This document shows positions 1-64,000 of a DNA stretch of 64,000 nt, one piece after another. A program made the position numbers and the translations under genes. The stretch is from Parietichytrium sp. I65-24A (taxonomy: Eukaryota > Sar > Bigyra > Thraustochytrida > Thraustochytriidae). The stretch lies in contig BLSF01000102.1 in the NCBI GenBank assembly GCA_012862575.1, forward strand, positions 28,989-92,988. Reading direction: 5' to 3'. Each line of letters starts with the position of its first letter. Positions within the stretch are counted from its first letter, which is position 1. A model generated the notes under the pieces. The model saw nothing but the letters and a program-made list of their open reading frames with translations, had not been told where the DNA came from and searched no databases.

Positions 1-960
1 GTACTCCGTACTGAGTACCATAGCCTAGACTGAGTAACGGTGACTGGTAAGTCTACTTACTGACAGTGAGTACTCACACGTACTCTCCGCTAGCTGCTGA
101 TTATCGTTCATACTACTAGTACCAAATTGCGATGGAATAACTAGTATGCAGTAGACTTTATTAAGGCATGCATTAAGAGCACGAAAAGTGTGAATGCGAT
201 TTTCTACTAGGTTAACAACGTACACTCTCTCGAGAGCTAGTACCTAGTACGCAAGTCAGTACCGGTTTTAAGAATGCTTAGTCAGTATTACTGAATTGCT
301 TTTCGAGTTCTTCACGAACCGTTCTCTTGTTCATCTCCGTTCGGCATGGAGCTGGAGGAGGGAATTCCGCAACCTTGCTTCAAGTTTGCTCTGCTTCTGT
401 TCTGATGCATGGATGGAGATTGGTAACTGTGGTGTTGTAAAAGAGCAGAAGCAACAGATATTTTAAAACTCACATTCTTGAAAAAAGAAAAAAAAATTGA
501 AAGAACAGAGAACGAATGATGATGTAATCCCATTGTCCAAATTGCCAGTCAGTCAGTCAATCAGGCACAAGACAATTGGGAAGGAAGCCAAAGAATTTGC
601 GACTGGAAGAGCATTCTCTCGTTCTCCATACCTCGCGTATCCAGTTCTACCTGTTCTGTATAAGATTCTGAATTCCTCCCATCACAAAATGATCCCAGTC
701 AGGATCAACACAACCGGTGAGACTCATTCACCAAGAACACTAGTAGTCACTCTTCATTTCGCCATCACGTGCACCGAACCTGGCTAGATGGATAGCTTAC
801 GATGCACACCGATGCCTTCTTACGCAGATTGTACTACGAACTACTACGACAACCTTACCGTCCGTCCCACTCCCATTAGCGCTCAGGAAATTCAGCTCAT
901 AATGCCCAACTACCCAATACAATAGCACCGCACCCATGTGCTACTTGCTCTTACATTCAT

Positions 961-1140
961 CTACCCCATCCCGCGCGTAGCACATCGCATAACGATAACC
1001 TTAACAGCCTCTGCACCCCTAAGCACAGCTACCCGTCTGCCCTAGTGNATCTACCCCATCCCGCGCCTAGTACACCTCATACCGATAACCTTAACAGCCT
1101 CGGCACCCCTACGCACAGCTACCCGTCTGCCCTAGTGCTA
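961..1140. repeat. Two-copy 90-bp tandem repeat
   Basis: Copies at 961-1050 and 1051-1140 both start CTACCCCATCCCGCGC and both contain CGATAACCTTAACAGCCT and CACAGCTACCCGTCTGCC. They differ at roughly ten positions. The only ambiguous base in the window (n, 1048) sits at the junction, so the true copy number may be collapsed in the assembly. Confidence 0.9.
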
Positions 1141-1226
1141 CGCAATCGCCTTTGACGCACCCTTGACTGTGAGAGCACTCTCGGCAGGAGGAGGAAGGAG
1201 CGCGCACCCCGGCGGGAGAAGGAAGG

Positions 1227-1291
1227 ATATAGATAGATAGATAGAGAGAGAGAAAGGAAAAGAGAGAGAAAGAGAGAGAGAGAGAGAGGGA
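1227..1291. repeat. GATA then GA microsatellite
   Basis: A run of GATA units passes into a long purine GA tract on the + strand, about 350 bp upstream of the U-box gene. It is low complexity and the long frames across it are artefacts. Confidence 0.85.
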
Positions 1292-1548
1292 GAGCAGCGG
1301 CGGTGCGGGCGAGGCATAGAGTTTAGGCTGTTTGCAGGTCACTCGCGACGGTCCACAGTGATTATTGGTGTCTGCTTATCTTCTTTTGTGCGTTTGTGCG
1401 TTTGTGCGTGTCGCGACTCAAGACGTGCGGCATATTTTGTTGTCAAAGGCAGACGGAAAAGAGGAGAGCACAAATTTCTTTTCGTGGAACTGGTGTGTCT
1501 GAAATTAGAAAGAGGTGAAGGAAAATTCGAGACACCGTGAACTCTGCT

Positions 1549-1628
1549 TTGTTCGCGCTGTTTTGTTCGCGTGGTTTTGTTAGCGCTGCCTTGTTAGCGC
1601 TGTCTTGTTCGCGCTGTTTTGTTCTGTG
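1549..1628. repeat. 14-bp tandem array directly upstream of a start codon
   Basis: Five consecutive 14-bp units (1549, 1563, 1577, 1591, 1605) follow the pattern TTGTTCGCGCTGTT with few changes, then a partial sixth. The array ends about 20 bp before the ATG at 1647, so it lies in the leader or core promoter of the U-box gene. Whether it binds a factor is unknown. Confidence 0.8.
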
Positions 1629-1646
1629 CAAAGCGCGGGCCAGACT

Positions 1647-3506
1647 ATGGGCAACGGCGGCTCGGTGCAGGTTGAGAAGGCTGCTTTCGAGGCCGCCCGC
1701 GACAAAAAGGGGGACCAGAAGCTGCGGCAATTGTTCAGCAAGAACAATATTACGTCGCAGCAAAAGGTTGAACTGTTCAACTCACGCGATGCAAGTGGGA
1801 GGACGCTGCTGATGGTGGCCTGCATCGCCGGCCACCCTCGAACGGTCAAATTTCTTATTGAAGAAGGTGCGCCGACTTCAGCTCTCGCCGCCAATAGCTC
1901 AGAATGCACGGCTCTTCATTTCGCCGCAGCACTGAAACGGGAGGAAAAGGCCGCTGAGCTGATCGCCATCCTTTTAGCGGCGTTTGCGGACCCAATATTT
2001 CGGGACTCGTCGAAGCGAAATGCTTTCCATGTGGCTCAGCTAAGCAACCATCTCTCCACGATTCGCCAATTGGAAGCCAAGGTCTGCGATTTTGTCGGCG
2101 AGCTAAAGTTCGAGTGCGCCACCTCGCTTCAAAGCGGCGTTGGGGCTGTTTTGGGCCAAACAGCACGCAACTCGATGATATCGCAGTTTGGGTCGCGCTG
2201 GAAGCCACGCTGGGCTGTCATCACGAGACTGCGTGGGTCCGACCGACTGGCTAAATTTCCAAAGTTAAGGTGCCCGAAATGCCTGGCCTTCCAGGATGAG
2301 GTACGGGACAGCAGCAAAGTGCACCTTATCTGCCGATGCGGACAGGTCCTTATCATTCCTCCAAAGCAGCGCGCAACTTACAACGTGCTCACACTCTATG
2401 CACACTGCAACGCAACGATACCCGATGTTGTGTATGATCTTTCTGATTGTCGGGCTGAGCTCGTGCGGGACAAGGGCCAAAGCATCGTTGTCCTTAAACT
2501 CTGTCCAGATACAGTCAACCTAGTGGACCCGGCTTATGCTGCTCGACCACGTGTTCTCGAGCATTTCCGCTCCTTCAAAAAGCGTTTTGCAGTCAAAGAT
2601 TTCGCCACCCTGCACATCACTGCAAAGGATGCTAAAACCGTGCAGCTTGCATACAACGCACTCTGCCGGAAACTTCGCAGCTGGCCGGAGCCAGATGGCA
2701 TAGCCACCGTCGGTCTGTATGGACCCGCTCCACCACCTCCGCCTCCCCGAGATTACGGCGGCGGAGATGTCCCACTTGCAATTCCCGTCAACCCCGAGTC
2801 CGAAGGCAGTTCAAGCCCAGTCCGCGTTGAAAGCCCAGAGTATTTATCTGAGTTTGACAGGTCTCTAAGTGCAGAAACTGTCAAGCCGAGCCATGCTTGG
2901 AGTACAGAAAGTGCTCCGTTTTCTCAAAACTCTTTTGGCCATGCTGAGGATTGGAGTTGCGCTGGCTGTACATATCTAAATAATAGCTCCAGGGTAAGCT
3001 GTGAGATGTGCGGCGACGGGAGAAGAATCGCTCGTCCTTCTCCACCTTCACCTCCTACTCAAAGCCCTCCGCGCAACACGCCGCCACCCCCTCCTCCAAG
3101 ATCGCCGCGCACCGACTTGCAGAGCCAATGCTCCTCAGATACCACAGACTCTCCAATGGAGCCCTCTGCTCCGATGCAATCAGAAGTAGAGTCTACGACC
3201 ATGGCGGCTGCAGAAGCTGCGTCTATTCTGGAGGTCCCTGACGCTGTGGGCAGAACGCCATCGAAGGAGATTGATATCGAGCCCTTTCTTTGCCCCATCA
3301 CCCAAAAAATAATGATTGACCCTGTCTCCACCTCTGACGGAATCACATACGAAAGAGCCGCGATCAAGGAGTGGTTTGACGCCGGTCACGTCACCTCTCC
3401 GGCTTCTGGCGAACAGCTGCAGAGCACCCTACTGGTCCCAAATATTGCACTTCGGACGTTGATTGCATACCGTCGGTCACAGGGCGAGCTGCAGAGTACC
3501 TCGTAA
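1647..3506 (+). CDS. Ankyrin / zinc-ribbon / RanBP2-finger / U-box protein (putative E3 ubiquitin ligase)
   Basis: Single exon, 619 aa. The first ATG is at 1647; the open frame upstream of it has no ATG. Residues 47-115 look like two ankyrin repeats (GRTLLMVACIAGHPRTVKFL, then SECTALHFAAA). Around 208-236 a zinc-ribbon-like CPKC...CRC arrangement is visible. A proline-rich linker follows, then a RanBP2-type finger at 436-460 (WSCAGC...CEMC), a type often able to bind ubiquitin, and a C-terminal U-box at 545-615 (FLCPITQKIMIDPV...YER..I..W). U-boxes recruit E2 enzymes, so an E3 ligase role is likely; substrates are unknown. The N-terminus MGNGGSV fits the N-myristoylation pattern, suggesting membrane attachment (inference). 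The sorting-nexin gene converges 550 bp downstream. I am confident of the domains but know no named orthologue with this order. Confidence 0.9.
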   Translation: MGNGGSVQVEKAAFEAARDKKGDQKLRQLFSKNNITSQQKVELFNSRDASGRTLLMVACIAGHPRTVKFLIEEGAPTSALAANSSECTALHFAAALKREEKAAELIAILLAAFADPIFRDSSKRNAFHVAQLSNHLSTIRQLEAKVCDFVGELKFECATSLQSGVGAVLGQTARNSMISQFGSRWKPRWAVITRLRGSDRLAKFPKLRCPKCLAFQDEVRDSSKVHLICRCGQVLIIPPKQRATYNVLTLYAHCNATIPDVVYDLSDCRAELVRDKGQSIVVLKLCPDTVNLVDPAYAARPRVLEHFRSFKKRFAVKDFATLHITAKDAKTVQLAYNALCRKLRSWPEPDGIATVGLYGPAPPPPPPRDYGGGDVPLAIPVNPESEGSSSPVRVESPEYLSEFDRSLSAETVKPSHAWSTESAPFSQNSFGHAEDWSCAGCTYLNNSSRVSCEMCGDGRRIARPSPPSPPTQSPPRNTPPPPPPRSPRTDLQSQCSSDTTDSPMEPSAPMQSEVESTTMAAAEAASILEVPDAVGRTPSKEIDIEPFLCPITQKIMIDPVSTSDGITYERAAIKEWFDAGHVTSPASGEQLQSTLLVPNIALRTLIAYRRSQGELQSTS

Positions 3507-4056
3507 AACTAGATATGCATCTGTCCCGCGCAGCAACAACGCTTTGCCAGGGTCTTGTATTTACACATTGTCACTGAATGAATGAACTAGATTGAATGAA
3601 CTAGATTGAATTTCATATGAATATGTCTACATAATCTTTGCCTTTGTCCTCGTTTCACACATTTCGCTGTTGGTGAACTTTTAATTGAGAGGGATTTCCC
3701 GCACACAGTGACGAGCTAGTCACGTGTACGGCGATGCAACGCTTCAAAATCAGCTACTTTGGCAAGCTAGAGCGAAGCGCTGGGGCGTCCCGAGCTCCTA
3801 AAACAAAAGGGTTGATTGAGAGGAATGTTTGCTATGTATTTGATACCAAGCTGTACAAAATAAAATTTACATGGTTCTATGGTCTTCTCGCAACCTTGTG
3901 AAAATGTTCGCGTGATATTTGACAGTTTCGAAGGATATACGTACACCTACGAGACAAGCTTCTCGGCCGCAACACGAGTCTGATGATACGAAAGCATGGG
4001 CAAGCACACACGGAACTTATCTCACAGGTGCCCCACCGATCGCCGAGTTGCTCAAC
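3507..4056. other. Convergent intergenic region
   Basis: This 550-bp gap lies between two 3' ends. A short direct repeat TGAATGAACTAGAT occurs twice near 3583-3605. AT-rich stretches around 3840-3870 may contain poly(A) signals for either gene. No gene seen. Confidence 0.6.
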
Positions 4057-5628
4057 TCAAAAATATTGAGGCTCCGCTTGCCAATACCGGGGCGACTCTC
4101 TTTCCCACTCCAACCGAATCCGGTTGACCTCTGTCAGATGCGCAACAGTCCCTGTCGTGTCGCTGTCTTGCATGTACTTGAGAAATGCCTCCAAAATCCG
4201 CCGGTTTTCGCTGGCGCGAGCGACACCGATATGCGCAATGCGCACGACAGATTGTGCAAGATCTTGCTCGGTCTTTGCTTTCGCAGACGACATATCCTTC
4301 TCCAGATCACCGAGACGCTTTATATTGAAGGAGGCCCTCTTGATCGGCTTTCCAAGAGCCTCGAGTTTCTGAATCTCCCGAAGCTCGGCGATGCACCTCT
4401 CAAATGCGGCGCGCGCTCCTTGCACGACCAACGCGCTCTGCAGCGCTGGCTGCAAGCAGCCCATGCTTTCATCTCGATGCTTCGCTTCTGTCACGAAGTC
4501 CAGGTCATTTGCACTCAGCTGCTGGAGCGCCCCACTGAAGGCTTCGTTGAGCTCTCTCTCTTCCTGACTAATACCGGTGTCGCAATCATTTAAACCGAGG
4601 AGAGCGTCAGCCACGAGCGTCAGTTGGGCTGCCTCATCATCAACTGCCCGCACCAAGCCCAAAAAACTCTTGGCAAAGTGAGTGATGGCCTCCACTCGCC
4701 CGTTTTCCGCGTCAAACTTAACATGGAGGCTCTCCGGTAGTGTTGTATCAGGAAATCCTGCTTTGGTGGTTTCCAGCGGCGTCGGAGTACTGCACAACAG
4801 CGAATATGCACGTTGCATGGATTGGAACTTGACGTTGAGCTTATCGTGGCACTGAAGCCAGCCCTCAAATGACTGCTTGGGACCTCCGCGAAAGATCTTG
4901 TCCGACATCGAGGTGAACAGCTGAGAGAACGAGTTTCTCGACCCAGTAGGAGAGTCCCTATGCTTGTTCTTGCCTGTCTCCTCCTCCTCCTCCTCCTCTT
5001 TCCCTTCGTTCCAGCCAAGCAACCTGCTCATGCTCGACTTCCACTGTGACACAAAGTCATGCGAGTTGTCTGTGAGAAGAAGTTTGTCGAGTCTGTTCTG
5101 CCACTCCTCTGTCTGATCAAAGAGAAAGTGCCTCACCCAGTCGCACTCTCTCAAAACTTTGTGTTGGTGAATAACACGGAGGAACGCTTGGATCCACTCC
5201 ACACGTTCTTTGCAAATTTCTTCGGTGTGATTGGCAATCTTTTTGGCAGGGTGCACCGGCACCAAATGCTGCGGGAAAATTTGCACAAGGAGGTTAAACA
5301 GGAGAACGACATCCGAGAACCTCCGGTAAACCGAGATCTTTCGCTTATTAGCACACCGCGTGATCTTATACCTACAATGCGCGTTAAATGCCGGCCCGTG
5401 CCACTCGTACCCTTCGACAACCACCATGGTAGTATCCACCGCAGGAAGGTCCTCGTACATGCTCAGCGTTTGGCGCATCTGCCCAAGCTCCTCTTCCACC
5501 GATTCCGAACCGCCACTTGACTCCAACACATCCCGGCCACCAGCAGGATTCTTCGCCGATGATTCGCCGCATGGGTTGGCCTCCAAACCCAAACCCAAAC
5601 CCATAAGGCTCTCCTCCGAGCTGATCAT
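4057..5628 (-). CDS. Sorting nexin with PX and BAR-like regions (SNX8/Mvp1-type)
   Basis: Single exon, 523 aa. After an acidic, low-complexity N-terminus, residues about 65-175 form a PX domain: the core RYKITRCANKRKISVYRRFSD matches the phosphoinositide-binding (R)RYSDF region, followed by the conserved PxxP-like segment (PVHPAKK) and the helical end WVRHFLF. The remaining ~330 residues are helical and match a Vps5/BAR-type tail (YSLLCS...HFAKSFLGLVRAVDDEAAQL). SNX-BAR proteins bind PI3P on endosomes and shape recycling tubules. The arrangement best resembles the SNX8/Mvp1 group, though I cannot exclude SNX1/2-type. An E-rich tract (about 213-220) sits between the domains. The start at 5628 is a genuine ATG. 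Confidence 0.85.
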   Translation of the reverse strand: MISSEESLMGLGLGLEANPCGESSAKNPAGGRDVLESSGGSESVEEELGQMRQTLSMYEDLPAVDTTMVVVEGYEWHGPAFNAHCRYKITRCANKRKISVYRRFSDVVLLFNLLVQIFPQHLVPVHPAKKIANHTEEICKERVEWIQAFLRVIHQHKVLRECDWVRHFLFDQTEEWQNRLDKLLLTDNSHDFVSQWKSSMSRLLGWNEGKEEEEEEETGKNKHRDSPTGSRNSFSQLFTSMSDKIFRGGPKQSFEGWLQCHDKLNVKFQSMQRAYSLLCSTPTPLETTKAGFPDTTLPESLHVKFDAENGRVEAITHFAKSFLGLVRAVDDEAAQLTLVADALLGLNDCDTGISQEERELNEAFSGALQQLSANDLDFVTEAKHRDESMGCLQPALQSALVVQGARAAFERCIAELREIQKLEALGKPIKRASFNIKRLGDLEKDMSSAKAKTEQDLAQSVVRIAHIGVARASENRRILEAFLKYMQDSDTTGTVAHLTEVNRIRLEWERESPRYWQAEPQYF

Positions 5629-5646
5629 TGTCGCAACCGCCGCTGC

Positions 5647-5720
5647 TCAACACTCTCAACACTCTCAACACTCTCAACGACACACTCTTCCAATACTCAA
5701 GACTCAAGACTCTCAACTCA
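5647..5720. repeat. CTCAACA tandem repeats upstream of the sorting nexin
   Basis: The unit ACTCTCAACA recurs about four times from 5647, then degenerates to ACTCAAG repeats. The array begins about 20 bp upstream of the minus-strand ATG at 5628, a placement like that of the 14-bp array before the U-box gene. Confidence 0.75.
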
Positions 5721-6354
5721 AGACTCCCAAAATGAGTTGGCAGCCAGCCAACGAGCGAAACCTTTGCTCTCCGCGCTGCCAATTGAGGACCCCCGGAGAG
5801 CTGCCAGCACAGTTTCCCAACCTCCTCAGCCTTCTCCTTCTACTTCTTCTCCTTCTTCTTCTTCTTCCCGCGGCAGTGTACGCGGCGCGGACTGACTCCA
5901 CGTATGCGCCTCTCTTTTCCTCCTTCCTCCTTCTTTATCCTTGTTTGCGTTATGCCAAGTAGTGTGTCTCACAGTCAATGTGACTCCCCGTTAGAGACCT
6001 ACGTCCGATCTAAGCGTAACATTAAGACCAAGTTCTCGCCGGTGTAGGAATTAGGATAGCTATCAAGTAGCATAACCTCCTCACCGCCTGGAGAGATGTT
6101 ATAGTTTGGCGTAAGGAGGGATTATTGTACGCATCTTAGGACGTTCTATTGTGGACTAATGGAACGGCCTATGATGCGAAGTGTTAGAAGAGGCTAGATG
6201 GAACGTGATTTGCTGGTCCGTAGAAGGTTTCTATTCGAGCGAGTATACGCGAGCGTAAGGAAGGAGTAGTCCCTGGCTACAGGCGGGCTAGGAAATATCT
6301 CCGAAGGTTCCGAGAAGGTTTGAAAGGTTTTGGAGATGTTGCGTGTACACCTAC

Positions 6355-6370
6355 TGACTGTGAGTACTGA
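6355..6370. promoter_or_regulatory. Representative copy of the dispersed TGACTGTGA motif
   Basis: CTGACTGTGAGTACTG. The core TGACTGTGA or its complement also occurs near 1164, 5969, 9094, 15684, 20454, 24972, 25882, 36712 and 53257. The related TGACAGTGA/TCACTGTCA occurs near 61, 9325, 13308, 15466 and 22700. All copies I found are outside predicted coding exons. Function is unknown. Confidence 0.55.
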
Positions 6371-6422
6371 TCAAAGTGGGTCTAACAGTGGGTTCTCCTG
6401 ATGGTCGCGTCGGTTCTAAGCC

Positions 6423-6474
6423 GGTTCCACAAGCTGGTTCCACAAGCCGGTTCCATATCCTGGTTCCACGAGTT
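6423..6474. repeat. 13-bp tandem array GGTTCCACAAGCY
   Basis: Four consecutive 13-bp units on the motif GGTTCCACAAGCT with a few substitutions, then a truncated unit. It directly precedes the AATTCAGA-type repeat. Confidence 0.8.
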
Positions 6475-6478
6475 GGTT

Positions 6479-6531
6479 AGAAATCAGAATTCAGAAATCT
6501 GAGTTCTGAGTTCTGAATTCTGAATTCTGAC
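6479..6531. repeat. AATTCAGA / TCTGAATT palindromic repeat
   Basis: AATCAGAATTCAGAAATCTG is followed by several TTCTGAATTCTGA units in the opposite sense, so the block can fold on itself. The same vocabulary recurs at 20389-20460, 22638-22710, 23606-23660 and 52600-52625, always outside genes. Confidence 0.75.
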
Positions 6532-7065
6532 GGAGCCAGATCGGTTTCCAAGTTGGTTCTCCCATCGAATTGAAGCGAAAAGCAAATATTAGTCCAGTCC
6601 AAGATGTGAAGTCGCGATAGCGTTCGCCGACGCGTCAGATGAGGCGCAAGATTCGACAACTTTCTCCAAGGCACCGCTCTTTGTATGTCTACAGATACCG
6701 CGGCAACGCGCTCATTTTCACTGCAATCACCTCCAATCTCGCAAACAGCACTCGAATGGATATGCTTATCGAATGCTCCAAAACGCACTGTGTGTTCTCC
6801 TCCAAAGGTCAACGGCAGCGCTCCCTCAATCAAACTTTTTACGCAGATAAATTCCCATCGAAGAACCATCACCATGTCTCACGTCTTGACCATATAGACA
6901 AGCGGTGCGGAACGCACTGCGGAACGCGGTGCGGAACGCCTCAGCGGAGCCGACGAGAGCCCTTTTACTCTTACACAATTTCCTATCTGGCCACGTACGG
7001 CGTGCATGTGCATTCCCACTTGCTCTTTGCATACTTTTTCCATCTTTTTCCATCCACCCAAACCT

Positions 7066-7066
7066 C

Positions 7067-7093
<27 letters not shown>
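7066..7093. repeat. (TC)n(TA)n microsatellite
   Basis: A run of CT dinucleotides passes directly into TA dinucleotides about 130 bp upstream of the TTL-like start codon. It probably lies in the promoter or leader. Confidence 0.85.
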
Positions 7094-7098
<5 letters not shown>

Positions 7099-7222
7099 CA
7101 GTCCCCGCGCACCAAACGTGACGTACGTGCGTACGCGCCGCTAGCAACGGTCCGTAGTAGCGCGCGGTGCAGGCGTGTCGAGGAGGAGGAAGGAGGACGG
7201 AGTAAGGAGGAGGAAGGAGGAG

Positions 7223-9037
7223 ATGGTGTCCGTGAGCAGTCCTAGGAAACCGTCCTCGCGCAGGTCGGGAGGGTTCGTGTGGAGGAACGTTCTTTTGTTC
7301 TCGCTCATTCCGGGAAACGTCCTCGCGCTGGTGCTCCTGTGGCACGCACAGGCGCAGAGCGGCGCGCCCAAGCAGACCGTGCTGTACAAGCACGTGTTCT
7401 ACACTGATCCCAGCGCAGTGTGGCAGGAGCTGCCCGAGAATGTCCAGGTTGAATCGGCCGGCCTTAATGATGAGACGGACTTGAAGAAGAAGAAGGCGAT
7501 CTCATGGGATGCTCAAGATGAGTTGGAGCAGCAGCAGCAAAAGCAGCAGCAGCAGGCTGAGCGGGGATTGGACTCGAGCGCAGTGAAGGAATTCGGACAG
7601 ATTGAACAGATTGGGCTGATGGATGAACTCGCCAACTTTGATGAGGGTAGGGTTGATCACGAAAGGGACGATTTGGGCGCTCGGGAGGGCGAGATCATAA
7701 GTGAATTGAACGCCATTGCTCATGAGCTCGAACAGGAGAGCCAGGAAGAGAAGGAGAAGGAGAAGGAGGTCCGCAGGATGGGCGACAACCAGGCTGCAAA
7801 CCACCTGTCTTCCTGGACACAGGCCAAGGCCGACGAGTACGCAGATGATGCGAGCGATGACTTTGTGAACCTTCCAGTCCAGATCTCTCCGACTCATAGA
7901 AGGACATTTGCAAACCTTAGAACCTCCAACTGTGCGTATTTGTGCGACACACTCAAGCAGAGCAATTGGAAGCTGGTGACCAGCTACCCGTCCATGTTGT
8001 TGCTGAGGTGGTACAGCTACGACAAGTACAAGCATCTCAAGCGCACGATCATCAACCAGGTTGGGCACGGATCTTCGTGCATTGGCGGTGGGAAAGGCGC
8101 TCAGCTTCGCTGCAGACAAGACCTCGTGGCCCGCAGGGGAAAGTGCGACTACAACGACTTGCAGATTCAACCCCGCCAGTGGAATATTCAGAACGTGTCA
8201 GAGTGCAGATCTTTCTTTGACCATGTCTCTCAGCAGCCAGACAAGATATACATTCGCAAGCCTGGAGGCTCACAGCACGGGCGTGGAATCACTTTACACC
8301 ACGGCATCGAAGGACTCACGTCTTACAAGTCATGTAAAAAGCGGCTGAAGGAGGGTGTCATTATGCAAGAGTACCTCGAGAAACCAGCGCTGATGAAGAA
8401 TCACAAATTTGATCTGCGGACCTACCTTTTGGTGGCGTCCACAAATCCCTTGCTAGTGTTCTTTCACGAGGGCTTTATTCGTCGATCAGAGCGCCCATAC
8501 GTGACCAATAGCTCCTCCGCGCTTTCCGACGTCCGCGTGCACGTCACCAATTCTGTCAAGCAGAGCAACGACAACCACTTTTTCAGCTTTGCCCAGCTCA
8601 ACAAAATGCTGGTCGAAGACTACGACTTCCCGAAGAACTTTATGCACGACGAGTTTAGGCAGCGCGCCGTGCAGGTGAGCGAGTTTCTCGTGCACGCCGC
8701 TGGATTCGAGAGACGCCGGGGAAGGTTTCAGCTCTTCGCTTTGGACTGGATGTTGGACACGAAAGGGAATGCTCTCTTGCTGGAAGCAAACGGTGACCCT
8801 TCCGTTGTGGACTATCCGGGAACTGGCCTCACGCCCATCTTGTGGGAGAGCATGTTTGATCTCATCGACAAAGTTCACACCTCGCCTTCCTCTCTGAAAA
8901 TCCCTCGCAACACGATCAACGATCGCGGGCTTCCAACTTATGACTTCAAGGGTTGGCACCTGGTTTACAACGAGCTAGCGGCAGACGCAACCCCGACACG
9001 ATCTTACGACGCCTGCAAGGTTTTCGGTGGCCGTTAG
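7223..9037 (+). CDS. Tubulin-tyrosine-ligase-like (TTL/ATP-grasp) protein with N-terminal membrane anchor
   Basis: Single exon, 604 aa, from the first ATG at 7223; 16 further upstream codons are open but have no ATG. Basic residues precede a hydrophobic segment at about 18-41 (WRNVLLFSLIPGNVLALVLL), which reads as a signal anchor or uncleaved signal peptide. An acidic, Q-rich linker covers about 90-190. The TTL domain runs from about 237 to 560: IYIRKPGGSQHGRGI (ATP-grasp lysine/glycine loop), VIMQEYL, KFDLRTYLLV and, near 519, LLLEANGDPSV, the metal-binding end of the fold. TTL enzymes add amino acids to tubulin or other proteins in the cytosol. An anchor here would put the domain in the secretory lumen, so the substrate may not be tubulin. 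Confidence 0.85.
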   Translation: MVSVSSPRKPSSRRSGGFVWRNVLLFSLIPGNVLALVLLWHAQAQSGAPKQTVLYKHVFYTDPSAVWQELPENVQVESAGLNDETDLKKKKAISWDAQDELEQQQQKQQQQAERGLDSSAVKEFGQIEQIGLMDELANFDEGRVDHERDDLGAREGEIISELNAIAHELEQESQEEKEKEKEVRRMGDNQAANHLSSWTQAKADEYADDASDDFVNLPVQISPTHRRTFANLRTSNCAYLCDTLKQSNWKLVTSYPSMLLLRWYSYDKYKHLKRTIINQVGHGSSCIGGGKGAQLRCRQDLVARRGKCDYNDLQIQPRQWNIQNVSECRSFFDHVSQQPDKIYIRKPGGSQHGRGITLHHGIEGLTSYKSCKKRLKEGVIMQEYLEKPALMKNHKFDLRTYLLVASTNPLLVFFHEGFIRRSERPYVTNSSSALSDVRVHVTNSVKQSNDNHFFSFAQLNKMLVEDYDFPKNFMHDEFRQRAVQVSEFLVHAAGFERRRGRFQLFALDWMLDTKGNALLLEANGDPSVVDYPGTGLTPILWESMFDLIDKVHTSPSSLKIPRNTINDRGLPTYDFKGWHLVYNELAADATPTRSYDACKVFGGR

Positions 9038-9695
9038 GTCGTGCGGAGCCCACGTCGATACACAACAAGCTATAACGAATTTGACTGACCGACTGACTGT
9101 GATGTGAAAAGAATAACCATGTTGAACTCAACTCCGCGCCCATCTCGATGGCGGCAAATTTTATCTTGCTCTTATCTTGCTTTCCTCCCGTTGTTGGCCT
9201 TCAAGTTCTGATCGACCTAGTACACAATTGCTCTTGGCTACGTTGGCGACCTTGAAGTAGCTCTCTCCACTAGTAGACTAGCGCAAGCAGAAACAGACGA
9301 AGAAAGCATAGAGATGACTGAGATGACAGTGAACACGGGACAAAACGAAGCAGAACGGAACGACGCGAAAAGTGCCAAAGAAACTTCGACCAGGCCATTG
9401 CGTGAACAAACAGCTCCTGCTTTCAAACCTCTCGCGGCGGGAAACCTGCCAAGACTGCTCGCATCAGCGGCATCAGCCAACGCCAGTCAGTCCACGGTCC
9501 GCAGTCCTCGACTGGAACGAGTCCACACTGAGAGAGAGGAAGAGAGAGAGAGAGAGAGCACCGGGCCGAACTTTCCACCAAAGATACACGCTTCTCTCGC
9601 GTCCCTCCATTGGCTCACGCTCGAGGCGCGCTGGCGGACTTTGCGGACTTTGCGGATTTGAGCTCGGGTAGCAGCGACACACAGCGGCGCAGGGT
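9038..9695. other. Intergenic region before NAD kinase
   Basis: TGACTGTGA lies at 9094-9102, just after the TTL-like stop, and TGACAGTGA at 9325-9333. A GA microsatellite occupies about 9530-9560. No gene seen; frames across 9238-9680 disagree with each other and look non-coding. Confidence 0.6.
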
Positions 9696-11393
9696 ATGGG
9701 CGACGAGGACGACCTGGAGCAGCTGCGGGCTCAGCTATGCCGCGCACTGGACTCCGCATCCCTGGCCCGCTCGCAGGCACGTCGCATCTCCGAGCTGGAA
9801 GACCAAGTGCGGGCATTGCAGTCTCGATGTGCCGCACTGAGCCGCCGACCGGAGCCTTTGCAGCTTCCATCACAGCCCTCGCAAAGTGAGGCCCAAGCTC
9901 CAACGCCGATATCCATTCCGGCGCAGCTGCAAACACCGATGCCCACGCCAGCGAACCAGAGCGAGCAGCAGCAGCAGCTAAAGGCGAGCAAGGCTCTGCG
10001 GCCGCGGGCTTCGTCCGCAGACGGATCGCCGTTGTTCTGCAAGCTCCGACGCGCGTGCTCGTTCTCGGAGGAGCAGGCCGCGGCGCTGGGCAAGGCCTTG
10101 CACGCGCCGTCGTCCAAGGACGCGAGAGAATTGAAGGAGTTCAAGGAGGCGGACGGGCAGGACAGCCTGAAGAAGTTCGGCATTCTGAGCAGAGGCAGTG
10201 AACCGTCGACGGCGGAGCGGAGCGGGTACCGCCTGCTAACGTGCAACGACGACAGCTGCTACCTGGAAGAGGTTCGCTCCGGGCTGGTGCACTTTCCGCA
10301 CCTGACAAAGATGCTCGTCAAGTGCAAGTGGATACGCGAGCCGCGCACGGTGCTGCTGGTCAAGAAACCGCGGGAGCTGGCATGTACGCGCATGATGATA
10401 TCTGTCGCCAAGCTGTTCTCAGAACGTGGGTTAAAGGTCCTTGTGGAAAGCACAGTTTTGGAGGTTCTCCACCCCAAGTCCAATGGGGCGACGCGTCGGA
10501 GGAGCAGCGATCTCAATGCCGGGGAAAGCGACGACAGCGATGAAAGTCGGTCTGAGCGGGAAGAAGAGGTTGAGGAGCAGGCGCTTCTCGAAGAGCTAGT
10601 TCGAATCGGCGCGATGGGTGTCTCCCCGAGCTCGATCAGACTCGAACCTATTGACTTTTGCGTGTGCATAGGCGGTGACGGAACTATTATCTGGGGTTCG
10701 CACCTCTTTCCAAAAGGGTGTCCCCCTTTTGTATCTATAGCAATGGGGTCTTTGGGATTCTTGAGCACCTTTTCCGTAGACTCCTCCAGGGAGGCTCTCA
10801 GGCGGGTTCTCTCCGAAGAGATGACCCTCACGTTACGCTCTCGTCTCGAGGCACGCGTGGTATCTCGCAAAGGAAATCAAGTAAGGGTCGAGACCGTGTT
10901 GAACGAAGTTGTTGTCGATCGGGGCCCCAATTCCAGTATCGTCAACTTGGATGTGTTTGTCGGCTCTCAGAAAACCCCTATCACTCATGTTCAAGGGGAT
11001 GGGATAATTATTTCCACTCCAACTGGCTCAACGGCGTATTCCCTTGCTGCTGGTGGGAGCATGATCCACCCGTCAATCCCTTGCGTTGCTATAACTCCTA
11101 TTTGCCCGCACTCGCTATCGTTTCGGCCAATTGTCATCTCCGACACCAGCATGATTCGATTAGTCGTCTCGGATGCGGCCAGGTCCAGCGCTTTTGTGTC
11201 ATTCGACGGCAGGCACCAGGTCGAGCTTCGCAGAGGGGACGAGTTGCGCGTACAAGTATCAGAGTTTCCAGTACCATGCGTGTGCGCCCAATCAGAGTCG
11301 GCCGACTGGTTCCAAGCCATAAAGCACGGATTCAAGTGGAACGAGCGCACCATACAGAAAAAGCATGACGGCGAGATCCCGTCCTCTTTGTAA
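9696..11393 (+). CDS. NAD+ kinase
   Basis: Single exon, 565 aa, starting at the ATG of MGDEDDLEQL. NAD kinase phosphorylates NAD+ to NADP+ using ATP. The first ~170 residues are a low-complexity, probably regulatory extension with a short helical start and P/Q/S-rich stretches. The catalytic region follows: KKPRELACTRMMISVAKLF, then the GGDGT motif at 326-330 (CIGGDGTIIWGSHLF), GSLGFLSTF, the LNEVVVDRG segment near 401 and the GDGIIISTPTGSTAYSLAAG signature that closes the substrate site. All hallmark residues are present. An acidic insert (DDSDESRSEREEEVEE) lies between the first block and GGDGT. No transit peptide is evident, so a cytosolic form is likely. Confidence 0.95.
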   Translation: MGDEDDLEQLRAQLCRALDSASLARSQARRISELEDQVRALQSRCAALSRRPEPLQLPSQPSQSEAQAPTPISIPAQLQTPMPTPANQSEQQQQLKASKALRPRASSADGSPLFCKLRRACSFSEEQAAALGKALHAPSSKDARELKEFKEADGQDSLKKFGILSRGSEPSTAERSGYRLLTCNDDSCYLEEVRSGLVHFPHLTKMLVKCKWIREPRTVLLVKKPRELACTRMMISVAKLFSERGLKVLVESTVLEVLHPKSNGATRRRSSDLNAGESDDSDESRSEREEEVEEQALLEELVRIGAMGVSPSSIRLEPIDFCVCIGGDGTIIWGSHLFPKGCPPFVSIAMGSLGFLSTFSVDSSREALRRVLSEEMTLTLRSRLEARVVSRKGNQVRVETVLNEVVVDRGPNSSIVNLDVFVGSQKTPITHVQGDGIIISTPTGSTAYSLAAGGSMIHPSIPCVAITPICPHSLSFRPIVISDTSMIRLVVSDAARSSAFVSFDGRHQVELRRGDELRVQVSEFPVPCVCAQSESADWFQAIKHGFKWNERTIQKKHDGEIPSSL

Positions 11394-11853
11394 AATACTC
11401 TTTTCTCAATGTGAACTTGATGCCATACCGAGCTTGAGATTAACCAAGTCCTCTGCCGCTCCGAGCTATCTAGCTTCGAATTGCGCTCTTTCTCAACGGA
11501 TCAAGATCACTCCACGCGCGGCCGTCCCACTTTCTCCGTCACATTTATAATTGATTGATTTGAGTATGATGAGAAAACTAAATTGCTAATTCGTTTTCGT
11601 TTTTGGCCTTCAAAGCTGCCAAGGGGAAATCCAGGGGAAGAAACACGACTGTCGTGGCCATGAATTGATGGTTGTGCAGGTGTCTCGCATTCAAGGCTGC
11701 TGTCCCGCACTGCAGAGTCGGCCCAAGGGGTAATCAATTGTTGTCAGGTATCTTGAAACCATTATTGTTTATTGTTTTATTTTTTCTACAGAATGGAAGG
11801 GCATGCGACACGCAAAATGCGCATACAGCGACAAATAGTAATGTGTACAAGCT
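11394..11853. other. Convergent intergenic region
   Basis: This lies between the 3' ends of NAD kinase and the HEPN-like gene. AT-rich stretches at 11545-11600 and 11755-11790 could hold polyadenylation signals. No gene seen. Confidence 0.55.
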
Positions 11854-12204
11854 TCAAGAGATAATGCATCGCCCGAACGGATCAGGCTTGCCCCGTTCCT
11901 CCTCCAGCTTTCGAAGCGATTCGATCACCGTGTAAAAATCCTTTTTGAAGTTTTCCTTGTCCTCAACCTCATTATACGCCACCTCGTGTATCAGCCGATT
12001 TCGGATTGTTGCTACTTTGCGCATCTTGCGCTTCAGATCATCCGGGATCCCTTGCGCCGTAGAAATCTTCTCGTGGAGACCTTTCCCCGTGGCACTAAAG
12101 TCTCGCTCCAGCACGTGCTCTATGTTCTTGCTGGCAATTATGACCAGCTTGACGTCGCAGCAGCAATTGCTGAACACGTCAGACGACCCGAGGACGTTTC
12201 CCAT
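11854..12204 (-). CDS. Small HEPN-like protein of unknown function
   Basis: Single exon, 116 aa, real ATG at 12204. I do not recognise a named family. The sequence is helical and reads like a HEPN domain: an early helix (SNCCCDVKLVIIASKNIEHVL), LHEKISTA, then IRNRLIHEVAY, an R-x4-H arrangement as in HEPN ribonucleases, and a C-terminal helix (FKKDFYTVIESLRKLEEE). HEPN proteins often act on RNA, but catalysis is not shown here. The N-terminus MGNVLGSS fits the N-myristoylation pattern, which would be unusual for a HEPN protein. It converges on NAD kinase and is divergent from the P450 gene. The frame is strongly protein-like, so I take it as a real small gene. Confidence 0.65.
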   Translation of the reverse strand: MGNVLGSSDVFSNCCCDVKLVIIASKNIEHVLERDFSATGKGLHEKISTAQGIPDDLKRKMRKVATIRNRLIHEVAYNEVEDKENFKKDFYTVIESLRKLEEERGKPDPFGRCIIS

Positions 12205-13682
12205 GCCTGCTCGCTGAGCACGACGCTCTTGACACGCTCCAAACTTCTCCCAGCGCCCCCGCTTTCGTGCTTACTTGCTTACTTGCGCAAACGGCTCCAG
12301 CGCCGGAATCCTCACGTTGCCGCCTTTCCTTTCCCCCGTTCCGCTCCTCTCCACTGCGCTCCCAGCTTTCTTGCGAATCCCGAAAGGGCTCTGAGGCGGG
12401 TGTACTCGAGTACCACGTTTATCGTACACGTACGCAACCTTCTTCTGGAGAGTGCAGACTGTAGCTAGCTAGAGGCAGCATGTACACGTACCCGTTGACA
12501 TGAGAGAGAGGTCTTCTCCATGGAAAGTTATGGAGAGAAGCACCTAGAGCAAGCACTCGCTCAAATGAAAGCGGTCCCGGAAAGAAGCGAAGAAATAGAA
12601 ACAGAAAATCAAAATCGAAATTGAGGTAGAAACGGACGCATGTCTCGAGCTGCGGTCAGTGCTTTTGGCTTGCGAGTTCCGAAGCAGTGCCTCTTTCATC
12701 TCTTCCTGTTCATGCCCCCTATTTGGAAACGCGGCTTGCTTTCATCGCCAAGCGGGGCCTCGGAACCTCTTTGAGAACTGTCGAGGCGCAGAATGCTCCT
12801 CTACCTGTTCGGCATTCGCGGTTGATGTGGGGGACTCTCCACGCGCGTGTACTCGTGAATGCTCTTCGGATGCCGGTGCCGTTGGGCGCCATCATCACAG
12901 TGCGCTGTCCATTGGCCTTGAGCAGGTTGGGTCTGTGCATAAGACGGAAGGCGCGGTAACAGTAACTCAACGAAGCGGCTTTGATGCAGGCCTGCGATCG
13001 CAGTGCAACTTTCTTTCCAATTCCAACTTCTAATTCCATAAATACCAGCGAATCAACATCCCACAATTACATTGTGCGGCCGGAACAACCGATTCGCAGT
13101 AGCCCTGAGAGAAGCTCGGCAGCTCTATCCACGGACCAAATCGGTCTCGATGCTCCCAGACTTGCCACCGCTAAAAGGACTAAAAGGAGGGCATTCGTCA
13201 GCCCCCAGGGTGGGCTCGTTTGCTCTCTTCCATCGACGCGAACAATCGACCTGTGTATGATATAGTGCGCTGACCAGCTGACTGTGGGCACTAGCAAAAA
13301 ACCAAACTGACAGTGAGTACGAGCACTTTCCAATTTATCGGCGCCGCCGCCCTCTCAACGAAACAAGCTGGCAAAGCTTTTGCTCCAAGTTCTAAATTCT
13401 TTTAGCAATTCACAGAGAGCTCTTTGCGCGGTTTCACATGTTCACATGCGTTCACTTGTTGGCCAATTCTTATCGAATCGTCTGAATACATTCATAAGAC
13501 CCCGAGGATAGGACAATCGCTCTTGACGTCCTTTCTTGGCAAGTCAACAAGGCTTGAGAGAGGAAACCACTGGAAAGGTCGTTTCGAGACGTGCTTCAAA
13601 CCCGAATCGAGCGTGTCAAACGTGCCGAACGAACGCACAGGAGCAGAGTTGGAGCGGGTGACGGTCGCATCGGATTGCGAAA
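12205..13682. other. Divergent intergenic region between HEPN-like and P450 genes
   Basis: 1.5 kb with no convincing gene. Both strands carry overlapping open frames around 12659-13333 of mutually exclusive, arginine/serine-rich composition, typical of non-coding GC-rich DNA. TGACTGTGGGCAC (13279-13291) and TGACAGTGAGTAC (13308-13320) form a close pair. Confidence 0.55.
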
Positions 13683-15390
13683 ATGGGCGCGAGCTTGAGC
13701 AAGGTGAGAGAGCTCTTCCAGCAGTATGGCCTCAAGCGCGTCTTGGCTGCTGTTGTTGCCCTGAGCCTGTTTAAGGCGACTGCGTGGTATAAAGTGCTGT
13801 ACAAGCTAAAGAATCGGCCGCCCGGCCCTGTGCCAATGCCTGTCATTGTAAGTTGCTAAGGGGCCGTGGCCTTTTCCCGAAGGAGGCAAGCGCAGTCTGA
13901 CAAGTCGTGTATTCTCAAAGGGAAACTTTGCCCTTCTCTCGCCGCCAAATACTGCCCCTGGAATCCACAGGGACTTTTACAAGTTGAGTCAGCAGTACGG
14001 TCCGGTTTACAGCCTCTGGTTTGGCTCAAATTATGGTGTTGTGCTCAACTCTCGCGAAGCTTATTTCGAAGCGCTAAAGGTGAAGCAGGACGATTTCGCT
14101 CACCGCCCTCAGCTTCGCTCTTACCAGGCGCTGACACATGGCTGCGGGGTTGCCATGAACAATGGTGCGCGATGGCGTATGATTCGAACGGTGCTGCAGC
14201 AAAGCATCACAAACAAGCAGAAAGGCGTCGAGAGCGAAGGGCTCTTCATGGAGGAAATTGGGAATGGGCTGGCTTGGCTCCGTGACCAATGCGAGAGGGG
14301 CAAATCTGCAAGTTTTGACCTTCGTCAACTGCTGCGAAGGGAGGCGCTGAATGCCATCATGCGGAAGATCTTCTCCTTTCGTTTCGGCAACGAAAACACA
14401 CAAACGTACATGGAAGTTCAAGACTGGATTCGCATTATCTTTGAGCACATTGCGCAAGGATCCCCATCTGATTTCATGCCGATAGCCAAATTGTTTCCGA
14501 ACGAAGAGGAGAAGAACTATTTTGAGACGGTGCTGAAGATGGAGGAATTCATCGACGCGGAGATTGAGCGTCACAAGACGACAATTGGTCAAGCAGACCC
14601 GAACGACTTTGACTTTATCCATGCAATGCTCGTCGCACGCGAGGAGGCAAAGAAGTCAGACAAACCTTTCATGACCGATGTGGATATTCGAGTTACATGC
14701 TGGGACAGTATGGCTGGCGCTATCGACACCGCGTCTACGACTATGGAGTGGGTTTTATACACACTTATTAATCACAAGCACGTGCTGCGCAAGGCCCAGC
14801 GCATTTTGGATGAAGTGGTTGGGCCAGACCGCCTTCCGTGCCTCGAGGATATCCCCAAGCTCGGCTACATCACAGCAATCATTGATGAGATCTTTCGCTG
14901 GAAGCACTTTGCTCCGCAAGGCTTGCCCCACGAAGCGGCCTGTGACACAACTCTGTGCGGCTACAACATTCCAAAAGGCACACAGATTTTTCTCAATTAC
15001 TTTTCGCTCCATATGAACCCAGACTACTGGCAAAAGCCAGAGGAGTTCAGGCCCGAAAGGTTCCTCGAAGAAGAGAGAGAGCTTCTAGATGTTTGCCTGC
15101 ACCCAGAGACCTTCTTTACAAGCCCAGAGTCGTACAAATTCGTGCCCTTTGGACAGGGCCGGAGGCGTTGTGTCGGCTATGGGCTAGGCCGGATTGCAAT
15201 TTGGCTCAAGGTGGCCAGTTATCTCCACTGCTTTGATTGGGACTCTGTCGACGGGAAGCCCTTGGACCTCGACACGGAGATTCTCGGCATCACAATGGTC
15301 CCAAAGGAACAGAACATCAAAGCGATCCCTCGTCCAGCAGCCCGGCTCGTGAAGAGTCTGGAAAACGTTCCAGGCTACGACCAGCGCTGA
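13683..15390 (+). CDS. Cytochrome P450 (two exons)
   Basis: Exon 1 is 13683-13847, the intron 13848-13920 (73 nt, GTAAGT...CAAAG), exon 2 13921-15390; the product is 544 aa. Joining restores the P450 entry region: exon 1 ends PPGPVPMPVI and exon 2 begins GNFALLSPP, in phase 0. A membrane anchor lies at about 18-32 (KRVLAAVVALSLFKA), followed by a basic stretch and the proline hinge. The I-helix oxygen-activation motif AGAIDTA is at 320-326, the ExxR pair EIFR at 378-381 and the heme-ligand loop FGQGRRRCVG with Cys472. All are intact, so a functional monooxygenase is likely, probably ER-bound. Substrate and CYP family cannot be given from sequence alone. The start MGASLSK also fits an N-myristoylation pattern. 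Confidence 0.93.
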
Positions 15391-16495
15391 GGTTTCCGTT
15401 CATGAGTCTCCATCAGTGTTCTTGTGCTTGAACAAGAAAGAATTCCCACTCCTTCGGCTCTTGACTCACTGTCAAACAAATGTTAAAGTACTTTTCACAC
15501 GTGGCCACTTTTAATCAAATCAGTCAAGCAAGCTCTTCCAAATCCCTCATTTTCTTCTCCTTCAGGTGAATGAATACAAGCGCAGGGCCCATGGCCGTCT
15601 TGGCAATCGAAAAAAAGCCCAACGCTCCCGGCGTCCTCCACTCTGACTGTTCCTGAATTCTGATCAGCTTTCAGTTAATTGACTGACTGTGATAGATTGT
15701 TCACGAAACACCGCTGGCAACAGCAGAAACAAACAACCGCCAATCGAAACTTGTTGATGAAGTTACTGAGACGAACAACACCTCGAAAGATACTGATACG
15801 CAGTGCTAGCTCTAGCTGGCGATGTTACTGAGTACGTTGGGATTGGCCAAAGAGCGGACAAATGTGCTCAAATGCCGGACGCCAAACAGAAGAACAACCA
15901 ACAAAAGAAAACAACACAAAACAGAGAAGAAGAAGAAGAAGAAAACCTTTGCCAGGTCGGCGCTGCCATCGGCGTATTTGAATTGACTCGAATTTGAAGA
16001 AGGCCGCGACGCCCATCCTTCGACTTGATGTCCCGACATAGAATGATAGACAGAAGAAAGACTTGCAGTCTCATCCTCGAGTCTCGGTAAGATGCACAAA
16101 GCGCCGACTATGGCGCAGGCTGAAACTGACACTGTGAAACTCGAGTGTTGCTGTACTGAGCACCCAGTTTACCCAGTACTCCGAAGACTCAGTCAGTGTT
16201 GACAGAGAGCACAAGGTGACGGAAGCGCGGAGAAAGCAGTCCCGTACCGCGTACAGGTACTCGAGCACCATAGGTGACTATCGTTTGTTTGCCTGATTGT
16301 TGGCTCGATTGGTTGACTGCGAGCGAGGCAGCACATTCAGACAATACTGCTCCGCAGAACAAGAACGGAAACAAAAACGCGGTACACAGCGACGAGCACG
16401 AGGGCAGGAAAGAGAACGGGAACGAGTATTCGCTTTGCAGCGGCGAGCTCTGCAGTGCTTGCGTGAGTTCCAATACCGAGCTTGGTGCAAACAAG
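15391..16495. other. Intergenic region before the HPP gene
   Basis: Holds ACTCACTGTCA (15464-15474), TGACTGTGA (15684-15692) and a GAA tract near 15925-15945. An open frame continues upstream of the HPP start back to 16274, but its composition is unlike protein and the ATG at 16496 precedes the conserved part. No other gene seen. Confidence 0.55.
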
Positions 16496-17200
16496 ATGAT
16501 GTCCCGAAATCTCGCTTCTTTGTCTCGCCGGATCGCGCTTTGCACCAGGCGAGATGCAGCGTGGGCAAGGGTGGACGCGATGCGATTGTCTGTGGTTGCC
16601 CCGCCGAAGCAAGGGCAGGACGAAAAGAAGGAGAGCAAGGTGGAGGGAATAAGCTTGATGGAAAAGTTGAGAGGAGTCCAAGGCGCAGCCAAGCCCCCGG
16701 TGCCTGATAGTGCTTTTATTGCAATGTCAGGCTTGGGGAGTGCTCTGGGGATTGGTTCGATCTCGGTCATGCATTATTGGATTACGAACACACACGACTA
16801 CACGATGTTACTCGGGTCGTTCGGGGCGACTGCAGTGCTACTATTTGGTGCGCCTGCCGCTCCGTTCTCGCAACCTCGTAATGTGATTGGCGGACATTTG
16901 GTGAGTGCCTTTTGTGGGGTTGCCGCGTATCAGGTTTTTGGAGCCGCACTGAATCTCCCAGTACTTGCTGCGCCTGTCGGAGTTGCGCTCGCTGTGATGA
17001 GCATGCAGAAAACAAACACCGTGCACCCGCCCGCGGGCGGGACTGCCTTAATTGCAGTGCTTGGCTCACCTGCTATTCATGGCCTTGGTTTTGGGCTCTT
17101 GATTCCTTCTGCTGTTGGGTCCGCCAGTCTGGTGCTGTCAGCCGTTTTATTCAACAACTTGTGCCGCGGAGGAATGAGATACCCTCAGTATTGGCTCTAA
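16496..17200 (+). CDS. HPP family integral membrane protein
   Basis: Single exon, 234 aa, from the ATG at 16496. The N-terminus MMSRNLASLSRRIALCTRRD, free of acidic residues before R-R-D, resembles a mitochondrial or plastid-type presequence. Four or five hydrophobic segments then follow: MLLGSFGATAVLLFGAP, GGHLVSAFCGVAAYQVFG, LPVLAAPVGVALAVMSM, and, after the signature, a C-terminal pair. The diagnostic motif HPPAGGTALIAVLG is present and names the family. Some plant and cyanobacterial HPP proteins have been linked to nitrite transport; the substrate here is unknown. Unlike many bacterial forms there is no CBS-domain extension. Convergent with the HSD10-like gene, 223 bp apart. Confidence 0.85.
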   Translation: MMSRNLASLSRRIALCTRRDAAWARVDAMRLSVVAPPKQGQDEKKESKVEGISLMEKLRGVQGAAKPPVPDSAFIAMSGLGSALGIGSISVMHYWITNTHDYTMLLGSFGATAVLLFGAPAAPFSQPRNVIGGHLVSAFCGVAAYQVFGAALNLPVLAAPVGVALAVMSMQKTNTVHPPAGGTALIAVLGSPAIHGLGFGLLIPSAVGSASLVLSAVLFNNLCRGGMRYPQYWL

Positions 17201-17423
17201 CTGCACGTTCAAGTCACTGTTCCTCGTCGAGAGTCACAACGGGAAACAAGAGCAGAGCCCGAGAAAAGAACAAAAGTATTTAAACCTCTTTTTTAAATAT
17301 ATATTTTTTAGAAGAAAGCTACAATCCAGCATCGAAATTAAACAACATTCGAGGGTTGAAATAAAAAGTGAGGAGACAAGTATGCAAGGAGGCGATACGT
17401 CTGCATGCGTTTCAGATGGCTTT

Positions 17424-18541
17424 CTAGAGCTTGGATGAGTATGCCATCCTGATACCTCCGTCAAGGCGAATAGTCTCACCGTTGAGGTATGCGTTGTCGA
17501 TGATTGCAAGAGCCAACTGAGCAAACTCTTCTGGGAGGCCCAAGCGCTTTGGAGCGACCACGCTCATTGCCAAGCCTTGGCGCACCTTGTCCGAGGAACG
17601 AGCCATCATTGGGGTCTCCCTAAACACATGAAACAGGGAAGCGAGAAAAGAGGGTTAGATTGCTGCCCAGTAGAACCTGAACCTGGAGACGGCAGTTAAA
17701 ACTTACATAATACCTGGCGCGATGGTGCACACGCGGATGCCGTAGGTTCCGAGGTCGCGTGCCATCGGAAGGGTCATCTGGGTGACAGCACCCTTGCTTG
17801 CAGCTTTGGACATGTTGAAAACACGGAGTGGTCAGCAACACAGGCTCGAGCACATCGGCGCTCATCGGCTAAACAACAACGTACCATAGGCAACCTGCCC
17901 TTTCTGGCCATCGAATGCTGCGACACTGGCGCAGTTGACGATGCAGCCGCGCTGTCCGTGCTGGTCAGGTTGATTTTCCGCCATCACACGAGCAGCATAC
18001 TTGCAGACATTGAAAACTCCGTACAAGTTGACCTTGAGGACAAAGTCAAAGATGGAGGAGTCATGCACGCCGCTCTTGGTAAGGGTGGTGGCGACACTTC
18101 CTGGAGATTGTAAAGATCGCGAGAGGGGTCAGCACACGGTAGTCTTCAACCACTAAAATTCGCAAGACCACACACACACTTACCAACTCCAGCGCAGGTG
18201 ATAGCGCCGTGAATAGAGCCGAACTTGGCCTTTGCGGCATCAACTGCGGCCTTGATGCTCTCTTCGCTTGTCGCGTCCATGTTGACGAACAAAGCGCGGC
18301 TTCCGAGCTCCTTCTCGAGCTGCTGTCCACGCTCGTCATCGCGGTCGAGGATGGCCACATTGGCGTTCTGAGCAATCAAAGCACGGCACGTGGCCTCTCC
18401 GAGCCCGCTCGCGCCTCCGGTCACCACATAGGTCTTGCCTGTCCACACCGATCGCAAAAAGCACCTCGCAGTCCAAGGTCAGACGACGCTTGCCACCTCA
18501 CAGCTCTCTGCCCAGCGACACTTACCTTTACGGTCCGTCAT
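17424..18541 (-). CDS. Short-chain dehydrogenase, 3-hydroxyacyl-CoA dehydrogenase type-2 (HSD17B10-like), five exons
   Basis: Read on the minus strand the exons are 18541-18526, 18438-18184, 18100-17885, 17803-17707 and 17619-17424. All introns are GT...AG and together the exons give 259 aa, close to the ~261 aa of animal HSD10. Exon 1 is only 16 nt (MTDRK plus one base). The cofactor loop TGGASGLG is at 12-19. [21 protein letters not shown] carries the catalytic Ser and Y162/K166, and the YAASK motif forms only after splicing across intron 3. The ends [16 protein letters not shown] and [14 protein letters not shown] are typical of HSD10. The family oxidises short branched 3-hydroxyacyl-CoAs (isoleucine breakdown), and the human enzyme also has a role in tRNA processing. 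No clear transit peptide is visible, so mitochondrial location is not assured. Confidence 0.92.
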
Positions 18542-18980
18542 TGTCGATGTCTTTGCAAATGCAACTTGTCCTTCTCTTGTGCTTCTCTTGTCGCAAGTCA
18601 ATCTGCGCCGTCGCGATGGGAGTCTGCTCGAGCGTATCTTTTGGTCCGACACAAGCACTACTTCCCTACTCGCAGTACTCGCAGTCCACGCATCTCTACT
18701 ACTAGTACCGATACAGTGTCTTTGGCAGGATCGGACTGTAAGCAGCGAGCAGCTCACTGTTCCCCGGCGTCGGACTCTCTGTCTACTCTGTCTGTGAAAT
18801 GTGTTCGAGTCTAGTTTTGATTCAAATTTCTTTCGATTGGTTGAAGATGAAATACAGATGGAAAGTATTGGAGGGAAGGTGTGATGGAGTGGCCAACAGC
18901 GCTTGCCGGGTACTTCCGGGTGTTTTGTGCACACCTCCTATTTCTTGGATGGCCGAGACCCGAAAGCTTTGCAGTGCAGA
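18542..18980. other. Intergenic region between the HSD10-like gene and HEAT-like gene A
   Basis: About 440 bp. The right part, from about 18788, already belongs to duplication unit A and is the downstream flank of the minus-strand HEAT-like gene. No gene seen. Confidence 0.55.
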
Positions 18981-19958
18981 TTAGAAGTCTGAGTCCGAGT
19001 CTGAGTCCGAGTCTTGGTTGTTCGGATCGAGCTGCATCATGTTCTCTCCATCGACGGTTGTTTCGTCTCTCCGTGCCGAAACCAGTCGCTTGAGCTCTGA
19101 TAAATCTCCACAGTGGATAATTTCAACATCGTAGTCGCCGTCGCGAACTTCAAGGAGTTCTTCTAGATCACTACCCAGCGGACCGTTACGCGCTAGAGCC
19201 AGCGCACAGGCTGCCACACTCAGCGCAGCTTGGTCGGGGCCCGAATCCTCTGAAAGCGAAGCAACAAGATCTGCAAGAGGATCTTCCGGATCGCCGGTTG
19301 GGAGCAAGACAGCGTAACTTAGCGCAGCTAGCGCGCGCCGCATGGGAGGGTACGGCAAGTTCTCCATGACTTCTTTCAGCAAGGGAAGGGAGACAAACGC
19401 CTTTCTCGGAAAGCTTGACAGGCAAAAGATTGCAGTTTCTGCCAAATCTTCGTCCGAATCGTGCACGAGAGGCATGATAACATCCCAGGCTATCTCCTCC
19501 ACCGCCACATAACAATCCCGCGCCCAGATTTCCATTCGGAGTTGCTCCTCGTCCGAACCGCCGTATGTTGGGGCGCCGCCGGGCTCCACCATGCCTTGCA
19601 CGTTCGCAAACATCTTATCCGGGTCGAGTGGCTCGGCGAGAAATGTATCCGATGGTTCTCCCGTTGCCAAGTGGTGGAGATAAGACACCAGGAACCGCTT
19701 CAGTTCATAGTCCTCCGGGCCATTCTGCAAGATGTCGGCGAGAAAGGGCACAGCATGTGCGCTGGCCTGCCATACCGACCCCTGATGGTACACATTGCCC
19801 CACAAAACCTCGCGCACCTGACTTAGTCCATCCACTGACAGCTCCGGATCGTTCAGCTTGCGCAAGAGGTCGGGCACATCTGTCGCCGGACCGTAGGCGT
19901 GGTGTATCGAGCCCCACGGCACGTCGTCCAGACCACTCAGGTCGGCGGCTTGTCCCAT
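18981..19958 (-). CDS. HEAT-repeat-like protein, copy A
   Basis: Single exon, 325 aa from the first ATG at 19958 (30 more codons are open upstream but lack an ATG). The protein resembles bacterial HEAT-repeat proteins opening with the pattern DVPWGSIHHAYGPATDVPDL and VLWGNVYHQGSVWQASAHAV. Helical repeat pairs follow (FLADILQNG, IMPLVHDSDEDLAETAIFCL, LPLLKEVMENL, LAALSYAVL). The C-terminus is acidic (SDSDSDSDF). HEAT-like solenoids bind other proteins; no specific role is visible. Family resemblance to actinobacterial or myxobacterial proteins suggests possible horizontal transfer, which is inference. A close paralogue (copy B) lies 2 kb away in the same orientation. Confidence 0.75.
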   Translation of the reverse strand: MGQAADLSGLDDVPWGSIHHAYGPATDVPDLLRKLNDPELSVDGLSQVREVLWGNVYHQGSVWQASAHAVPFLADILQNGPEDYELKRFLVSYLHHLATGEPSDTFLAEPLDPDKMFANVQGMVEPGGAPTYGGSDEEQLRMEIWARDCYVAVEEIAWDVIMPLVHDSDEDLAETAIFCLSSFPRKAFVSLPLLKEVMENLPYPPMRRALAALSYAVLLPTGDPEDPLADLVASLSEDSGPDQAALSVAACALALARNGPLGSDLEELLEVRDGDYDVEIIHCGDLSELKRLVSARRDETTVDGENMMQLDPNNQDSDSDSDSDF

Positions 19959-20966
19959 GCCTGTTTGCGCGCTCTCAGAGCCTCGCCACCACACCGCTTT
20001 ATACTGCAAAGCTCGAGACGCCTGCGAATCAAAAGATTCCAGTGGCAATCAGTGGCAATCAGTAGCACCAGTGGCCTATCGCACACCTCTGAAACATTTT
20101 GGAACATTTTGGAACCCCGGAACGTCTAGTCACGGGTATTGGAGAGTTAGTTCATTTTGGACAAAGCACGTTCCATTCCTTTCTTCTGCAACATTCTGCA
20201 ACAACCTTTACAGTTTTGTGGGGTTGCAGGATCGGCGTGGTGAAGTGTGAGCCTCGTCAGTCAGAGGGTCAACCCTTGCGCCACGGTGTGAGAGGTGTGA
20301 TGGGTGATAGTGAGCGAGCCAACACCCGTCAAGTTTTGAAGAACGACTGGCTCGGGGCTCATAGTCGCGCATTTTGGAAGACTGCAGCCCAGAATTCAGA
20401 ACAATAAATTCAGAATTCAGAAGTTCAGAATTCAGAAGTTCAGAATTCAGAATTCACAGTCAGGACAAAAAAATCAGACAAACCGAGTACCGGTACCAAA
20501 ACCCGTCCCGGTGTGGAAAGTAATGGGTAGACTAGACATCAATACTGTTCCAGGTACGTCCAGGTACAGACTGTGAGTGAGAAGTTACGAGTGAGTACAC
20601 GAAAAGAGACTTTGGGTCCAACCTTTCCAACCCATTGTTAAAAATAAATTCAAAATTTCCAAATTCTGAACTCTAAAGTTCTAAATTGAATTTCCACATC
20701 TCTCGCAATCCGCGCAATTCCCTGTCAAACACAGCAGAGATGTTTCCTGAACAGTTATGCATTTTTTCTTTCTTTTTTTGGACTCCCCTGTCTGTAAAAC
20801 GTGTTCAAGTCTAGTTTTGATTCAAATTTCTTTCGATTGGTTGAAGATGAAATAGAGTTGGAAAGTATTGGAGGGAAGGTGTGATGGAGTTGCCGGGCAC
20901 TTCCAGGTGTTTTGTGCGCACCTCTTTTTCTTGGATGGTCGAGACCCGAAAGCTTTGCAGTGCAGA
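19959..20966. other. Spacer between the two HEAT-like genes
   Basis: Part of the duplicated unit. It contains AATTCAGA repeats (20389-20460) ending in TTCACAGTCAG, a GTAC-rich block (20483-20570) and ACTGTGAGTGA (20570-20580). No gene seen. Confidence 0.6.
20389..20463. repeat. AATTCAGA array joined to the TCACAGTCA motif
   Basis: At least five AATTCAGA/AGTTCAGA units in direct orientation end in AATTCACAGTCAGG. Thus the array runs straight into a copy of the dispersed motif. An equivalent junction with TTCACTGTCAGT is at 22699-22710. Confidence 0.75.
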
Positions 20967-21932
20967 TTAAAAGTCTGAGTCCGAGTCTTGGTTGTTCGGA
21001 TCGAGCTGCATCATGTTCTCTCCATCGATGGTTGTTTTGGCCCTCCGTGCCGAAACCAGCCGCTTGAGCTCTGATAAATCTCCACAGTGGATAATTTCAA
21101 CATCGTCGTCGCCGTCGCGAACTTCAAGGAGTCCTTCTAGATCACTACCCAGCGGACCGTTACGCGCTAGAGCCAGCGCACAGGCTGCCACACTCAGCGC
21201 AGCTTGGTCGGGGTCCGAATCCTCTGAAAGCGAAGCAACAAGATCTGCAAGAGGATCTTCCGGATCGCCGGTTGGGAGCAAGACAGCGTAACTTAGCGCA
21301 GCTAGCGCGCGCCGCATGGGACGGTACGGCAAGTTCTCCATGACTTCTTTTAGGAAGGGAAGGGAGACATACGCCTTTCTCGGAAAGCTTGACAGGCAAA
21401 AGATTGCAGTTTCTGCCAACTCTTCGTCCGAGTCGTGCACGAGAGGCATGATAGCATCCCAGGCTATCTCCTCCACCGCCACATAACAATCCCGCGCCCA
21501 GATTTCCATTCGGAGTTGCTCCTCGTCCGAACCGCCGTATGTTGGGGCGCCGCCGGGCTCCACCATACCTTGCACGTTCGCAAACATTTTATCCGGGTCG
21601 AGTGGCTCGGCGAGAAATGTATCTGACGGGTACCCTGTCGCCAAGTGGTGGAGATAAGACACCAGGAACCGCTTCAGTTCATAGTCCTCCGGGCCATTCT
21701 GCAAGATGTCGGCGAGAAAGGGCACAACATGTGCGCTGGCCTGCCATACCGATCCCTGATGGAACACATTGCCCCACAAAACCCTGCGCACCTGACGTAG
21801 TCCATCCTCTGACAGCTCCGGATCGTTCAGCTTGCGCAAGAGGTCGGGCACATCTGTCGCTGGACCGTAGGCGTGGTGTATCGAGCCCCACGGCACGTCG
21901 TCAAGACCATGCAGGTCGGCGGCTTGTTCCAT
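20967..21932 (-). CDS. HEAT-repeat-like protein, copy B
   Basis: Single exon, 321 aa from the ATG at 21932; the codon at the upstream end of the open frame is GTG. Nearly identical to copy A: the same opening (DVPWGSIHHAYGPATDVPDL), repeat helices and acidic end. Scattered substitutions include GLRQVRRVLWGNVFHQ for GLSQVREVLWGNVYHQ, and the SD tail is shorter. Most differences are conservative and no stop or frameshift has appeared, so both copies are probably functional and the duplication recent. Confidence 0.75.
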   Translation of the reverse strand: MEQAADLHGLDDVPWGSIHHAYGPATDVPDLLRKLNDPELSEDGLRQVRRVLWGNVFHQGSVWQASAHVVPFLADILQNGPEDYELKRFLVSYLHHLATGYPSDTFLAEPLDPDKMFANVQGMVEPGGAPTYGGSDEEQLRMEIWARDCYVAVEEIAWDAIMPLVHDSDEELAETAIFCLSSFPRKAYVSLPFLKEVMENLPYRPMRRALAALSYAVLLPTGDPEDPLADLVASLSEDSDPDQAALSVAACALALARNGPLGSDLEGLLEVRDGDDDVEIIHCGDLSELKRLVSARRAKTTIDGENMMQLDPNNQDSDSDF

Positions 21933-22637
21933 GCCTGTTTGCGCGCTCTCAGAGCCTCGCCACCACACCGCTTATACTGCAACGCGCGAGACGCCTGCGC
22001 TCAAGAGATGCCAGTGGTCTATCGCACACCTCTGGGGCCACTGCAACCTCTAGTAGTCACGTGTATTGGAAAGTTCATTTCAGACAAAGCTCGTTCCATC
22101 CTTTCTTCTGCAACAACCACTGCGACCTTCGAGTTTCGTTTTGCTTTGTGCGAGCGCCGCCTCCCGCTCGTTCACTGCGGCGGAGTCACGGTCAAAGCAC
22201 GTGTGAAACAAAGCTGGCTGGCGTGCTTTGACAAAGCCTTCGCGAAAGGCATCTTGTCGAGCTCCGTCTCTGGCCTCGCCAAGAGTGCGCTCCTGCTGCT
22301 CCTGTGGGGTCGCGTTCAACACGCCGGAGACAACAAGACAACAGGCGGAGCAAGTTAGATGATCACGGCTCCTTTCAATTCTACGGTGGAATGCATCTTC
22401 CCTTGGAGCATCGCTCGAGAGCGAGATGGAGACTGAGAGCGAAGCTGCTGACTTCGGAAGACTCTTCCTTCGTCTGTCGTTGTCAGCGGAGCTGCTCACA
22501 ATTACGCCGGCTCTCGCGGCGTCTGCTCGCACTTTATCCCCGGTTTTCTCTTTCCTGACTTTGAATTCTGAATCTCGATTTGAGGCTGCTTTACTTGTAT
22601 TCTGATGACCAACTTGCTCTTGTTTCAAGAACGACTT

Positions 22638-22710
22638 CACGGAATTCAGAATTCAGAATTCAGAAAATTCAAAAATTTTCAGAAAATTCAGTTCAGAATT
22701 CACTGTCAGT
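22638..22710. repeat. AATTCAGA array joined to TTCACTGTCAG
   Basis: GGAATTCAGAATTCAGAATT and looser units end in CAGAATTCACTGTCAGTC. It lies in the extra segment of unit B that unit A lacks. Confidence 0.7.
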
Positions 22711-23605
22711 CTTTTTGGGCCTGTGATGGATTTCTCTGACCTTCTTCGCAGCATAATTTTCTCAAGGCTTGGGTTTCTCAGCTCTTGAACTTTTCGAAAC
22801 GAGTTGATTTCAAAGGCCTGGGAAAACTACCAACGTTGGCAGCAAGGAGCAAGCCAAAGGGGAAAACGTTTCTTTGGCTTATTACAATGGCTGAACGTTC
22901 ACTGTGACGACCGCCTTGATTTTAAAATTCGCAATTCAGAAGCTAGGACAAGAGACAGAAGGTGGCACGGCTTGGCTGGCACTCGAACGGTCACCTGCCA
23001 CTGAGCCTCCGCGAAAGTGAGAATGAGACAGATCTGTTTGTGTGTCTGTGTGCGGTCCGACAGTGTGGATACTTGATCAGCTGCTAAACTTCTTTGGCGA
23101 ACAGAATCAACGGTCCGAGTCAGTTTTCAAATTGTACCGCTCCGTGATAAAAGCCCGAACTGCAGAATCAGTAATTCAAAATTCAGTCCAGAAGAAGCCC
23201 CTGAGCAAGCGTTACAGCAGCACTCGAGACCTGTGCGTCTTGGCCAGTTGTTCGACCGACTCGATGACACGGGACTGGCCACAAGTAGTGAGAAAACCAA
23301 GAACCAAAACAGCGTGACACATGGACTGTGGAATGGGCACCGCCAGTCTCACGTCTCGCTCTCTTCCCAACGTGTGAGTGACTTGTTTCCAACCACGTTA
23401 CGGAGAGCTGCAAAAGCTTAGTTTTGTGGGTTGCAGGGTCGCACTTTGCTATGATGGTGTGGTGAAGTGTGAGCCTCGTCAGTCAGATGGTCAACGCTTG
23501 CGCCGCGGTGTGATAGGTGCGATGTGATAGTGAGCGAGCCAACACCCGTCAAGTTTTGAAGAGCGATTGGCTCGGGGCTCATAGTCGCGCATTTTGGAAG
23601 ACGTT

Positions 23606-23660
23606 CAGAATTCAGAATTTCAGAGTTCAGAATTCAGAATTCAGAATCAGAATTCACAAT
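23606..23660. repeat. AATTCAGA array in unit B
   Basis: Six or so TTCAGAATTCAGAATT-type units, at the place corresponding to the array at 20389 in unit A. Copy number differs between the two units, showing the array changes length. Confidence 0.7.
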
Positions 23661-26337
23661 CAATTCCGTTTGGAGAAATCCGAGTCCTGGCAAGGTACTA
23701 CGGTACAGAGTACCAGAACCCGTACCGGTATGTAAAGTAATGTCCAGGTACAGACTCCTGATAACTGACAAGTGAGTACGAAAAGAGACTTTGGGTCCAA
23801 CCTTTCCAACCCACTGTTAAAAATAAAATTTCCAAATTCTGAACTCTAAAATTCTAAATCTAAATTTTAACATCTCTCGCAATCCGCGCAATTCCCTGAC
23901 AATCACAGCAGAGATATTTCCTGGAGAGTTATGCTTTTTTTATTTTATTTTATTAGATGTAGAAATTATTTTTTCAGGTTTGCGATAGATAGTAACTTAT
24001 TTGTGTTGCCAGCACAACGAAACACAGACAGGGTCGTGAAACTACTTTGTGAGTATCAGTAGTACGCCTAGTGCGCGTGTGGCGCCGTGCCAACGACAAC
24101 AACAACAGCAACGACAACGATAACGACGACGACAAGCAGGAATGAAGCTCTGTCATGCTCTGCCGATCGGAGAGCTGAACTGGCAGTGAGTAACAACTCA
24201 TGAACCGGATCTTGTAGAACGCTCTGCAGCTTCCGTAAAGGAAGGAAAGAAAGAAGGGAGAGGGAAGAAGGTGTTCAGAATCCAGAGTTACAGTTCAGAT
24301 CAGAGCAGTGAAGGCATTGATGAGTGCTGTGAGGCGAAGGAGAGCGGAGAAAGGGAAAGATCGAATCGGTGAGAGTAGTACCACTCAATAGTAGAGACGC
24401 TTCGGCGGCAAAAAGTTCAGAGGGGATGTGCGTAATCTTTCTCTTAATGATTGTTAGCAGCTAGCTGCCTCTCTGTCTCAGCTGTCTCTCTCCAGCGTGT
24501 TTCAACTTTAATTTTTAATAGACGTTATACTTTGGAGCCTCACATGCTGCTACCTTGCGGAAGCAGAGTGACTAACTAACAGCGCCTTTTGAGCTCTGTT
24601 AATGAAAATAATAACTGCATCGTTTTGGTGCCCATCGATGGCAATTCGATTTGGGGGTTGTGTTGGTCGTGTGCCAGGGATTTACAGTTAGGAACTAGGA
24701 CCATGCAGTCCATGCATACACTGTTTGAGGTGCTTGTTTCATTTTGTACGAGTGAACATGGGACTAGTAGCACTGCTTTGACTTGGGAAAGGGAAGGGGG
24801 GAAAGTGCCACTGGGCAGCTTACCTGTACTCGTAGCGTTTCCGAGCAGAGTATGGAGCGAGGAGAAAGAAGGGCATTGCTCTTGGAGTTTAGAGTCAACG
24901 AGGATAGTCTGGGCCAGTCATCCATTCAGTGCCCAAGATCCCCGCTAAATTGAACGCATCACTAGCGGGGCTCACAGTCAAGTCGACCCGCGGGCCGATG
25001 AATACTCCCCTCCCAAGAAGTCAGTACTTCATAAATGAAAACACACTGTATTGAGTATATTCCGAGACCATTCTCCACAATGGCCAGTGCCACAGTGCAG
25101 TACCATGACCGTGACTCAGTGCTGAGTACCGGCTCTTACAGCCGTTGTCTCGCGACAGCACTTAGGTTAGGTTAGGCACTGGTGGCACTGGCAGCAAAAC
25201 GCAAAACAGCGAGCAGAGAGAGCAGAGAGCAGTGCAGAGAAGAAGGAACCGGTGCAGCCTTCAAGCTTCTCAAGTATCAGTAGGCTATCACTTGGTAGAA
25301 TTGGTCTTACTTATCACAAGATCCAGAGCACACCCGACTTGCAGTCGATTAGATTTAATATAAACCTGCTCTACTGAGGGTCTCCTTCAATGTGTCACGT
25401 CTTGTTGTCGTGTATCAGTGGCACGGATGCAGTCCTGAATTGAAGTGAGGACAGTGCAGTACTCCGAAAAAGTGAGAATGAATGATCCGAACGGAAAGTC
25501 TCTCTAATGAGGTATTCTATACTACCGCAGATATTGAGTCAAGTAGTAGTGGCAAATAGAACTACCTGACCTTTGCCCTTGTATTTCTTTTCGTTTCTAC
25601 TCCTGGGAATGAATTATAATAAAAAATTCAAATTCAAAAAATTCAAAGAAGGAACAGACGTATGAGAACAAGTGGGTCAAGAAGATAGTCGTATTGAAGC
25701 CAGTCAGACAACCGGTCAGCCGAGTTTGAGTTGAAATGGTTCGCTGATTTGGAATACTAATCCCGTCTGCGGTGTGCGTTGCGTTCTCTTGCTTCAGTAG
25801 CTTCAGTCCTCAGTCGATTCTAACTGGATCTCGTTAGTCAATTTAAAAGCGGATTATCCGGTCGCTTGATTCATTTATTCTTCACAGTCAATCAATCAAA
25901 AACTTCACTGTCGGAATTCAGAAGTTCACAAGTCGGAGAGGAGGAACCCGGTCAAACATAAGGCTCGCGGTCTTACGGTCTGGTCCCCATTCCCACGTTC
26001 TCGTGTTTTGTTTTGCAAAATCCTGGCAGGAAAACGAATTCGCCAACGTTCTCATGGGAGCTCGGAATTAGGAACCAAGAACTAGGTCTCCATCGCGAGG
26101 CAAGTCGGCATTTGTCTGAATGAATAACTGCCTGTGAAACTTGGTAAATCGACTGGCTCGCGTCTATTTTGCTGTCAAAAAATATCCGTATCATTTATCA
26201 TTTTACATTTAAAATCTTCTATCGACAACCTGGTCACCCTCGCGACTGCGGCGTACGTGTAGGCTACATTTCTGAACTGACCTTAAACTCTGGTTGATAA
26301 GTGGGGTATGGGATTGATGAGAATAGCTTTAACGAAG

Positions 26338-26850
26338 ACAGGAGCTGTGAGAGTGAGAGTGAGGGTGAAGCAGGTGACGGCGCAGTGAGAGTGAGAGCAA
26401 GAGCGAGAGCGATGGGAGAAAGCGGAGACATGTTTAGAAAGTGAGAGGAGAAATTGAGATGAGGAGAAGATCGCTCAGTGGTTCGTTCGTTCGTTCCAAG
26501 GTCATCATTGCTCCCACTGCTCGCACTGGCCCAACTGGTGAGAAAATGGAGGAAAAAGCGACTGACTGACTGACTGACTGTCTGACTGATTGAGAGGGAG
26601 TGAGTGAGTGAGTGAGTGAGTGAGTGAGAGAACGCTATTTAGTAATCTGACACATGGAACAGTGACCACGAATGAAATAATGCCAGAGAATTGCCGAAGC
26701 AAAGTAGGAAGGAAGGAAGGCCAAAGAAAAGTGAGAAGAAGACACAGTCCTGGCGCGCCCTTCCAAGCAGGGAGGAATGGAGAAATGGAGAAATGGAGGA
26801 AGGAAGGGAGGAAGGAAGGAATGGGAAAGGGAAGGAGACCAGGAGCAAAC
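26338..26850. repeat. Simple-sequence cluster (GTGAGA, GACT, GTGA, GGAA)
   Basis: GTGAGAGTGAGAGTGAGGGTG begins near 26346 in looser form. CTGACTGACTGACTGACTG lies near 26560-26580, GAGTGAGTGAGTGAGTGAGT follows near 26600, and GGAAGGAAGG blocks follow to 26850. These give long false open frames. Confidence 0.75.
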
Positions 26851-27396
26851 AAAAATGAAACAAGTTAGTTCTTCAGAGAGCTGGTCCCAGCCACGGTCGC
26901 AAGACTCTACGTGGACCCTATCCACCCCAGCCACGCCAAGACACTGCGAGTGAACACAGACACTCCACTCGCTGCTCCTACGACCCACTCTACGCACCAC
27001 ACTACTAATGCCACTATCGTACTATCACCTCCTTCTACACATACTGTAAGCCCGTGTGAGAAGTGTGAGTGTTGCGAGTAATGTGCGCCTTCTCCTCCTC
27101 CTCTTTCTCCTCCCTCCATTTCTTCCTCCTCCTCTCCTGCTCCTACACCTCCTGCTACTCCCCTCTTACTCCACCTCGTCCTCCTTCCTTCCTCCCTTCC
27201 TTCTGCCTTGCCTTGCCTGCGTCGCTGGTCCATGGTCATTGGTCTATGGTGTCTATGGTGTCTATGGTCAATTGTGTCTATGGTCAACTGTGTCAATTTG
27301 ACCAAGATGCTCGAGCCACTTCAGTCCGTGTTCACCTGAAAAGAGTGCAACAAAGAGCGAAAAGCGGCGAGCAAAGCTGGTCCTGTCGGAAAAGTT

Positions 27397-29133
27397 ATGC
27401 ACGCATCTTTGAGCCAGCGGCCCCCGCCTGTCAACATCTCGGAGAGCGCGGGGCATAACCTGAACGCAACCGTCCCGCACAACAACGTCGTCGTCAGCGG
27501 AGGCGCAAGAAGCGAGCGAAGAACCAGCAGCAGCAGCGGCAGCAGCAGCGGCGGTGGCCGTCGCAGAGAAGTATCGCACAGCAGCCTCCACCACTACCAC
27601 CATCTTGGCAACCGTTTGGAGACTAGACACGAAGAAATCCCCGAACTCTCTGCCGCATCCTCTTCGCAAGACGAGTTCCCGATGTCACCAACTGCTTTAT
27701 TTGCGTATCCAGGATCACCTGCGGGTCTTGGGTCGCCGGCGTACACTTTCTCACCCTCGGGCGGGCACCATGTGGCCAAAAGCCACTCCGGTTTTGACTT
27801 TGATGTGGGCATCTCGCCGACACCCATGATCCTCCCAAAGTCGAGGATGGAGGACCAGCAGCAGCACTGGAAAGGATTCTCAGATCATCAACAGCAGCAG
27901 CAGCAATTCGACTCTGCGTTGCAGAAGATACGGCCTCGTATTCAGAGCGTCGAGTTCTCTCTTGGCTCTCCGACAGACATGTCAAACATTTCTTCCTCAA
28001 TTTTTGATGGCCACGAACGGACCATGCGCAGATATTCAAAGACCGATACGATGCCGTGCTCGCCTCAATATGTGGACGAGAACCATTCTCGAAACAATGG
28101 ATCCACGCCGAAGAGCTTGTTTGAGGGCATTCTCCTACAACACGGGGGTGGCGCGGCTGCCATGTCAGCCTTTATGGATTCTGCAAATTCTCTGAAGCGT
28201 AAAGTCGAGCTCTCGGAGTCTTCCGAAGGCGCTAAGCGCTCGCGCTACGCGCAGGAACTGGCACAAGACTTCGTTCAGGCCTGTGGAGGAATTCCAAGTG
28301 CGCTATCGCTCTCCGCACTGGAGCGATTCCAGAGCGGGCAAGGAAGCCCAAACGCTCCAACCCCGTCGTCCTTCTTCGGCCAACAACGGTTGTCTCCCAA
28401 GGAGAGCTTCAACACTCACAGCAACCACTCGTCGGATCCAGGGCTTGTGTTTCCAGCGCATGGCCTCGGTTACGGGTCCCCGCTCATGCGCGCATCTCAA
28501 CATTTGAAGCCTCAAACCTTATGCAAGATCTCTCCACACGGATATGCGATGGGATCAGGTGGGTCCCCAACCATGCAAAAGTATTCTTCGCAACCTGGGC
28601 GAAAGCGTACAGCTCTCGACGAAATTCTTGCTGCTGGGGCTACCAAGTCTGCCGGCCTTCGATGGACTGTCGAGCAGGATGCACAACTCAAAGAGGCTGT
28701 AGAAAAGTACAATGGATCTAATTGGAAGGCAATTGCGGAAATGGTCCAGGGGCGGAACCATGTTCAGTGCTTGCAACGGTGGAAGAAAGTGCTCCAACCG
28801 GGTCTCATCAAGGGAATGTGGAGTGACGCAGAAGACCGGCTACTTTTGGAGCTGATGGACAAGTACGGCAAGGAAAAGAGCTGGACAAAGATTGCTGAGC
28901 AAATTCCTGGTAGAACTGCGAAACAGTGCAGGGAGCGATGGTATCTCAATCTGGATCCGAATATTAATAGGGAGCCTTGGTCCAAGGAAGAGGACAAGAT
29001 TTTGCTAGACATGCATTCTAAGCTTGGAAACAAATGGGCGGAGATCAAGAGAAGGCTTCCTGGAAGGACTGAAAATGGAGTCAAGTCTAGGTTCAAGAGT
29101 ATTCAAAGAGCGATGCGTAAGGGCCCTCGCTGA
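27397..29133 (+). CDS. R1R2R3-type Myb transcription factor
   Basis: Single exon, 578 aa, real ATG at 27397. Three Myb (SANT-like) repeats occupy the C-terminus from about 420: R1 LRWTVEQDAQLKEAV...WKAIAEMV, R2 MWSDAEDRLLLELM...WTKIAEQIPGRTAKQCRERW, R3 PWSKEEDKILLDMHSK...WAEIKRRLPGRTENGVKSRF. The regular tryptophans, the acidic patches (EEDK) and the GRT..QCRERW recognition helix match 3R-Myb proteins, which in animals and plants control G2/M and cell-cycle genes. The first 400 residues are disordered, with Ser-, His- and Gln-rich runs (SSSGSSSGGGRRRE; DHQQQQQQFD) and several SP/TP sites. The Myb repeats sit at the C-terminus, as in some protist Mybs, rather than the N-terminus as in animal Mybs. 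Confidence 0.93.
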   Translation: MHASLSQRPPPVNISESAGHNLNATVPHNNVVVSGGARSERRTSSSSGSSSGGGRRREVSHSSLHHYHHLGNRLETRHEEIPELSAASSSQDEFPMSPTALFAYPGSPAGLGSPAYTFSPSGGHHVAKSHSGFDFDVGISPTPMILPKSRMEDQQQHWKGFSDHQQQQQQFDSALQKIRPRIQSVEFSLGSPTDMSNISSSIFDGHERTMRRYSKTDTMPCSPQYVDENHSRNNGSTPKSLFEGILLQHGGGAAAMSAFMDSANSLKRKVELSESSEGAKRSRYAQELAQDFVQACGGIPSALSLSALERFQSGQGSPNAPTPSSFFGQQRLSPKESFNTHSNHSSDPGLVFPAHGLGYGSPLMRASQHLKPQTLCKISPHGYAMGSGGSPTMQKYSSQPGRKRTALDEILAAGATKSAGLRWTVEQDAQLKEAVEKYNGSNWKAIAEMVQGRNHVQCLQRWKKVLQPGLIKGMWSDAEDRLLLELMDKYGKEKSWTKIAEQIPGRTAKQCRERWYLNLDPNINREPWSKEEDKILLDMHSKLGNKWAEIKRRLPGRTENGVKSRFKSIQRAMRKGPR

Positions 29134-29780
29134 ATGCAGCGTATTGCATCCTTGCAAGGTTGGTGCTTTTGACATGTCGTGACGCTCTGAGGTTTTTCAA
29201 CTGCCTGACCATAAGAAGACGCGGTTGTGCCTCATCGGAACGATCTCCTATCGTCGTCAATGCACGAGGTTCTTGGATGACGAATCTTGTGTTTTGTTTG
29301 GAGTCCGTGAAGGAACGCCACCACGAACTCTCTCCCGGTACAGTATTTTTTGGTCCTGGTCGAGCTGTGGGTGAGCGGGCTCACATTTACTGCTTGAAAT
29401 GGAAATGGATATCAATTTTTCACCCATGCAATGACCTGTAAATTTTTCAATTTTCTTTTTTAATTATATTTTTACAAGTTTTACCCACTCGGTTTCTTCT
29501 CAGCTTTTGACACATTTGCGAGTAGGGTTCCGAGTGTCGCAGCACGCTAGTGCTGCCTTCCTCAAGGTTGCATAGAGCTCTCTAGAGCCCCAGGGGAAAT
29601 TGAGGATCCTCATTCATATTGTTTCATCTCCAAGTTGATCAATCAAGAAAAAAAGGAAATGAAGAAAAGGGAGCTTTCATTGTACTACATATTACACAGA
29701 GGGCAGATGAAACTATCACACTCCACCTTTTTAATTATGTGAGTAAATGTACAAGAAACGAGGATCAAAGGAGCCAGATG
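29134..29780. other. Convergent intergenic region between Myb and formin
   Basis: Both genes end here. AT-rich stretches (29436-29485 and 29640-29680) may hold poly(A) signals. No gene seen. Confidence 0.55.
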
Positions 29781-32700
29781 CTAACTTGATCCAGGAAAAG
29801 ACTTCTGTGGCACTGAAGACGATGGTGGCTTCGAGCCCGCTTTCACAGGCATTGCTTGCTTGGCTGAGGCTTCTGACTTTGGCTTTGATTGCGTGGCGGC
29901 GGTACTGTTATTCTTGCTCTTGGACGAAGATGCGGATGACGTAGATGATGACCTAGAGCTCCGTCCTTTCGTAGCTCCGGTCGAAACAACCTTGGAAGTT
30001 GTGCTTCCTTTTTTCGCCCCAGTACCTGGTGCGCGCTTCAAATCTTCCTTGCTTTTGTCGGTTTTTGCGTGCTCTTGCCGCTGCCTCTCTCTCCTTTTTG
30101 CCTCACTCTGCTTTGTGGTATCATTGAGTGCATTCTGAAATTCGACAAAGAAGCTATGCAAGGTTCGAAACAGCACCTCAGACGTCGTCGAAGTGTCCTC
30201 GCACAAGTACTCGAGGGTCTGCTTAAAAAGATCCTCAGTACTGGAGCCCAGCGACCGCAAATCCTCCAGTGATTCCTGGCAAACCTTGTAGAACCGCGTC
30301 AGCTCCAGAACAAAGTATTGGTCATCCTCCGTCATTTTACTCCTCTTCTCTTCATCGGATACGACATTCGCCCAATACTTGTGCTCAGTCTCGATGATGC
30401 GTAAGCCTGCCTCCAAGACCTGAAGCTGTGTCACCGCATTCGTCAAAGAGATATTTGCAGCTTCTCGAATAGAATCAGTATCGGATTTGACAAAGGTAAG
30501 AATGTCTCTCTCGCGAGACTGAATTAACCACACGAGATAGTGAAGAGCGGTAGTGTTGGACGCAAAACTCTTGACATCCCGAAGTTTGTTTAGCGCGTCC
30601 AAATGGAAACCCGGAGCGACTCTTGCCTTTGGTGCGTCTGGCCCCTCATTCATAAAATTACCCATCGCAAGAACGATCTCCATCATTCTTCGAAACTTCT
30701 TGCTTTCGAGAAGATCTTTACATGCTTTTTTGATGTCCTCAAAGTCTCCCCTGGCATCCTCGTATGCCTCATCAAACTTCATCCTGTAGAGCAAGCAATT
30801 TGTGCGCTGTTTGTAGCGAGGGATAGACATGAGTTCTAGGAAGTAAAATTCCCCTTTTCCAAGGATTTCGCGCGGTCCATCGTAGGCAGATAAAATCTTT
30901 TCTTCCTCCGGAGTTGGCGCGAGGCCCAGAACTTGGCGGACGTCTTCTGTATTAACGTCTTCGGGAATGTTCAGGTTGAAAAGACATCTTTTTATCAGAG
31001 CTGCGTGAACGCCAAGACCAAACATTCTGGACAGGACGATAGCGATGTTGTTGGAACGCTGGGGCTCCAATAACTGCTTCGTCTCCTCCTTCACTTTCTT
31101 TTTCTTCGGGGCGGATCCAGTGGCACCTTCTGTCTTTGCTCGCTCAGCCTTCTCTTTCGCTTTTTGGCGCTCCTGCTCACTGACATTGACGGTAAATAGT
31201 GCGGTCATTTCCTTTATTTCGCGCTGCTCAAATATGTATGCTTTTGACTTGTTCCAAATCGCATTTTCAACCTTGTCCAACGTGTTATTATTTACCTTTC
31301 TCCAGTGAAGCTTTCGCCGCACAATCTTATCCGGCTTCTTCTCTGGAGGCTTGGGCTTGGGGGGTGCAGCTCCAGCTACGCCAGAGCCCTTTCCGCCAGC
31401 TTTTGTTGGTGCAGGCGACTCCGGATCCATGTCCAGATACTTTGGGTCCAGCCCTTTCGCCATCATTTTTGCTTCTATCGCACCGCGAGGCACCTTGACC
31501 GCTAGCATTTTTATAAACGGTCCGTAATCCTTGTCATCCTTAAGCTTTACAACGGGGCCATTCCCTCCAGCATTCCCGCCAGCCTGCGGAAGCTCGATCA
31601 TTGTTGCCTCTGGGTCCATGTCGAGGTATTTCACGTCAAGCCCTTTTGCAATCATCTTAGCTTCCACTGCTCCGCGAGGCACCTTGACCGCAAGCATTTT
31701 CAAGAATGGGGAGTAGTCAGGATGATCCTTGAGCTTCACCTTTTGCGCCGCAGCAGCACCAGAGCCGTCGCCGGAAGGGTTGAGCTCAATCAGGGTATTT
31801 TCAGGATCCATGTCCAAATATTTAACGTCAAGTCCTTTAGCACGCATTTTGACCTCGATAGCACCGCGAGGAACTTTCACGGCGAGCATTTTGAGAAAAG
31901 GGCTGTAGTCTGGGTGCTCACCAAGCTTGACCTTCTCGCTAGCGGCAGCCTCGGCCGCTTCAGAGGCAGGCTTTAGCTCTATCATTGTCGTCTCTGGATC
32001 CATGTCAAGGTACTTGGGATCCAAACCCTCTGCGGTCATTTTCCCCTCCACTGCGCCGCGAGGCACTTTGACAGCAATCATCTTGAGGAAAGGACGGTAG
32101 GCTGGATGATCCTTCAACTTGACCTTTTCAGCTGCAGCGGATTTCCCAGCACCATCTTGCGGCGGGGCCGGTTGCTCCGGGTCGAAGTCTAAATACTTTG
32201 GATCCAGACCCTCGGAAATCATTTTTGCTTCGATCGCTCCTCGAGGCACTTTGACAGCAAGCATTTTGAAGAACGGGGCGTACCTCTCATCATCTTTAAG
32301 TTTCACCACGGAGCCACTTCGTTTGCTATCTGTTTTTGAATCGTCCGCGATTATCGTTGTTTCCGGGTCCATGTCCAGATACTTTGGGTCAAGACCCTTT
32401 GACTCCATCTTGATCACGATTGCCCCACGAGGGACCTTCACAGAGAGCATTTTCAGAAATGGGGCATAGTCGGGGTGATCTTTGAGCTTGACCCCTGTTG
32501 TTTGTCCAGCATCACTTGCTTTTGACGTGGGAGAAGGGCCCTCGGGATCCATGTCCAATATCGCGGGGTCTAATTCTTGCTGCAACATCTTATTTATGAC
32601 TGCCTGGCGCGGAACTCGGACAGCCAGCATCTTGAAAAATTGCCCGTAAGTAGGATCGTCCTTTAATTTGACGACATCGGCTTCTGGTGCCGCTTCCGTG

Positions 32701-34520
32701 GATACGCCTTTGCTCTCCATCAACTCCCTTGGTGTCGGGGCATTAGGATCACAGTCCAAATATTTCGGATCAAGGCCCTTTTCAGCCATTTTGTTTTCCA
32801 CTGCTTGCCGGGGAACTCTCACTGCTAGCATTTTCAGAAAAGGCCCGTATTCTGGGTGGTCTTTGAAAGGCGGCGATTGCTCTTCTTCGGATCCTATCTT
32901 GGCGTTTGTGGAAGATGGAGGCGAAGCAAGCTCCGCGGGTAGGGGGTCATCCGGATTTAGATCAAGATACTTGATATCCAAGCCCTCCTTCTGCATTTTT
33001 AGTTCGACGGCAGGCCGGGGCACCCCAACTCCGAGCATCTTAAAGAAGGGGCCATATTGTTCATGTTGTCGAATCGTTTTTGGAGAGGCACTGCCCGATT
33101 GATTCTCACTCCCGGCAGCACTAGACGCCTCGGAAGCTTTGGGCTGATTTGGCGATGGGCTGTTTGGATCCTTGTCCAAAAATGTTGGATCTAGGCCTTC
33201 TTGAAGCATCTTATTCTCGATTGCCTGACGAGGTACCTTGACAGCCATCATTTTAAAGAACCGGCCATAGGCTGGATCATCTTTGAGTGCAACGGGCGAG
33301 ACAATCGTGCCTTTCGGTATGGCCTCCCCGAAAACGACCCCGGGATCAATTCCCTTTGCCCGCAGTAATTCCTCTAGCTCTGCCTTGGAGAAGGTTTTCT
33401 CTTTCTCCTCCTCCTCCTCCTCCTCCTTGCCACTGGCATTCTCCGCTATTTGTTTACCACTAGGTTGCGCTTCTGCTCTGGGCGGCACCAACACAGGATT
33501 AGCATTCGCAGCGGCCGGCGGTTGTGGTGGAGGCGCAGCAGCTTGAGGCGGAGACGCGTTTGACTTTTCAAGTTCCTGCTCGGAAGCTGCAGAGGGAAAA
33601 CCGCTCGCATTTACCTTGGCCCTCGCCATGGCTTCCGCAGCCTGCTTGGCTGCCTCCTGGTCATGGGCATGCTCCACTCTGAGAGCCACATTTTCATGTA
33701 AAAGCATCTCGCACTCTGCCATTTTCGAAGAGATCTCCTCTGCCAATTTTTGGGTTTCTTGTTCAAGTATCACAGCAGTCTGCAATAGTTGAAATGCACG
33801 TACTTTGGCACGATCCACGAGCCTGTGCAGTACACTCTTGATGATTATCGCACCAGCTCTTTGCAAGGGATTCACGACGCCATCTGGTTTGGTATTTACT
33901 TCCAAAGTCGCTTCGGCTACCCGCTCCTGCTCGTCTTCGCTTTTGCTCTCGCTCGAATCACCAATCGCTGTAGTGCCGCCCGCGCTCTCTCTCCTTTTGC
34001 CCCCAAGCAGCATGTCCGCCAGCGTAATTTGCTCCATCTTGCCTGTGTCGAGATTCTTTACCCAGAAAAGTTCCTCCTCATCGTCGTCGCCCTCTCCCTC
34101 GCCGACATTGCCTGCCACCTGTCTTTCGTCACTCTTGGCGGCTGGAGGAATATGCTGGCGCAGTCCCACGTGCACTGCCGAGCCCTTTGGTGACAAAACT
34201 GGTGACGCGCTTCTCGCCATCTCCCCATTTGTCTTGGGCACTTGGGCGGACATGGGCTCATGATTTGAGCCCAAAGGAGCGGAAGGGGGCGCTCGAGGCC
34301 CGGAAAATGCTCTCTCGCGGCGTACGGGAGAGCCAGGAGCATCACCATCCGGAGACTGCGGTGCAGTGTGGCGTCGAGGCAGCGGGTGTGCCGCAGCGTA
34401 TTCCGTGGGCTGAGGACTAGATGTGGCGGAGTCGTCCGAAGAGAGCGGCGCTGGAGAAGAGGCGTCTTGGCTGCTAGTATCTTCTGGACGACGCGACTCA
34501 AGGAGTCGTCTGACAAACAT
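29781..34520 (-). CDS. Formin (FH2) with ten tandem WASH/CCDC53-like repeats
   Basis: Single exon, 1,579 aa from the first ATG at 34520. A disordered N-terminus and a helical segment (VLHRLVDRAKVRAFQLLQ...) come first. Residues about 412-1032 then hold ten copies of a ~38-residue module spaced ~62 aa, pattern YxPFxKMLAVKVPRGAIxxK followed by MxxxGLDPKYLDMDP; this matches the repeat seen in WASH-complex subunit CCDC53 and several protist formins. The FH2 domain spans about 1065-1470: RRKLHWRKV (lasso/linker start), NNIAIVLSRM, LLYRMKFDEAYED and MGNFMN near 1285. The tail is K/S-rich and basic. FH2 dimers nucleate and elongate actin. No classical FH1 poly-proline block is adjacent to FH2; only KPKPPEKKP lies between. 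Confidence 0.95.
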   Translation of the reverse strand: MFVRRLLESRRPEDTSSQDASSPAPLSSDDSATSSPQPTEYAAAHPLPRRHTAPQSPDGDAPGSPVRRERAFSGPRAPPSAPLGSNHEPMSAQVPKTNGEMARSASPVLSPKGSAVHVGLRQHIPPAAKSDERQVAGNVGEGEGDDDEEELFWVKNLDTGKMEQITLADMLLGGKRRESAGGTTAIGDSSESKSEDEQERVAEATLEVNTKPDGVVNPLQRAGAIIIKSVLHRLVDRAKVRAFQLLQTAVILEQETQKLAEEISSKMAECEMLLHENVALRVEHAHDQEAAKQAAEAMARAKVNASGFPSAASEQELEKSNASPPQAAAPPPQPPAAANANPVLVPPRAEAQPSGKQIAENASGKEEEEEEEKEKTFSKAELEELLRAKGIDPGVVFGEAIPKGTIVSPVALKDDPAYGRFFKMMAVKVPRQAIENKMLQEGLDPTFLDKDPNSPSPNQPKASEASSAAGSENQSGSASPKTIRQHEQYGPFFKMLGVGVPRPAVELKMQKEGLDIKYLDLNPDDPLPAELASPPSSTNAKIGSEEEQSPPFKDHPEYGPFLKMLAVRVPRQAVENKMAEKGLDPKYLDCDPNAPTPRELMESKGVSTEAAPEADVVKLKDDPTYGQFFKMLAVRVPRQAVINKMLQQELDPAILDMDPEGPSPTSKASDAGQTTGVKLKDHPDYAPFLKMLSVKVPRGAIVIKMESKGLDPKYLDMDPETTIIADDSKTDSKRSGSVVKLKDDERYAPFFKMLAVKVPRGAIEAKMISEGLDPKYLDFDPEQPAPPQDGAGKSAAAEKVKLKDHPAYRPFLKMIAVKVPRGAVEGKMTAEGLDPKYLDMDPETTMIELKPASEAAEAAASEKVKLGEHPDYSPFLKMLAVKVPRGAIEVKMRAKGLDVKYLDMDPENTLIELNPSGDGSGAAAAQKVKLKDHPDYSPFLKMLAVKVPRGAVEAKMIAKGLDVKYLDMDPEATMIELPQAGGNAGGNGPVVKLKDDKDYGPFIKMLAVKVPRGAIEAKMMAKGLDPKYLDMDPESPAPTKAGGKGSGVAGAAPPKPKPPEKKPDKIVRRKLHWRKVNNNTLDKVENAIWNKSKAYIFEQREIKEMTALFTVNVSEQERQKAKEKAERAKTEGATGSAPKKKKVKEETKQLLEPQRSNNIAIVLSRMFGLGVHAALIKRCLFNLNIPEDVNTEDVRQVLGLAPTPEEEKILSAYDGPREILGKGEFYFLELMSIPRYKQRTNCLLYRMKFDEAYEDARGDFEDIKKACKDLLESKKFRRMMEIVLAMGNFMNEGPDAPKARVAPGFHLDALNKLRDVKSFASNTTALHYLVWLIQSRERDILTFVKSDTDSIREAANISLTNAVTQLQVLEAGLRIIETEHKYWANVVSDEEKRSKMTEDDQYFVLELTRFYKVCQESLEDLRSLGSSTEDLFKQTLEYLCEDTSTTSEVLFRTLHSFFVEFQNALNDTTKQSEAKRRERQRQEHAKTDKSKEDLKRAPGTGAKKGSTTSKVVSTGATKGRSSRSSSTSSASSSKSKNNSTAATQSKPKSEASAKQAMPVKAGSKPPSSSVPQKSFPGSS
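31425..33290 (-). repeat. Coding array of ten WASH/CCDC53-like modules
   Basis: This is the DNA encoding the ten formin modules. Modules 5-10 are most alike (KVPRGAI or KVPRGAV plus LDMDP), while 1-4 are more diverged (VPRQAI/VPRQAV, VPRPAV). This gradient suggests that the copies next to the FH2 end expanded most recently or are kept similar by conversion. Linkers between modules vary freely. Confidence 0.85.
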
Positions 34521-37385
34521 GGTGCACCTGCGCACTCAGACTCACGCGCTGCACAGGCTCATGGCCACCGGCAAGTCGCTATTTCCTGTGCTTTCTCGTC
34601 GCTCCTCGACGTTCGCTGCGCGTCGCTGCCCGACAGGATCCTCCTTTGGTCTCTGCCACTCTTAGCTGTTCAGCTGTCGCTCCTTATCGCCGCAATATGT
34701 TGTCGCCGTATGTTTCAGTGGGTCGCCGTATGTATCATGTATCAGCTGCGCCTCTCCGTCCCTTCCTTGTCGTTCGTTCGATGTGTCAGTTGGTCAGTTG
34801 TGTCGATTAGTTGTTCATCGCCGTTCGTTCGCTATTACGCTTTGGATTAGCTCGCGATGTACCTTAGCTTAGTGAGTGATGCTATGGAGACTCTAAGAGT
34901 GCAGGTGGGCTGGCCAACTCGCTGTATTCGCTGCTCGAAAATGACCAGAATGACCAGGTTCCATCTCTTCTGTAGGAGGGCATCAGGGGCATGGAGCACT
35001 TAAAAGGTTCTGTGGATAGCACTGTGGGTGGCGTGCCAGGAGACTGCTTGGTGTACACGAGTACTCAGAAAGTAACTTCTTTTTGATATTTCTTTCATGA
35101 ACAAGATCAATGATTCGATTCTAAAATTTCAATTACCCGTCATAGAACCACTCTATCAGCTAGCCTAGATAGGCTCAAGCTAGCTAGCTAGATAGCTACT
35201 AGCTAGGCTAGACTCTAGAGTACATCTGAGTCAACGTATGTTGCTAAGGACCAAATATCCATCCCTCTATGCTTACGTATGCACTGTGGCATCGTGGCTC
35301 ATCGCGCTCAGCTCAGCTCGTGATGCCACCGGTACCGGTACCCAGTACTATACCCTAGTGGCACCGGACACATTCCCCACAAGCCTGCCTTCTTCGAGCT
35401 TTGCGTTAACCTATGTTAACCTTGCGAAAGAACCCAAGAATCAGAACCAATCAAAAACACAAGCTCTTGCTTAAGCAAGGGCTTTGGGGACAGCAATCAC
35501 TGAGTGGGCCTTTTTGGGAATAATTATTTGAGTACTCGAGTAACATCGGTTTCGGGCAGTGCGAAGACTCACTCAACCAGGGCTTGGGTGGAGGTCAGTT
35601 CCGGCAGCCGGTTTTTCCTCATTCAAGCATGCCGTACCCGTTGGCAGGAATTCCCAGAGCATTTCAAGATCGGTAGCTTATTCAGGCTCGACTTGCAGAG
35701 AGAGAGAGAGAGATCGTATTGAAGCAAGGAGCTCTCATGTACCAACGTTGGAAGAAAAGCAAGAAAGGCGACGAAGAAGTCGCAACTTGAACTTTCAGAC
35801 TCCAACGAAATTGTTTTGAACCAAACCACCTTCGACCCTGTACATGGATAACGACTCAAAGTCAAACGATTTTTTCGATGGAGAAACATGGAGAAACACC
35901 GCACTCAGTGCCGTACCACATTTTAAACAGTACGACGGCAGTACTGTGAGCCCGGTCAGAAAGCTGCGCTAGCAGTGGCACACGCTCCTTGCGCATGTCA
36001 GCGAGCGAGATGAGAGAGAGCTTGAATGGTGAGCCGTGGGCTCATTTCAATTCCAGGCTACGAGAGCTAGCTGCCTCATGATAAAGGAGATAGAAATTTG
36101 CTTGAAAAGGTGGTGTCAAATTATTCGAGAGAACCAAGATTGACTTACCACTTCACTACACGAATCGCTCCCTCCGCCGAGAGAGCATTTAGAGGCGTCG
36201 AGAGAGCAAACTAGAGCAAAGGTGTTTGAAGCGACCACCGCATCATACAGTACTTGGAGTACAGCGTGCTCGGCTCTGCTTCTACTCCCGCGAGTAGTGG
36301 AGTATGTCCTCGACAAGGTGCTCTACTGGAATGAGTGGAATGTGTAAGTTAGTTCAGCTCTACTAGCTGGCCTAGTACAAATTGGCCATTCGTCTCATCC
36401 ACCAGACATCACCAGACGTTTCGCTCACACGCGATCTTGAGAGCCATTCTTGGAAGCTTGGAGCTACTACTTGCTAGCTATCTGGCTAGTAAGGAGAGTA
36501 CTACTAGAAGATTGGCGCAACATGGCTATCTATGGCAGTAGGGGCAATGTCAGAGGGAGCGAGACAAATTTTCGTCTCTCAAATTTGGATGGAAATTTCC
36601 ACCACAAACGCCAAGAAAGAAACCAAGATGTCGGGACCAACGAATGTAAAAATACTCCACAGCTGATAAGAAGTGTTCAATCAGAATAATTAATAATTAA
36701 TTCAAAAGAACTCACAGTCAGTACCGGGGCTGGCTCCGTACTATTACTGATAGCACAGCTCAAGGTCCATCAAGGTCCGCTGTCAGATTCAGATTGGATG
36801 GATGGATTGTATGAGAAATTGTTACTATTAAGTTATGTAGAGCACAATTGGCGAGTGGGACTAGTGCGGAGAAGAGTAACTGTACTATTTCCGCTGGTGG
36901 GGAGTGAGTCAGGGCTACAGTAGTGTACTAGTGCAAGTACACAAAAAGCAAGGTGCGCCTACCGTCTCCTAATGCATCCGCGCAGGACAAGAGGCCGCCT
37001 GAAGATGCCTGAAGAGCAAGAAGAAAGGATGGTGGCAATTGTGGCAATGGTGCGAGGATCGAGCTGAGACTTTAGACTATTCTCGCAGTCAGTCAATTCG
37101 CTAAGCAACAAGCTGCAATTTGTGCTAGGCTCAGTATGCAAGGACCGCAGGTGCCCAAAGAGCATCAAAGAGCAAAGGCAAATCACATAGAGCACAGCAT
37201 AGAGATGCATAGAGCACATCAGAACACAGATCACAGTGAACAGTGCAAAGGAAGGAAGAAAGGTAAGGAGCAGATTCGCAACTCACTGGCCCAGCTCGAA
37301 CAGAGTGCTTGTTGGCTGTGAACCATCTCTGCTCCCGTCGGTCGCCGTGTTACGAGCAGCTCTGAATTTTTCTTGAGAAGGCACC
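34521..37385. other. Long divergent intergenic region between formin and GCDH
   Basis: 2.9 kb with no supported gene. CTAG/AGCT-rich sequence lies at 35160-35222, a GTAC block (ACCGGTACCGGTACCCAGTAC) near 35330, a short GA tract at 35698, more CTAG-rich DNA at 36360-36500, and CTCACAGTCA at 36711-36720. Open frames here are short and unlike protein. Confidence 0.55.
35160..35222. repeat. CTAG/AGCT-rich low-complexity tract
   Basis: Overlapping AGCTAGCTAGCTAGATAGCT-like units, almost entirely self-complementary. Similar tracts occur at 47510-47740, 50005-50100 and 52475-52505, always between genes. Confidence 0.7.
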
Positions 37386-38784
37386 ATGGCTGCACTTTGG
37401 ACCACCACCAGAAACACGCTGGCCAACAAGGTCGCGGCGAGGAGACTGCTGAGCACCTCTTCAGCAAAGGGCTCTCAACTTGCGTCCAAGGGCTACATCG
37501 ACTACAATTGGCAGGACCCTCTCAACCTGGAGTCGTTGCTCACGGAGGAGGAGAAGCTCGTGAGGGATGCAGCGCATAGCTACTGCCAGGAACAGTTGAT
37601 GCCCCGCATTTTGGAGGCTAACCGTCATGAAAAGTTTGACCCCAAAATTATGCGCGAGATGGGCGAGCTTGGCTTTTTGGGGCCCACCGTCCCAGCCGAG
37701 TACGGCGGTGCCGGACTTGGCTACGTCGCATATGGGCTTGTTGCAAGAGAGGTAGAGCGCGTCGATAGTTCGTATCGATCTGCCATGTCTGTGCAGTCCT
37801 CTCTTGTCATGGGCCCTATCAATGACTGGGGTTCAGAAGAGCAAAAGAAGAAATATCTTCCAAAGCTTGCCACCGGAGAGCTCATTGGCTGCTTTGGCCT
37901 CACTGAGCCAAATCATGGCAGCGACCCATCAAGCATGGAAACTCGTGCGAGGAAGCAAAAGGACGGGAGCTACATCTTGAACGGCTCGAAAAACTGGATC
38001 ACCAACTCCCCTATCGCAGATGTCTTTGTGGTGTGGGCAAAGGACGACGCTGGCGACATCCGCGGGTTCATTTTAGAAAAAGACATGCCAGGTCTCTCTG
38101 CTCCGGTCATCGAGGGCAAATTCTCCCTTCGCGCGTCCAAGACTGGAATGATCTTTATGGAGGACGTTGCCGTCCCTGCTGAAAACATGCTCCCAGAAGT
38201 AAAGGGTCTGACCGGCCCTTTCAGCTGCTTGAACAATGCTCGCTTTGGCATTGCCTGGGGAGCTATGGGTGCCGCGGCCTCTTGCATGGAGATCGCGCGT
38301 CAGTACACGCTTGACCGAAAGCAGTTTGGCTCTCCACTTGCTAAGAACCAGCTTGTGCAACTCAAGCTCGCAGACATGTCTACTGAAATCACTTTGGGCC
38401 TTCAGGCTGCGTACCAGGTCGGCCGCCTCAAGGAGCAGCGCATGGCCGCCACCGAGATGATCTCGATGATCAAGAGGAACAATTGTGGGAAGGCGCTCAA
38501 TATTGCTCGCGTGGCTCGCGACATGCTCGGAGGAAACGGTATCTCTGACGAGTATCACGTGTAAGTTGCTGGAGATATGATTGTTGCTTTTTTTTTTCCT
38601 GAGATGTAGACTGACAATTTTGCCTATTTGTTGCTCGTGATGGATGACTTTGGATGGACAACGCAGGATTCGCCACGTGATGAATTTGGAAGCAGTGAAC
38701 ACATATGAAGGCACCCATGACATCCATGCGCTCATTCTCGGACGCGCTATCACTGGGTTTCCAAGTTTTGTTCCAAAAAAGTAA
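37386..38784 (+). CDS. GCDH: Glutaryl-CoA dehydrogenase, mitochondrial (two exons)
   Basis: Exon 1 is 37386-38560, the intron 38561-38666 (106 nt, GTAAGT...GCAG), exon 2 38667-38784, giving 430 aa; human GCDH has 438. The N-terminus ([20 protein letters not shown]) is a mitochondrial presequence. FAD-binding acyl-CoA dehydrogenase features include [40 protein letters not shown] and [20 protein letters not shown]. Exon 2 supplies [20 protein letters not shown] with the catalytic base Glu406; a reading without splicing would lose it. The enzyme oxidises and decarboxylates glutaryl-CoA to crotonyl-CoA in lysine and tryptophan breakdown, passing electrons to ETF. Context CACCATGG supports the start. 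The lactone oxidase follows 271 bp downstream on the same strand. Confidence 0.96.
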
Positions 38785-39055
38785 CCGGCCTTGAGAATAT
38801 TTAATTAAAAATGTTTCGTTGGGCAATGAATGGGATACTAAAATACTACTAGAAAAGTCTAAAAACCAATAAATATGCCTCAAACGTTTACGCACACAAG
38901 CTCACGTTAGCCAACTCTTATTCCAAAGCTTTTGCGTTGTGGGATGTCGTGGGGTCCCTTTGTGTGGGCACAAAAACCTTCGCGCAGCAACTTTTAAAAG
39001 TCAGTTCAGTGGGAAGCTCTCGCTATTGCAGAGCAGCAAAAGAGACTTGAGCACC

Positions 39056-40498
39056 ATGGGGCTCCGGAGCACACTTGTTGTTGCGCTGGCAGCGGCACAG
39101 GTCGCCCAGTCGGTTGCTTCCTTTGACGATGGGGGGCTCCGTGGCGGCCTCAGCGGTTTGAGCTGGGCGGACTGGGATGGCAAGCAAGTTTGCCACCCCC
39201 TCTCTTTCCAGCTCCCAGAGACAGAGAACGAAGTTCAACAGATCATCATCAACGCCGTCCGAGATGGGACGAAAGTCAAGGTCGTCGGCGCTGGTCACTC
39301 TTTCTCGGCCATCACTCTCTCTGAAGGAGCGCACTACATTTCCCTGGACAGAATGCGCAAACCTCTGTCAATCGAGAGAAACGAAGGTGGTGCTCTGGTA
39401 AACGTGCAGGCGGGAATGCGCTTGTTCGAGCTGAATGCCTTTCTTGATGAGAATGGCTTGGCTTTGGAGAATATGGGTGCTACTGCCGAGCAAAGCATTG
39501 CAGGCGCCACAGCGACGGGGACACATGGCACAGGAAGGCGCCTCGGCTCGATCTCTACGCAGATCCGCGGCTTGCGTCTAATTAACGGGCGTGGTGATAT
39601 TATTGACGCAAGCGCTGAAACGAATGCCGATATCTTTAATGCCGCGAGAGTTGGTTTGGGCGCGCTAGGCATCATTACCCAGATATCACTCCAAGTGCGA
39701 CCCGCCTTCAGGCTAAAAATGGAAACGATTTCTGTCCAGTTTGATCACTTGCAAACCATTCTACCCAGGCTCTACAAGGACCATGAAAGAATGCAATGGT
39801 ACTTTTACCCACTCAAACCGAACGAGAATGCGACTTTGTTGGTTCGCACAGAAGTCGACAAGGACCAGCCCGGAGATTTCCAAAGTTCAGGATGCTGGGA
39901 AAAATCACCACGACTTCATCACCTGGAGCCTTCCACGGGCGGCATACTAGAGTCGGTCTGTGTGGATTCCTCGTTCCGAGCCCTTTGCGATAGTCGCCAG
40001 GGCTATAGCAAGCGAGACCTGTATACAGAGATGGAGATGTTCGTGCCCGTCGAAAAAGCTCAAGTGGCCATGGAGAAATTTATCGCCTTTATTCGCTCAA
40101 TTGAAGCTGATATTGCCAAGCCCGAGTCGGTATTCACCGGTGTTAGATACGTTGCTGCCGACAACATATGGCTCAGTCCGCAGAACGCCCGCTCCAATGC
40201 TGTGATCAGCTTCATAGTGAACGGGGACAAGCAGGAGACCGGAGACCAAATCGTATTTGAGAGACTTGGAAGGGAGCTTGAGCGTATCGCCATGGACGAA
40301 TGCGACGGACTGCCGCATTGGGGCAAGCAGAATTACATCACGTCACCAACCCAGCTTGCAAGGTCGTACAAGTACCTCAACAGCTTCACGTCTGTCCGAG
40401 CACGCATGGACCCAGAGAACATTTTTATGAACCCATATTTAAAGCAACGCATCGGAGAATCTGTCATGACCACCCTTGCCGAGATTATGGAAAGCTAA
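39056..40498 (+). CDS. FAD-linked aldonolactone oxidase (L-gulono/D-arabinono-1,4-lactone oxidase family)
   Basis: Single exon, 480 aa from the ATG in CACCATGG at 39056; the longer open frame upstream has no ATG. Residues 1-20 (MGLRSTLVVALAAAQVAQSV) look like a signal peptide. The FAD domain has VVGAGHSFSAI with His81, the usual site of covalent flavin attachment, then GATATGTHGTG and GLGALGIITQISLQV. The C-terminal ALO domain ends in the HWGK motif (421-424), typical of enzymes that make ascorbate-type lactones. Likely reaction: oxidation of an aldono-1,4-lactone by O2 to an ascorbate analogue with release of H2O2, probably in the secretory pathway. Gulonate versus arabinonate preference cannot be told. 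Confidence 0.9.
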   Translation: MGLRSTLVVALAAAQVAQSVASFDDGGLRGGLSGLSWADWDGKQVCHPLSFQLPETENEVQQIIINAVRDGTKVKVVGAGHSFSAITLSEGAHYISLDRMRKPLSIERNEGGALVNVQAGMRLFELNAFLDENGLALENMGATAEQSIAGATATGTHGTGRRLGSISTQIRGLRLINGRGDIIDASAETNADIFNAARVGLGALGIITQISLQVRPAFRLKMETISVQFDHLQTILPRLYKDHERMQWYFYPLKPNENATLLVRTEVDKDQPGDFQSSGCWEKSPRLHHLEPSTGGILESVCVDSSFRALCDSRQGYSKRDLYTEMEMFVPVEKAQVAMEKFIAFIRSIEADIAKPESVFTGVRYVAADNIWLSPQNARSNAVISFIVNGDKQETGDQIVFERLGRELERIAMDECDGLPHWGKQNYITSPTQLARSYKYLNSFTSVRARMDPENIFMNPYLKQRIGESVMTTLAEIMES

Positions 40499-40812
40499 TT
40501 TTTTTTATAGAGTAGATAAAGGGCATCCAAAATCGAAATCATTTTCCGGTGAACAACGCCAGGGTGCTTTTATAAAAAGCTACTGAAAATGTTTTTTAGA
40601 CTTATTACATCTGAGACTAGCTCCTACAGAGCGAAAGTGCAACGTGATGCTGATTCCTGTCAAGGGAAGCTGAGCGGGGTGTGCCAGAGGCGTCGAGCAA
40701 AACGAATTGTAGAATGAAGCCGGTCTGTGACCTGCGAGGAGGGACTGCAAATAATTTGTTAGAAATTTTCAATCAAGCCAATGAATGCTCGTTCAGTGAA
40801 TATGCTGAAACG
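40499..40812. other. Convergent gap between lactone oxidase and isomerase genes
   Basis: 314 bp between two 3' ends, with a T-run directly after the stop at 40498. No gene seen. Confidence 0.55.
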
Positions 40813-41751
40813 CTACTTTTTGGAGCTCATCTGCTTCATCACTGCTTGGAAAGCTTGCTCAAGATCGGATGAGAAAAGATGAGCTTCGTTCCACCGAAGG
40901 ACATATTCCAAGCCTTCGGACACGGTATGGTCTCTACTGTAATTCATGTTGGCTTTTACCCCACGGATTGTAACAGGCGACTTTTTGGAGATCGTCTGCG
41001 CAAGATTCAGAGCAGTCTCCTGCATTTGCTCAGGTGTTTCCGAACACGACAGCACCAGGCCGTAATTGAATGCCTCCTCGCCTGTAAAAGTCCGGCCTGT
41101 GTAAGCTAGCTCGCGCGCTCTTTGCTCGCCAACGCTGTGCGGAAGACGTTGGAGGGTTCCAAGGTCGGCAACAATGCCCAAATCGACTTCCTTCACGCTA
41201 AATTTTGCGTCCTTTGAGCACAAACGGACATCACACGCGGTAATTAGATCCACCCCGGCTCCGATACAAAGGCCCTTTGTGGCCGCAATGACCGGGGCAT
41301 GACACCGCTCGGGAAGGCCAGTAATGTACTGCAATCTGCCAACGACTTTACCAAGAGTCTCCCGCATTTCTGCGGGACACCTTTCCGAGGCCGTGCCCTC
41401 CTTGAGTGCCATAAGAACTCCAACATCGATTCCAGCGCAGAAATTGGGCCCACTTGCGCCAATAATCACAGCCCGCACTGACTTCTTTGCGCTCGAAATT
41501 CGGTGAAAAACTTTCTCAATGTCTTCGAACATCTCAAGATTGATGGAATTGTACTTTTTGGGCCGGTTTAAAGCAACATGCACAACGCCATCGCTGCCGT
41601 GCTCCACAGTCAGCGTTCCCAGTCCGTCTCCAGAGACCTTCGTGGTGTCTAGCTCGCTCCAACGACCGAGCCTCTCTAGCTCCGTCGAGAACGAACGTGG
41701 CCAGCCCACTGGCCTCGCCCTCAAGCTCCGGAACGCCACCCGCGACAACAT
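40813..41751 (-). CDS. Delta(3,5)-delta(2,4)-dienoyl-CoA isomerase (ECH1-like)
   Basis: Single exon, 312 aa from the ATG at 41751. The start MLSRVAFRSLRARPVGWPRS is a mitochondrial-type presequence. The crotonase fold is clear: RPKKYNSIN, NFCAGIDVGVLM (oxyanion region) and CIGAGVDLITACDVRLC. The Asp in GVDL, the Glu in VKEVD and the Asp in IVADLGTLQRLP correspond to the Asp/Glu/Asp acidic residues that define ECH1, rather than the two glutamates of enoyl-CoA hydratase. SPVTIRGVKANMNYSRDHTV is also ECH1-like. It moves double bonds during beta-oxidation of odd-position unsaturated fatty acids. The C-terminus is SSKK, not a standard peroxisomal SKL, so mitochondria are favoured. Confidence 0.92.
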   Translation of the reverse strand: MLSRVAFRSLRARPVGWPRSFSTELERLGRWSELDTTKVSGDGLGTLTVEHGSDGVVHVALNRPKKYNSINLEMFEDIEKVFHRISSAKKSVRAVIIGASGPNFCAGIDVGVLMALKEGTASERCPAEMRETLGKVVGRLQYITGLPERCHAPVIAATKGLCIGAGVDLITACDVRLCSKDAKFSVKEVDLGIVADLGTLQRLPHSVGEQRARELAYTGRTFTGEEAFNYGLVLSCSETPEQMQETALNLAQTISKKSPVTIRGVKANMNYSRDHTVSEGLEYVLRWNEAHLFSSDLEQAFQAVMKQMSSKK

Positions 41752-42727
41752 TCTAGATTTCTGGAACAGCCGCGTCAAGGAGGTATGATGCAGAGTTCTC
41801 GCCTAGTAAGCACTGCAGCAAAGTGAAAGGTCACTCGTTGGTCTCTCTGCCTTGCTCGCCTTTGCCCTCCCTCGTTCCTTCCTTTTCTCACTTGCCTCTG
41901 GTTCACATAAGTTCGCATTGTTCGCATTGACACTTATCCATACCGGTACTGAGTACGAGTACCGGTACTTAACCGCGAAATTACAACAACATTACCTGGT
42001 TGAGTGCTCTTACCTGTACTGCTATCGCAACTGGGTACTCTCATAAATGTTATTATAGTAATAACGTAGTCGTCCTATTGGAGCCACATAACTATGGCAG
42101 GGGCTACCGCTGCACACTATCGTCTTTTAAATACTGAATGATGATGACAGATAAAAAGCTATAGGAATGCTGAGTGGGGGTTGGTGAGGGATTGACCATA
42201 ATAGTAGCATTATAATAGTAGCATTACAAATACCAGTACCTGGTACCCAGCACTCGTACCAGCACTGGTACTAACTAGTACTGTGAGTACAGAACTGGCA
42301 GGGAGCACATCGTTGCAAACAACTCTCTCCTTTTCACAGAACACAGTCAATGACCGCCGGCAGCATTGCGGAGCAATCCAGAGTGCTCGGCTCACACTCG
42401 TTCCCCGTTCCCCGTGCTCACCACTCCCTTAAGGCCGCTTTGTGCGCCCTCACGGGAAAACTGGAATTTGGAAGAGTCCCCGTTGCCACAGCAACACACG
42501 TTAGGAGAGTTTCACCGGACGGCACGCGCTCGTCTGTGGCTGCGACTGCGACTGCGAGACTGCGAAGAGGGGACTGCTCGTCACTCGTGACCTACTAATT
42601 CCACGTCAGGTGGTTGGCAAACTCTGAGAGGCTGGCTCTTGTCAGTGCTGAGTGTTCACACAGAGACACTGAAAGTTGACGGCAGCCCCTTCACGTAAAA
42701 GGGACTTGAAGAATCGCGCCGTGCACC
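41752..42727. other. Divergent intergenic region with GTAC-rich blocks
   Basis: GTAC-rich blocks at 41941-41970 (ACCGGTACTGAGTACGAGTA and on) and 42228-42290 end in CTGTGAGTAC. No gene seen. Confidence 0.55.
42228..42290. repeat. GTAC-rich block ending in ACTGTGAGTAC
   Basis: About eight GTAC or GTACC/GGTAC words occur within 63 bp, with several self-complementary arms (CCAGTACCTGG). Related blocks: 20483-20510, 23693-23735, 35325-35350, 41941-41970, 47377-47390, 52764-52780 and 60286-60300. Confidence 0.65.
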
Positions 42728-43930
42728 ATGGCTGACCACTCTGACCTCAATGCCAAGAAAAGGCGCTCGTCAACGACTAGGATTGCTGCCTTGGTGGCTG
42801 GGCAAGCTACCCAGGTTGTGAGGCGGCACCGAGGTAGTAGCCACCAGCAAGGAGACGAAAATCCATTTCTTCCTGACAATTTTATCCCCGAAAGAGGGGG
42901 TAAATTAAACAAACGCATTCGGTCAGCGTCGCCGTGGTGCAAGCTTGCGATAGGAGTTTCGGGGCTTGTCTTTCTTTATCTCATATTTACCATCATGTTT
43001 GTTCTACTAAACACGGAAGACCCTTGCGTGGTGGCGAGGAGAAATTTAGAGTTTGTGGAGTTTCCAAAGTACGACAGAGCTGACACACCTCCAGACTTTC
43101 GTCCAGTGCTTCCCAAAATCATTCACCAGCAGTGGAAGGACGATAAGGTAAAGAACGAGAAATACTTGCTCTGGCAGTCCCGTTGGAAGGAGTTATTCCC
43201 GGAGCCGGAATACCAACATATTCTATGGACCGACGCGACTCAGAGGGAGCTTATTGTAAAGCACTACTCGTGGTTCCTCCCGTACTACGACGGGTACAAG
43301 TTTGACATTCAGCGCGCGGATTCCGTTCGGTACTTTATTATGTACCATTTTGGGGGCTTGTACGCCGACCTTGACTATGAGCCTCTCCGCAATTTTTGGG
43401 GTCACCTTCCGCAAGATAGAGTGAGCTTGATAGAGTCGCCATACTTGTACAATGAATTGGTACAGAACAGTTTGATGAGCTCACCCCGCAGAGATCCTTT
43501 TTGGTCGCATGCTTTTAAAATCCTTGTGTCGGAATTTGAAAAACCGATTCTTTCAGCGACTGGTCCGGTCTTTCTCGACACCACCGTCAAGACAAACCCG
43601 GAACCGTTTCACAAACTTCCGTGCGAAAATTTCCAGCGAATACCGCTTGGAGAGCAAGAAAACTCCCCTTGGCTTACGCTGCTGCACCGCGAGGTGCTAG
43701 GAAGGATTTTTCCTATGAAACAATGCGGTGCATACAAAGACCTGAGGTGTCAATTGGGCAGGCATCATAACACGGCGTCATATCTGAAAGATACCGGCCT
43801 TATGGCATTGGTATTTGGGTCCACTTCTTCTACTGTGGCCAGGCAGCCCGATACAGGAGCAAAGGACGATGGTGGCTCGAGTGCGCAGTCCGGACACCTC
43901 AAGCCCCTGGGCGAGGATTTTACTCAATAG
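42728..43930 (+). CDS. DXD-type glycosyltransferase, OCH1 / inositol-phosphoceramide mannosyltransferase-like, type II membrane protein
   Basis: Single exon, 400 aa, ATG in CACCATGG. A basic cytosolic tail precedes one membrane segment at about 72-94 (KLAIGVSGLVFLYLIFTIMF), the arrangement of Golgi glycosyltransferases. The catalytic domain starts with PKIIHQQWKDD and contains YQHILWTDA, IQRADSVRYFIMYHFGGLYA and the metal-binding DLD at 214-216, then the downstream S-ATGP block. This matches the glycosyltransferase DXD sugar-binding family, whose yeast members Sur1/Csg1/Och1 use GDP-mannose. Acceptor and sugar are not decidable. The C-terminal ~60 residues are unconserved. Confidence 0.85.
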   Translation: MADHSDLNAKKRRSSTTRIAALVAGQATQVVRRHRGSSHQQGDENPFLPDNFIPERGGKLNKRIRSASPWCKLAIGVSGLVFLYLIFTIMFVLLNTEDPCVVARRNLEFVEFPKYDRADTPPDFRPVLPKIIHQQWKDDKVKNEKYLLWQSRWKELFPEPEYQHILWTDATQRELIVKHYSWFLPYYDGYKFDIQRADSVRYFIMYHFGGLYADLDYEPLRNFWGHLPQDRVSLIESPYLYNELVQNSLMSSPRRDPFWSHAFKILVSEFEKPILSATGPVFLDTTVKTNPEPFHKLPCENFQRIPLGEQENSPWLTLLHREVLGRIFPMKQCGAYKDLRCQLGRHHNTASYLKDTGLMALVFGSTSSTVARQPDTGAKDDGGSSAQSGHLKPLGEDFTQ

Positions 43931-44666
43931 TTCCAAGCTAGTCGTTTCCACGGTTGGCTATGGACGCAAAGAAGTCGAATTCTCTGTTTTGAAATGCATA
44001 CACCAAAAGTCAACGAGTACCTAAAAGTCCCAGTGCATCCATCCTGAACAGTGGCCGTCGCAGCAAACGCAGCAGCATCAAATTGCATTAACTTGCAATT
44101 CTTTTACCTTTTAAAGATTTAGGTTCAACGCAGCGCAACCATCTGACCTCTCAGCATCGCGTCTCCTGAAAACGACTGGGCATTATGTTCTTCCAGTAGA
44201 GAGTGTTCTTTTAATATTTAAAAAATATGGTAATGGGTTGTAATAGTCGTCTTTACTGTCTTTACACTTAGTTAGTCCCAAGCTGGCAGTCTTGAAAAGT
44301 GTACGTTACAGACCGTGACCGGCGGCGGCGCGACGGTGACTGTCACGTGCTATTGAACTTTGACGTCGCTGCGAAAGTTGAAGGCGGACTCAGTCTCGAG
44401 CGGACGCTCCGCTCTGACTTAACCGTCAGTCAACCCCCAAAAACTGACGCTGCGCCGACGGGCGAACCTGCTACACAGCAGACAAGACTTTGCTGAGGGC
44501 AAACGCAAAGGAGTGCGAGCAGAGCATTTTTCTCGCGATCGCCGTAATTCATACGTCAAATCTCACTCCGCTCGTCAGACGTCGCAGACGCTCGTGCGGC
44601 TCCCGCTGCTCCTGCGGCTCTCGTTTCTTCAGATCAAGCAATTAAATAAGGGGTACTCCGGGCATC
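43931..44666. other. Intergenic region before the CH/SPATA4-like gene
   Basis: About 740 bp. An AT-rich stretch near 44210-44235 could end the upstream transcript. Otherwise no feature or gene seen. Confidence 0.5.
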
Positions 44667-47144
44667 ATGTCAGACTTATCAAGACAGCAGGTGCAACCGC
44701 AAAGACCAAAGCCAACCCAACAACTGGGAAGAGAAGTACTGAAATGGATTCAAGGGCTCGACCTGGCATTCGCTATTAAAAATGTGCGGAGGGACTTTTC
44801 AAATGGCTTCTTGGTTGCGGAAATTCTTTCGCGATACTTCCCAAACTTGGTACACATGCATTCCTTTGACACTGGGAAGAGCTTGACCCGGCGCAAGGAT
44901 AATTGGAAGCAACTCGGCTCTATTTTCGAAAAGGTCGGGTTTCAAGTCTACAACCCTCAATCAACTTTGGAAGGAGTAATGGAGAGCGACCCGGATTCTG
45001 TCATACTCTTTATCACGCAGCTGTTTTCCTTTCTCACTTCAAAGAAAGTCTCAAAAAAGGCCGCACCAAGAGTTGCAGATGATGCTCGGGGGTCTTCGGT
45101 GGACCATCCGCTTCAAGGCTCAAACCAAGACGACAGCGTCCGTCCGGAAAGTGAGTTTGAGAACCAGGACTTATTTGAGGGCCAAAGCCTACTCCAGTCC
45201 AGAACGCTTCAATCTGATGGGAGTTTGCGAGCACCGTCCAAAGTTTTGAGAGGCGAAACGAGGCAAGTTGGGCCCGGTCTTTCTGATGCTCAAGTCAAAG
45301 CCGGTGGAGTGAAGATCAAAAGCTTGGAATCAAATGCTTTGAAGCTCAGAGCTGGGCGGCGGCTACCAGGCAGCGAAAGTGTGGCGAGTACGTCCTTGCT
45401 AGAAGAATCCAAGAGTTCGGTGTATGAAGGCAAGAGCAAAGATCTTGCAGAGTGGGACGGTCTTGACCCGACTCAAGATCCACCCTCGTCTCCTTTCCAG
45501 GCCATCGAGGCGGTGATGGGCGAAGTTCTTCGCACAATGCAAGGTCAAAGTGCCGAGAAGTTATTACACACTCTAAAGCACGTCGATTCAGATTCTGAAA
45601 TAGTCTACTCGCAAGACGACTTGGATAGCATCTTTCAGCGTCTGCAGCCGAGATGTGAACTTTTGGCCATCTTGGCTCTTGCAAACCCTCTTGAGTGGGC
45701 ACGGGCGGCCGCAGCATTTGCAAACGTGTATGCCAAGTGGAATATCGCGAGCATTGGCCAAGTGTTAGCAGAGGTTGGGCAGTTCATTGCTGAAAGGGAC
45801 ATGAGCGTTTCCTCATCAATCTTTTTTGACAGTATTTTACCTCGCTTGGCAACGATTCTGTCCAGTCGGGAGCCTAGTAAGCGAATCATCCCTCTCACGA
45901 TTTTTCTCTCTCACTGCCCTTTCGACAGCGTCACTCATTTGGAGTGCGAAAAGCGGCTTCAGGAGAAGCTCAGCGACTTTGAGGCGTTTTCCTGTTGTCT
46001 GTCAAGCGTACTGGACATCATGCAGGGTCAGATGGACAGCGGACTTCCCCTACCGATGACAGCTTTTGCCACAAACATTGCCATTGAGGGCCTTGGACAC
46101 GGGCAGCCTTTTACGAGGGCCTCGTGTGTGGGGATCTTACATCACGTCCTCAATGATGTGCGCAAGAAGAGCGCGAGCGATGCCAGAAACGAGCAAGAAG
46201 AGAAGGCCAGAGAAGATCCTAGAGAAGAGAAGGTCGCCTCCGAAGTCGAAGATCTTTGCTTGTCGTTGGTAAAAAGCACTCAAAACCTCATACACGACAA
46301 CTGGTGGGAGGTTAGAGCTCAACTCGTGCTCCTAGCACTGTCGGGCTTGGAGTTTGGTCCACGATATCCTACTCTTGAAGCAGAGTCGGGGAAACTTTTG
46401 AACCAGATCCTGTGCTTTGAACACTCTTCTTCACAGTCTTCCCTTAAAATGTTTGCGATTGCAGTTCTACTCCGCAGAGTCGAATCCCATCCCGATCTGT
46501 TGGACATGTTTGTCACAGTTTGCGCTGCGCTGCACGATTCCCTATGCCTTGACGTCTTGTTTGCTGAGGACAGCTCTCGGCAGGCAGATCAGCAAAGGAT
46601 TCTTCCCCCAGCAGTGTCTCTGCTTTGGAAATCTGCGTTGCTACCCGCCGCTCCTGAGCATTCCGAGCACATTTCGCTCATAATAGACTCAATTTGCACA
46701 TCATTCGCCCGCGCTCGCGAGAGCCTTCCAGTGGGAGTGGTCTATGTCCTCTATTTTTCTTTACAGTACACTCGGAACTCGCCGAACGGCAAGGGTTCCG
46801 AAGAGGTAGTGTACGAGAGACTCGGGTCATCATTACTTCATACATTGGAGAACACGGCCTTGCAAAATGAAGAGAAGAGCTTCGCAAAGACATTGGATGT
46901 GTTGCTCCTTTGTGGCGAGAAGGTCAACATTTTCACTCACCCTTTGTGGAGCAGTGCAATTGCAAAATTTTCTTCTAGGGTCGTTCTCTGCGATACGTTT
47001 GCTGAAGCGCTGTTCTCACGGAAGTCATTGTTCGGTGAGAACGTTCTGGCGTCTCTCAAGCTCCTCCTTCAGGAATCGACGGAGTCTTTTCCAAAGCTTT
47101 CAAGCAACAAGAAGATTGGAGAATTGATGGACTTGGTCCTTTGA
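44667..47144 (+). CDS. CH-like (SPATA4/CH_2-type) domain protein, likely flagellar or microtubule-associated
   Basis: Single exon, 825 aa, ATG at 44667. Residues about 22-130 match the calponin-homology-like domain of SPATA4 and related ciliary proteins: LKWIQGLDLAFAIKNVRRDF, SNGFLVAEILSRYFP, HSFDTGKSLTRRKDNWKQLG. A disordered, S/E/Q-rich linker reaches to about 260. The remaining ~560 residues are helical and leucine-rich (LLAILALANPLEWARAAAAF; IEGLGHGQPFTRASCVGILH), read as a HEAT/ARM-like solenoid, though no single repeat is diagnostic. SPATA4-type domains occur in organisms with motile cilia and are linked to microtubules, so the gene suggests a flagellate stage in the life cycle. Function of the tail is unknown. 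Confidence 0.8.
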   Translation: MSDLSRQQVQPQRPKPTQQLGREVLKWIQGLDLAFAIKNVRRDFSNGFLVAEILSRYFPNLVHMHSFDTGKSLTRRKDNWKQLGSIFEKVGFQVYNPQSTLEGVMESDPDSVILFITQLFSFLTSKKVSKKAAPRVADDARGSSVDHPLQGSNQDDSVRPESEFENQDLFEGQSLLQSRTLQSDGSLRAPSKVLRGETRQVGPGLSDAQVKAGGVKIKSLESNALKLRAGRRLPGSESVASTSLLEESKSSVYEGKSKDLAEWDGLDPTQDPPSSPFQAIEAVMGEVLRTMQGQSAEKLLHTLKHVDSDSEIVYSQDDLDSIFQRLQPRCELLAILALANPLEWARAAAAFANVYAKWNIASIGQVLAEVGQFIAERDMSVSSSIFFDSILPRLATILSSREPSKRIIPLTIFLSHCPFDSVTHLECEKRLQEKLSDFEAFSCCLSSVLDIMQGQMDSGLPLPMTAFATNIAIEGLGHGQPFTRASCVGILHHVLNDVRKKSASDARNEQEEKAREDPREEKVASEVEDLCLSLVKSTQNLIHDNWWEVRAQLVLLALSGLEFGPRYPTLEAESGKLLNQILCFEHSSSQSSLKMFAIAVLLRRVESHPDLLDMFVTVCAALHDSLCLDVLFAEDSSRQADQQRILPPAVSLLWKSALLPAAPEHSEHISLIIDSICTSFARARESLPVGVVYVLYFSLQYTRNSPNGKGSEEVVYERLGSSLLHTLENTALQNEEKSFAKTLDVLLLCGEKVNIFTHPLWSSAIAKFSSRVVLCDTFAEALFSRKSLFGENVLASLKLLLQESTESFPKLSSNKKIGELMDLVL

Positions 47145-48401
47145 CGCACCACACACCAATGTCAGTACTCGCTGTCAATACTTCGCTCACCAGCTCTCCG
47201 AGTTGACATGTTCAACCAAGCCACCAAAGCCACCACTCATACAGTTTTAATAGAAGGTGAGGTTACGTCATTTCGTTTTTAGTGTGACCAGCGAACTTGA
47301 TTTGGATGAGTTGTGTTTTTTTTTTCACCTTCAAGTCTGAGGAAAGCCGCGATCTGTAACCCCCATATGATCAAAGGTACTAGTACCTAATACCAATGCT
47401 CACTACTCTCTCTACCCCAACTCTATAGATACAAGAGCTGCCAACATCTGCCAACCTTCTAAATGAATCGCTATACCATTCTATACAAGGGCAATTGTAG
47501 AATCAGCTCTATAATAACGTATAGTTGGTATACTAGCGGGAGTAGCTACTAGTTCACCAAAAGTAGAATTTAGCAAATTTGCTAATTGTATCTATAGTAG
47601 CTACTCGCTAGCTACAGAGACTATGGTAGAGTAAAATCACTTCAGAGCTTGGTAGGGACCATTACAGACCACGAAGGAAGCTCCAGCTAGCTCTTTTACA
47701 TATAGTTGCTAGTAGCTAGAGCTAGTAGAGTGAATTTGCCTGCACAACTAAGGCGAGACGGTAGGGACGACTCTAGTTAGAGAGGGAGAAGTGAACCTTG
47801 TGAACCCCACTATGTTCACTATGACAGGTATACCGCGATCGCTAAGTGTTCGCTTCCGCTGAGCAAAGGAGGGAGAAGAAGGAAAAGGAAAAGGAAAGCA
47901 GGAAAGAGAAAGATGAGTGATTTAGCTAGCTTTAGAGGGAAGCAACGGAGCGAAGCGCCGTGGCCTCGCGTCTTGGTGCTCTTGATGCACAAGTCAGGGT
48001 CTCAAGGCAATCACAAGTCGCCCCCCAATTTGAAGCCAAAGGCACTAGTAAGAAGCAGCAACGAGGGTTTGGCAGTGTTTCGGGCAGGCGGCAACCCTCG
48101 GCGATCTGCGATCTGCGAATTACGAGGAGCGAGGAGCGAGGAGGCTAGATATTTAAGGTAGAGTCTTCCGCACAGGTGTTTGACTCGCCCAAGGCACTCT
48201 TCGGGAGGCTGCGAGCTTGTCTTTCGAATTAAAAGGAATTTTGTTCAGGCCGTATCTAACACTGATACCAGTTTCGTTCTTCTCCTGAGAGGAGCTGGTC
48301 ACTTGATCGAGTACAGGTTCCGCCTAGATAGAAGAGCGTTTCTAAATCTGTGCCAGTCGCATTAAAGCTCCTGTTTTTGATTTCAATAGTCTCTTGCCAA
48401 A
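47145..48401. other. Intergenic region with CTAG-rich DNA
   Basis: About 1.26 kb. CTAG-rich sequence runs from 47510 to 47740 (TAGTAGCTACTCGCTAGCTA and similar). A GA-rich patch near 47870-47915 and a small frame at 47913-48161 do not look like protein. Confidence 0.55.
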
Positions 48402-49640
48402 ATGGGCTCGTATTTGGACGTTCCGAACACACAAAAACATTCAGATGACGGGATGGACGATGAAAGGACGTACGCATCAAGTGAAATGCAAGGTTGGCGA
48501 AAGACCATGGAAGACGCCCATATCACCTTGACGTCTATTACTCCCGCGCATCACACGCATGGTCCAGTGGCGATGTATGGAGTCTTTGATGGCCACGGTG
48601 GAAAAGAGGTCGCCGGCTTTTGCGCAAAGCATATGCCAAAGGAGATAACGAAACTTGAGTCATTCAGTCGAGGAGAATTCGACGTGGCTCTGGTTCAGGC
48701 ATTCCATCGGATGGACGAAATGCTACGCGACGCTTCGTATGCGTCGGAGCTCGCGCGATTTCGAGACCTTGACGTTCCTATCTCGGTCGCCCTTGAACAA
48801 GAGCGAGAAGACTCGGTTGAATCCGACGAGGGTGCCTCTGCTATCACCGAAGAAGACGCTAGTCAACCCAAGTCCGTCAGAGAGGCGATGCAGGCGGACG
48901 TGAAACGGCAAATGGCAGAAGCTGAGCAGAAAGGCTCCCTGAGCAAGACTGAGGCGCTGGATCTGGTGATGAAAATGATGAAATTGAAGAAGCTTGACGA
49001 ACAGGAGGCTGGATACAAGGCATCTGGAGGTGTTGGAACTAGTGCTGACGCACCTGGTGCTCAGTACACCGACGCTGGCTGCACGGCAATCGTGTCCCTC
49101 GTGCACGAAAACAAGATCTATGTGGCCAATGCGGGCGATTCTCGGGCGATCATGTGCTCAGAAGGAAGAGCTGTGCAGCTCAGTCACGACCACAAACCGT
49201 TTCAGGAGAAAGAACTCGCTAGAATTCAGAATGCAGGCGGATACGTGAATGAGATGGGTAGAGTGAATGGAAATTTGAATCTGTCACGATCGATTGGGGA
49301 TCTGAGGTACAAATCAAACTCAAGTCTTTCACCAGACCTCCAAATTATCACCGCAGAACCCGATGTAATGGTCTTCGAGTTTTCTGATAGCGACGAGTAT
49401 GTATTTATCGCCTGTGACGGCGTTTATGATGTCATGGATAATGACCGAGTTGTAGCCTTCATCAATAAGAGACTCGCAGATGGCGTGCACCCCCTCTCCA
49501 ACATTCTGGAGCAGATCTTTGAGGAGTGCATCTGCGATAGCCCAGGCACAGCTCAAGGCATCGGCGCGGATAACATGACCGCGATCTTGTTTTTGCTCAA
49601 GCCAGTGTCCTATTTTTCTGGAAAAGCTGCTTCCAAGTAG
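48402..49640 (+). CDS. PP2C-family Ser/Thr protein phosphatase (PPM1G/Ptc2-like)
   Basis: Single exon, 412 aa, ATG at 48402. PP2C motifs occur in order: MQGWRKTMEDAH, VFDGHGGKEVAGF with metal-binding Asp63, then, after an insert of about 115 residues (100-215), GCTAIVSLVHENKIYVANAG-DSRA, LSHDHKP, NGNLNLSRSIGD, FIACDGVYDVMDN (Asp339) and GADNMTAILF. All metal-ligand positions are present, so it should be an active Mg/Mn-dependent phosphatase. The acidic, helical insert between motif blocks recalls animal PPM1G but is unrelated by composition (Met/Lys-rich MKMMKLKKLDEQ). No signal peptide or membrane segment is present, so it is probably cytosolic or nuclear. Confidence 0.95.
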   Translation: MGSYLDVPNTQKHSDDGMDDERTYASSEMQGWRKTMEDAHITLTSITPAHHTHGPVAMYGVFDGHGGKEVAGFCAKHMPKEITKLESFSRGEFDVALVQAFHRMDEMLRDASYASELARFRDLDVPISVALEQEREDSVESDEGASAITEEDASQPKSVREAMQADVKRQMAEAEQKGSLSKTEALDLVMKMMKLKKLDEQEAGYKASGGVGTSADAPGAQYTDAGCTAIVSLVHENKIYVANAGDSRAIMCSEGRAVQLSHDHKPFQEKELARIQNAGGYVNEMGRVNGNLNLSRSIGDLRYKSNSSLSPDLQIITAEPDVMVFEFSDSDEYVFIACDGVYDVMDNDRVVAFINKRLADGVHPLSNILEQIFEECICDSPGTAQGIGADNMTAILFLLKPVSYFSGKAASK

Positions 49641-50681
49641 GCTCGTCGCGCCCGTTATCAGTCTCCTGAGACGTGATGTGCCGAGAGAGGAGACCGATTT
49701 CTTGGCGCGGAATCGCTCTCGATTCACTCTGAACAATTTTTTGTAGCGTGCCTTGTATTACAATAAGCGATTCTTAGCTGCTCCTCCGGCAGGTTTGGAT
49801 TTTTTCTTCCAAAAAAAGAAATGGAAATAGGGACTCGGATGAAGCGTACTCAGTATTGATAGGTAGAGAGCCTACTAGCTAGCTGGGTAGATCGCGTTCC
49901 CGGCTTTCAAAAATCATCCGTCCATCACGAGTACCTTGGAACTGGAAGAACTTTCAGAATAAGCTATGAAGTCTTGGTCACAGAACCCGAGTAAATTCTG
50001 GGTTCCAGCTAGCTAGCTAGCTTTACTAATAGCTAGTAGTACTCGTAGTTCATAGAATAGTTAGCTAGTAGTAGTAGCTGCTGATCACTCTGACTAGAGC
50101 TAGTAGCCTAAGTGTATCCATTAGATCCCTATCCACCCATACCAGTGCAGTATCCACGGTATACTGCTGTCCGACCATGGAACAAGGTCAGGTTACTGGT
50201 ACTCTACGCAAGTGGTACTCTTCTCACTCCTAACACTCGGATTCGTGACGAGATGACGAGATCAGTATAGATCAGTGCAGGGTACTATTACTGCCGTGCT
50301 AACGACTGAGTACTAGATACAAGTTCACTTACTGCACACACAATACATACACTCGCACTGAGTAAGCGAGCTCTAGCCTAGTCAGTAACTTACGACTTTT
50401 TGTGGAGAGTCTTGGTCCGACAGAAACGTTGTCCGGTTGCTAGCCTTTGTCGTATGAAAGTCTTGCATCATAATCTCCAACTTCCACCGTCCTCCTAAAG
50501 ATTAGGCAAGATCTCTTTGCGAGGAAGATGAACAAGCTCAGGACAGCGCAGACCATCATCATCGCAGACGGCAAGGGAGCAAGAGAACACATACACATAC
50601 ACGAACGCACGCGCAAGCACACGCACACTTGCGGCAAGTAAAGAGCACGTACGCGGCTGGACAGCAACAGGAACTGGCAAA
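49641..50681. other. Intergenic region with CTAG-rich DNA
   Basis: About 1.04 kb. A CTAG/AGCT tract at 50005-50100 includes AGCTAGCTAGCTAGCTTTAC. GTAC words recur around 50205-50320. Near 50585-50640 a CA-rich stretch forms the leader of the aldehyde dehydrogenase. No gene seen. Confidence 0.55.
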
Positions 50682-52207
50682 ATGTCGCAAAGCTACGCGA
50701 TGACTATTGGCGGGAAAGCCGTGCGAGACGAGACACGGCTCTTTGAAGTCATCAACCCGTTTGACGGCCAGCCCTTTGCAAATGCGCCCTCTTGCACCCG
50801 CGACGAGCTGGACTTGGCAGTCAAAGCCGCTCGCGACGCCTTCCCGGCCTGGGCTCGTACAGCCTGGAAGGACCGGCAAGCGCTTCTGCTCAAGTGCGCA
50901 GGTCTCCTCTTCAAGAATAAGGATCACTTTGTGAAACTCTTGACCACGGAGCAGGGCAAAGGCCTTCCGCAAGCCGAAGGCGAGGTACTCGGTGCGATCT
51001 ATACTTTACAGACTGCTGCGAAATTCAAAGACCCAAGCAAAGTGCTTAGTGAAGACGACAAGAGTCGTGTGGAGCAAAAGTTCAAGCCAATCGGCGTCGC
51101 TGGACTTATCACCCCATGGAATTTTCCCTTCATCCTGGCGCACTTCAAAATCGCGAACGCTCTTGTTGCGGGATGCACTGTGGTCCTCAAGCCAAGCGAA
51201 AACACACCGCTCACCACTTTGGAGATCGGGCGGCTGTACAATCAAGTGCTGCCTGCTGGCGTTTTCAACGTTGTCACGAGCGAGGAGAAGATGCTTGGTA
51301 AATGGCTCGTGGAACATCCAGGAATCGACAAAATTTCTTTCACGGGAAGCACTGCTACTGGCAAGCAAATCATGGCCAGTGCTGGTGCTGCCTTGAAACG
51401 AACAACCGTTGAGCTGGGAGGAAATGATGCAGCAATCGTTCTCGAGGATGCCGATCCGAAGAAAGTCGCACCTCTATTATTTCAGAAAGCTTTCGGTAAC
51501 TCCGGGCAGATCTGCATTGCGGTGAAGAGGGTCTATGCTCATGAAAAAATTTACGACGCGTTGTGCGAGGAGCTCGCGAAAGAAGCCGCAAAACCGTACA
51601 ATAAATTCGGCAACGGTTTGGAGAAGGGAGTCATTTATGGGCCCATCAATAACGAAATGCAGTACACCAAGGTCCGCTCCCTCTTGCTCGATGCGGTTGA
51701 TCACGGAGCAAAAATTGTTTACGGAAGCGTCCCAGACGCTGCGAGCCCCGGTAAAGGGTTTCTCTTCCCGCCAGTAATCCTCAACAATGTGAAGGAAGGT
51801 GTTCGAATCGTCGATGAAGAGCAGTTTGGGCCGGTTTTACCAGTGATTCCATTCTCCTCAGAGGAGGACGCCATTGCCCGCGCAAATGCAACGCTCTATG
51901 GCCTCGGTGCGAGTGTTTGGACAGCTGATCACGAACACGGACAGCGCGTTGCGGACGAACTCGTTGCTGGATCGACCTGGGTCAATGACCACGGAGGTAA
52001 GTGTTTTTTCCTTGAACTTTGGCTGATTTATGAATGAATTGGTATGTCACTAAATTCTTATCGTGAGTAGACATTGGTCCTGATGTACCATTTGGTGGAG
52101 TCAAATGCAGTGGTATCGGCCACGAGGGCGGCGAAGAAGGTCTTCGCGCATTCCTCAACATCCACGTCATACGGACAAAGAAGGACGTTAAGCTCAGCAA
52201 GTTATGA
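50682..52207 (+). CDS. Aldehyde dehydrogenase with C-terminal SKL (two exons)
   Basis: Exon 1 is 50682-51996, the intron 51997-52070 (74 nt, GTAAGT...GAGTAG), exon 2 52071-52207; 483 aa. ALDH landmarks: ITPWNFPFILAHFKIANALV, KPSENTPLTTLEIGRL, FTGSTATGKQI, TVELGGNDAAIVLEDADP with general base Glu244, GQICIAVKRV with nucleophile Cys278 and EQFGPVLPVIPFSSEEDAI. Exon 2 adds the conserved PFGGVKCSGIGHEGG and ends LSKL, a canonical type-1 peroxisomal signal. Substrate is uncertain: the sequence sits among succinate-semialdehyde/betaine-aldehyde-type ALDHs. If the intron is retained, the frame stops at 52037 and the product loses both the conserved C-terminus and the SKL. Confidence 0.92.
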
Positions 52208-53474
52208 GAGGCCCTCCTATCCAGCAATCCACTAGATGATATAAATTCAACTATATTTATCTCCGGCCAACACGCAACTTCCTCTGCGGTTCAGACATTC
52301 CGTTAATCACCTTCCACTGTCGCGAGAGCAGAGGGCTCCATTGATAGAGAGCTCCCGACTTCGGCGATCTTCTTCGTGGTTGAGCGCTTCTCCTGCGAAG
52401 GTCTTCTTGCTCGATGCGAAGTGTTTTGGTACGAATACTCAGTCTCACCTGTCTCACCGCCGTCAAAACAACTACTAGCTAGCCTAGCTAGCTACTAGAG
52501 CTAATAGATTGAACGCACGAGACTTTCCACACCCCACTAACTTATGGCAGGGGGATAGATAACGAAACGAACGCTGCTCAATGGTGCCTTACATTTCGAA
52601 TCAGAATTCAGAATTCAGAATTTAGGGTTTTGACGCCTACCAGTCCTGTCAGCATGGATTGGATTTGCTTTGTCAAAACAAACAGAACACAATTTTTTAG
52701 GGCAAGTTAGCGCGCACAAAAAAAACTCTATGCCGGACACTGCAAACCGACTCGGACAAAAACCGGGTACTGGTACCTCAAACGTTTAGCTGCGTTCGGT
52801 GTGCACAGCAAGGTCTTTTTGGCTAAACGAGATTGCAGAATACAGAATTTTTCAGCACCACAGTACCCACAGTGAGCAACTGCAACCCCTACCATAGTGG
52901 GATGCAGTGGCTTGCAATCGATGGAAAGTACCACAATCATGATCACCCCACCGCGGCCGGATTCTAAGTTGTTCCCAGTGAAGAGGCTGTAGCTCTCCCC
53001 CTGCCAGTGGTCGCACTCAAAGGAGGTTTCCATCCCACATCGCTCGCCAATAATTCAAAAGAAAGCCTTGCAATTGTGTAGCCAATAATTCATTATTCCT
53101 GACCTTTGCTAGCTTCGCATAATGGAAGCATACAATCGAACAGCTGCAACCCATGTGCGTCAAGACTTCTGTTTGCATCGAATAAGCATTATCTAGTGCT
53201 CTGTTTTGGAAAATGAAAGGGAGATTGTGAAGGAAACATTGTTCTCGGATCAAATCTCACAGTCAGCGAGAAACTGTTGTAGTGTTCCCTCTTCAATGGT
53301 ACGCTGTATGATACGTACGCAGTAGTAGGACTCGTAGTAGTAAGAACATGTATGTGTTCTACGACGTCGTATAGAGTTATGTAGCATTGGCCCCGCCAAC
53401 TAAGTTCTCCCACAGCCGCGCACAGAACGTGAGACACCATCTCCCTAAAAACACTGGAGCAAGAACCAGAGACC
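52208..53474. other. Intergenic region leading into the accessory island
   Basis: About 1.27 kb. CTAG-rich DNA at 52475-52505, CAGAATTCAGAATTCAGAAT-type repeat at 52600-52625, GGGTACTGGTACC near 52764 and TCTCACAGTCAG at 53255-53266. The minus-strand frame at 53189-53629 has no protein character that I can support. Confidence 0.5.
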
Positions 53475-54670
53475 ATGGCGCACGTTCTCTTAAACTCCGA
53501 GGAGCTGCAAGCCCTTATTCCTGCACAGCCGTGTGAGGACGAGCGCAAAATCGAGGCGCCAGTACAGGTCATGCCGTAAACTATTGAAACAACAGCAAAT
53601 GCTTTACGAGCAGGAGATAAAAGCAGCAAATCCAGTGTGCTCTCGGGTTAGTTACAGAAAAAGCCTGGTCCGAAGCAATTGAACTCGTTGAATGCCGAAG
53701 AGTAATTACCTCCTCCAACCGGAGCAGATGATTAACACATCAAGAGCCTTGCGAAGCCATCGATCTCCGGAACGCGGAGCCGATCTCCTTCTACAAACCT
53801 CACTACAGTTCCAACCTCCAACAGAGCCGCCTCCAGAAGATACTGACAGAGGTGAGTCCCTCGTTGAACATTGCAGAGTGCTCAAATTTCTGCGAGCGTA
53901 CTTGTGCAAGACCCATCCATACCTTGCAAGCAAGATGGAGGAAAGGAATGATCTTTTGTTGCATGCTGTAGAGTAATTGCTCGCCAAAGCTTTCAAAGTC
54001 TTCTGATCTCCTGCTGCTATCTCGCTGCAGAGGTGAGACAGCGCACAGCCAACCAACTGCTTTTCACCCCGCAGCTGGCGGACGATTTCGTGCCCATCAA
54101 GTATACTCTCCGTTGCGGCACACAGGACTCCGAAGCCGATGCCCTGGTAGCAAGAATAAAAAGCAGTATTACTCGATCTTCTTCGATGCGAGGCGCTGGA
54201 ACGCTTGGTCCCGATCAGGCGCCGTCGGGAACAGCAACGCCGGTTTAGGCTGTGACGCCAGTGCCAAAATAACTTCAATGTAATAATAATGAAAGCAGTC
54301 GCCGTCACCGTGGCCTCCGAAACAGCAGAACCCGCCAACCAACTGCTTGGCTGGAGCACACGCTACACCTACTCCTGTCCTTTCTGCCTCAATGTGCGCC
54401 GAAACGCCTTCGGAGAATGCCTTCGAAATAGCGACCAGCTACAGCTCTCCGAAAAAGTACAAAAGTACAACGCCAGGGGAGCAGAGCTCATCAAAAGCCG
54501 ATTAGCTAAGAACTGTGGGTCCCCAGAGCGCGCAACCTGGCAGCTCCTCCGCATATTGTCGCCGGTGCATCCATTTGCCCCGCAAAAGGTGTGGAGCAAG
54601 CGCGGCCCGTCAAGGAAAGGACACATTTCGCGAGTTGTTCTTGTGAACCCATGCACGGCGCGCTGAAAAT
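53475..54670 (+). pseudogene. Coding-like fragments, including a possible WGR domain piece
   Basis: I cannot assemble a full gene, but several short + strand stretches are protein-like. From 53475: MAHVLLNSEELQALIPAQPC. About 53737-53850: EPCEAIDLRNAEPISFYKPH and on to LQKILTE, followed by GTGAGT. 53881-53976: KFLRAYLCKTHPYLASKM in another frame. 54063-54150: QLLFTPQLADDFVPIKYTL. 54152-54283: QYYSIFF...W.AWSRSGAVGN, resembling the WGR domain of PARP-like proteins. 54289-54666: YSCPFC..VR, a zinc-finger-like C-x2-C. Frames shift between them, so this is either a badly decayed gene or a many-exon gene I cannot splice. Confidence 0.4.
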
Positions 54671-55146
54671 TTCTATACTCCAAAGAGCAGGACGAGAAAT
54701 TGTCATTGTTCAATTTTAAGAAAAAAGCCCGGTCCATGAGGCCACTGCTGCTCAACTCGGAATTTTGAACTTTATTTTACAGTTAAAAAAAGAAAATTGA
54801 ATTTCTTTCCAGATTTTAATTTCTGGAGGTTGAATGGAAGACGTCGATGTCAACCCAAATACCTCACGCAGGAAATGGCAGCAAGTAAAAGCACCAGGAT
54901 AGAGAGGAGGTATTTTCCGCTCTTCCAAAACTTGTGCTGTCAGAATTTACGACCCAGCAAGAGTCGTTATCTATCTGTTCACTCACAATTGACCGCGTGT
55001 GTGAAAGATCCCTAACGTAACCTGACTCTTTTTATTTGTGGTTAGACGACCAGCAGTCTCTCTAGAGCTAGCTAGAGAAAAAACTATCCCCAGGCAGCAT
55101 TCAGTGTCAAAAAAGCGACTCTAACCTTCCTTCTTTACGTATAGAC

Positions 55147-55938
55147 ATGTCTACCGGAAATATCAAAACCAAAGGATTGTGCACGTGTCCAGGAAATGTC
55201 CAGGAACTCAAAATTAAGAACGTGGCCGTCAGTAACAAACCCAACATTAAACATCGTCGCTGTCCATTCGGTACATTTACTGTCAATCGGAAAATGTTAC
55301 ACCACCATCTATTCACTTCTAAAGCGTATTCGCAGGTGTGTGTACATAGCCACTGATATCGTATACCATTATGCAGAGAACTTACGAGAATGGGATTTTT
55401 TCAGACACAACGTGAATTCCATACCATTCTTGACCCTGTTTCTACGCACGCACTCCCGTTAGTATTACACCAAAGGAATGTGCACGTGTCCAGGATATGT
55501 CCAGGAACTCGAAATTAAGAACGTGGCGTCAGTAACAAACCTAACGTAAAACATCGTGAAGCAGCACATTTGCGCTGTCCATTCTGTCCACTTACTGCCA
55601 ATCGAAAAATGCTACACTCACTTCTAAAGCATGTATCACAGGTGTGTACATAGCCACTGATATCGTAAACCATAATGCAGAGAATGGTACCAGAACAAAC
55701 CTAAAACTAACAATTCCATACCATTCTTGACCCTGTTTCTAGCTAGGCACGCACTTCTGTTAGTATTACACCAAAGAAGTGTGCACGTGTCCAGGAAATG
55801 TCCGGGAACTCACTGTCAATCCGCATCGCCAGTCCATTTACTGTGAATCCCAAAATATTACACCACCATCTATTCACTTCTAAAGCATATTTCGCAGGTG
55901 TGTACATAGCCACTGATATCGTAAACCATAATGCAGAG
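55147..55938 (+). pseudogene. Three diverged zinc-finger-like modules (block A)
   Basis: Modules start near 55147, 55465 and 55764. Each has GTGCACGTGTCCAGGAAATG (or a close variant), then a finger-like stretch, then CAGGTGTGTACATAGCCACT. In module 2 the finger reads CPFCPLTANRKMLHSLLKH, with C-x2-C and H-x4-H spacing like C2H2. Module 1 reads CPFGTFTVNRKMLHHHL, so the second Cys is lost; module 3 lacks more. Modules 2 and 3 cannot be read through in one frame. They may be former exons (each is followed by a CAG/GTGTGT donor-like site) now decaying. Confidence 0.5.
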
Positions 55939-56094
55939 AACTTACGAGAATTGTACTTCCGAAACTTCCGACGACTCATCCAGTCACCAACTCGCCGGCA
56001 ATCACCAAATTACGAGTTCCTGTCGACTCAGATTCCCGACAAAGTACAGTGCAATTTGTGTCAACGAACATCACACTAAAAACACAAAGCAAAG

Positions 56095-56652
56095 ATGGGC
56101 ATACAAGCAAGCTGCAACAAGGGTAACTGCCGCCTCCTCTCCACCACCACTGCTTTTCCAACCTGCGCGTCCGAGGTGCTTGGACATTGTTACTCGACGA
56201 TTTCTTCTTCTTCTTTCAACGACTGTGATGGACTGACCACCTACCACGATGCAATCACCGATTGCCTCACCAGTACCAGCGGGCAATGCAATAATGATCT
56301 GACGGATTCGATGCATCTTATTGCCTGCACGCAAATGGCCACACAGTCCAATCAACGTTGCGGGAAAGAGACAGCGTCAAACACTTGCAATGGCTTGCCT
56401 TTGTCAGTGTATAGTGATCTCCTGTATCGATCATGCGAACCATGCCAGTATGCATTCGATCATCTTTCGCGCACGTTCTTTGAATCTGCTTCATCCTGCA
56501 GCGGCGAGGTCCATGAGGCTTATGCATCGTATCAGGGATGTGTCGCGCAGCATGCATCGAAATGCTCTGGCAGCGGCGATGATCTTCAGCTCAAGGAATT
56601 GTTCCAATCGTACGTGGAGGTGTACGACAAGTGCCATGAGATCGAGTTGTGA
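56095..56652 (+). CDS. Cysteine-rich protein, copy 1 (unknown family)
   Basis: Single exon, 185 aa, ATG at 56095 in the context AGCAAAGATGGG. I recognise no family. There are 16 cysteines spread along the chain at roughly regular 8-18 residue intervals, many within CxxxxxxC or C-x-x-C (CEPC at 114-117) settings, and no signal peptide or membrane segment. The start MGIQASCNKGNC fits N-myristoylation (Gly2, Ser6), with Cys7 as a possible palmitoylation site, so dual-lipid membrane attachment is plausible though unproven. Tyr/Ser-rich helical segments such as LPLSVYSDLLYRSCEPC are conserved in all three copies. Copy 2 at 59637 is nearly identical; a third copy at 62647 is broken. Confidence 0.7.
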   Translation: MGIQASCNKGNCRLLSTTTAFPTCASEVLGHCYSTISSSSFNDCDGLTTYHDAITDCLTSTSGQCNNDLTDSMHLIACTQMATQSNQRCGKETASNTCNGLPLSVYSDLLYRSCEPCQYAFDHLSRTFFESASSCSGEVHEAYASYQGCVAQHASKCSGSGDDLQLKELFQSYVEVYDKCHEIEL

Positions 56653-56702
56653 GGCATCCAACTGTAAAGAAACTTAACGAGAGTTTTAATTTATTTTAAT
56701 TT

Positions 56703-57861
56703 TTAAAAAGAACGGAACAACAATTTGGTATGGGAAAGAGCTGAATTCTGAAAACGGATGACCCTGTTATTTGCCTTATTTCCGCGAGGGTGTAATTTGA
56801 CTGTATAGTAATCCGATGTCTTCTCGCGCAAATGTGCAGAAGAAAGATCTCTGATGGAAGGAACTGGATCTTTCGTGACCTTTGACCTGATCACCTGGAC
56901 ACTTTGCTGTGTTTGTCGGTGAGCTGTGTTCAACAGCTTTTGGAGAGGGGATGAAGTTGAAACGTTGCTGTCCGGAGACAGTGGGATATCCTTGTGCGCG
57001 GGCGGCTTCTCGGGGGTGTGCGGTAATGGAGGTGTCACTGCAGGTGGAGGTGGTGTTGTTGCTGCCGCTGCCGCTGCAGGTGGAAGTGGTGGTGGTGTAC
57101 AGTCGAAGATTCTGTCGTCTGTGGCCCGTTGTCATCATCTTGCCCGTCAACAGTGTCGTCGAGTTGGGTTTGTTCGCTGACCCTAAGCATCATCTCCTGA
57201 AGTTGAAGAACGCTCGTCTAAGTCTAGTGTATGGGAGAACTGCATGGGCGGCGCCATATCAGCGACTGGCTGCTCGGAAAGATCCTGAACATTTTCTTCA
57301 CTGTGAGTACTTGGTGAATTGCCTTTCAAGGACTTTGCCAATTCTTGAACTGCGTGGTTGGTTTGGTTCTTCATTGCTTCAGTCATGCGTATTTTCAAGT
57401 CCTGAAGTCTCTTGTCCTCAAGTTCCTGGACCACGTTTGGTGGTTTGAAAATTTGATTAAAAATTTATCTATAGAGAGACTGTTCTGCGAGTCCTTCAAA
57501 CAAGCACAAGTGGCGCAGCCGACATGTGCAAGCCCGTAGGCAAATTGTGGATGTCAGTGAAAACATCCATTTCGCGGGTACAGCCATCAACGGGAGTAGC
57601 CCACATGGAGGCTTTGCACCGCAGTGCAATCTTTTTAGCTCCTTAAATGATGCCGTCAATTGAAGCCTTGATGTGAAGGTTTTTGGGTGGGCTTGGATCC
57701 GAACGCACAATGTCGTCTCTCGCATCGTCACTTCGTCTTGCTGGCCCGGCCTTGAACATTTTTGGTTTAGTACTTTGCCTTGCAGTCCTTCTTATAGAAT
57801 GTAACTTCTCTTGGGTTTCCTTTCCTTTCTTTTTTTTCGCGGTCTCTTTAACGGAGGACAT
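56703..57861 (-). pseudogene. Fragmented, proline-rich minus-strand gene
   Basis: Protein-like pieces run in the same direction but in different frames: 57861-57643 (SSVKETAKKKKGKE, basic), 57434-57183 (VQELEDKRLQDLKIRMTEAM, coiled-coil-like, then acidic) and 57038-56703 (PPLPHTPEKPPAHKDIPLSP, then SPLQKLLNTAHRQTQQSVQV and a basic end). Stops and frame changes separate them, and no clean GT-AG pairs join all three. Most likely a decayed gene; alternatively one with introns that I failed to place. No domain recognised. Confidence 0.4.
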
Positions 57862-58793
57862 TGGCTGTCTAAGAATCCTGATCTGTCTGATTGAAGTTTA
57901 GGGTTCGCCCTTCCATTTCGTCAAAGTGAAGCTTCTGACGACACGGTGTGGGATATCTCCAAAGTTAAAATTGCACGTTAGGATCACTAGGTAAGTGTTC
58001 AAGCATTAACGAGTCTGCGGCAACACCAGAATCGCTACTTACGGCCATTCATGGAAACATCAAGGTGACTCAACCGTCAAACAACGCGATGTGGAAACAG
58101 TCTTCGAGTATCCGAAACGAATTTTCGTCTACGATGTGATTGAAAATGATGCACATGTCCCACAAACTTGATTTTCCGTTCGAACGCATCGGCGCTCCCT
58201 GCGAGTTTGCGGCAGGGCTTTGCAGCGAAGTGGAGACATGTAAGTGAAGTGATGGCGTATGCGCAAGCACCCGGTGGACGTGGGGAGCGCGGTGCTTGGG
58301 AGGAACGGATTTTCTACTCCCTTGAGCGGGAAATAGTGCGGGCAGGAGGGGGAGGTGTTTTGTGCAGGGAACGAGAGTCAGAGGCGCGGAGTTCGGGTTG
58401 TTGGCAGTTTACATTTAGGACATCGACTTTACAACGAGTTTCAACAGGGGCTGCGGATGAGACAGCACGCCACGTTCTCGAAGCTTCCCGCCCTTGTCTA
58501 CAAGCGCTGAAAAAAATGGCTCGCCTGGTCTTCCAGGAAATTCTAAACTCCTTCTGCTCTCTCGCTGTTGAGGTGAGACAACTAGGGTTTCACTTGCAGC
58601 CAATTCACTCGCTTGAGGTACGTACGAAGAGTCAGGGGAGTCAATCAAGCCGCTTACCGTACAGATTTCGATACCGGGGCATACTTACACATGACGAAAA
58701 GCAAGTGCACACAAGCAAGACACAACGATGTACAACTCAGTTGCTCTTTACACCGCGCACCACTGGCAATTGATTTCACTCACCAGTGAGTGC
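57862..58793 (+). pseudogene. Decayed paralogue of the upstream fragment in front of block B
   Basis: Around 58440-58620 protein-like pieces (EFQQGLRMRQHATFSKLPAL in one frame; ALKKMARLVFQEILNSF in another) precede GAGGTGAGACA, and QLLFTPRTTGN appears at about 58737-58770. The same order, GAGGTGAGACA then QLLFTPQLADD, stands at 54030-54085. So the two stretches are diverged copies of one gene piece, each left of its duplicated block. No intact frame joins them. Confidence 0.4.
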
Positions 58794-60312
58794 CTGTGTG
58801 AAAGATCCCTAAAGTAACTTTTTTTTTGGTTAGACGACCAGCAGTCTAGAAAAAAACTATCCCCAGGCAGCATTCAGTGTCAAAAAAGCGACTCTAACCT
58901 TCCTTCTTTACGTATAGACATGTCTACCGGAAATATCAAAACCAAAGGATTGTGCACGTGTCCAGGAAATGTCCAGGAACTCAAAATTAAGAACGTGGCC
59001 GTCAGTAACAAACCCAACATTAAACATCGTCGCTGTCCATTCGGGACATTTACTGTCAATCGCAAATTGTTACACCACCATCTATTCACTTCTAAAGCAT
59101 ATATCGCAGGTGTGTATACATAGCCACTGATATCGTATACCATTATGCAGAGAATGGTACCAGAACAAACCTAAACTAACAATTCCATACCATTCTTGAC
59201 CCTGTTTCTACGCACGCACTATCACGCACTCCCGTTAGTATTACACCAAAGGAATGTGCACGTGTCCAGGAAATGTCCAGGATATGTCCAGGAAATGTCC
59301 AGGAACTCGAAATTAAGAACGTGGCGTCAGTAACAAACCTAACGTAAAACATCGTAAAGCAGCACATTTGCGCTGTCCATTCTGTCCACTTACTGCCAAT
59401 CGAAAAATGCTACACTCACTTCTAAAGCATGTATCACAGGTGTGTACATAGCCACTGATATCGTAAACCATAATGCAGAGAACGTACGAGAATTGTACTT
59501 CCGAAACTTCCGACGACTCATCCAGTCACCAACTCGCCGGCAATCACCAAATTACGAGTTCCTGTCGACTCAGATTCCCGACAAAGTACAGTGCAATTTG
59601 TGTCAACGAACATCACACTAAAAACACAAAGCAAAGATGGGCATACAAGCAAGCTGCAACAAGGGTAACTGCCGCCTCCTCTCCACCACCACTGCTTTTC
59701 CAACCTGCGCGTCCGAGGTGCTTGGACATTGTTACTCGACGATTTCTTCTTCTTCTTTCAACGACTGTGATGGACTGACCACCTACCACGATGCAATCAC
59801 CGATTGCCTCACCAGTACCAGCGGGCAATGCAATAATGATCTGACGGATTCGATGCATCTTATTGCCTGCACGCAAATGGCCACACAGTCCAATCAACGT
59901 TGCGGGAAAGAGACAGCGTCAAACACTTGCAATGGCTTGCCTTTGTCAGTGTATAGTGATCTCCTGTATCGATCATGCGAACCATGCCAGTATGCATTCG
60001 ATCATCTTTCGCGCACGTTCTTTGAATCTGCTTCATCCTGCAGCGGCGAGGTCCATGAGGCTTATGCATCGTATCAGGGATGTGTCGCGCAGCATGCATC
60101 GAAATGCTCTGGCAGCGGCGATCTTCAGCTCAAGGAATTGTTCCAATCGTACGTGGAGGTGTACGACAAGTGCCATGAGATCGAGTTGTGAGGCATCCAA
60201 CTGTAAAGAAACTTGAAACTAGAATTTTTTAACATAACATTTATTTAAATTTTTTTTTTTTAATTTTATAAAAAGAACGGAACAAATACCGGTACTAATA
60301 CTTGGTATGGAA
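58794..60312. repeat. Accessory-island duplication, block B
   Basis: Counterpart of block A (54995-56735) with the same order: leader, zinc-finger-like module (58920-59153), a second module (59239-59480) and the Cys-rich gene. It lacks module 3 and part of the spacer. A short internal duplication, GTCCAGGAAATGTCCAGGA, has expanded near 59265-59305. Confidence 0.9.
59637..60191 (+). CDS. Cysteine-rich protein, copy 2 (unknown family)
   Basis: Single exon, 184 aa. Identical to copy 1 along essentially its whole length except that one Asp in the GSGDD stretch is missing (a 3-nt deletion, GATGAT to GAT). That the only coding change keeps the frame suggests either a very recent duplication or selection for protein function. 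All 16 cysteines and the MGIQASC start are kept. The downstream flanks differ by an expanded T-rich tract. Confidence 0.7.
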   Translation: MGIQASCNKGNCRLLSTTTAFPTCASEVLGHCYSTISSSSFNDCDGLTTYHDAITDCLTSTSGQCNNDLTDSMHLIACTQMATQSNQRCGKETASNTCNGLPLSVYSDLLYRSCEPCQYAFDHLSRTFFESASSCSGEVHEAYASYQGCVAQHASKCSGSGDLQLKELFQSYVEVYDKCHEIEL

Positions 60313-60648
60313 AACAAGGGTTTCAATCTACCTACACTCACTACCAATCCTTAATTGTTCATGAGCCGATCGTTTGTTCTTCCATTATTTTACCATAGAC
60401 CTCTAGTACGGGCCATTTATTCTTCAATCATCCTGCGATGTACAGCAACTCGTGGCGGGCAGGTGTGGCGTGCGTTGGGCGGTGCGGTGCGAGGCAGGCA
60501 GACAGAACCTAACCAAAGGCTCGTCGGGGCAAGCGTGTTGACGACCAGGGGGTGCGGCGGAGGAGGCAGGAGGAGGTGATGACAGCGACGGCGAGTGCGG
60601 ATCTAGAAGAAGACGGACGTCCATGGAAAAAAAATAATAATAAATTGG

Positions 60649-62586
60649 ATGCGAAAAGGAAAAAACATGAAGAGCAAGGTTGCTCCGGCGGATGCAAGTA
60701 GTGGCGACAGCAGCAGCAGTAATGACAGTGGCGACGAGATTCAGGGGACCAAACGCAGCACGGAGATTCAACAGCAGCAAAAGCAAGGCGAAAATCAGAA
60801 AGATGAGCAAACAATCAAATCTGACACCGATTATTATTCGATCCAATTGCTCGCATTCCTGTGCTTTGCTTCTGCTGCATACTTTTATGTTTGTGAACTT
60901 GACCTTGCCGGAGCATGGATCATCACGATTTTAGGCAGCATGGTCGGGAGGATGTGTAAACGCGTGCCGGAGGATCATCACAAGTACAGCAGTCGAATTT
61001 ATCGCGTGCTCACCTACCCGAAAGGGCGGCCAAACCTCTGTTTCCTGATCATGATCGTCTTATTGTGGTCGTATGTCGATCTTCGATTCAGTCAGAGTTT
61101 TACTATTCCTTCACAAATTTGCGGGATCACATGTATGACGTACCTTTATACGTTGATATTTTCAACGAATAGAGGTGAGATCTATGCGATAAATCAGGTG
61201 AAAGCTTCGGAATGGGATGCCAACATGTTTTTTGTGGGCATTGCAAACGTTGGGATCATGTTGCTTGTATTCTATGCTGGTCAGATCAACTTTATCATTG
61301 TGATTGCAAGCAATTATGCATTGTATTCGGCACTGGACACAATACCATGGATGTCAAGACTTGATGACACACGGAAAGACGCCAAGATGTTCACTTGGTT
61401 CATAAACATCAAACCCGGAGGAGAATACTTTGGTGTCAAATGCCTGGTGATGGAAGTGATCGAATGGGCGACACAATACATGGCATTGAGATCCGGAGGC
61501 ATCCTTCAGCGTGCCAGACACGAGTACATTTTTTGTTTTGTCGCTCATTTACTACTTCAGAGCATCGCGGTTCCATACATGCTCACAAACGGACGTGCGA
61601 CTAAGATGCTGTTTCATGAAGTACTGACGGATATCTGCTATCTCGGGCTCTCTGCTTTTTCATATGGGGATCGAATCGTCATAGAGATTGATTATTTGAA
61701 CATTGCGTCGTTCGTTTCGACTTGTTCATTGATCTTTATTTGCAATGACTATGTATACTATCGCCGATCCAGACGTGCGAGGGGGAATACACGTAAAGAA
61801 AGCCGCCGTGTTTCGTATCTTAATCCATGGACAAGGCAGGGTTCGAATGAAGGGATGGATAAAGGTCTTCGGATGGCTTCCACATGCATTGGATTCATCT
61901 TTGGGGCTGTAATTCTGGGTTCAACTGTTCATTTGGCGTACCATATCACAAAAAACTTGGTACCCGTCATCCCGAAATGCACTGGGATACTTGATCATTC
62001 TAATTGTACATTGCGGTACAAACCAAGTGCATACCTACCAAAGGGTATATACGAACCGGGCGAGTGTGTTGCATTCAAACCAATCTGGATGCATGTAACT
62101 TGTGAAGAAGATGATGCTCAAAGTTTACTAGGGTTTGTGGATAGCCATTCGCCCCCTTTGACGGTGGTTGTGAGATATCTATCAGAGGAAGCTGCTCTGA
62201 CACCTACAATTGGAATGTTTTCTTCAATGGTGACTTTGAAGTTATATTATTACCTTTTTGATGCTGAGCTTTTGGTTGGGCTGAAAATGTTTTCAAAGCA
62301 TCGTTTTCAAAGGTTCACAGGACAGATTCCTGACGAAATTGGCCTGTTGACTAATTTGGTATACCTTGAAATTGGCGATCAAGACCTTACGGGTACAATT
62401 CCAGCAACCATGGGGAATATGACAACGTTACGGCATATGGATTTGTCGTATAACTATTTAAATGGGACTGTGCCTAAAGAACTCGGCAATCTGACACAAT
62501 TGACGTACCTGGATGTGAGAGGTAACAACGTGACCGTCCCTGATGAAATTTTGAACTTGCCAAATTTGACTGAACTGTACTATTAA
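60649..62586 (+). CDS. Multi-pass membrane protein with C-terminal plant-type leucine-rich repeats
   Basis: Single exon, 645 aa from the ATG at 60649 (a second Met at residue 7). A disordered Ser/Gln-rich N-terminus of ~65 residues precedes about seven to nine hydrophobic segments between ~68 and ~440, including LLAFLCFASAAYFYVCELDL, LCFLIMIVLLWSYVDL, VGIMLLVFYAGQINFIIVI and CIGFIFGAVILGSTVHLAY. An extramembrane region with several Cys follows, then about four LRRs at ~560-640 in the plant-type pattern (LTNLVYLEI..QDLTGTIPA; MTTLRHMDLSYNYLNGTVP). I do not recognise the membrane domain. Codon use is clearly more AT-rich than in the other genes of the window, which fits recent arrival or relaxed selection. 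A sensor-like role is only a guess. Confidence 0.8.
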   Translation: MRKGKNMKSKVAPADASSGDSSSSNDSGDEIQGTKRSTEIQQQQKQGENQKDEQTIKSDTDYYSIQLLAFLCFASAAYFYVCELDLAGAWIITILGSMVGRMCKRVPEDHHKYSSRIYRVLTYPKGRPNLCFLIMIVLLWSYVDLRFSQSFTIPSQICGITCMTYLYTLIFSTNRGEIYAINQVKASEWDANMFFVGIANVGIMLLVFYAGQINFIIVIASNYALYSALDTIPWMSRLDDTRKDAKMFTWFINIKPGGEYFGVKCLVMEVIEWATQYMALRSGGILQRARHEYIFCFVAHLLLQSIAVPYMLTNGRATKMLFHEVLTDICYLGLSAFSYGDRIVIEIDYLNIASFVSTCSLIFICNDYVYYRRSRRARGNTRKESRRVSYLNPWTRQGSNEGMDKGLRMASTCIGFIFGAVILGSTVHLAYHITKNLVPVIPKCTGILDHSNCTLRYKPSAYLPKGIYEPGECVAFKPIWMHVTCEEDDAQSLLGFVDSHSPPLTVVVRYLSEEAALTPTIGMFSSMVTLKLYYYLFDAELLVGLKMFSKHRFQRFTGQIPDEIGLLTNLVYLEIGDQDLTGTIPATMGNMTTLRHMDLSYNYLNGTVPKELGNLTQLTYLDVRGNNVTVPDEILNLPNLTELYY

Positions 62587-62646
62587 ATAATAAACATATA
62601 TACGTGTCAAAGTTGAAAATGATAACATCAAACCAAAAACACAAAG

Positions 62647-63119
62647 ATGGGCCAAGGCTCAAGCTGCGATACAGGTAGTTGCCGCCTCCTCACCACCACC
62701 ACCACCCTCAACCTGCGCGTCCGAGGTGTTTGGGCATTGTTTCTCGACGATTTCATCTCCTTCTCATTCTTCTTTCAACAGTGACTACTGCGATGGACTC
62801 ACGGCTTACCACAATGCAATCACCGATTGTCTCACCAGTACCAGCGGGCAATGCAATGATGACATGATGACGAATTCAATGCATCTTGTAGCTTGCGCGG
62901 AAGTGGCCGCACAGACCAATCGACGTTGCAACAGGAAAGAGACCGCGTCAAATACCTGCAATGGCTTGCCGTTGTCCGTGTACAGCGATCTACTATATCG
63001 ATCATGCGAACCATGCTAGTTTGCATTCAAGCACCTTGTGCGCATGTTCATTGAATCTGATTCTGAATCTTGAGACGACAAGGTCAATGAGGCCTATGCC
63101 CCGTATCAGGCTGACAGCA
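62647..63119 (+). pseudogene. Cysteine-rich gene, copy 3, broken (5' part)
   Basis: Starts MGQGSSCDTGSC, parallel to copies 1 and 2. A net 2-nt loss in the CTCCTCACC... stretch near 62690-62710 shifts the frame; the homologous reading resumes from about 62726 (FGHCFSTISS) to YRSCEPC and stops at 63016-63018 where the others continue with Gln-Tyr. Homology runs on to about 63119 (PYQADS region), then ends abruptly. The missing 3' end appears at 63685. Confidence 0.8.
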
Positions 63120-63684
63120 GCAAGTCACATATGTAAAATTAGTTTCTACTTGTTATATTTTGTTAATATTCATGTCCAAAATAAAAAAAAGATAAAACTT
63201 AAGCGGGCGGGCCGCCCGCAACCAGAAGTGCGGGGACAGGATCCTTGGATTTCGATGGAAGTGACATAGGTTTTGTTGATGAAAAGAAATTTGAGTTGAC
63301 GTGAATGTTGATGATCGAGTGAAGCGTTGGTGAGGTTAGGTTGAAATTGCCTTGTCGGACTGGAGCCAGGTGATTTTGTCCTGGCGGCCAGTAGAGATGA
63401 GCATCTCGATGTGCAAGGGATAGGCGGTTGGCGAAGTCATCTTGGACCATAAAGTCGTCAAGTTTGGCGCGCTGAAAAAAGTTCTTCTGCTTGTCGCCTG
63501 CAAGTGATGTAAGCTTTTGGGTCTCTGAGCGAGGTTCGTTGTGGACGAGAGCAAGTAGGTATCTTGCGATTGACGCACGGGACTTGAAGTAACGTTGGAG
63601 ATTGTCGGCGGCATTTTCCGGGGCGTCTGTCACAAATGTGACGACGTCTTCTAGATAGGGTCGTATGTCTGGAACTGTCCAAAG
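63120..63684. mobile_element. Sequence interrupting Cys-rich copy 3, with a minus-strand open frame
   Basis: About 565 bp separate the two parts of copy 3. On the minus strand the frame 63735-63199 (178 aa) is largely protein-like: DIRPYLEDVVTFVTDAPENA, LQRYFKSRASIARYLLALVH, FFQRAKLDDFMVQDDFANRL. I do not recognise it. The first 16 or so residues derive from copy-3 sequence, so the frame's true start lies elsewhere or it is a fragment. I see no clear terminal repeats or target-site duplication, so the label of mobile element is tentative. Confidence 0.35.
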
Positions 63685-63722
63685 GCAAGTGCCATGAGGT
63701 CGAGTTGTGTGATGAGGCATGC
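63685..63722 (+). pseudogene. Separated 3' end of Cys-rich copy 3
   Basis: GGCAAGTGCCATGAGGTCGA and the following bases match the last codons, stop and first 3' bases of copies 1 and 2 (near 56629-56662), with a 4-nt insertion in the region of the stop. This proves that copy 3 once extended this far. Confidence 0.75.
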
Positions 63723-63879
63723 GGGAAAATGGCAACCAATTTTAAGTCATATAGAGTCTAAATACCAACGGGGGCTAGAGTTACAGCGCCAGCTCTTACT
63801 CAAGGCGCTCGGTGCGCTCGATGCGTGACATGCCATCCACCCCTTCTCCCTCATTTTGGCTCTAATGCTCCGCTTCTAG

Positions 63880-64000
63880 TGTCGCTCCGGCCCTGGCCCG
63901 CATGGTCTCGCACGCGGTTGAGGGGCTGGTCCACTCGAGGAAGCCGACGGCCGCCACCGTGGTGAATATCGCCCAGCAGGTCACCAGTGCCGCCAGATTC
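63880..64000 (+). CDS. Possible partial exon at the window edge
   Basis: After CGCTTCTAG, which could be an acceptor, one frame stays open to the end and reads APALARMVSHAVEGLVHSRK then TAATVVNIAQQVTSA. The composition is GC-rich and protein-like, unlike the AT-rich island to its left. The minus strand is also open here but less protein-like. No domain can be named. Confidence 0.3.

Follow-up and report, generated by a model that had tools for sequence, protein, structure and literature searches.

The nine-base word TGACWGTGA, with a full form near TACTGACWGTGAGTAC, occurs 16 times in the 64,000-base stretch of DNA that we analyzed (the window), and as judged from the sequence we consider it rather likely to be a binding site of one sequence-specific DNA-binding protein. 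As would be expected of a transcription factor (TF) site, the word is over-represented in noncoding DNA beyond what composition accounts for, and its copies are independent rather than derived from one duplicated sequence, with the proviso that the copies at 20454 and 22700 share an adjoining array. A TF site is the interpretation that fits best because the word is strict, has no copy in the coding sequence as modelled, occurs in independent copies and has a quasi-palindromic long form. A first reading of the sequence alone (the sequence-only reading) had proposed a TF site, a terminator or insulator and a mobile repeat side by side; the first survives as a prediction, and the terminator and the mobile repeat find no support in the results below.

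An exact search of both strands of the 64 kb recovered ten matches to the T form, TGACTGTGA, and six to the A form, TGACAGTGA, where dinucleotide shuffles predict 0.75 and 0.78, respectively. In none of 100 shuffles did the T form reach at least 10 copies or the A form at least six. When the noncoding sequence was simulated 100 times with an order-3 Markov model, the two forms together averaged 0.95 copies and never exceeded 4, so the excess over chance claimed by the sequence-only reading is upheld. Its counts of at least ten T-form and at least five A-form copies were also borne out, with two positions moved by one base (6356 to 6355 and 9325 to 9324) and one A-form copy, at 55810, added to its list. 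Markov expectations for noncoding DNA at orders 1 to 4 are 0.34–0.75 for TGACTGTGA and 0.34–0.65 for TGACAGTGA. Models of orders 5 and 6 absorb the word's own copies; for the whole window, the expectation at order 5 is 1.67 (T form) and 0.69 (A form), and at order 6 it is 5.64 and 2.51. A ranking of the 137 9-mers that have at least five noncoding copies depends less on which word the reader picked. It counts independent copies only: a copy was dropped when a retained one lay no more than 100 bp away or had flanks more than 50% identical to its own. TGACTGTGA ranks first of the 137 (10 of 10 copies kept) and TGACAGTGA sixteenth (6 of 6 kept). When raw counts for the entire window are ranked instead, repeats included, TGACTGTGA stands only 20th of 347 9-mers under the order-3 model and 18th under the order-4 model, and the words above it are simple repeats, tandem repeats and other recurrent words. 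The copies are as follows.

61–69, plus strand: TGACAGTGA, part of the perfect 16-mer TACTGACAGTGAGTAC at 58–73.
1164–1172, plus strand: TGACTGTGA, about 0.5 kb upstream of a U-box/ankyrin gene.
5969–5977, minus strand: TGACTGTGA, 341 bp upstream of a PX-domain gene.
6355–6363, plus strand: TGACTGTGA, the copy under which the motif was reported, in the perfect 16-mer TACTGACTGTGAGTAC at 6352–6367, in the intergenic region from which the PX and TTL genes diverge.
9094–9102, plus strand: TGACTGTGA, in the gap that separates the TTL gene from the NAD-kinase gene.
9324–9332, plus strand: TGACAGTGA, 372 bp upstream of the NAD-kinase gene, within a segment of weak coding potential (9227–9628).
13308–13316, plus strand: TGACAGTGA, about 375 bp upstream of a P450 gene, differing from the 16-mer at one base.
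15466–15474, minus strand: TGACAGTGA, 76 bp past the P450 stop codon.
15684–15692, plus strand: TGACTGTGA, about 0.8 kb upstream of an HPP-family gene.
20454–20462, minus strand: TGACTGTGA, about 0.4 kb upstream of the 18981–20048 gene (start codon uncertain), with a TGAATTC array alongside.
22700–22708, minus strand: TGACAGTGA, adjoining a TGAATTC array and in a segment of weak coding potential (22656–22826), about 0.7 kb upstream of the duplicated 20967–21968 gene (start codon uncertain).
24972–24980, minus strand: TGACTGTGA, outside gene models.
25882–25890, minus strand: TGACTGTGA, outside gene models.
36712–36720, minus strand: TGACTGTGA, differing from the 16-mer at one base and situated 674 bp upstream of an acyl-CoA dehydrogenase gene.
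53257–53265, minus strand: TGACTGTGA, outside gene models.
55810–55818, minus strand: TGACAGTGA, inside a locally repeated segment.

The last of these may be a chance product of rearrangement, because the repeat copies that align to its segment lack the exact word.

No copy lies inside any of 21 coding sequence (CDS) models, which were drawn from long open reading frames (ORFs), Pfam matches and codon usage, with some exons joined by eye. The models cover 32,355 of the 64,000 bases and leave 31,645 noncoding; if the copies are independent, the chance that all 16 would fall in the noncoding part is about 1e-5 (0.494^16). An earlier list of 23 models, which included two weak ORFs that were later dropped (11881–12249 and 22080–22640), likewise has none of the 16 copies in CDS. 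The models are approximate: of 11 starts checked, four coincide with an ATG, five miss one by 1 to 18 bases, and two (those of the 18981–20048 and 20967–21968 genes) have no ATG within 30 bases. The earlier statement that the motif avoids predicted exons is thus confirmed for the CDS models, with two copies standing in unmodelled segments of weak coding potential, the one at 9324 in 9227–9628 (plus strand) and the one at 22700 in 22656–22826 (minus strand). Searched against Pfam, both segments are without a match up to E 0.1, and the strand opposite a clear gene can give scores like theirs. The introns and the protein domains mark the DNA as eukaryotic, perhaps from a stramenopile. Scans for tRNAs and Rfam families came up empty, as did a plasmid search with 6000–8000.

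The core is strict at eight of its nine positions, with A or T at the centre, since single-base variants of either form reach at most three copies each, the central A/T exchange excepted. Preferences extend beyond the core: the preceding base is C or T in 15 of 16 copies, the following base is G in 10, and the fourth position past the core is C in 10. The fullest copies, at 58–73 and 6352–6367, read TACTGACWGTGAGTAC, and those at 13305 and 36708 are one base off. Allowing up to one mismatch, TACTGACWGTGAGTAC has four matches against 0.003 expected from base composition, a post hoc comparison in that the 16-mer was read off these very sites. The extension to GAGTAC, described earlier as frequent, holds in part: GTGAGT is present in 6 of 16 copies, GTGAGTAC in just 3. 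The first 15 letters of TACTGACWGTGAGTAC form a palindrome about the central A/T bar one pair. Of the 64 flanking pairs that the copies have at distances 5–8 from the centre, 26 are complementary, compared with 28% at 127 control ACWGT centres (binomial p 0.004 at 0.25, for a range chosen afterwards). Fully symmetric forms are scarce, with three copies of TCACWGTGA and one of TGACWGTCA. When compared with viral contigs, the 16-mer TACTGACWGTGAGTAC gave four single matches, each retrieved stretch having one copy of the word, and these are presumably chance matches.

Outside the word, the copies have no sequence in common. Flank identity among them averages 27.7% and reaches 44% in the best pair (50 flanking bases), and the stretches common to their 200-bp flanks are short, or come from TGAATTC arrays or from overlapping windows. 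Because the copies lack common flanking sequence beyond chance, it is very improbable that they derive from a small, MITE-like mobile element, whether as its remnants or as its ends, even though they are dispersed and near-palindromic as such remnants might be, and the mobile repeat offered earlier was rejected. We also think it quite unlikely, if less so, that the copies are functionless by-products of local turnover of simple sequence, whether TGAN-rich or made up of TGAATTC arrays. Local sequence does lend this idea some support: four of seven CAGAATTCA clusters have a copy no more than 150 bp away (permutation p 0.012, uncorrected, CAGAATTCA being one of five words whose proximity to copies was examined at that distance), TGAC/TGAT runs stand just before the copies at 9094, 15684 and 25882, the copies are clustered along the window, and those at 20454 and 22700 adjoin arrays. 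Set against this are the related words TGATTGTGA, with one copy, and TGAATGTGA and TGAGTGTGA, with none, which disfavour TGAN low complexity as the full cause, and the Markov expectations given above, below one for each form at orders 1 to 4 and, for the T form, below ten even at orders 5 and 6. The earlier remark that copies lie at array ends applies to 20454 and 22700 only. These two adjoin matching arrays, and the aligned end differs there solely at the central A/T; as a sign that a duplicated promoter has conserved the word this is weak, because arrays make up most of the alignment and the word is missing from a third relative of the segment upstream of the 18981–20048 gene, at 23456–23951.

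Placement relative to genes bears on the remaining alternatives. Eleven of the 16 copies lie at most 1 kb upstream of a modelled start (starts being approximate), a zone that holds 17,017 of the 31,645 noncoding bases (54%), and the upstream excess is not significant. With respect to the nearest gene start, nine copies point in the same direction and seven in the opposite one. No orientation preference is apparent, which is the expectation for a near-symmetric site; an oriented promoter element, considered because several copies towards the left end at first seemed to point at their downstream genes, was rejected on the tally of all 16. Four copies are within 300 bp of a stop codon, where about 2.8 would be expected (5,548 of 31,645 noncoding bases, 17.5%), so the proposed position soon after stop codons amounts to no clear excess, and a terminator or transcript-end element, which has neither this excess nor a strand preference in its favor, was set aside. 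The spread along the window is uneven: 13 of the 16 copies are in the first 27.4 kb, which contains 47% of the noncoding bases (permutation p about 0.005, with the split chosen afterwards; KS p 0.01). This clustering could reflect local sequence make-up. A general chromatin-organising site (an insulator, the site of a nucleosome-displacing factor or a replication-origin element) in place of a gene-specific TF site strikes us as doubtful, although it has somewhat more to recommend it than sequence turnover. It would agree with the orientation independence and with copies that stay outside the CDS models and show no significant tie to gene starts, but a general factor is expected at most intergenic regions, and yet no copy occurs between 36.7 and 53.2 kb, although several intergenic gaps lie there. 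The least probable alternative is an RNA-processing signal, with the word serving as a 5′-UTR intron donor (GTGAGT) or as a branch point (YTGAC) plus donor. YTGAC is found in 15 of the 16 copies, CTGAC, by eye, in five of seven introns, and GTGAGT in the six copies noted above. The seven introns read, however, have the donors GTAAGT (6) or GTACGT (1), so GTGAGT is not the usual donor; a donor needs no upstream TGACW, and the copies are without strand preference. A splice donor or branch point was accordingly rejected.

The TF-site interpretation invites comparison with known sites. Those of bZIP proteins (TGACTCA or TGACGTCA type) are inverted TGAC/GTCA half-sites with 0–1 bp spacing. The right half of our word is GTGA, not GTCA, and the form with GTCA, TGACWGTCA, occurs only once in the window; the word does not have the layout of this bZIP type. 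TALE-homeodomain proteins have the site TGACAG, which is contained in TGACAGTGA, but the T form TGACTGTGA is the commoner one here, and a strict right-hand GTGA is not known to be part of the TALE-homeodomain consensus. In Phytophthora infestans, the site of the bZIP protein PITG_04908 is given as TGACTCA (PMC11267843). Such dimeric-TF sites are likewise short, strict and near-palindromic with a TGAC half-site; unlike the PITG_04908 site, the halves here are joined as TGAC-W-GTGA. GTCA and CACWGT are absent from the paper's main text, its motifs being mostly in figures. Oomycete promoter motifs, as presented in the main texts of two P. infestans papers (PMC3520976, PMC3597505), are likewise short over-represented promoter words in protists. 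Those main texts contain none of TGAC, TGTGA, CAGTGA, TCACAG or TCACTG, and GTCA, which occurs four times in the main text of PMC3520976, is found there in contexts unlike the motif. Text searches with the 9-mers returned, among the matches listed by title, a few on promoters or DNA-binding proteins (the B. subtilis mtl promoter, ZBTB48, CTCF and the CYP2D6 promoter); titles returned for the 12-mers include a fish fads2 promoter and MITF regulatory regions, and some of the searches by topic brought up only titles without relevance. TGACWGTGA is an ordinary kind of element whose sequence was matched to no described site in the literature searched.

If TGACWGTGA is a TF site, its near symmetry and its indifference to orientation suggest that the predicted site would be bound by a dimer, and the binder is probably dimeric. 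A copy lies within 1 kb upstream of 10 of the 21 genes (6355 counted for two), and because the other 11 have none, binding would regulate a subset of nearby genes rather than form part of every promoter. A more specific proposal, which we put forward tentatively and would not expect to hold in full, is that an undescribed, lineage-specific dimeric regulator uses TACTGACWGTGAGTAC, which is asymmetric at one pair, as its operator to control a scattered gene set. The one-pair asymmetry (TGAC vs GTGA) might then be kept, for example, because a heterodimer reads TACTGACWGTGAGTAC. The consensus is fixed well enough for testing from one 64 kb window, and were the motif real genome-wide, a pull-down bait made from it would offer a handle on a regulator in a microbial eukaryote.

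Several other words recur in the window. Among the five tested for nearness to copies, TGAGTAC is within 150 bp of a copy in 5 of 14 instances (p 0.027, uncorrected) and overlaps the long form; GTACCGGT shows no excess (1 of 6), and TACTAGCT is never that close (0 of 7). The nine noncoding clusters of TAGCTAGC, at 12462, 35179, 36473, 47607, 47923, 49876, 50008, 52476 and 55067, also include none within 150 bp of the motif, against 1.3 expected, and eight of the nine lie beyond 27.4 kb, where TGACWGTGA is scarce. Heptamer arrays or pairs of TGAATTC/CAGAATTCA are present in noncoding DNA at 6479–6530, 20407–20456, 22643–22709, 23603–23660 and 52602–52617. GTACCGGTA is recurrent in noncoding DNA as well, with nine matches at six places (20487, 23722, 35332, 41941, 41959 and 60287), five of them independent, and three of the six carry the full palindrome GTACCGGTAC.

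The window also contains duplications. Two 89-bp direct copies at 959–1137, 92% identical, stand about one base apart, with a single N between them at 1048 that is possibly an assembly ambiguity. A tandem gene duplication (18788–20045 and 20788–22017) is 93.6% identical and without a Pfam match at E 0.001. Searching viral contigs at the protein level, with 18984–20048 and with 50682–51995, revealed no relative. A further duplicated block (54978–56704 and 58775–60254, also 62624–63110) includes a gene whose product, a small protein that contains cysteine, has no Pfam match, and upstream of it repeats at a spacing of about 300 bp carry GCACGTGTCCAGGA. Lastly, one long ORF on the minus strand (29781–34535) encodes ten CCDC53-type stretches (WASH-complex subunit family) together with a formin FH2 domain, a combination that looks unusual.
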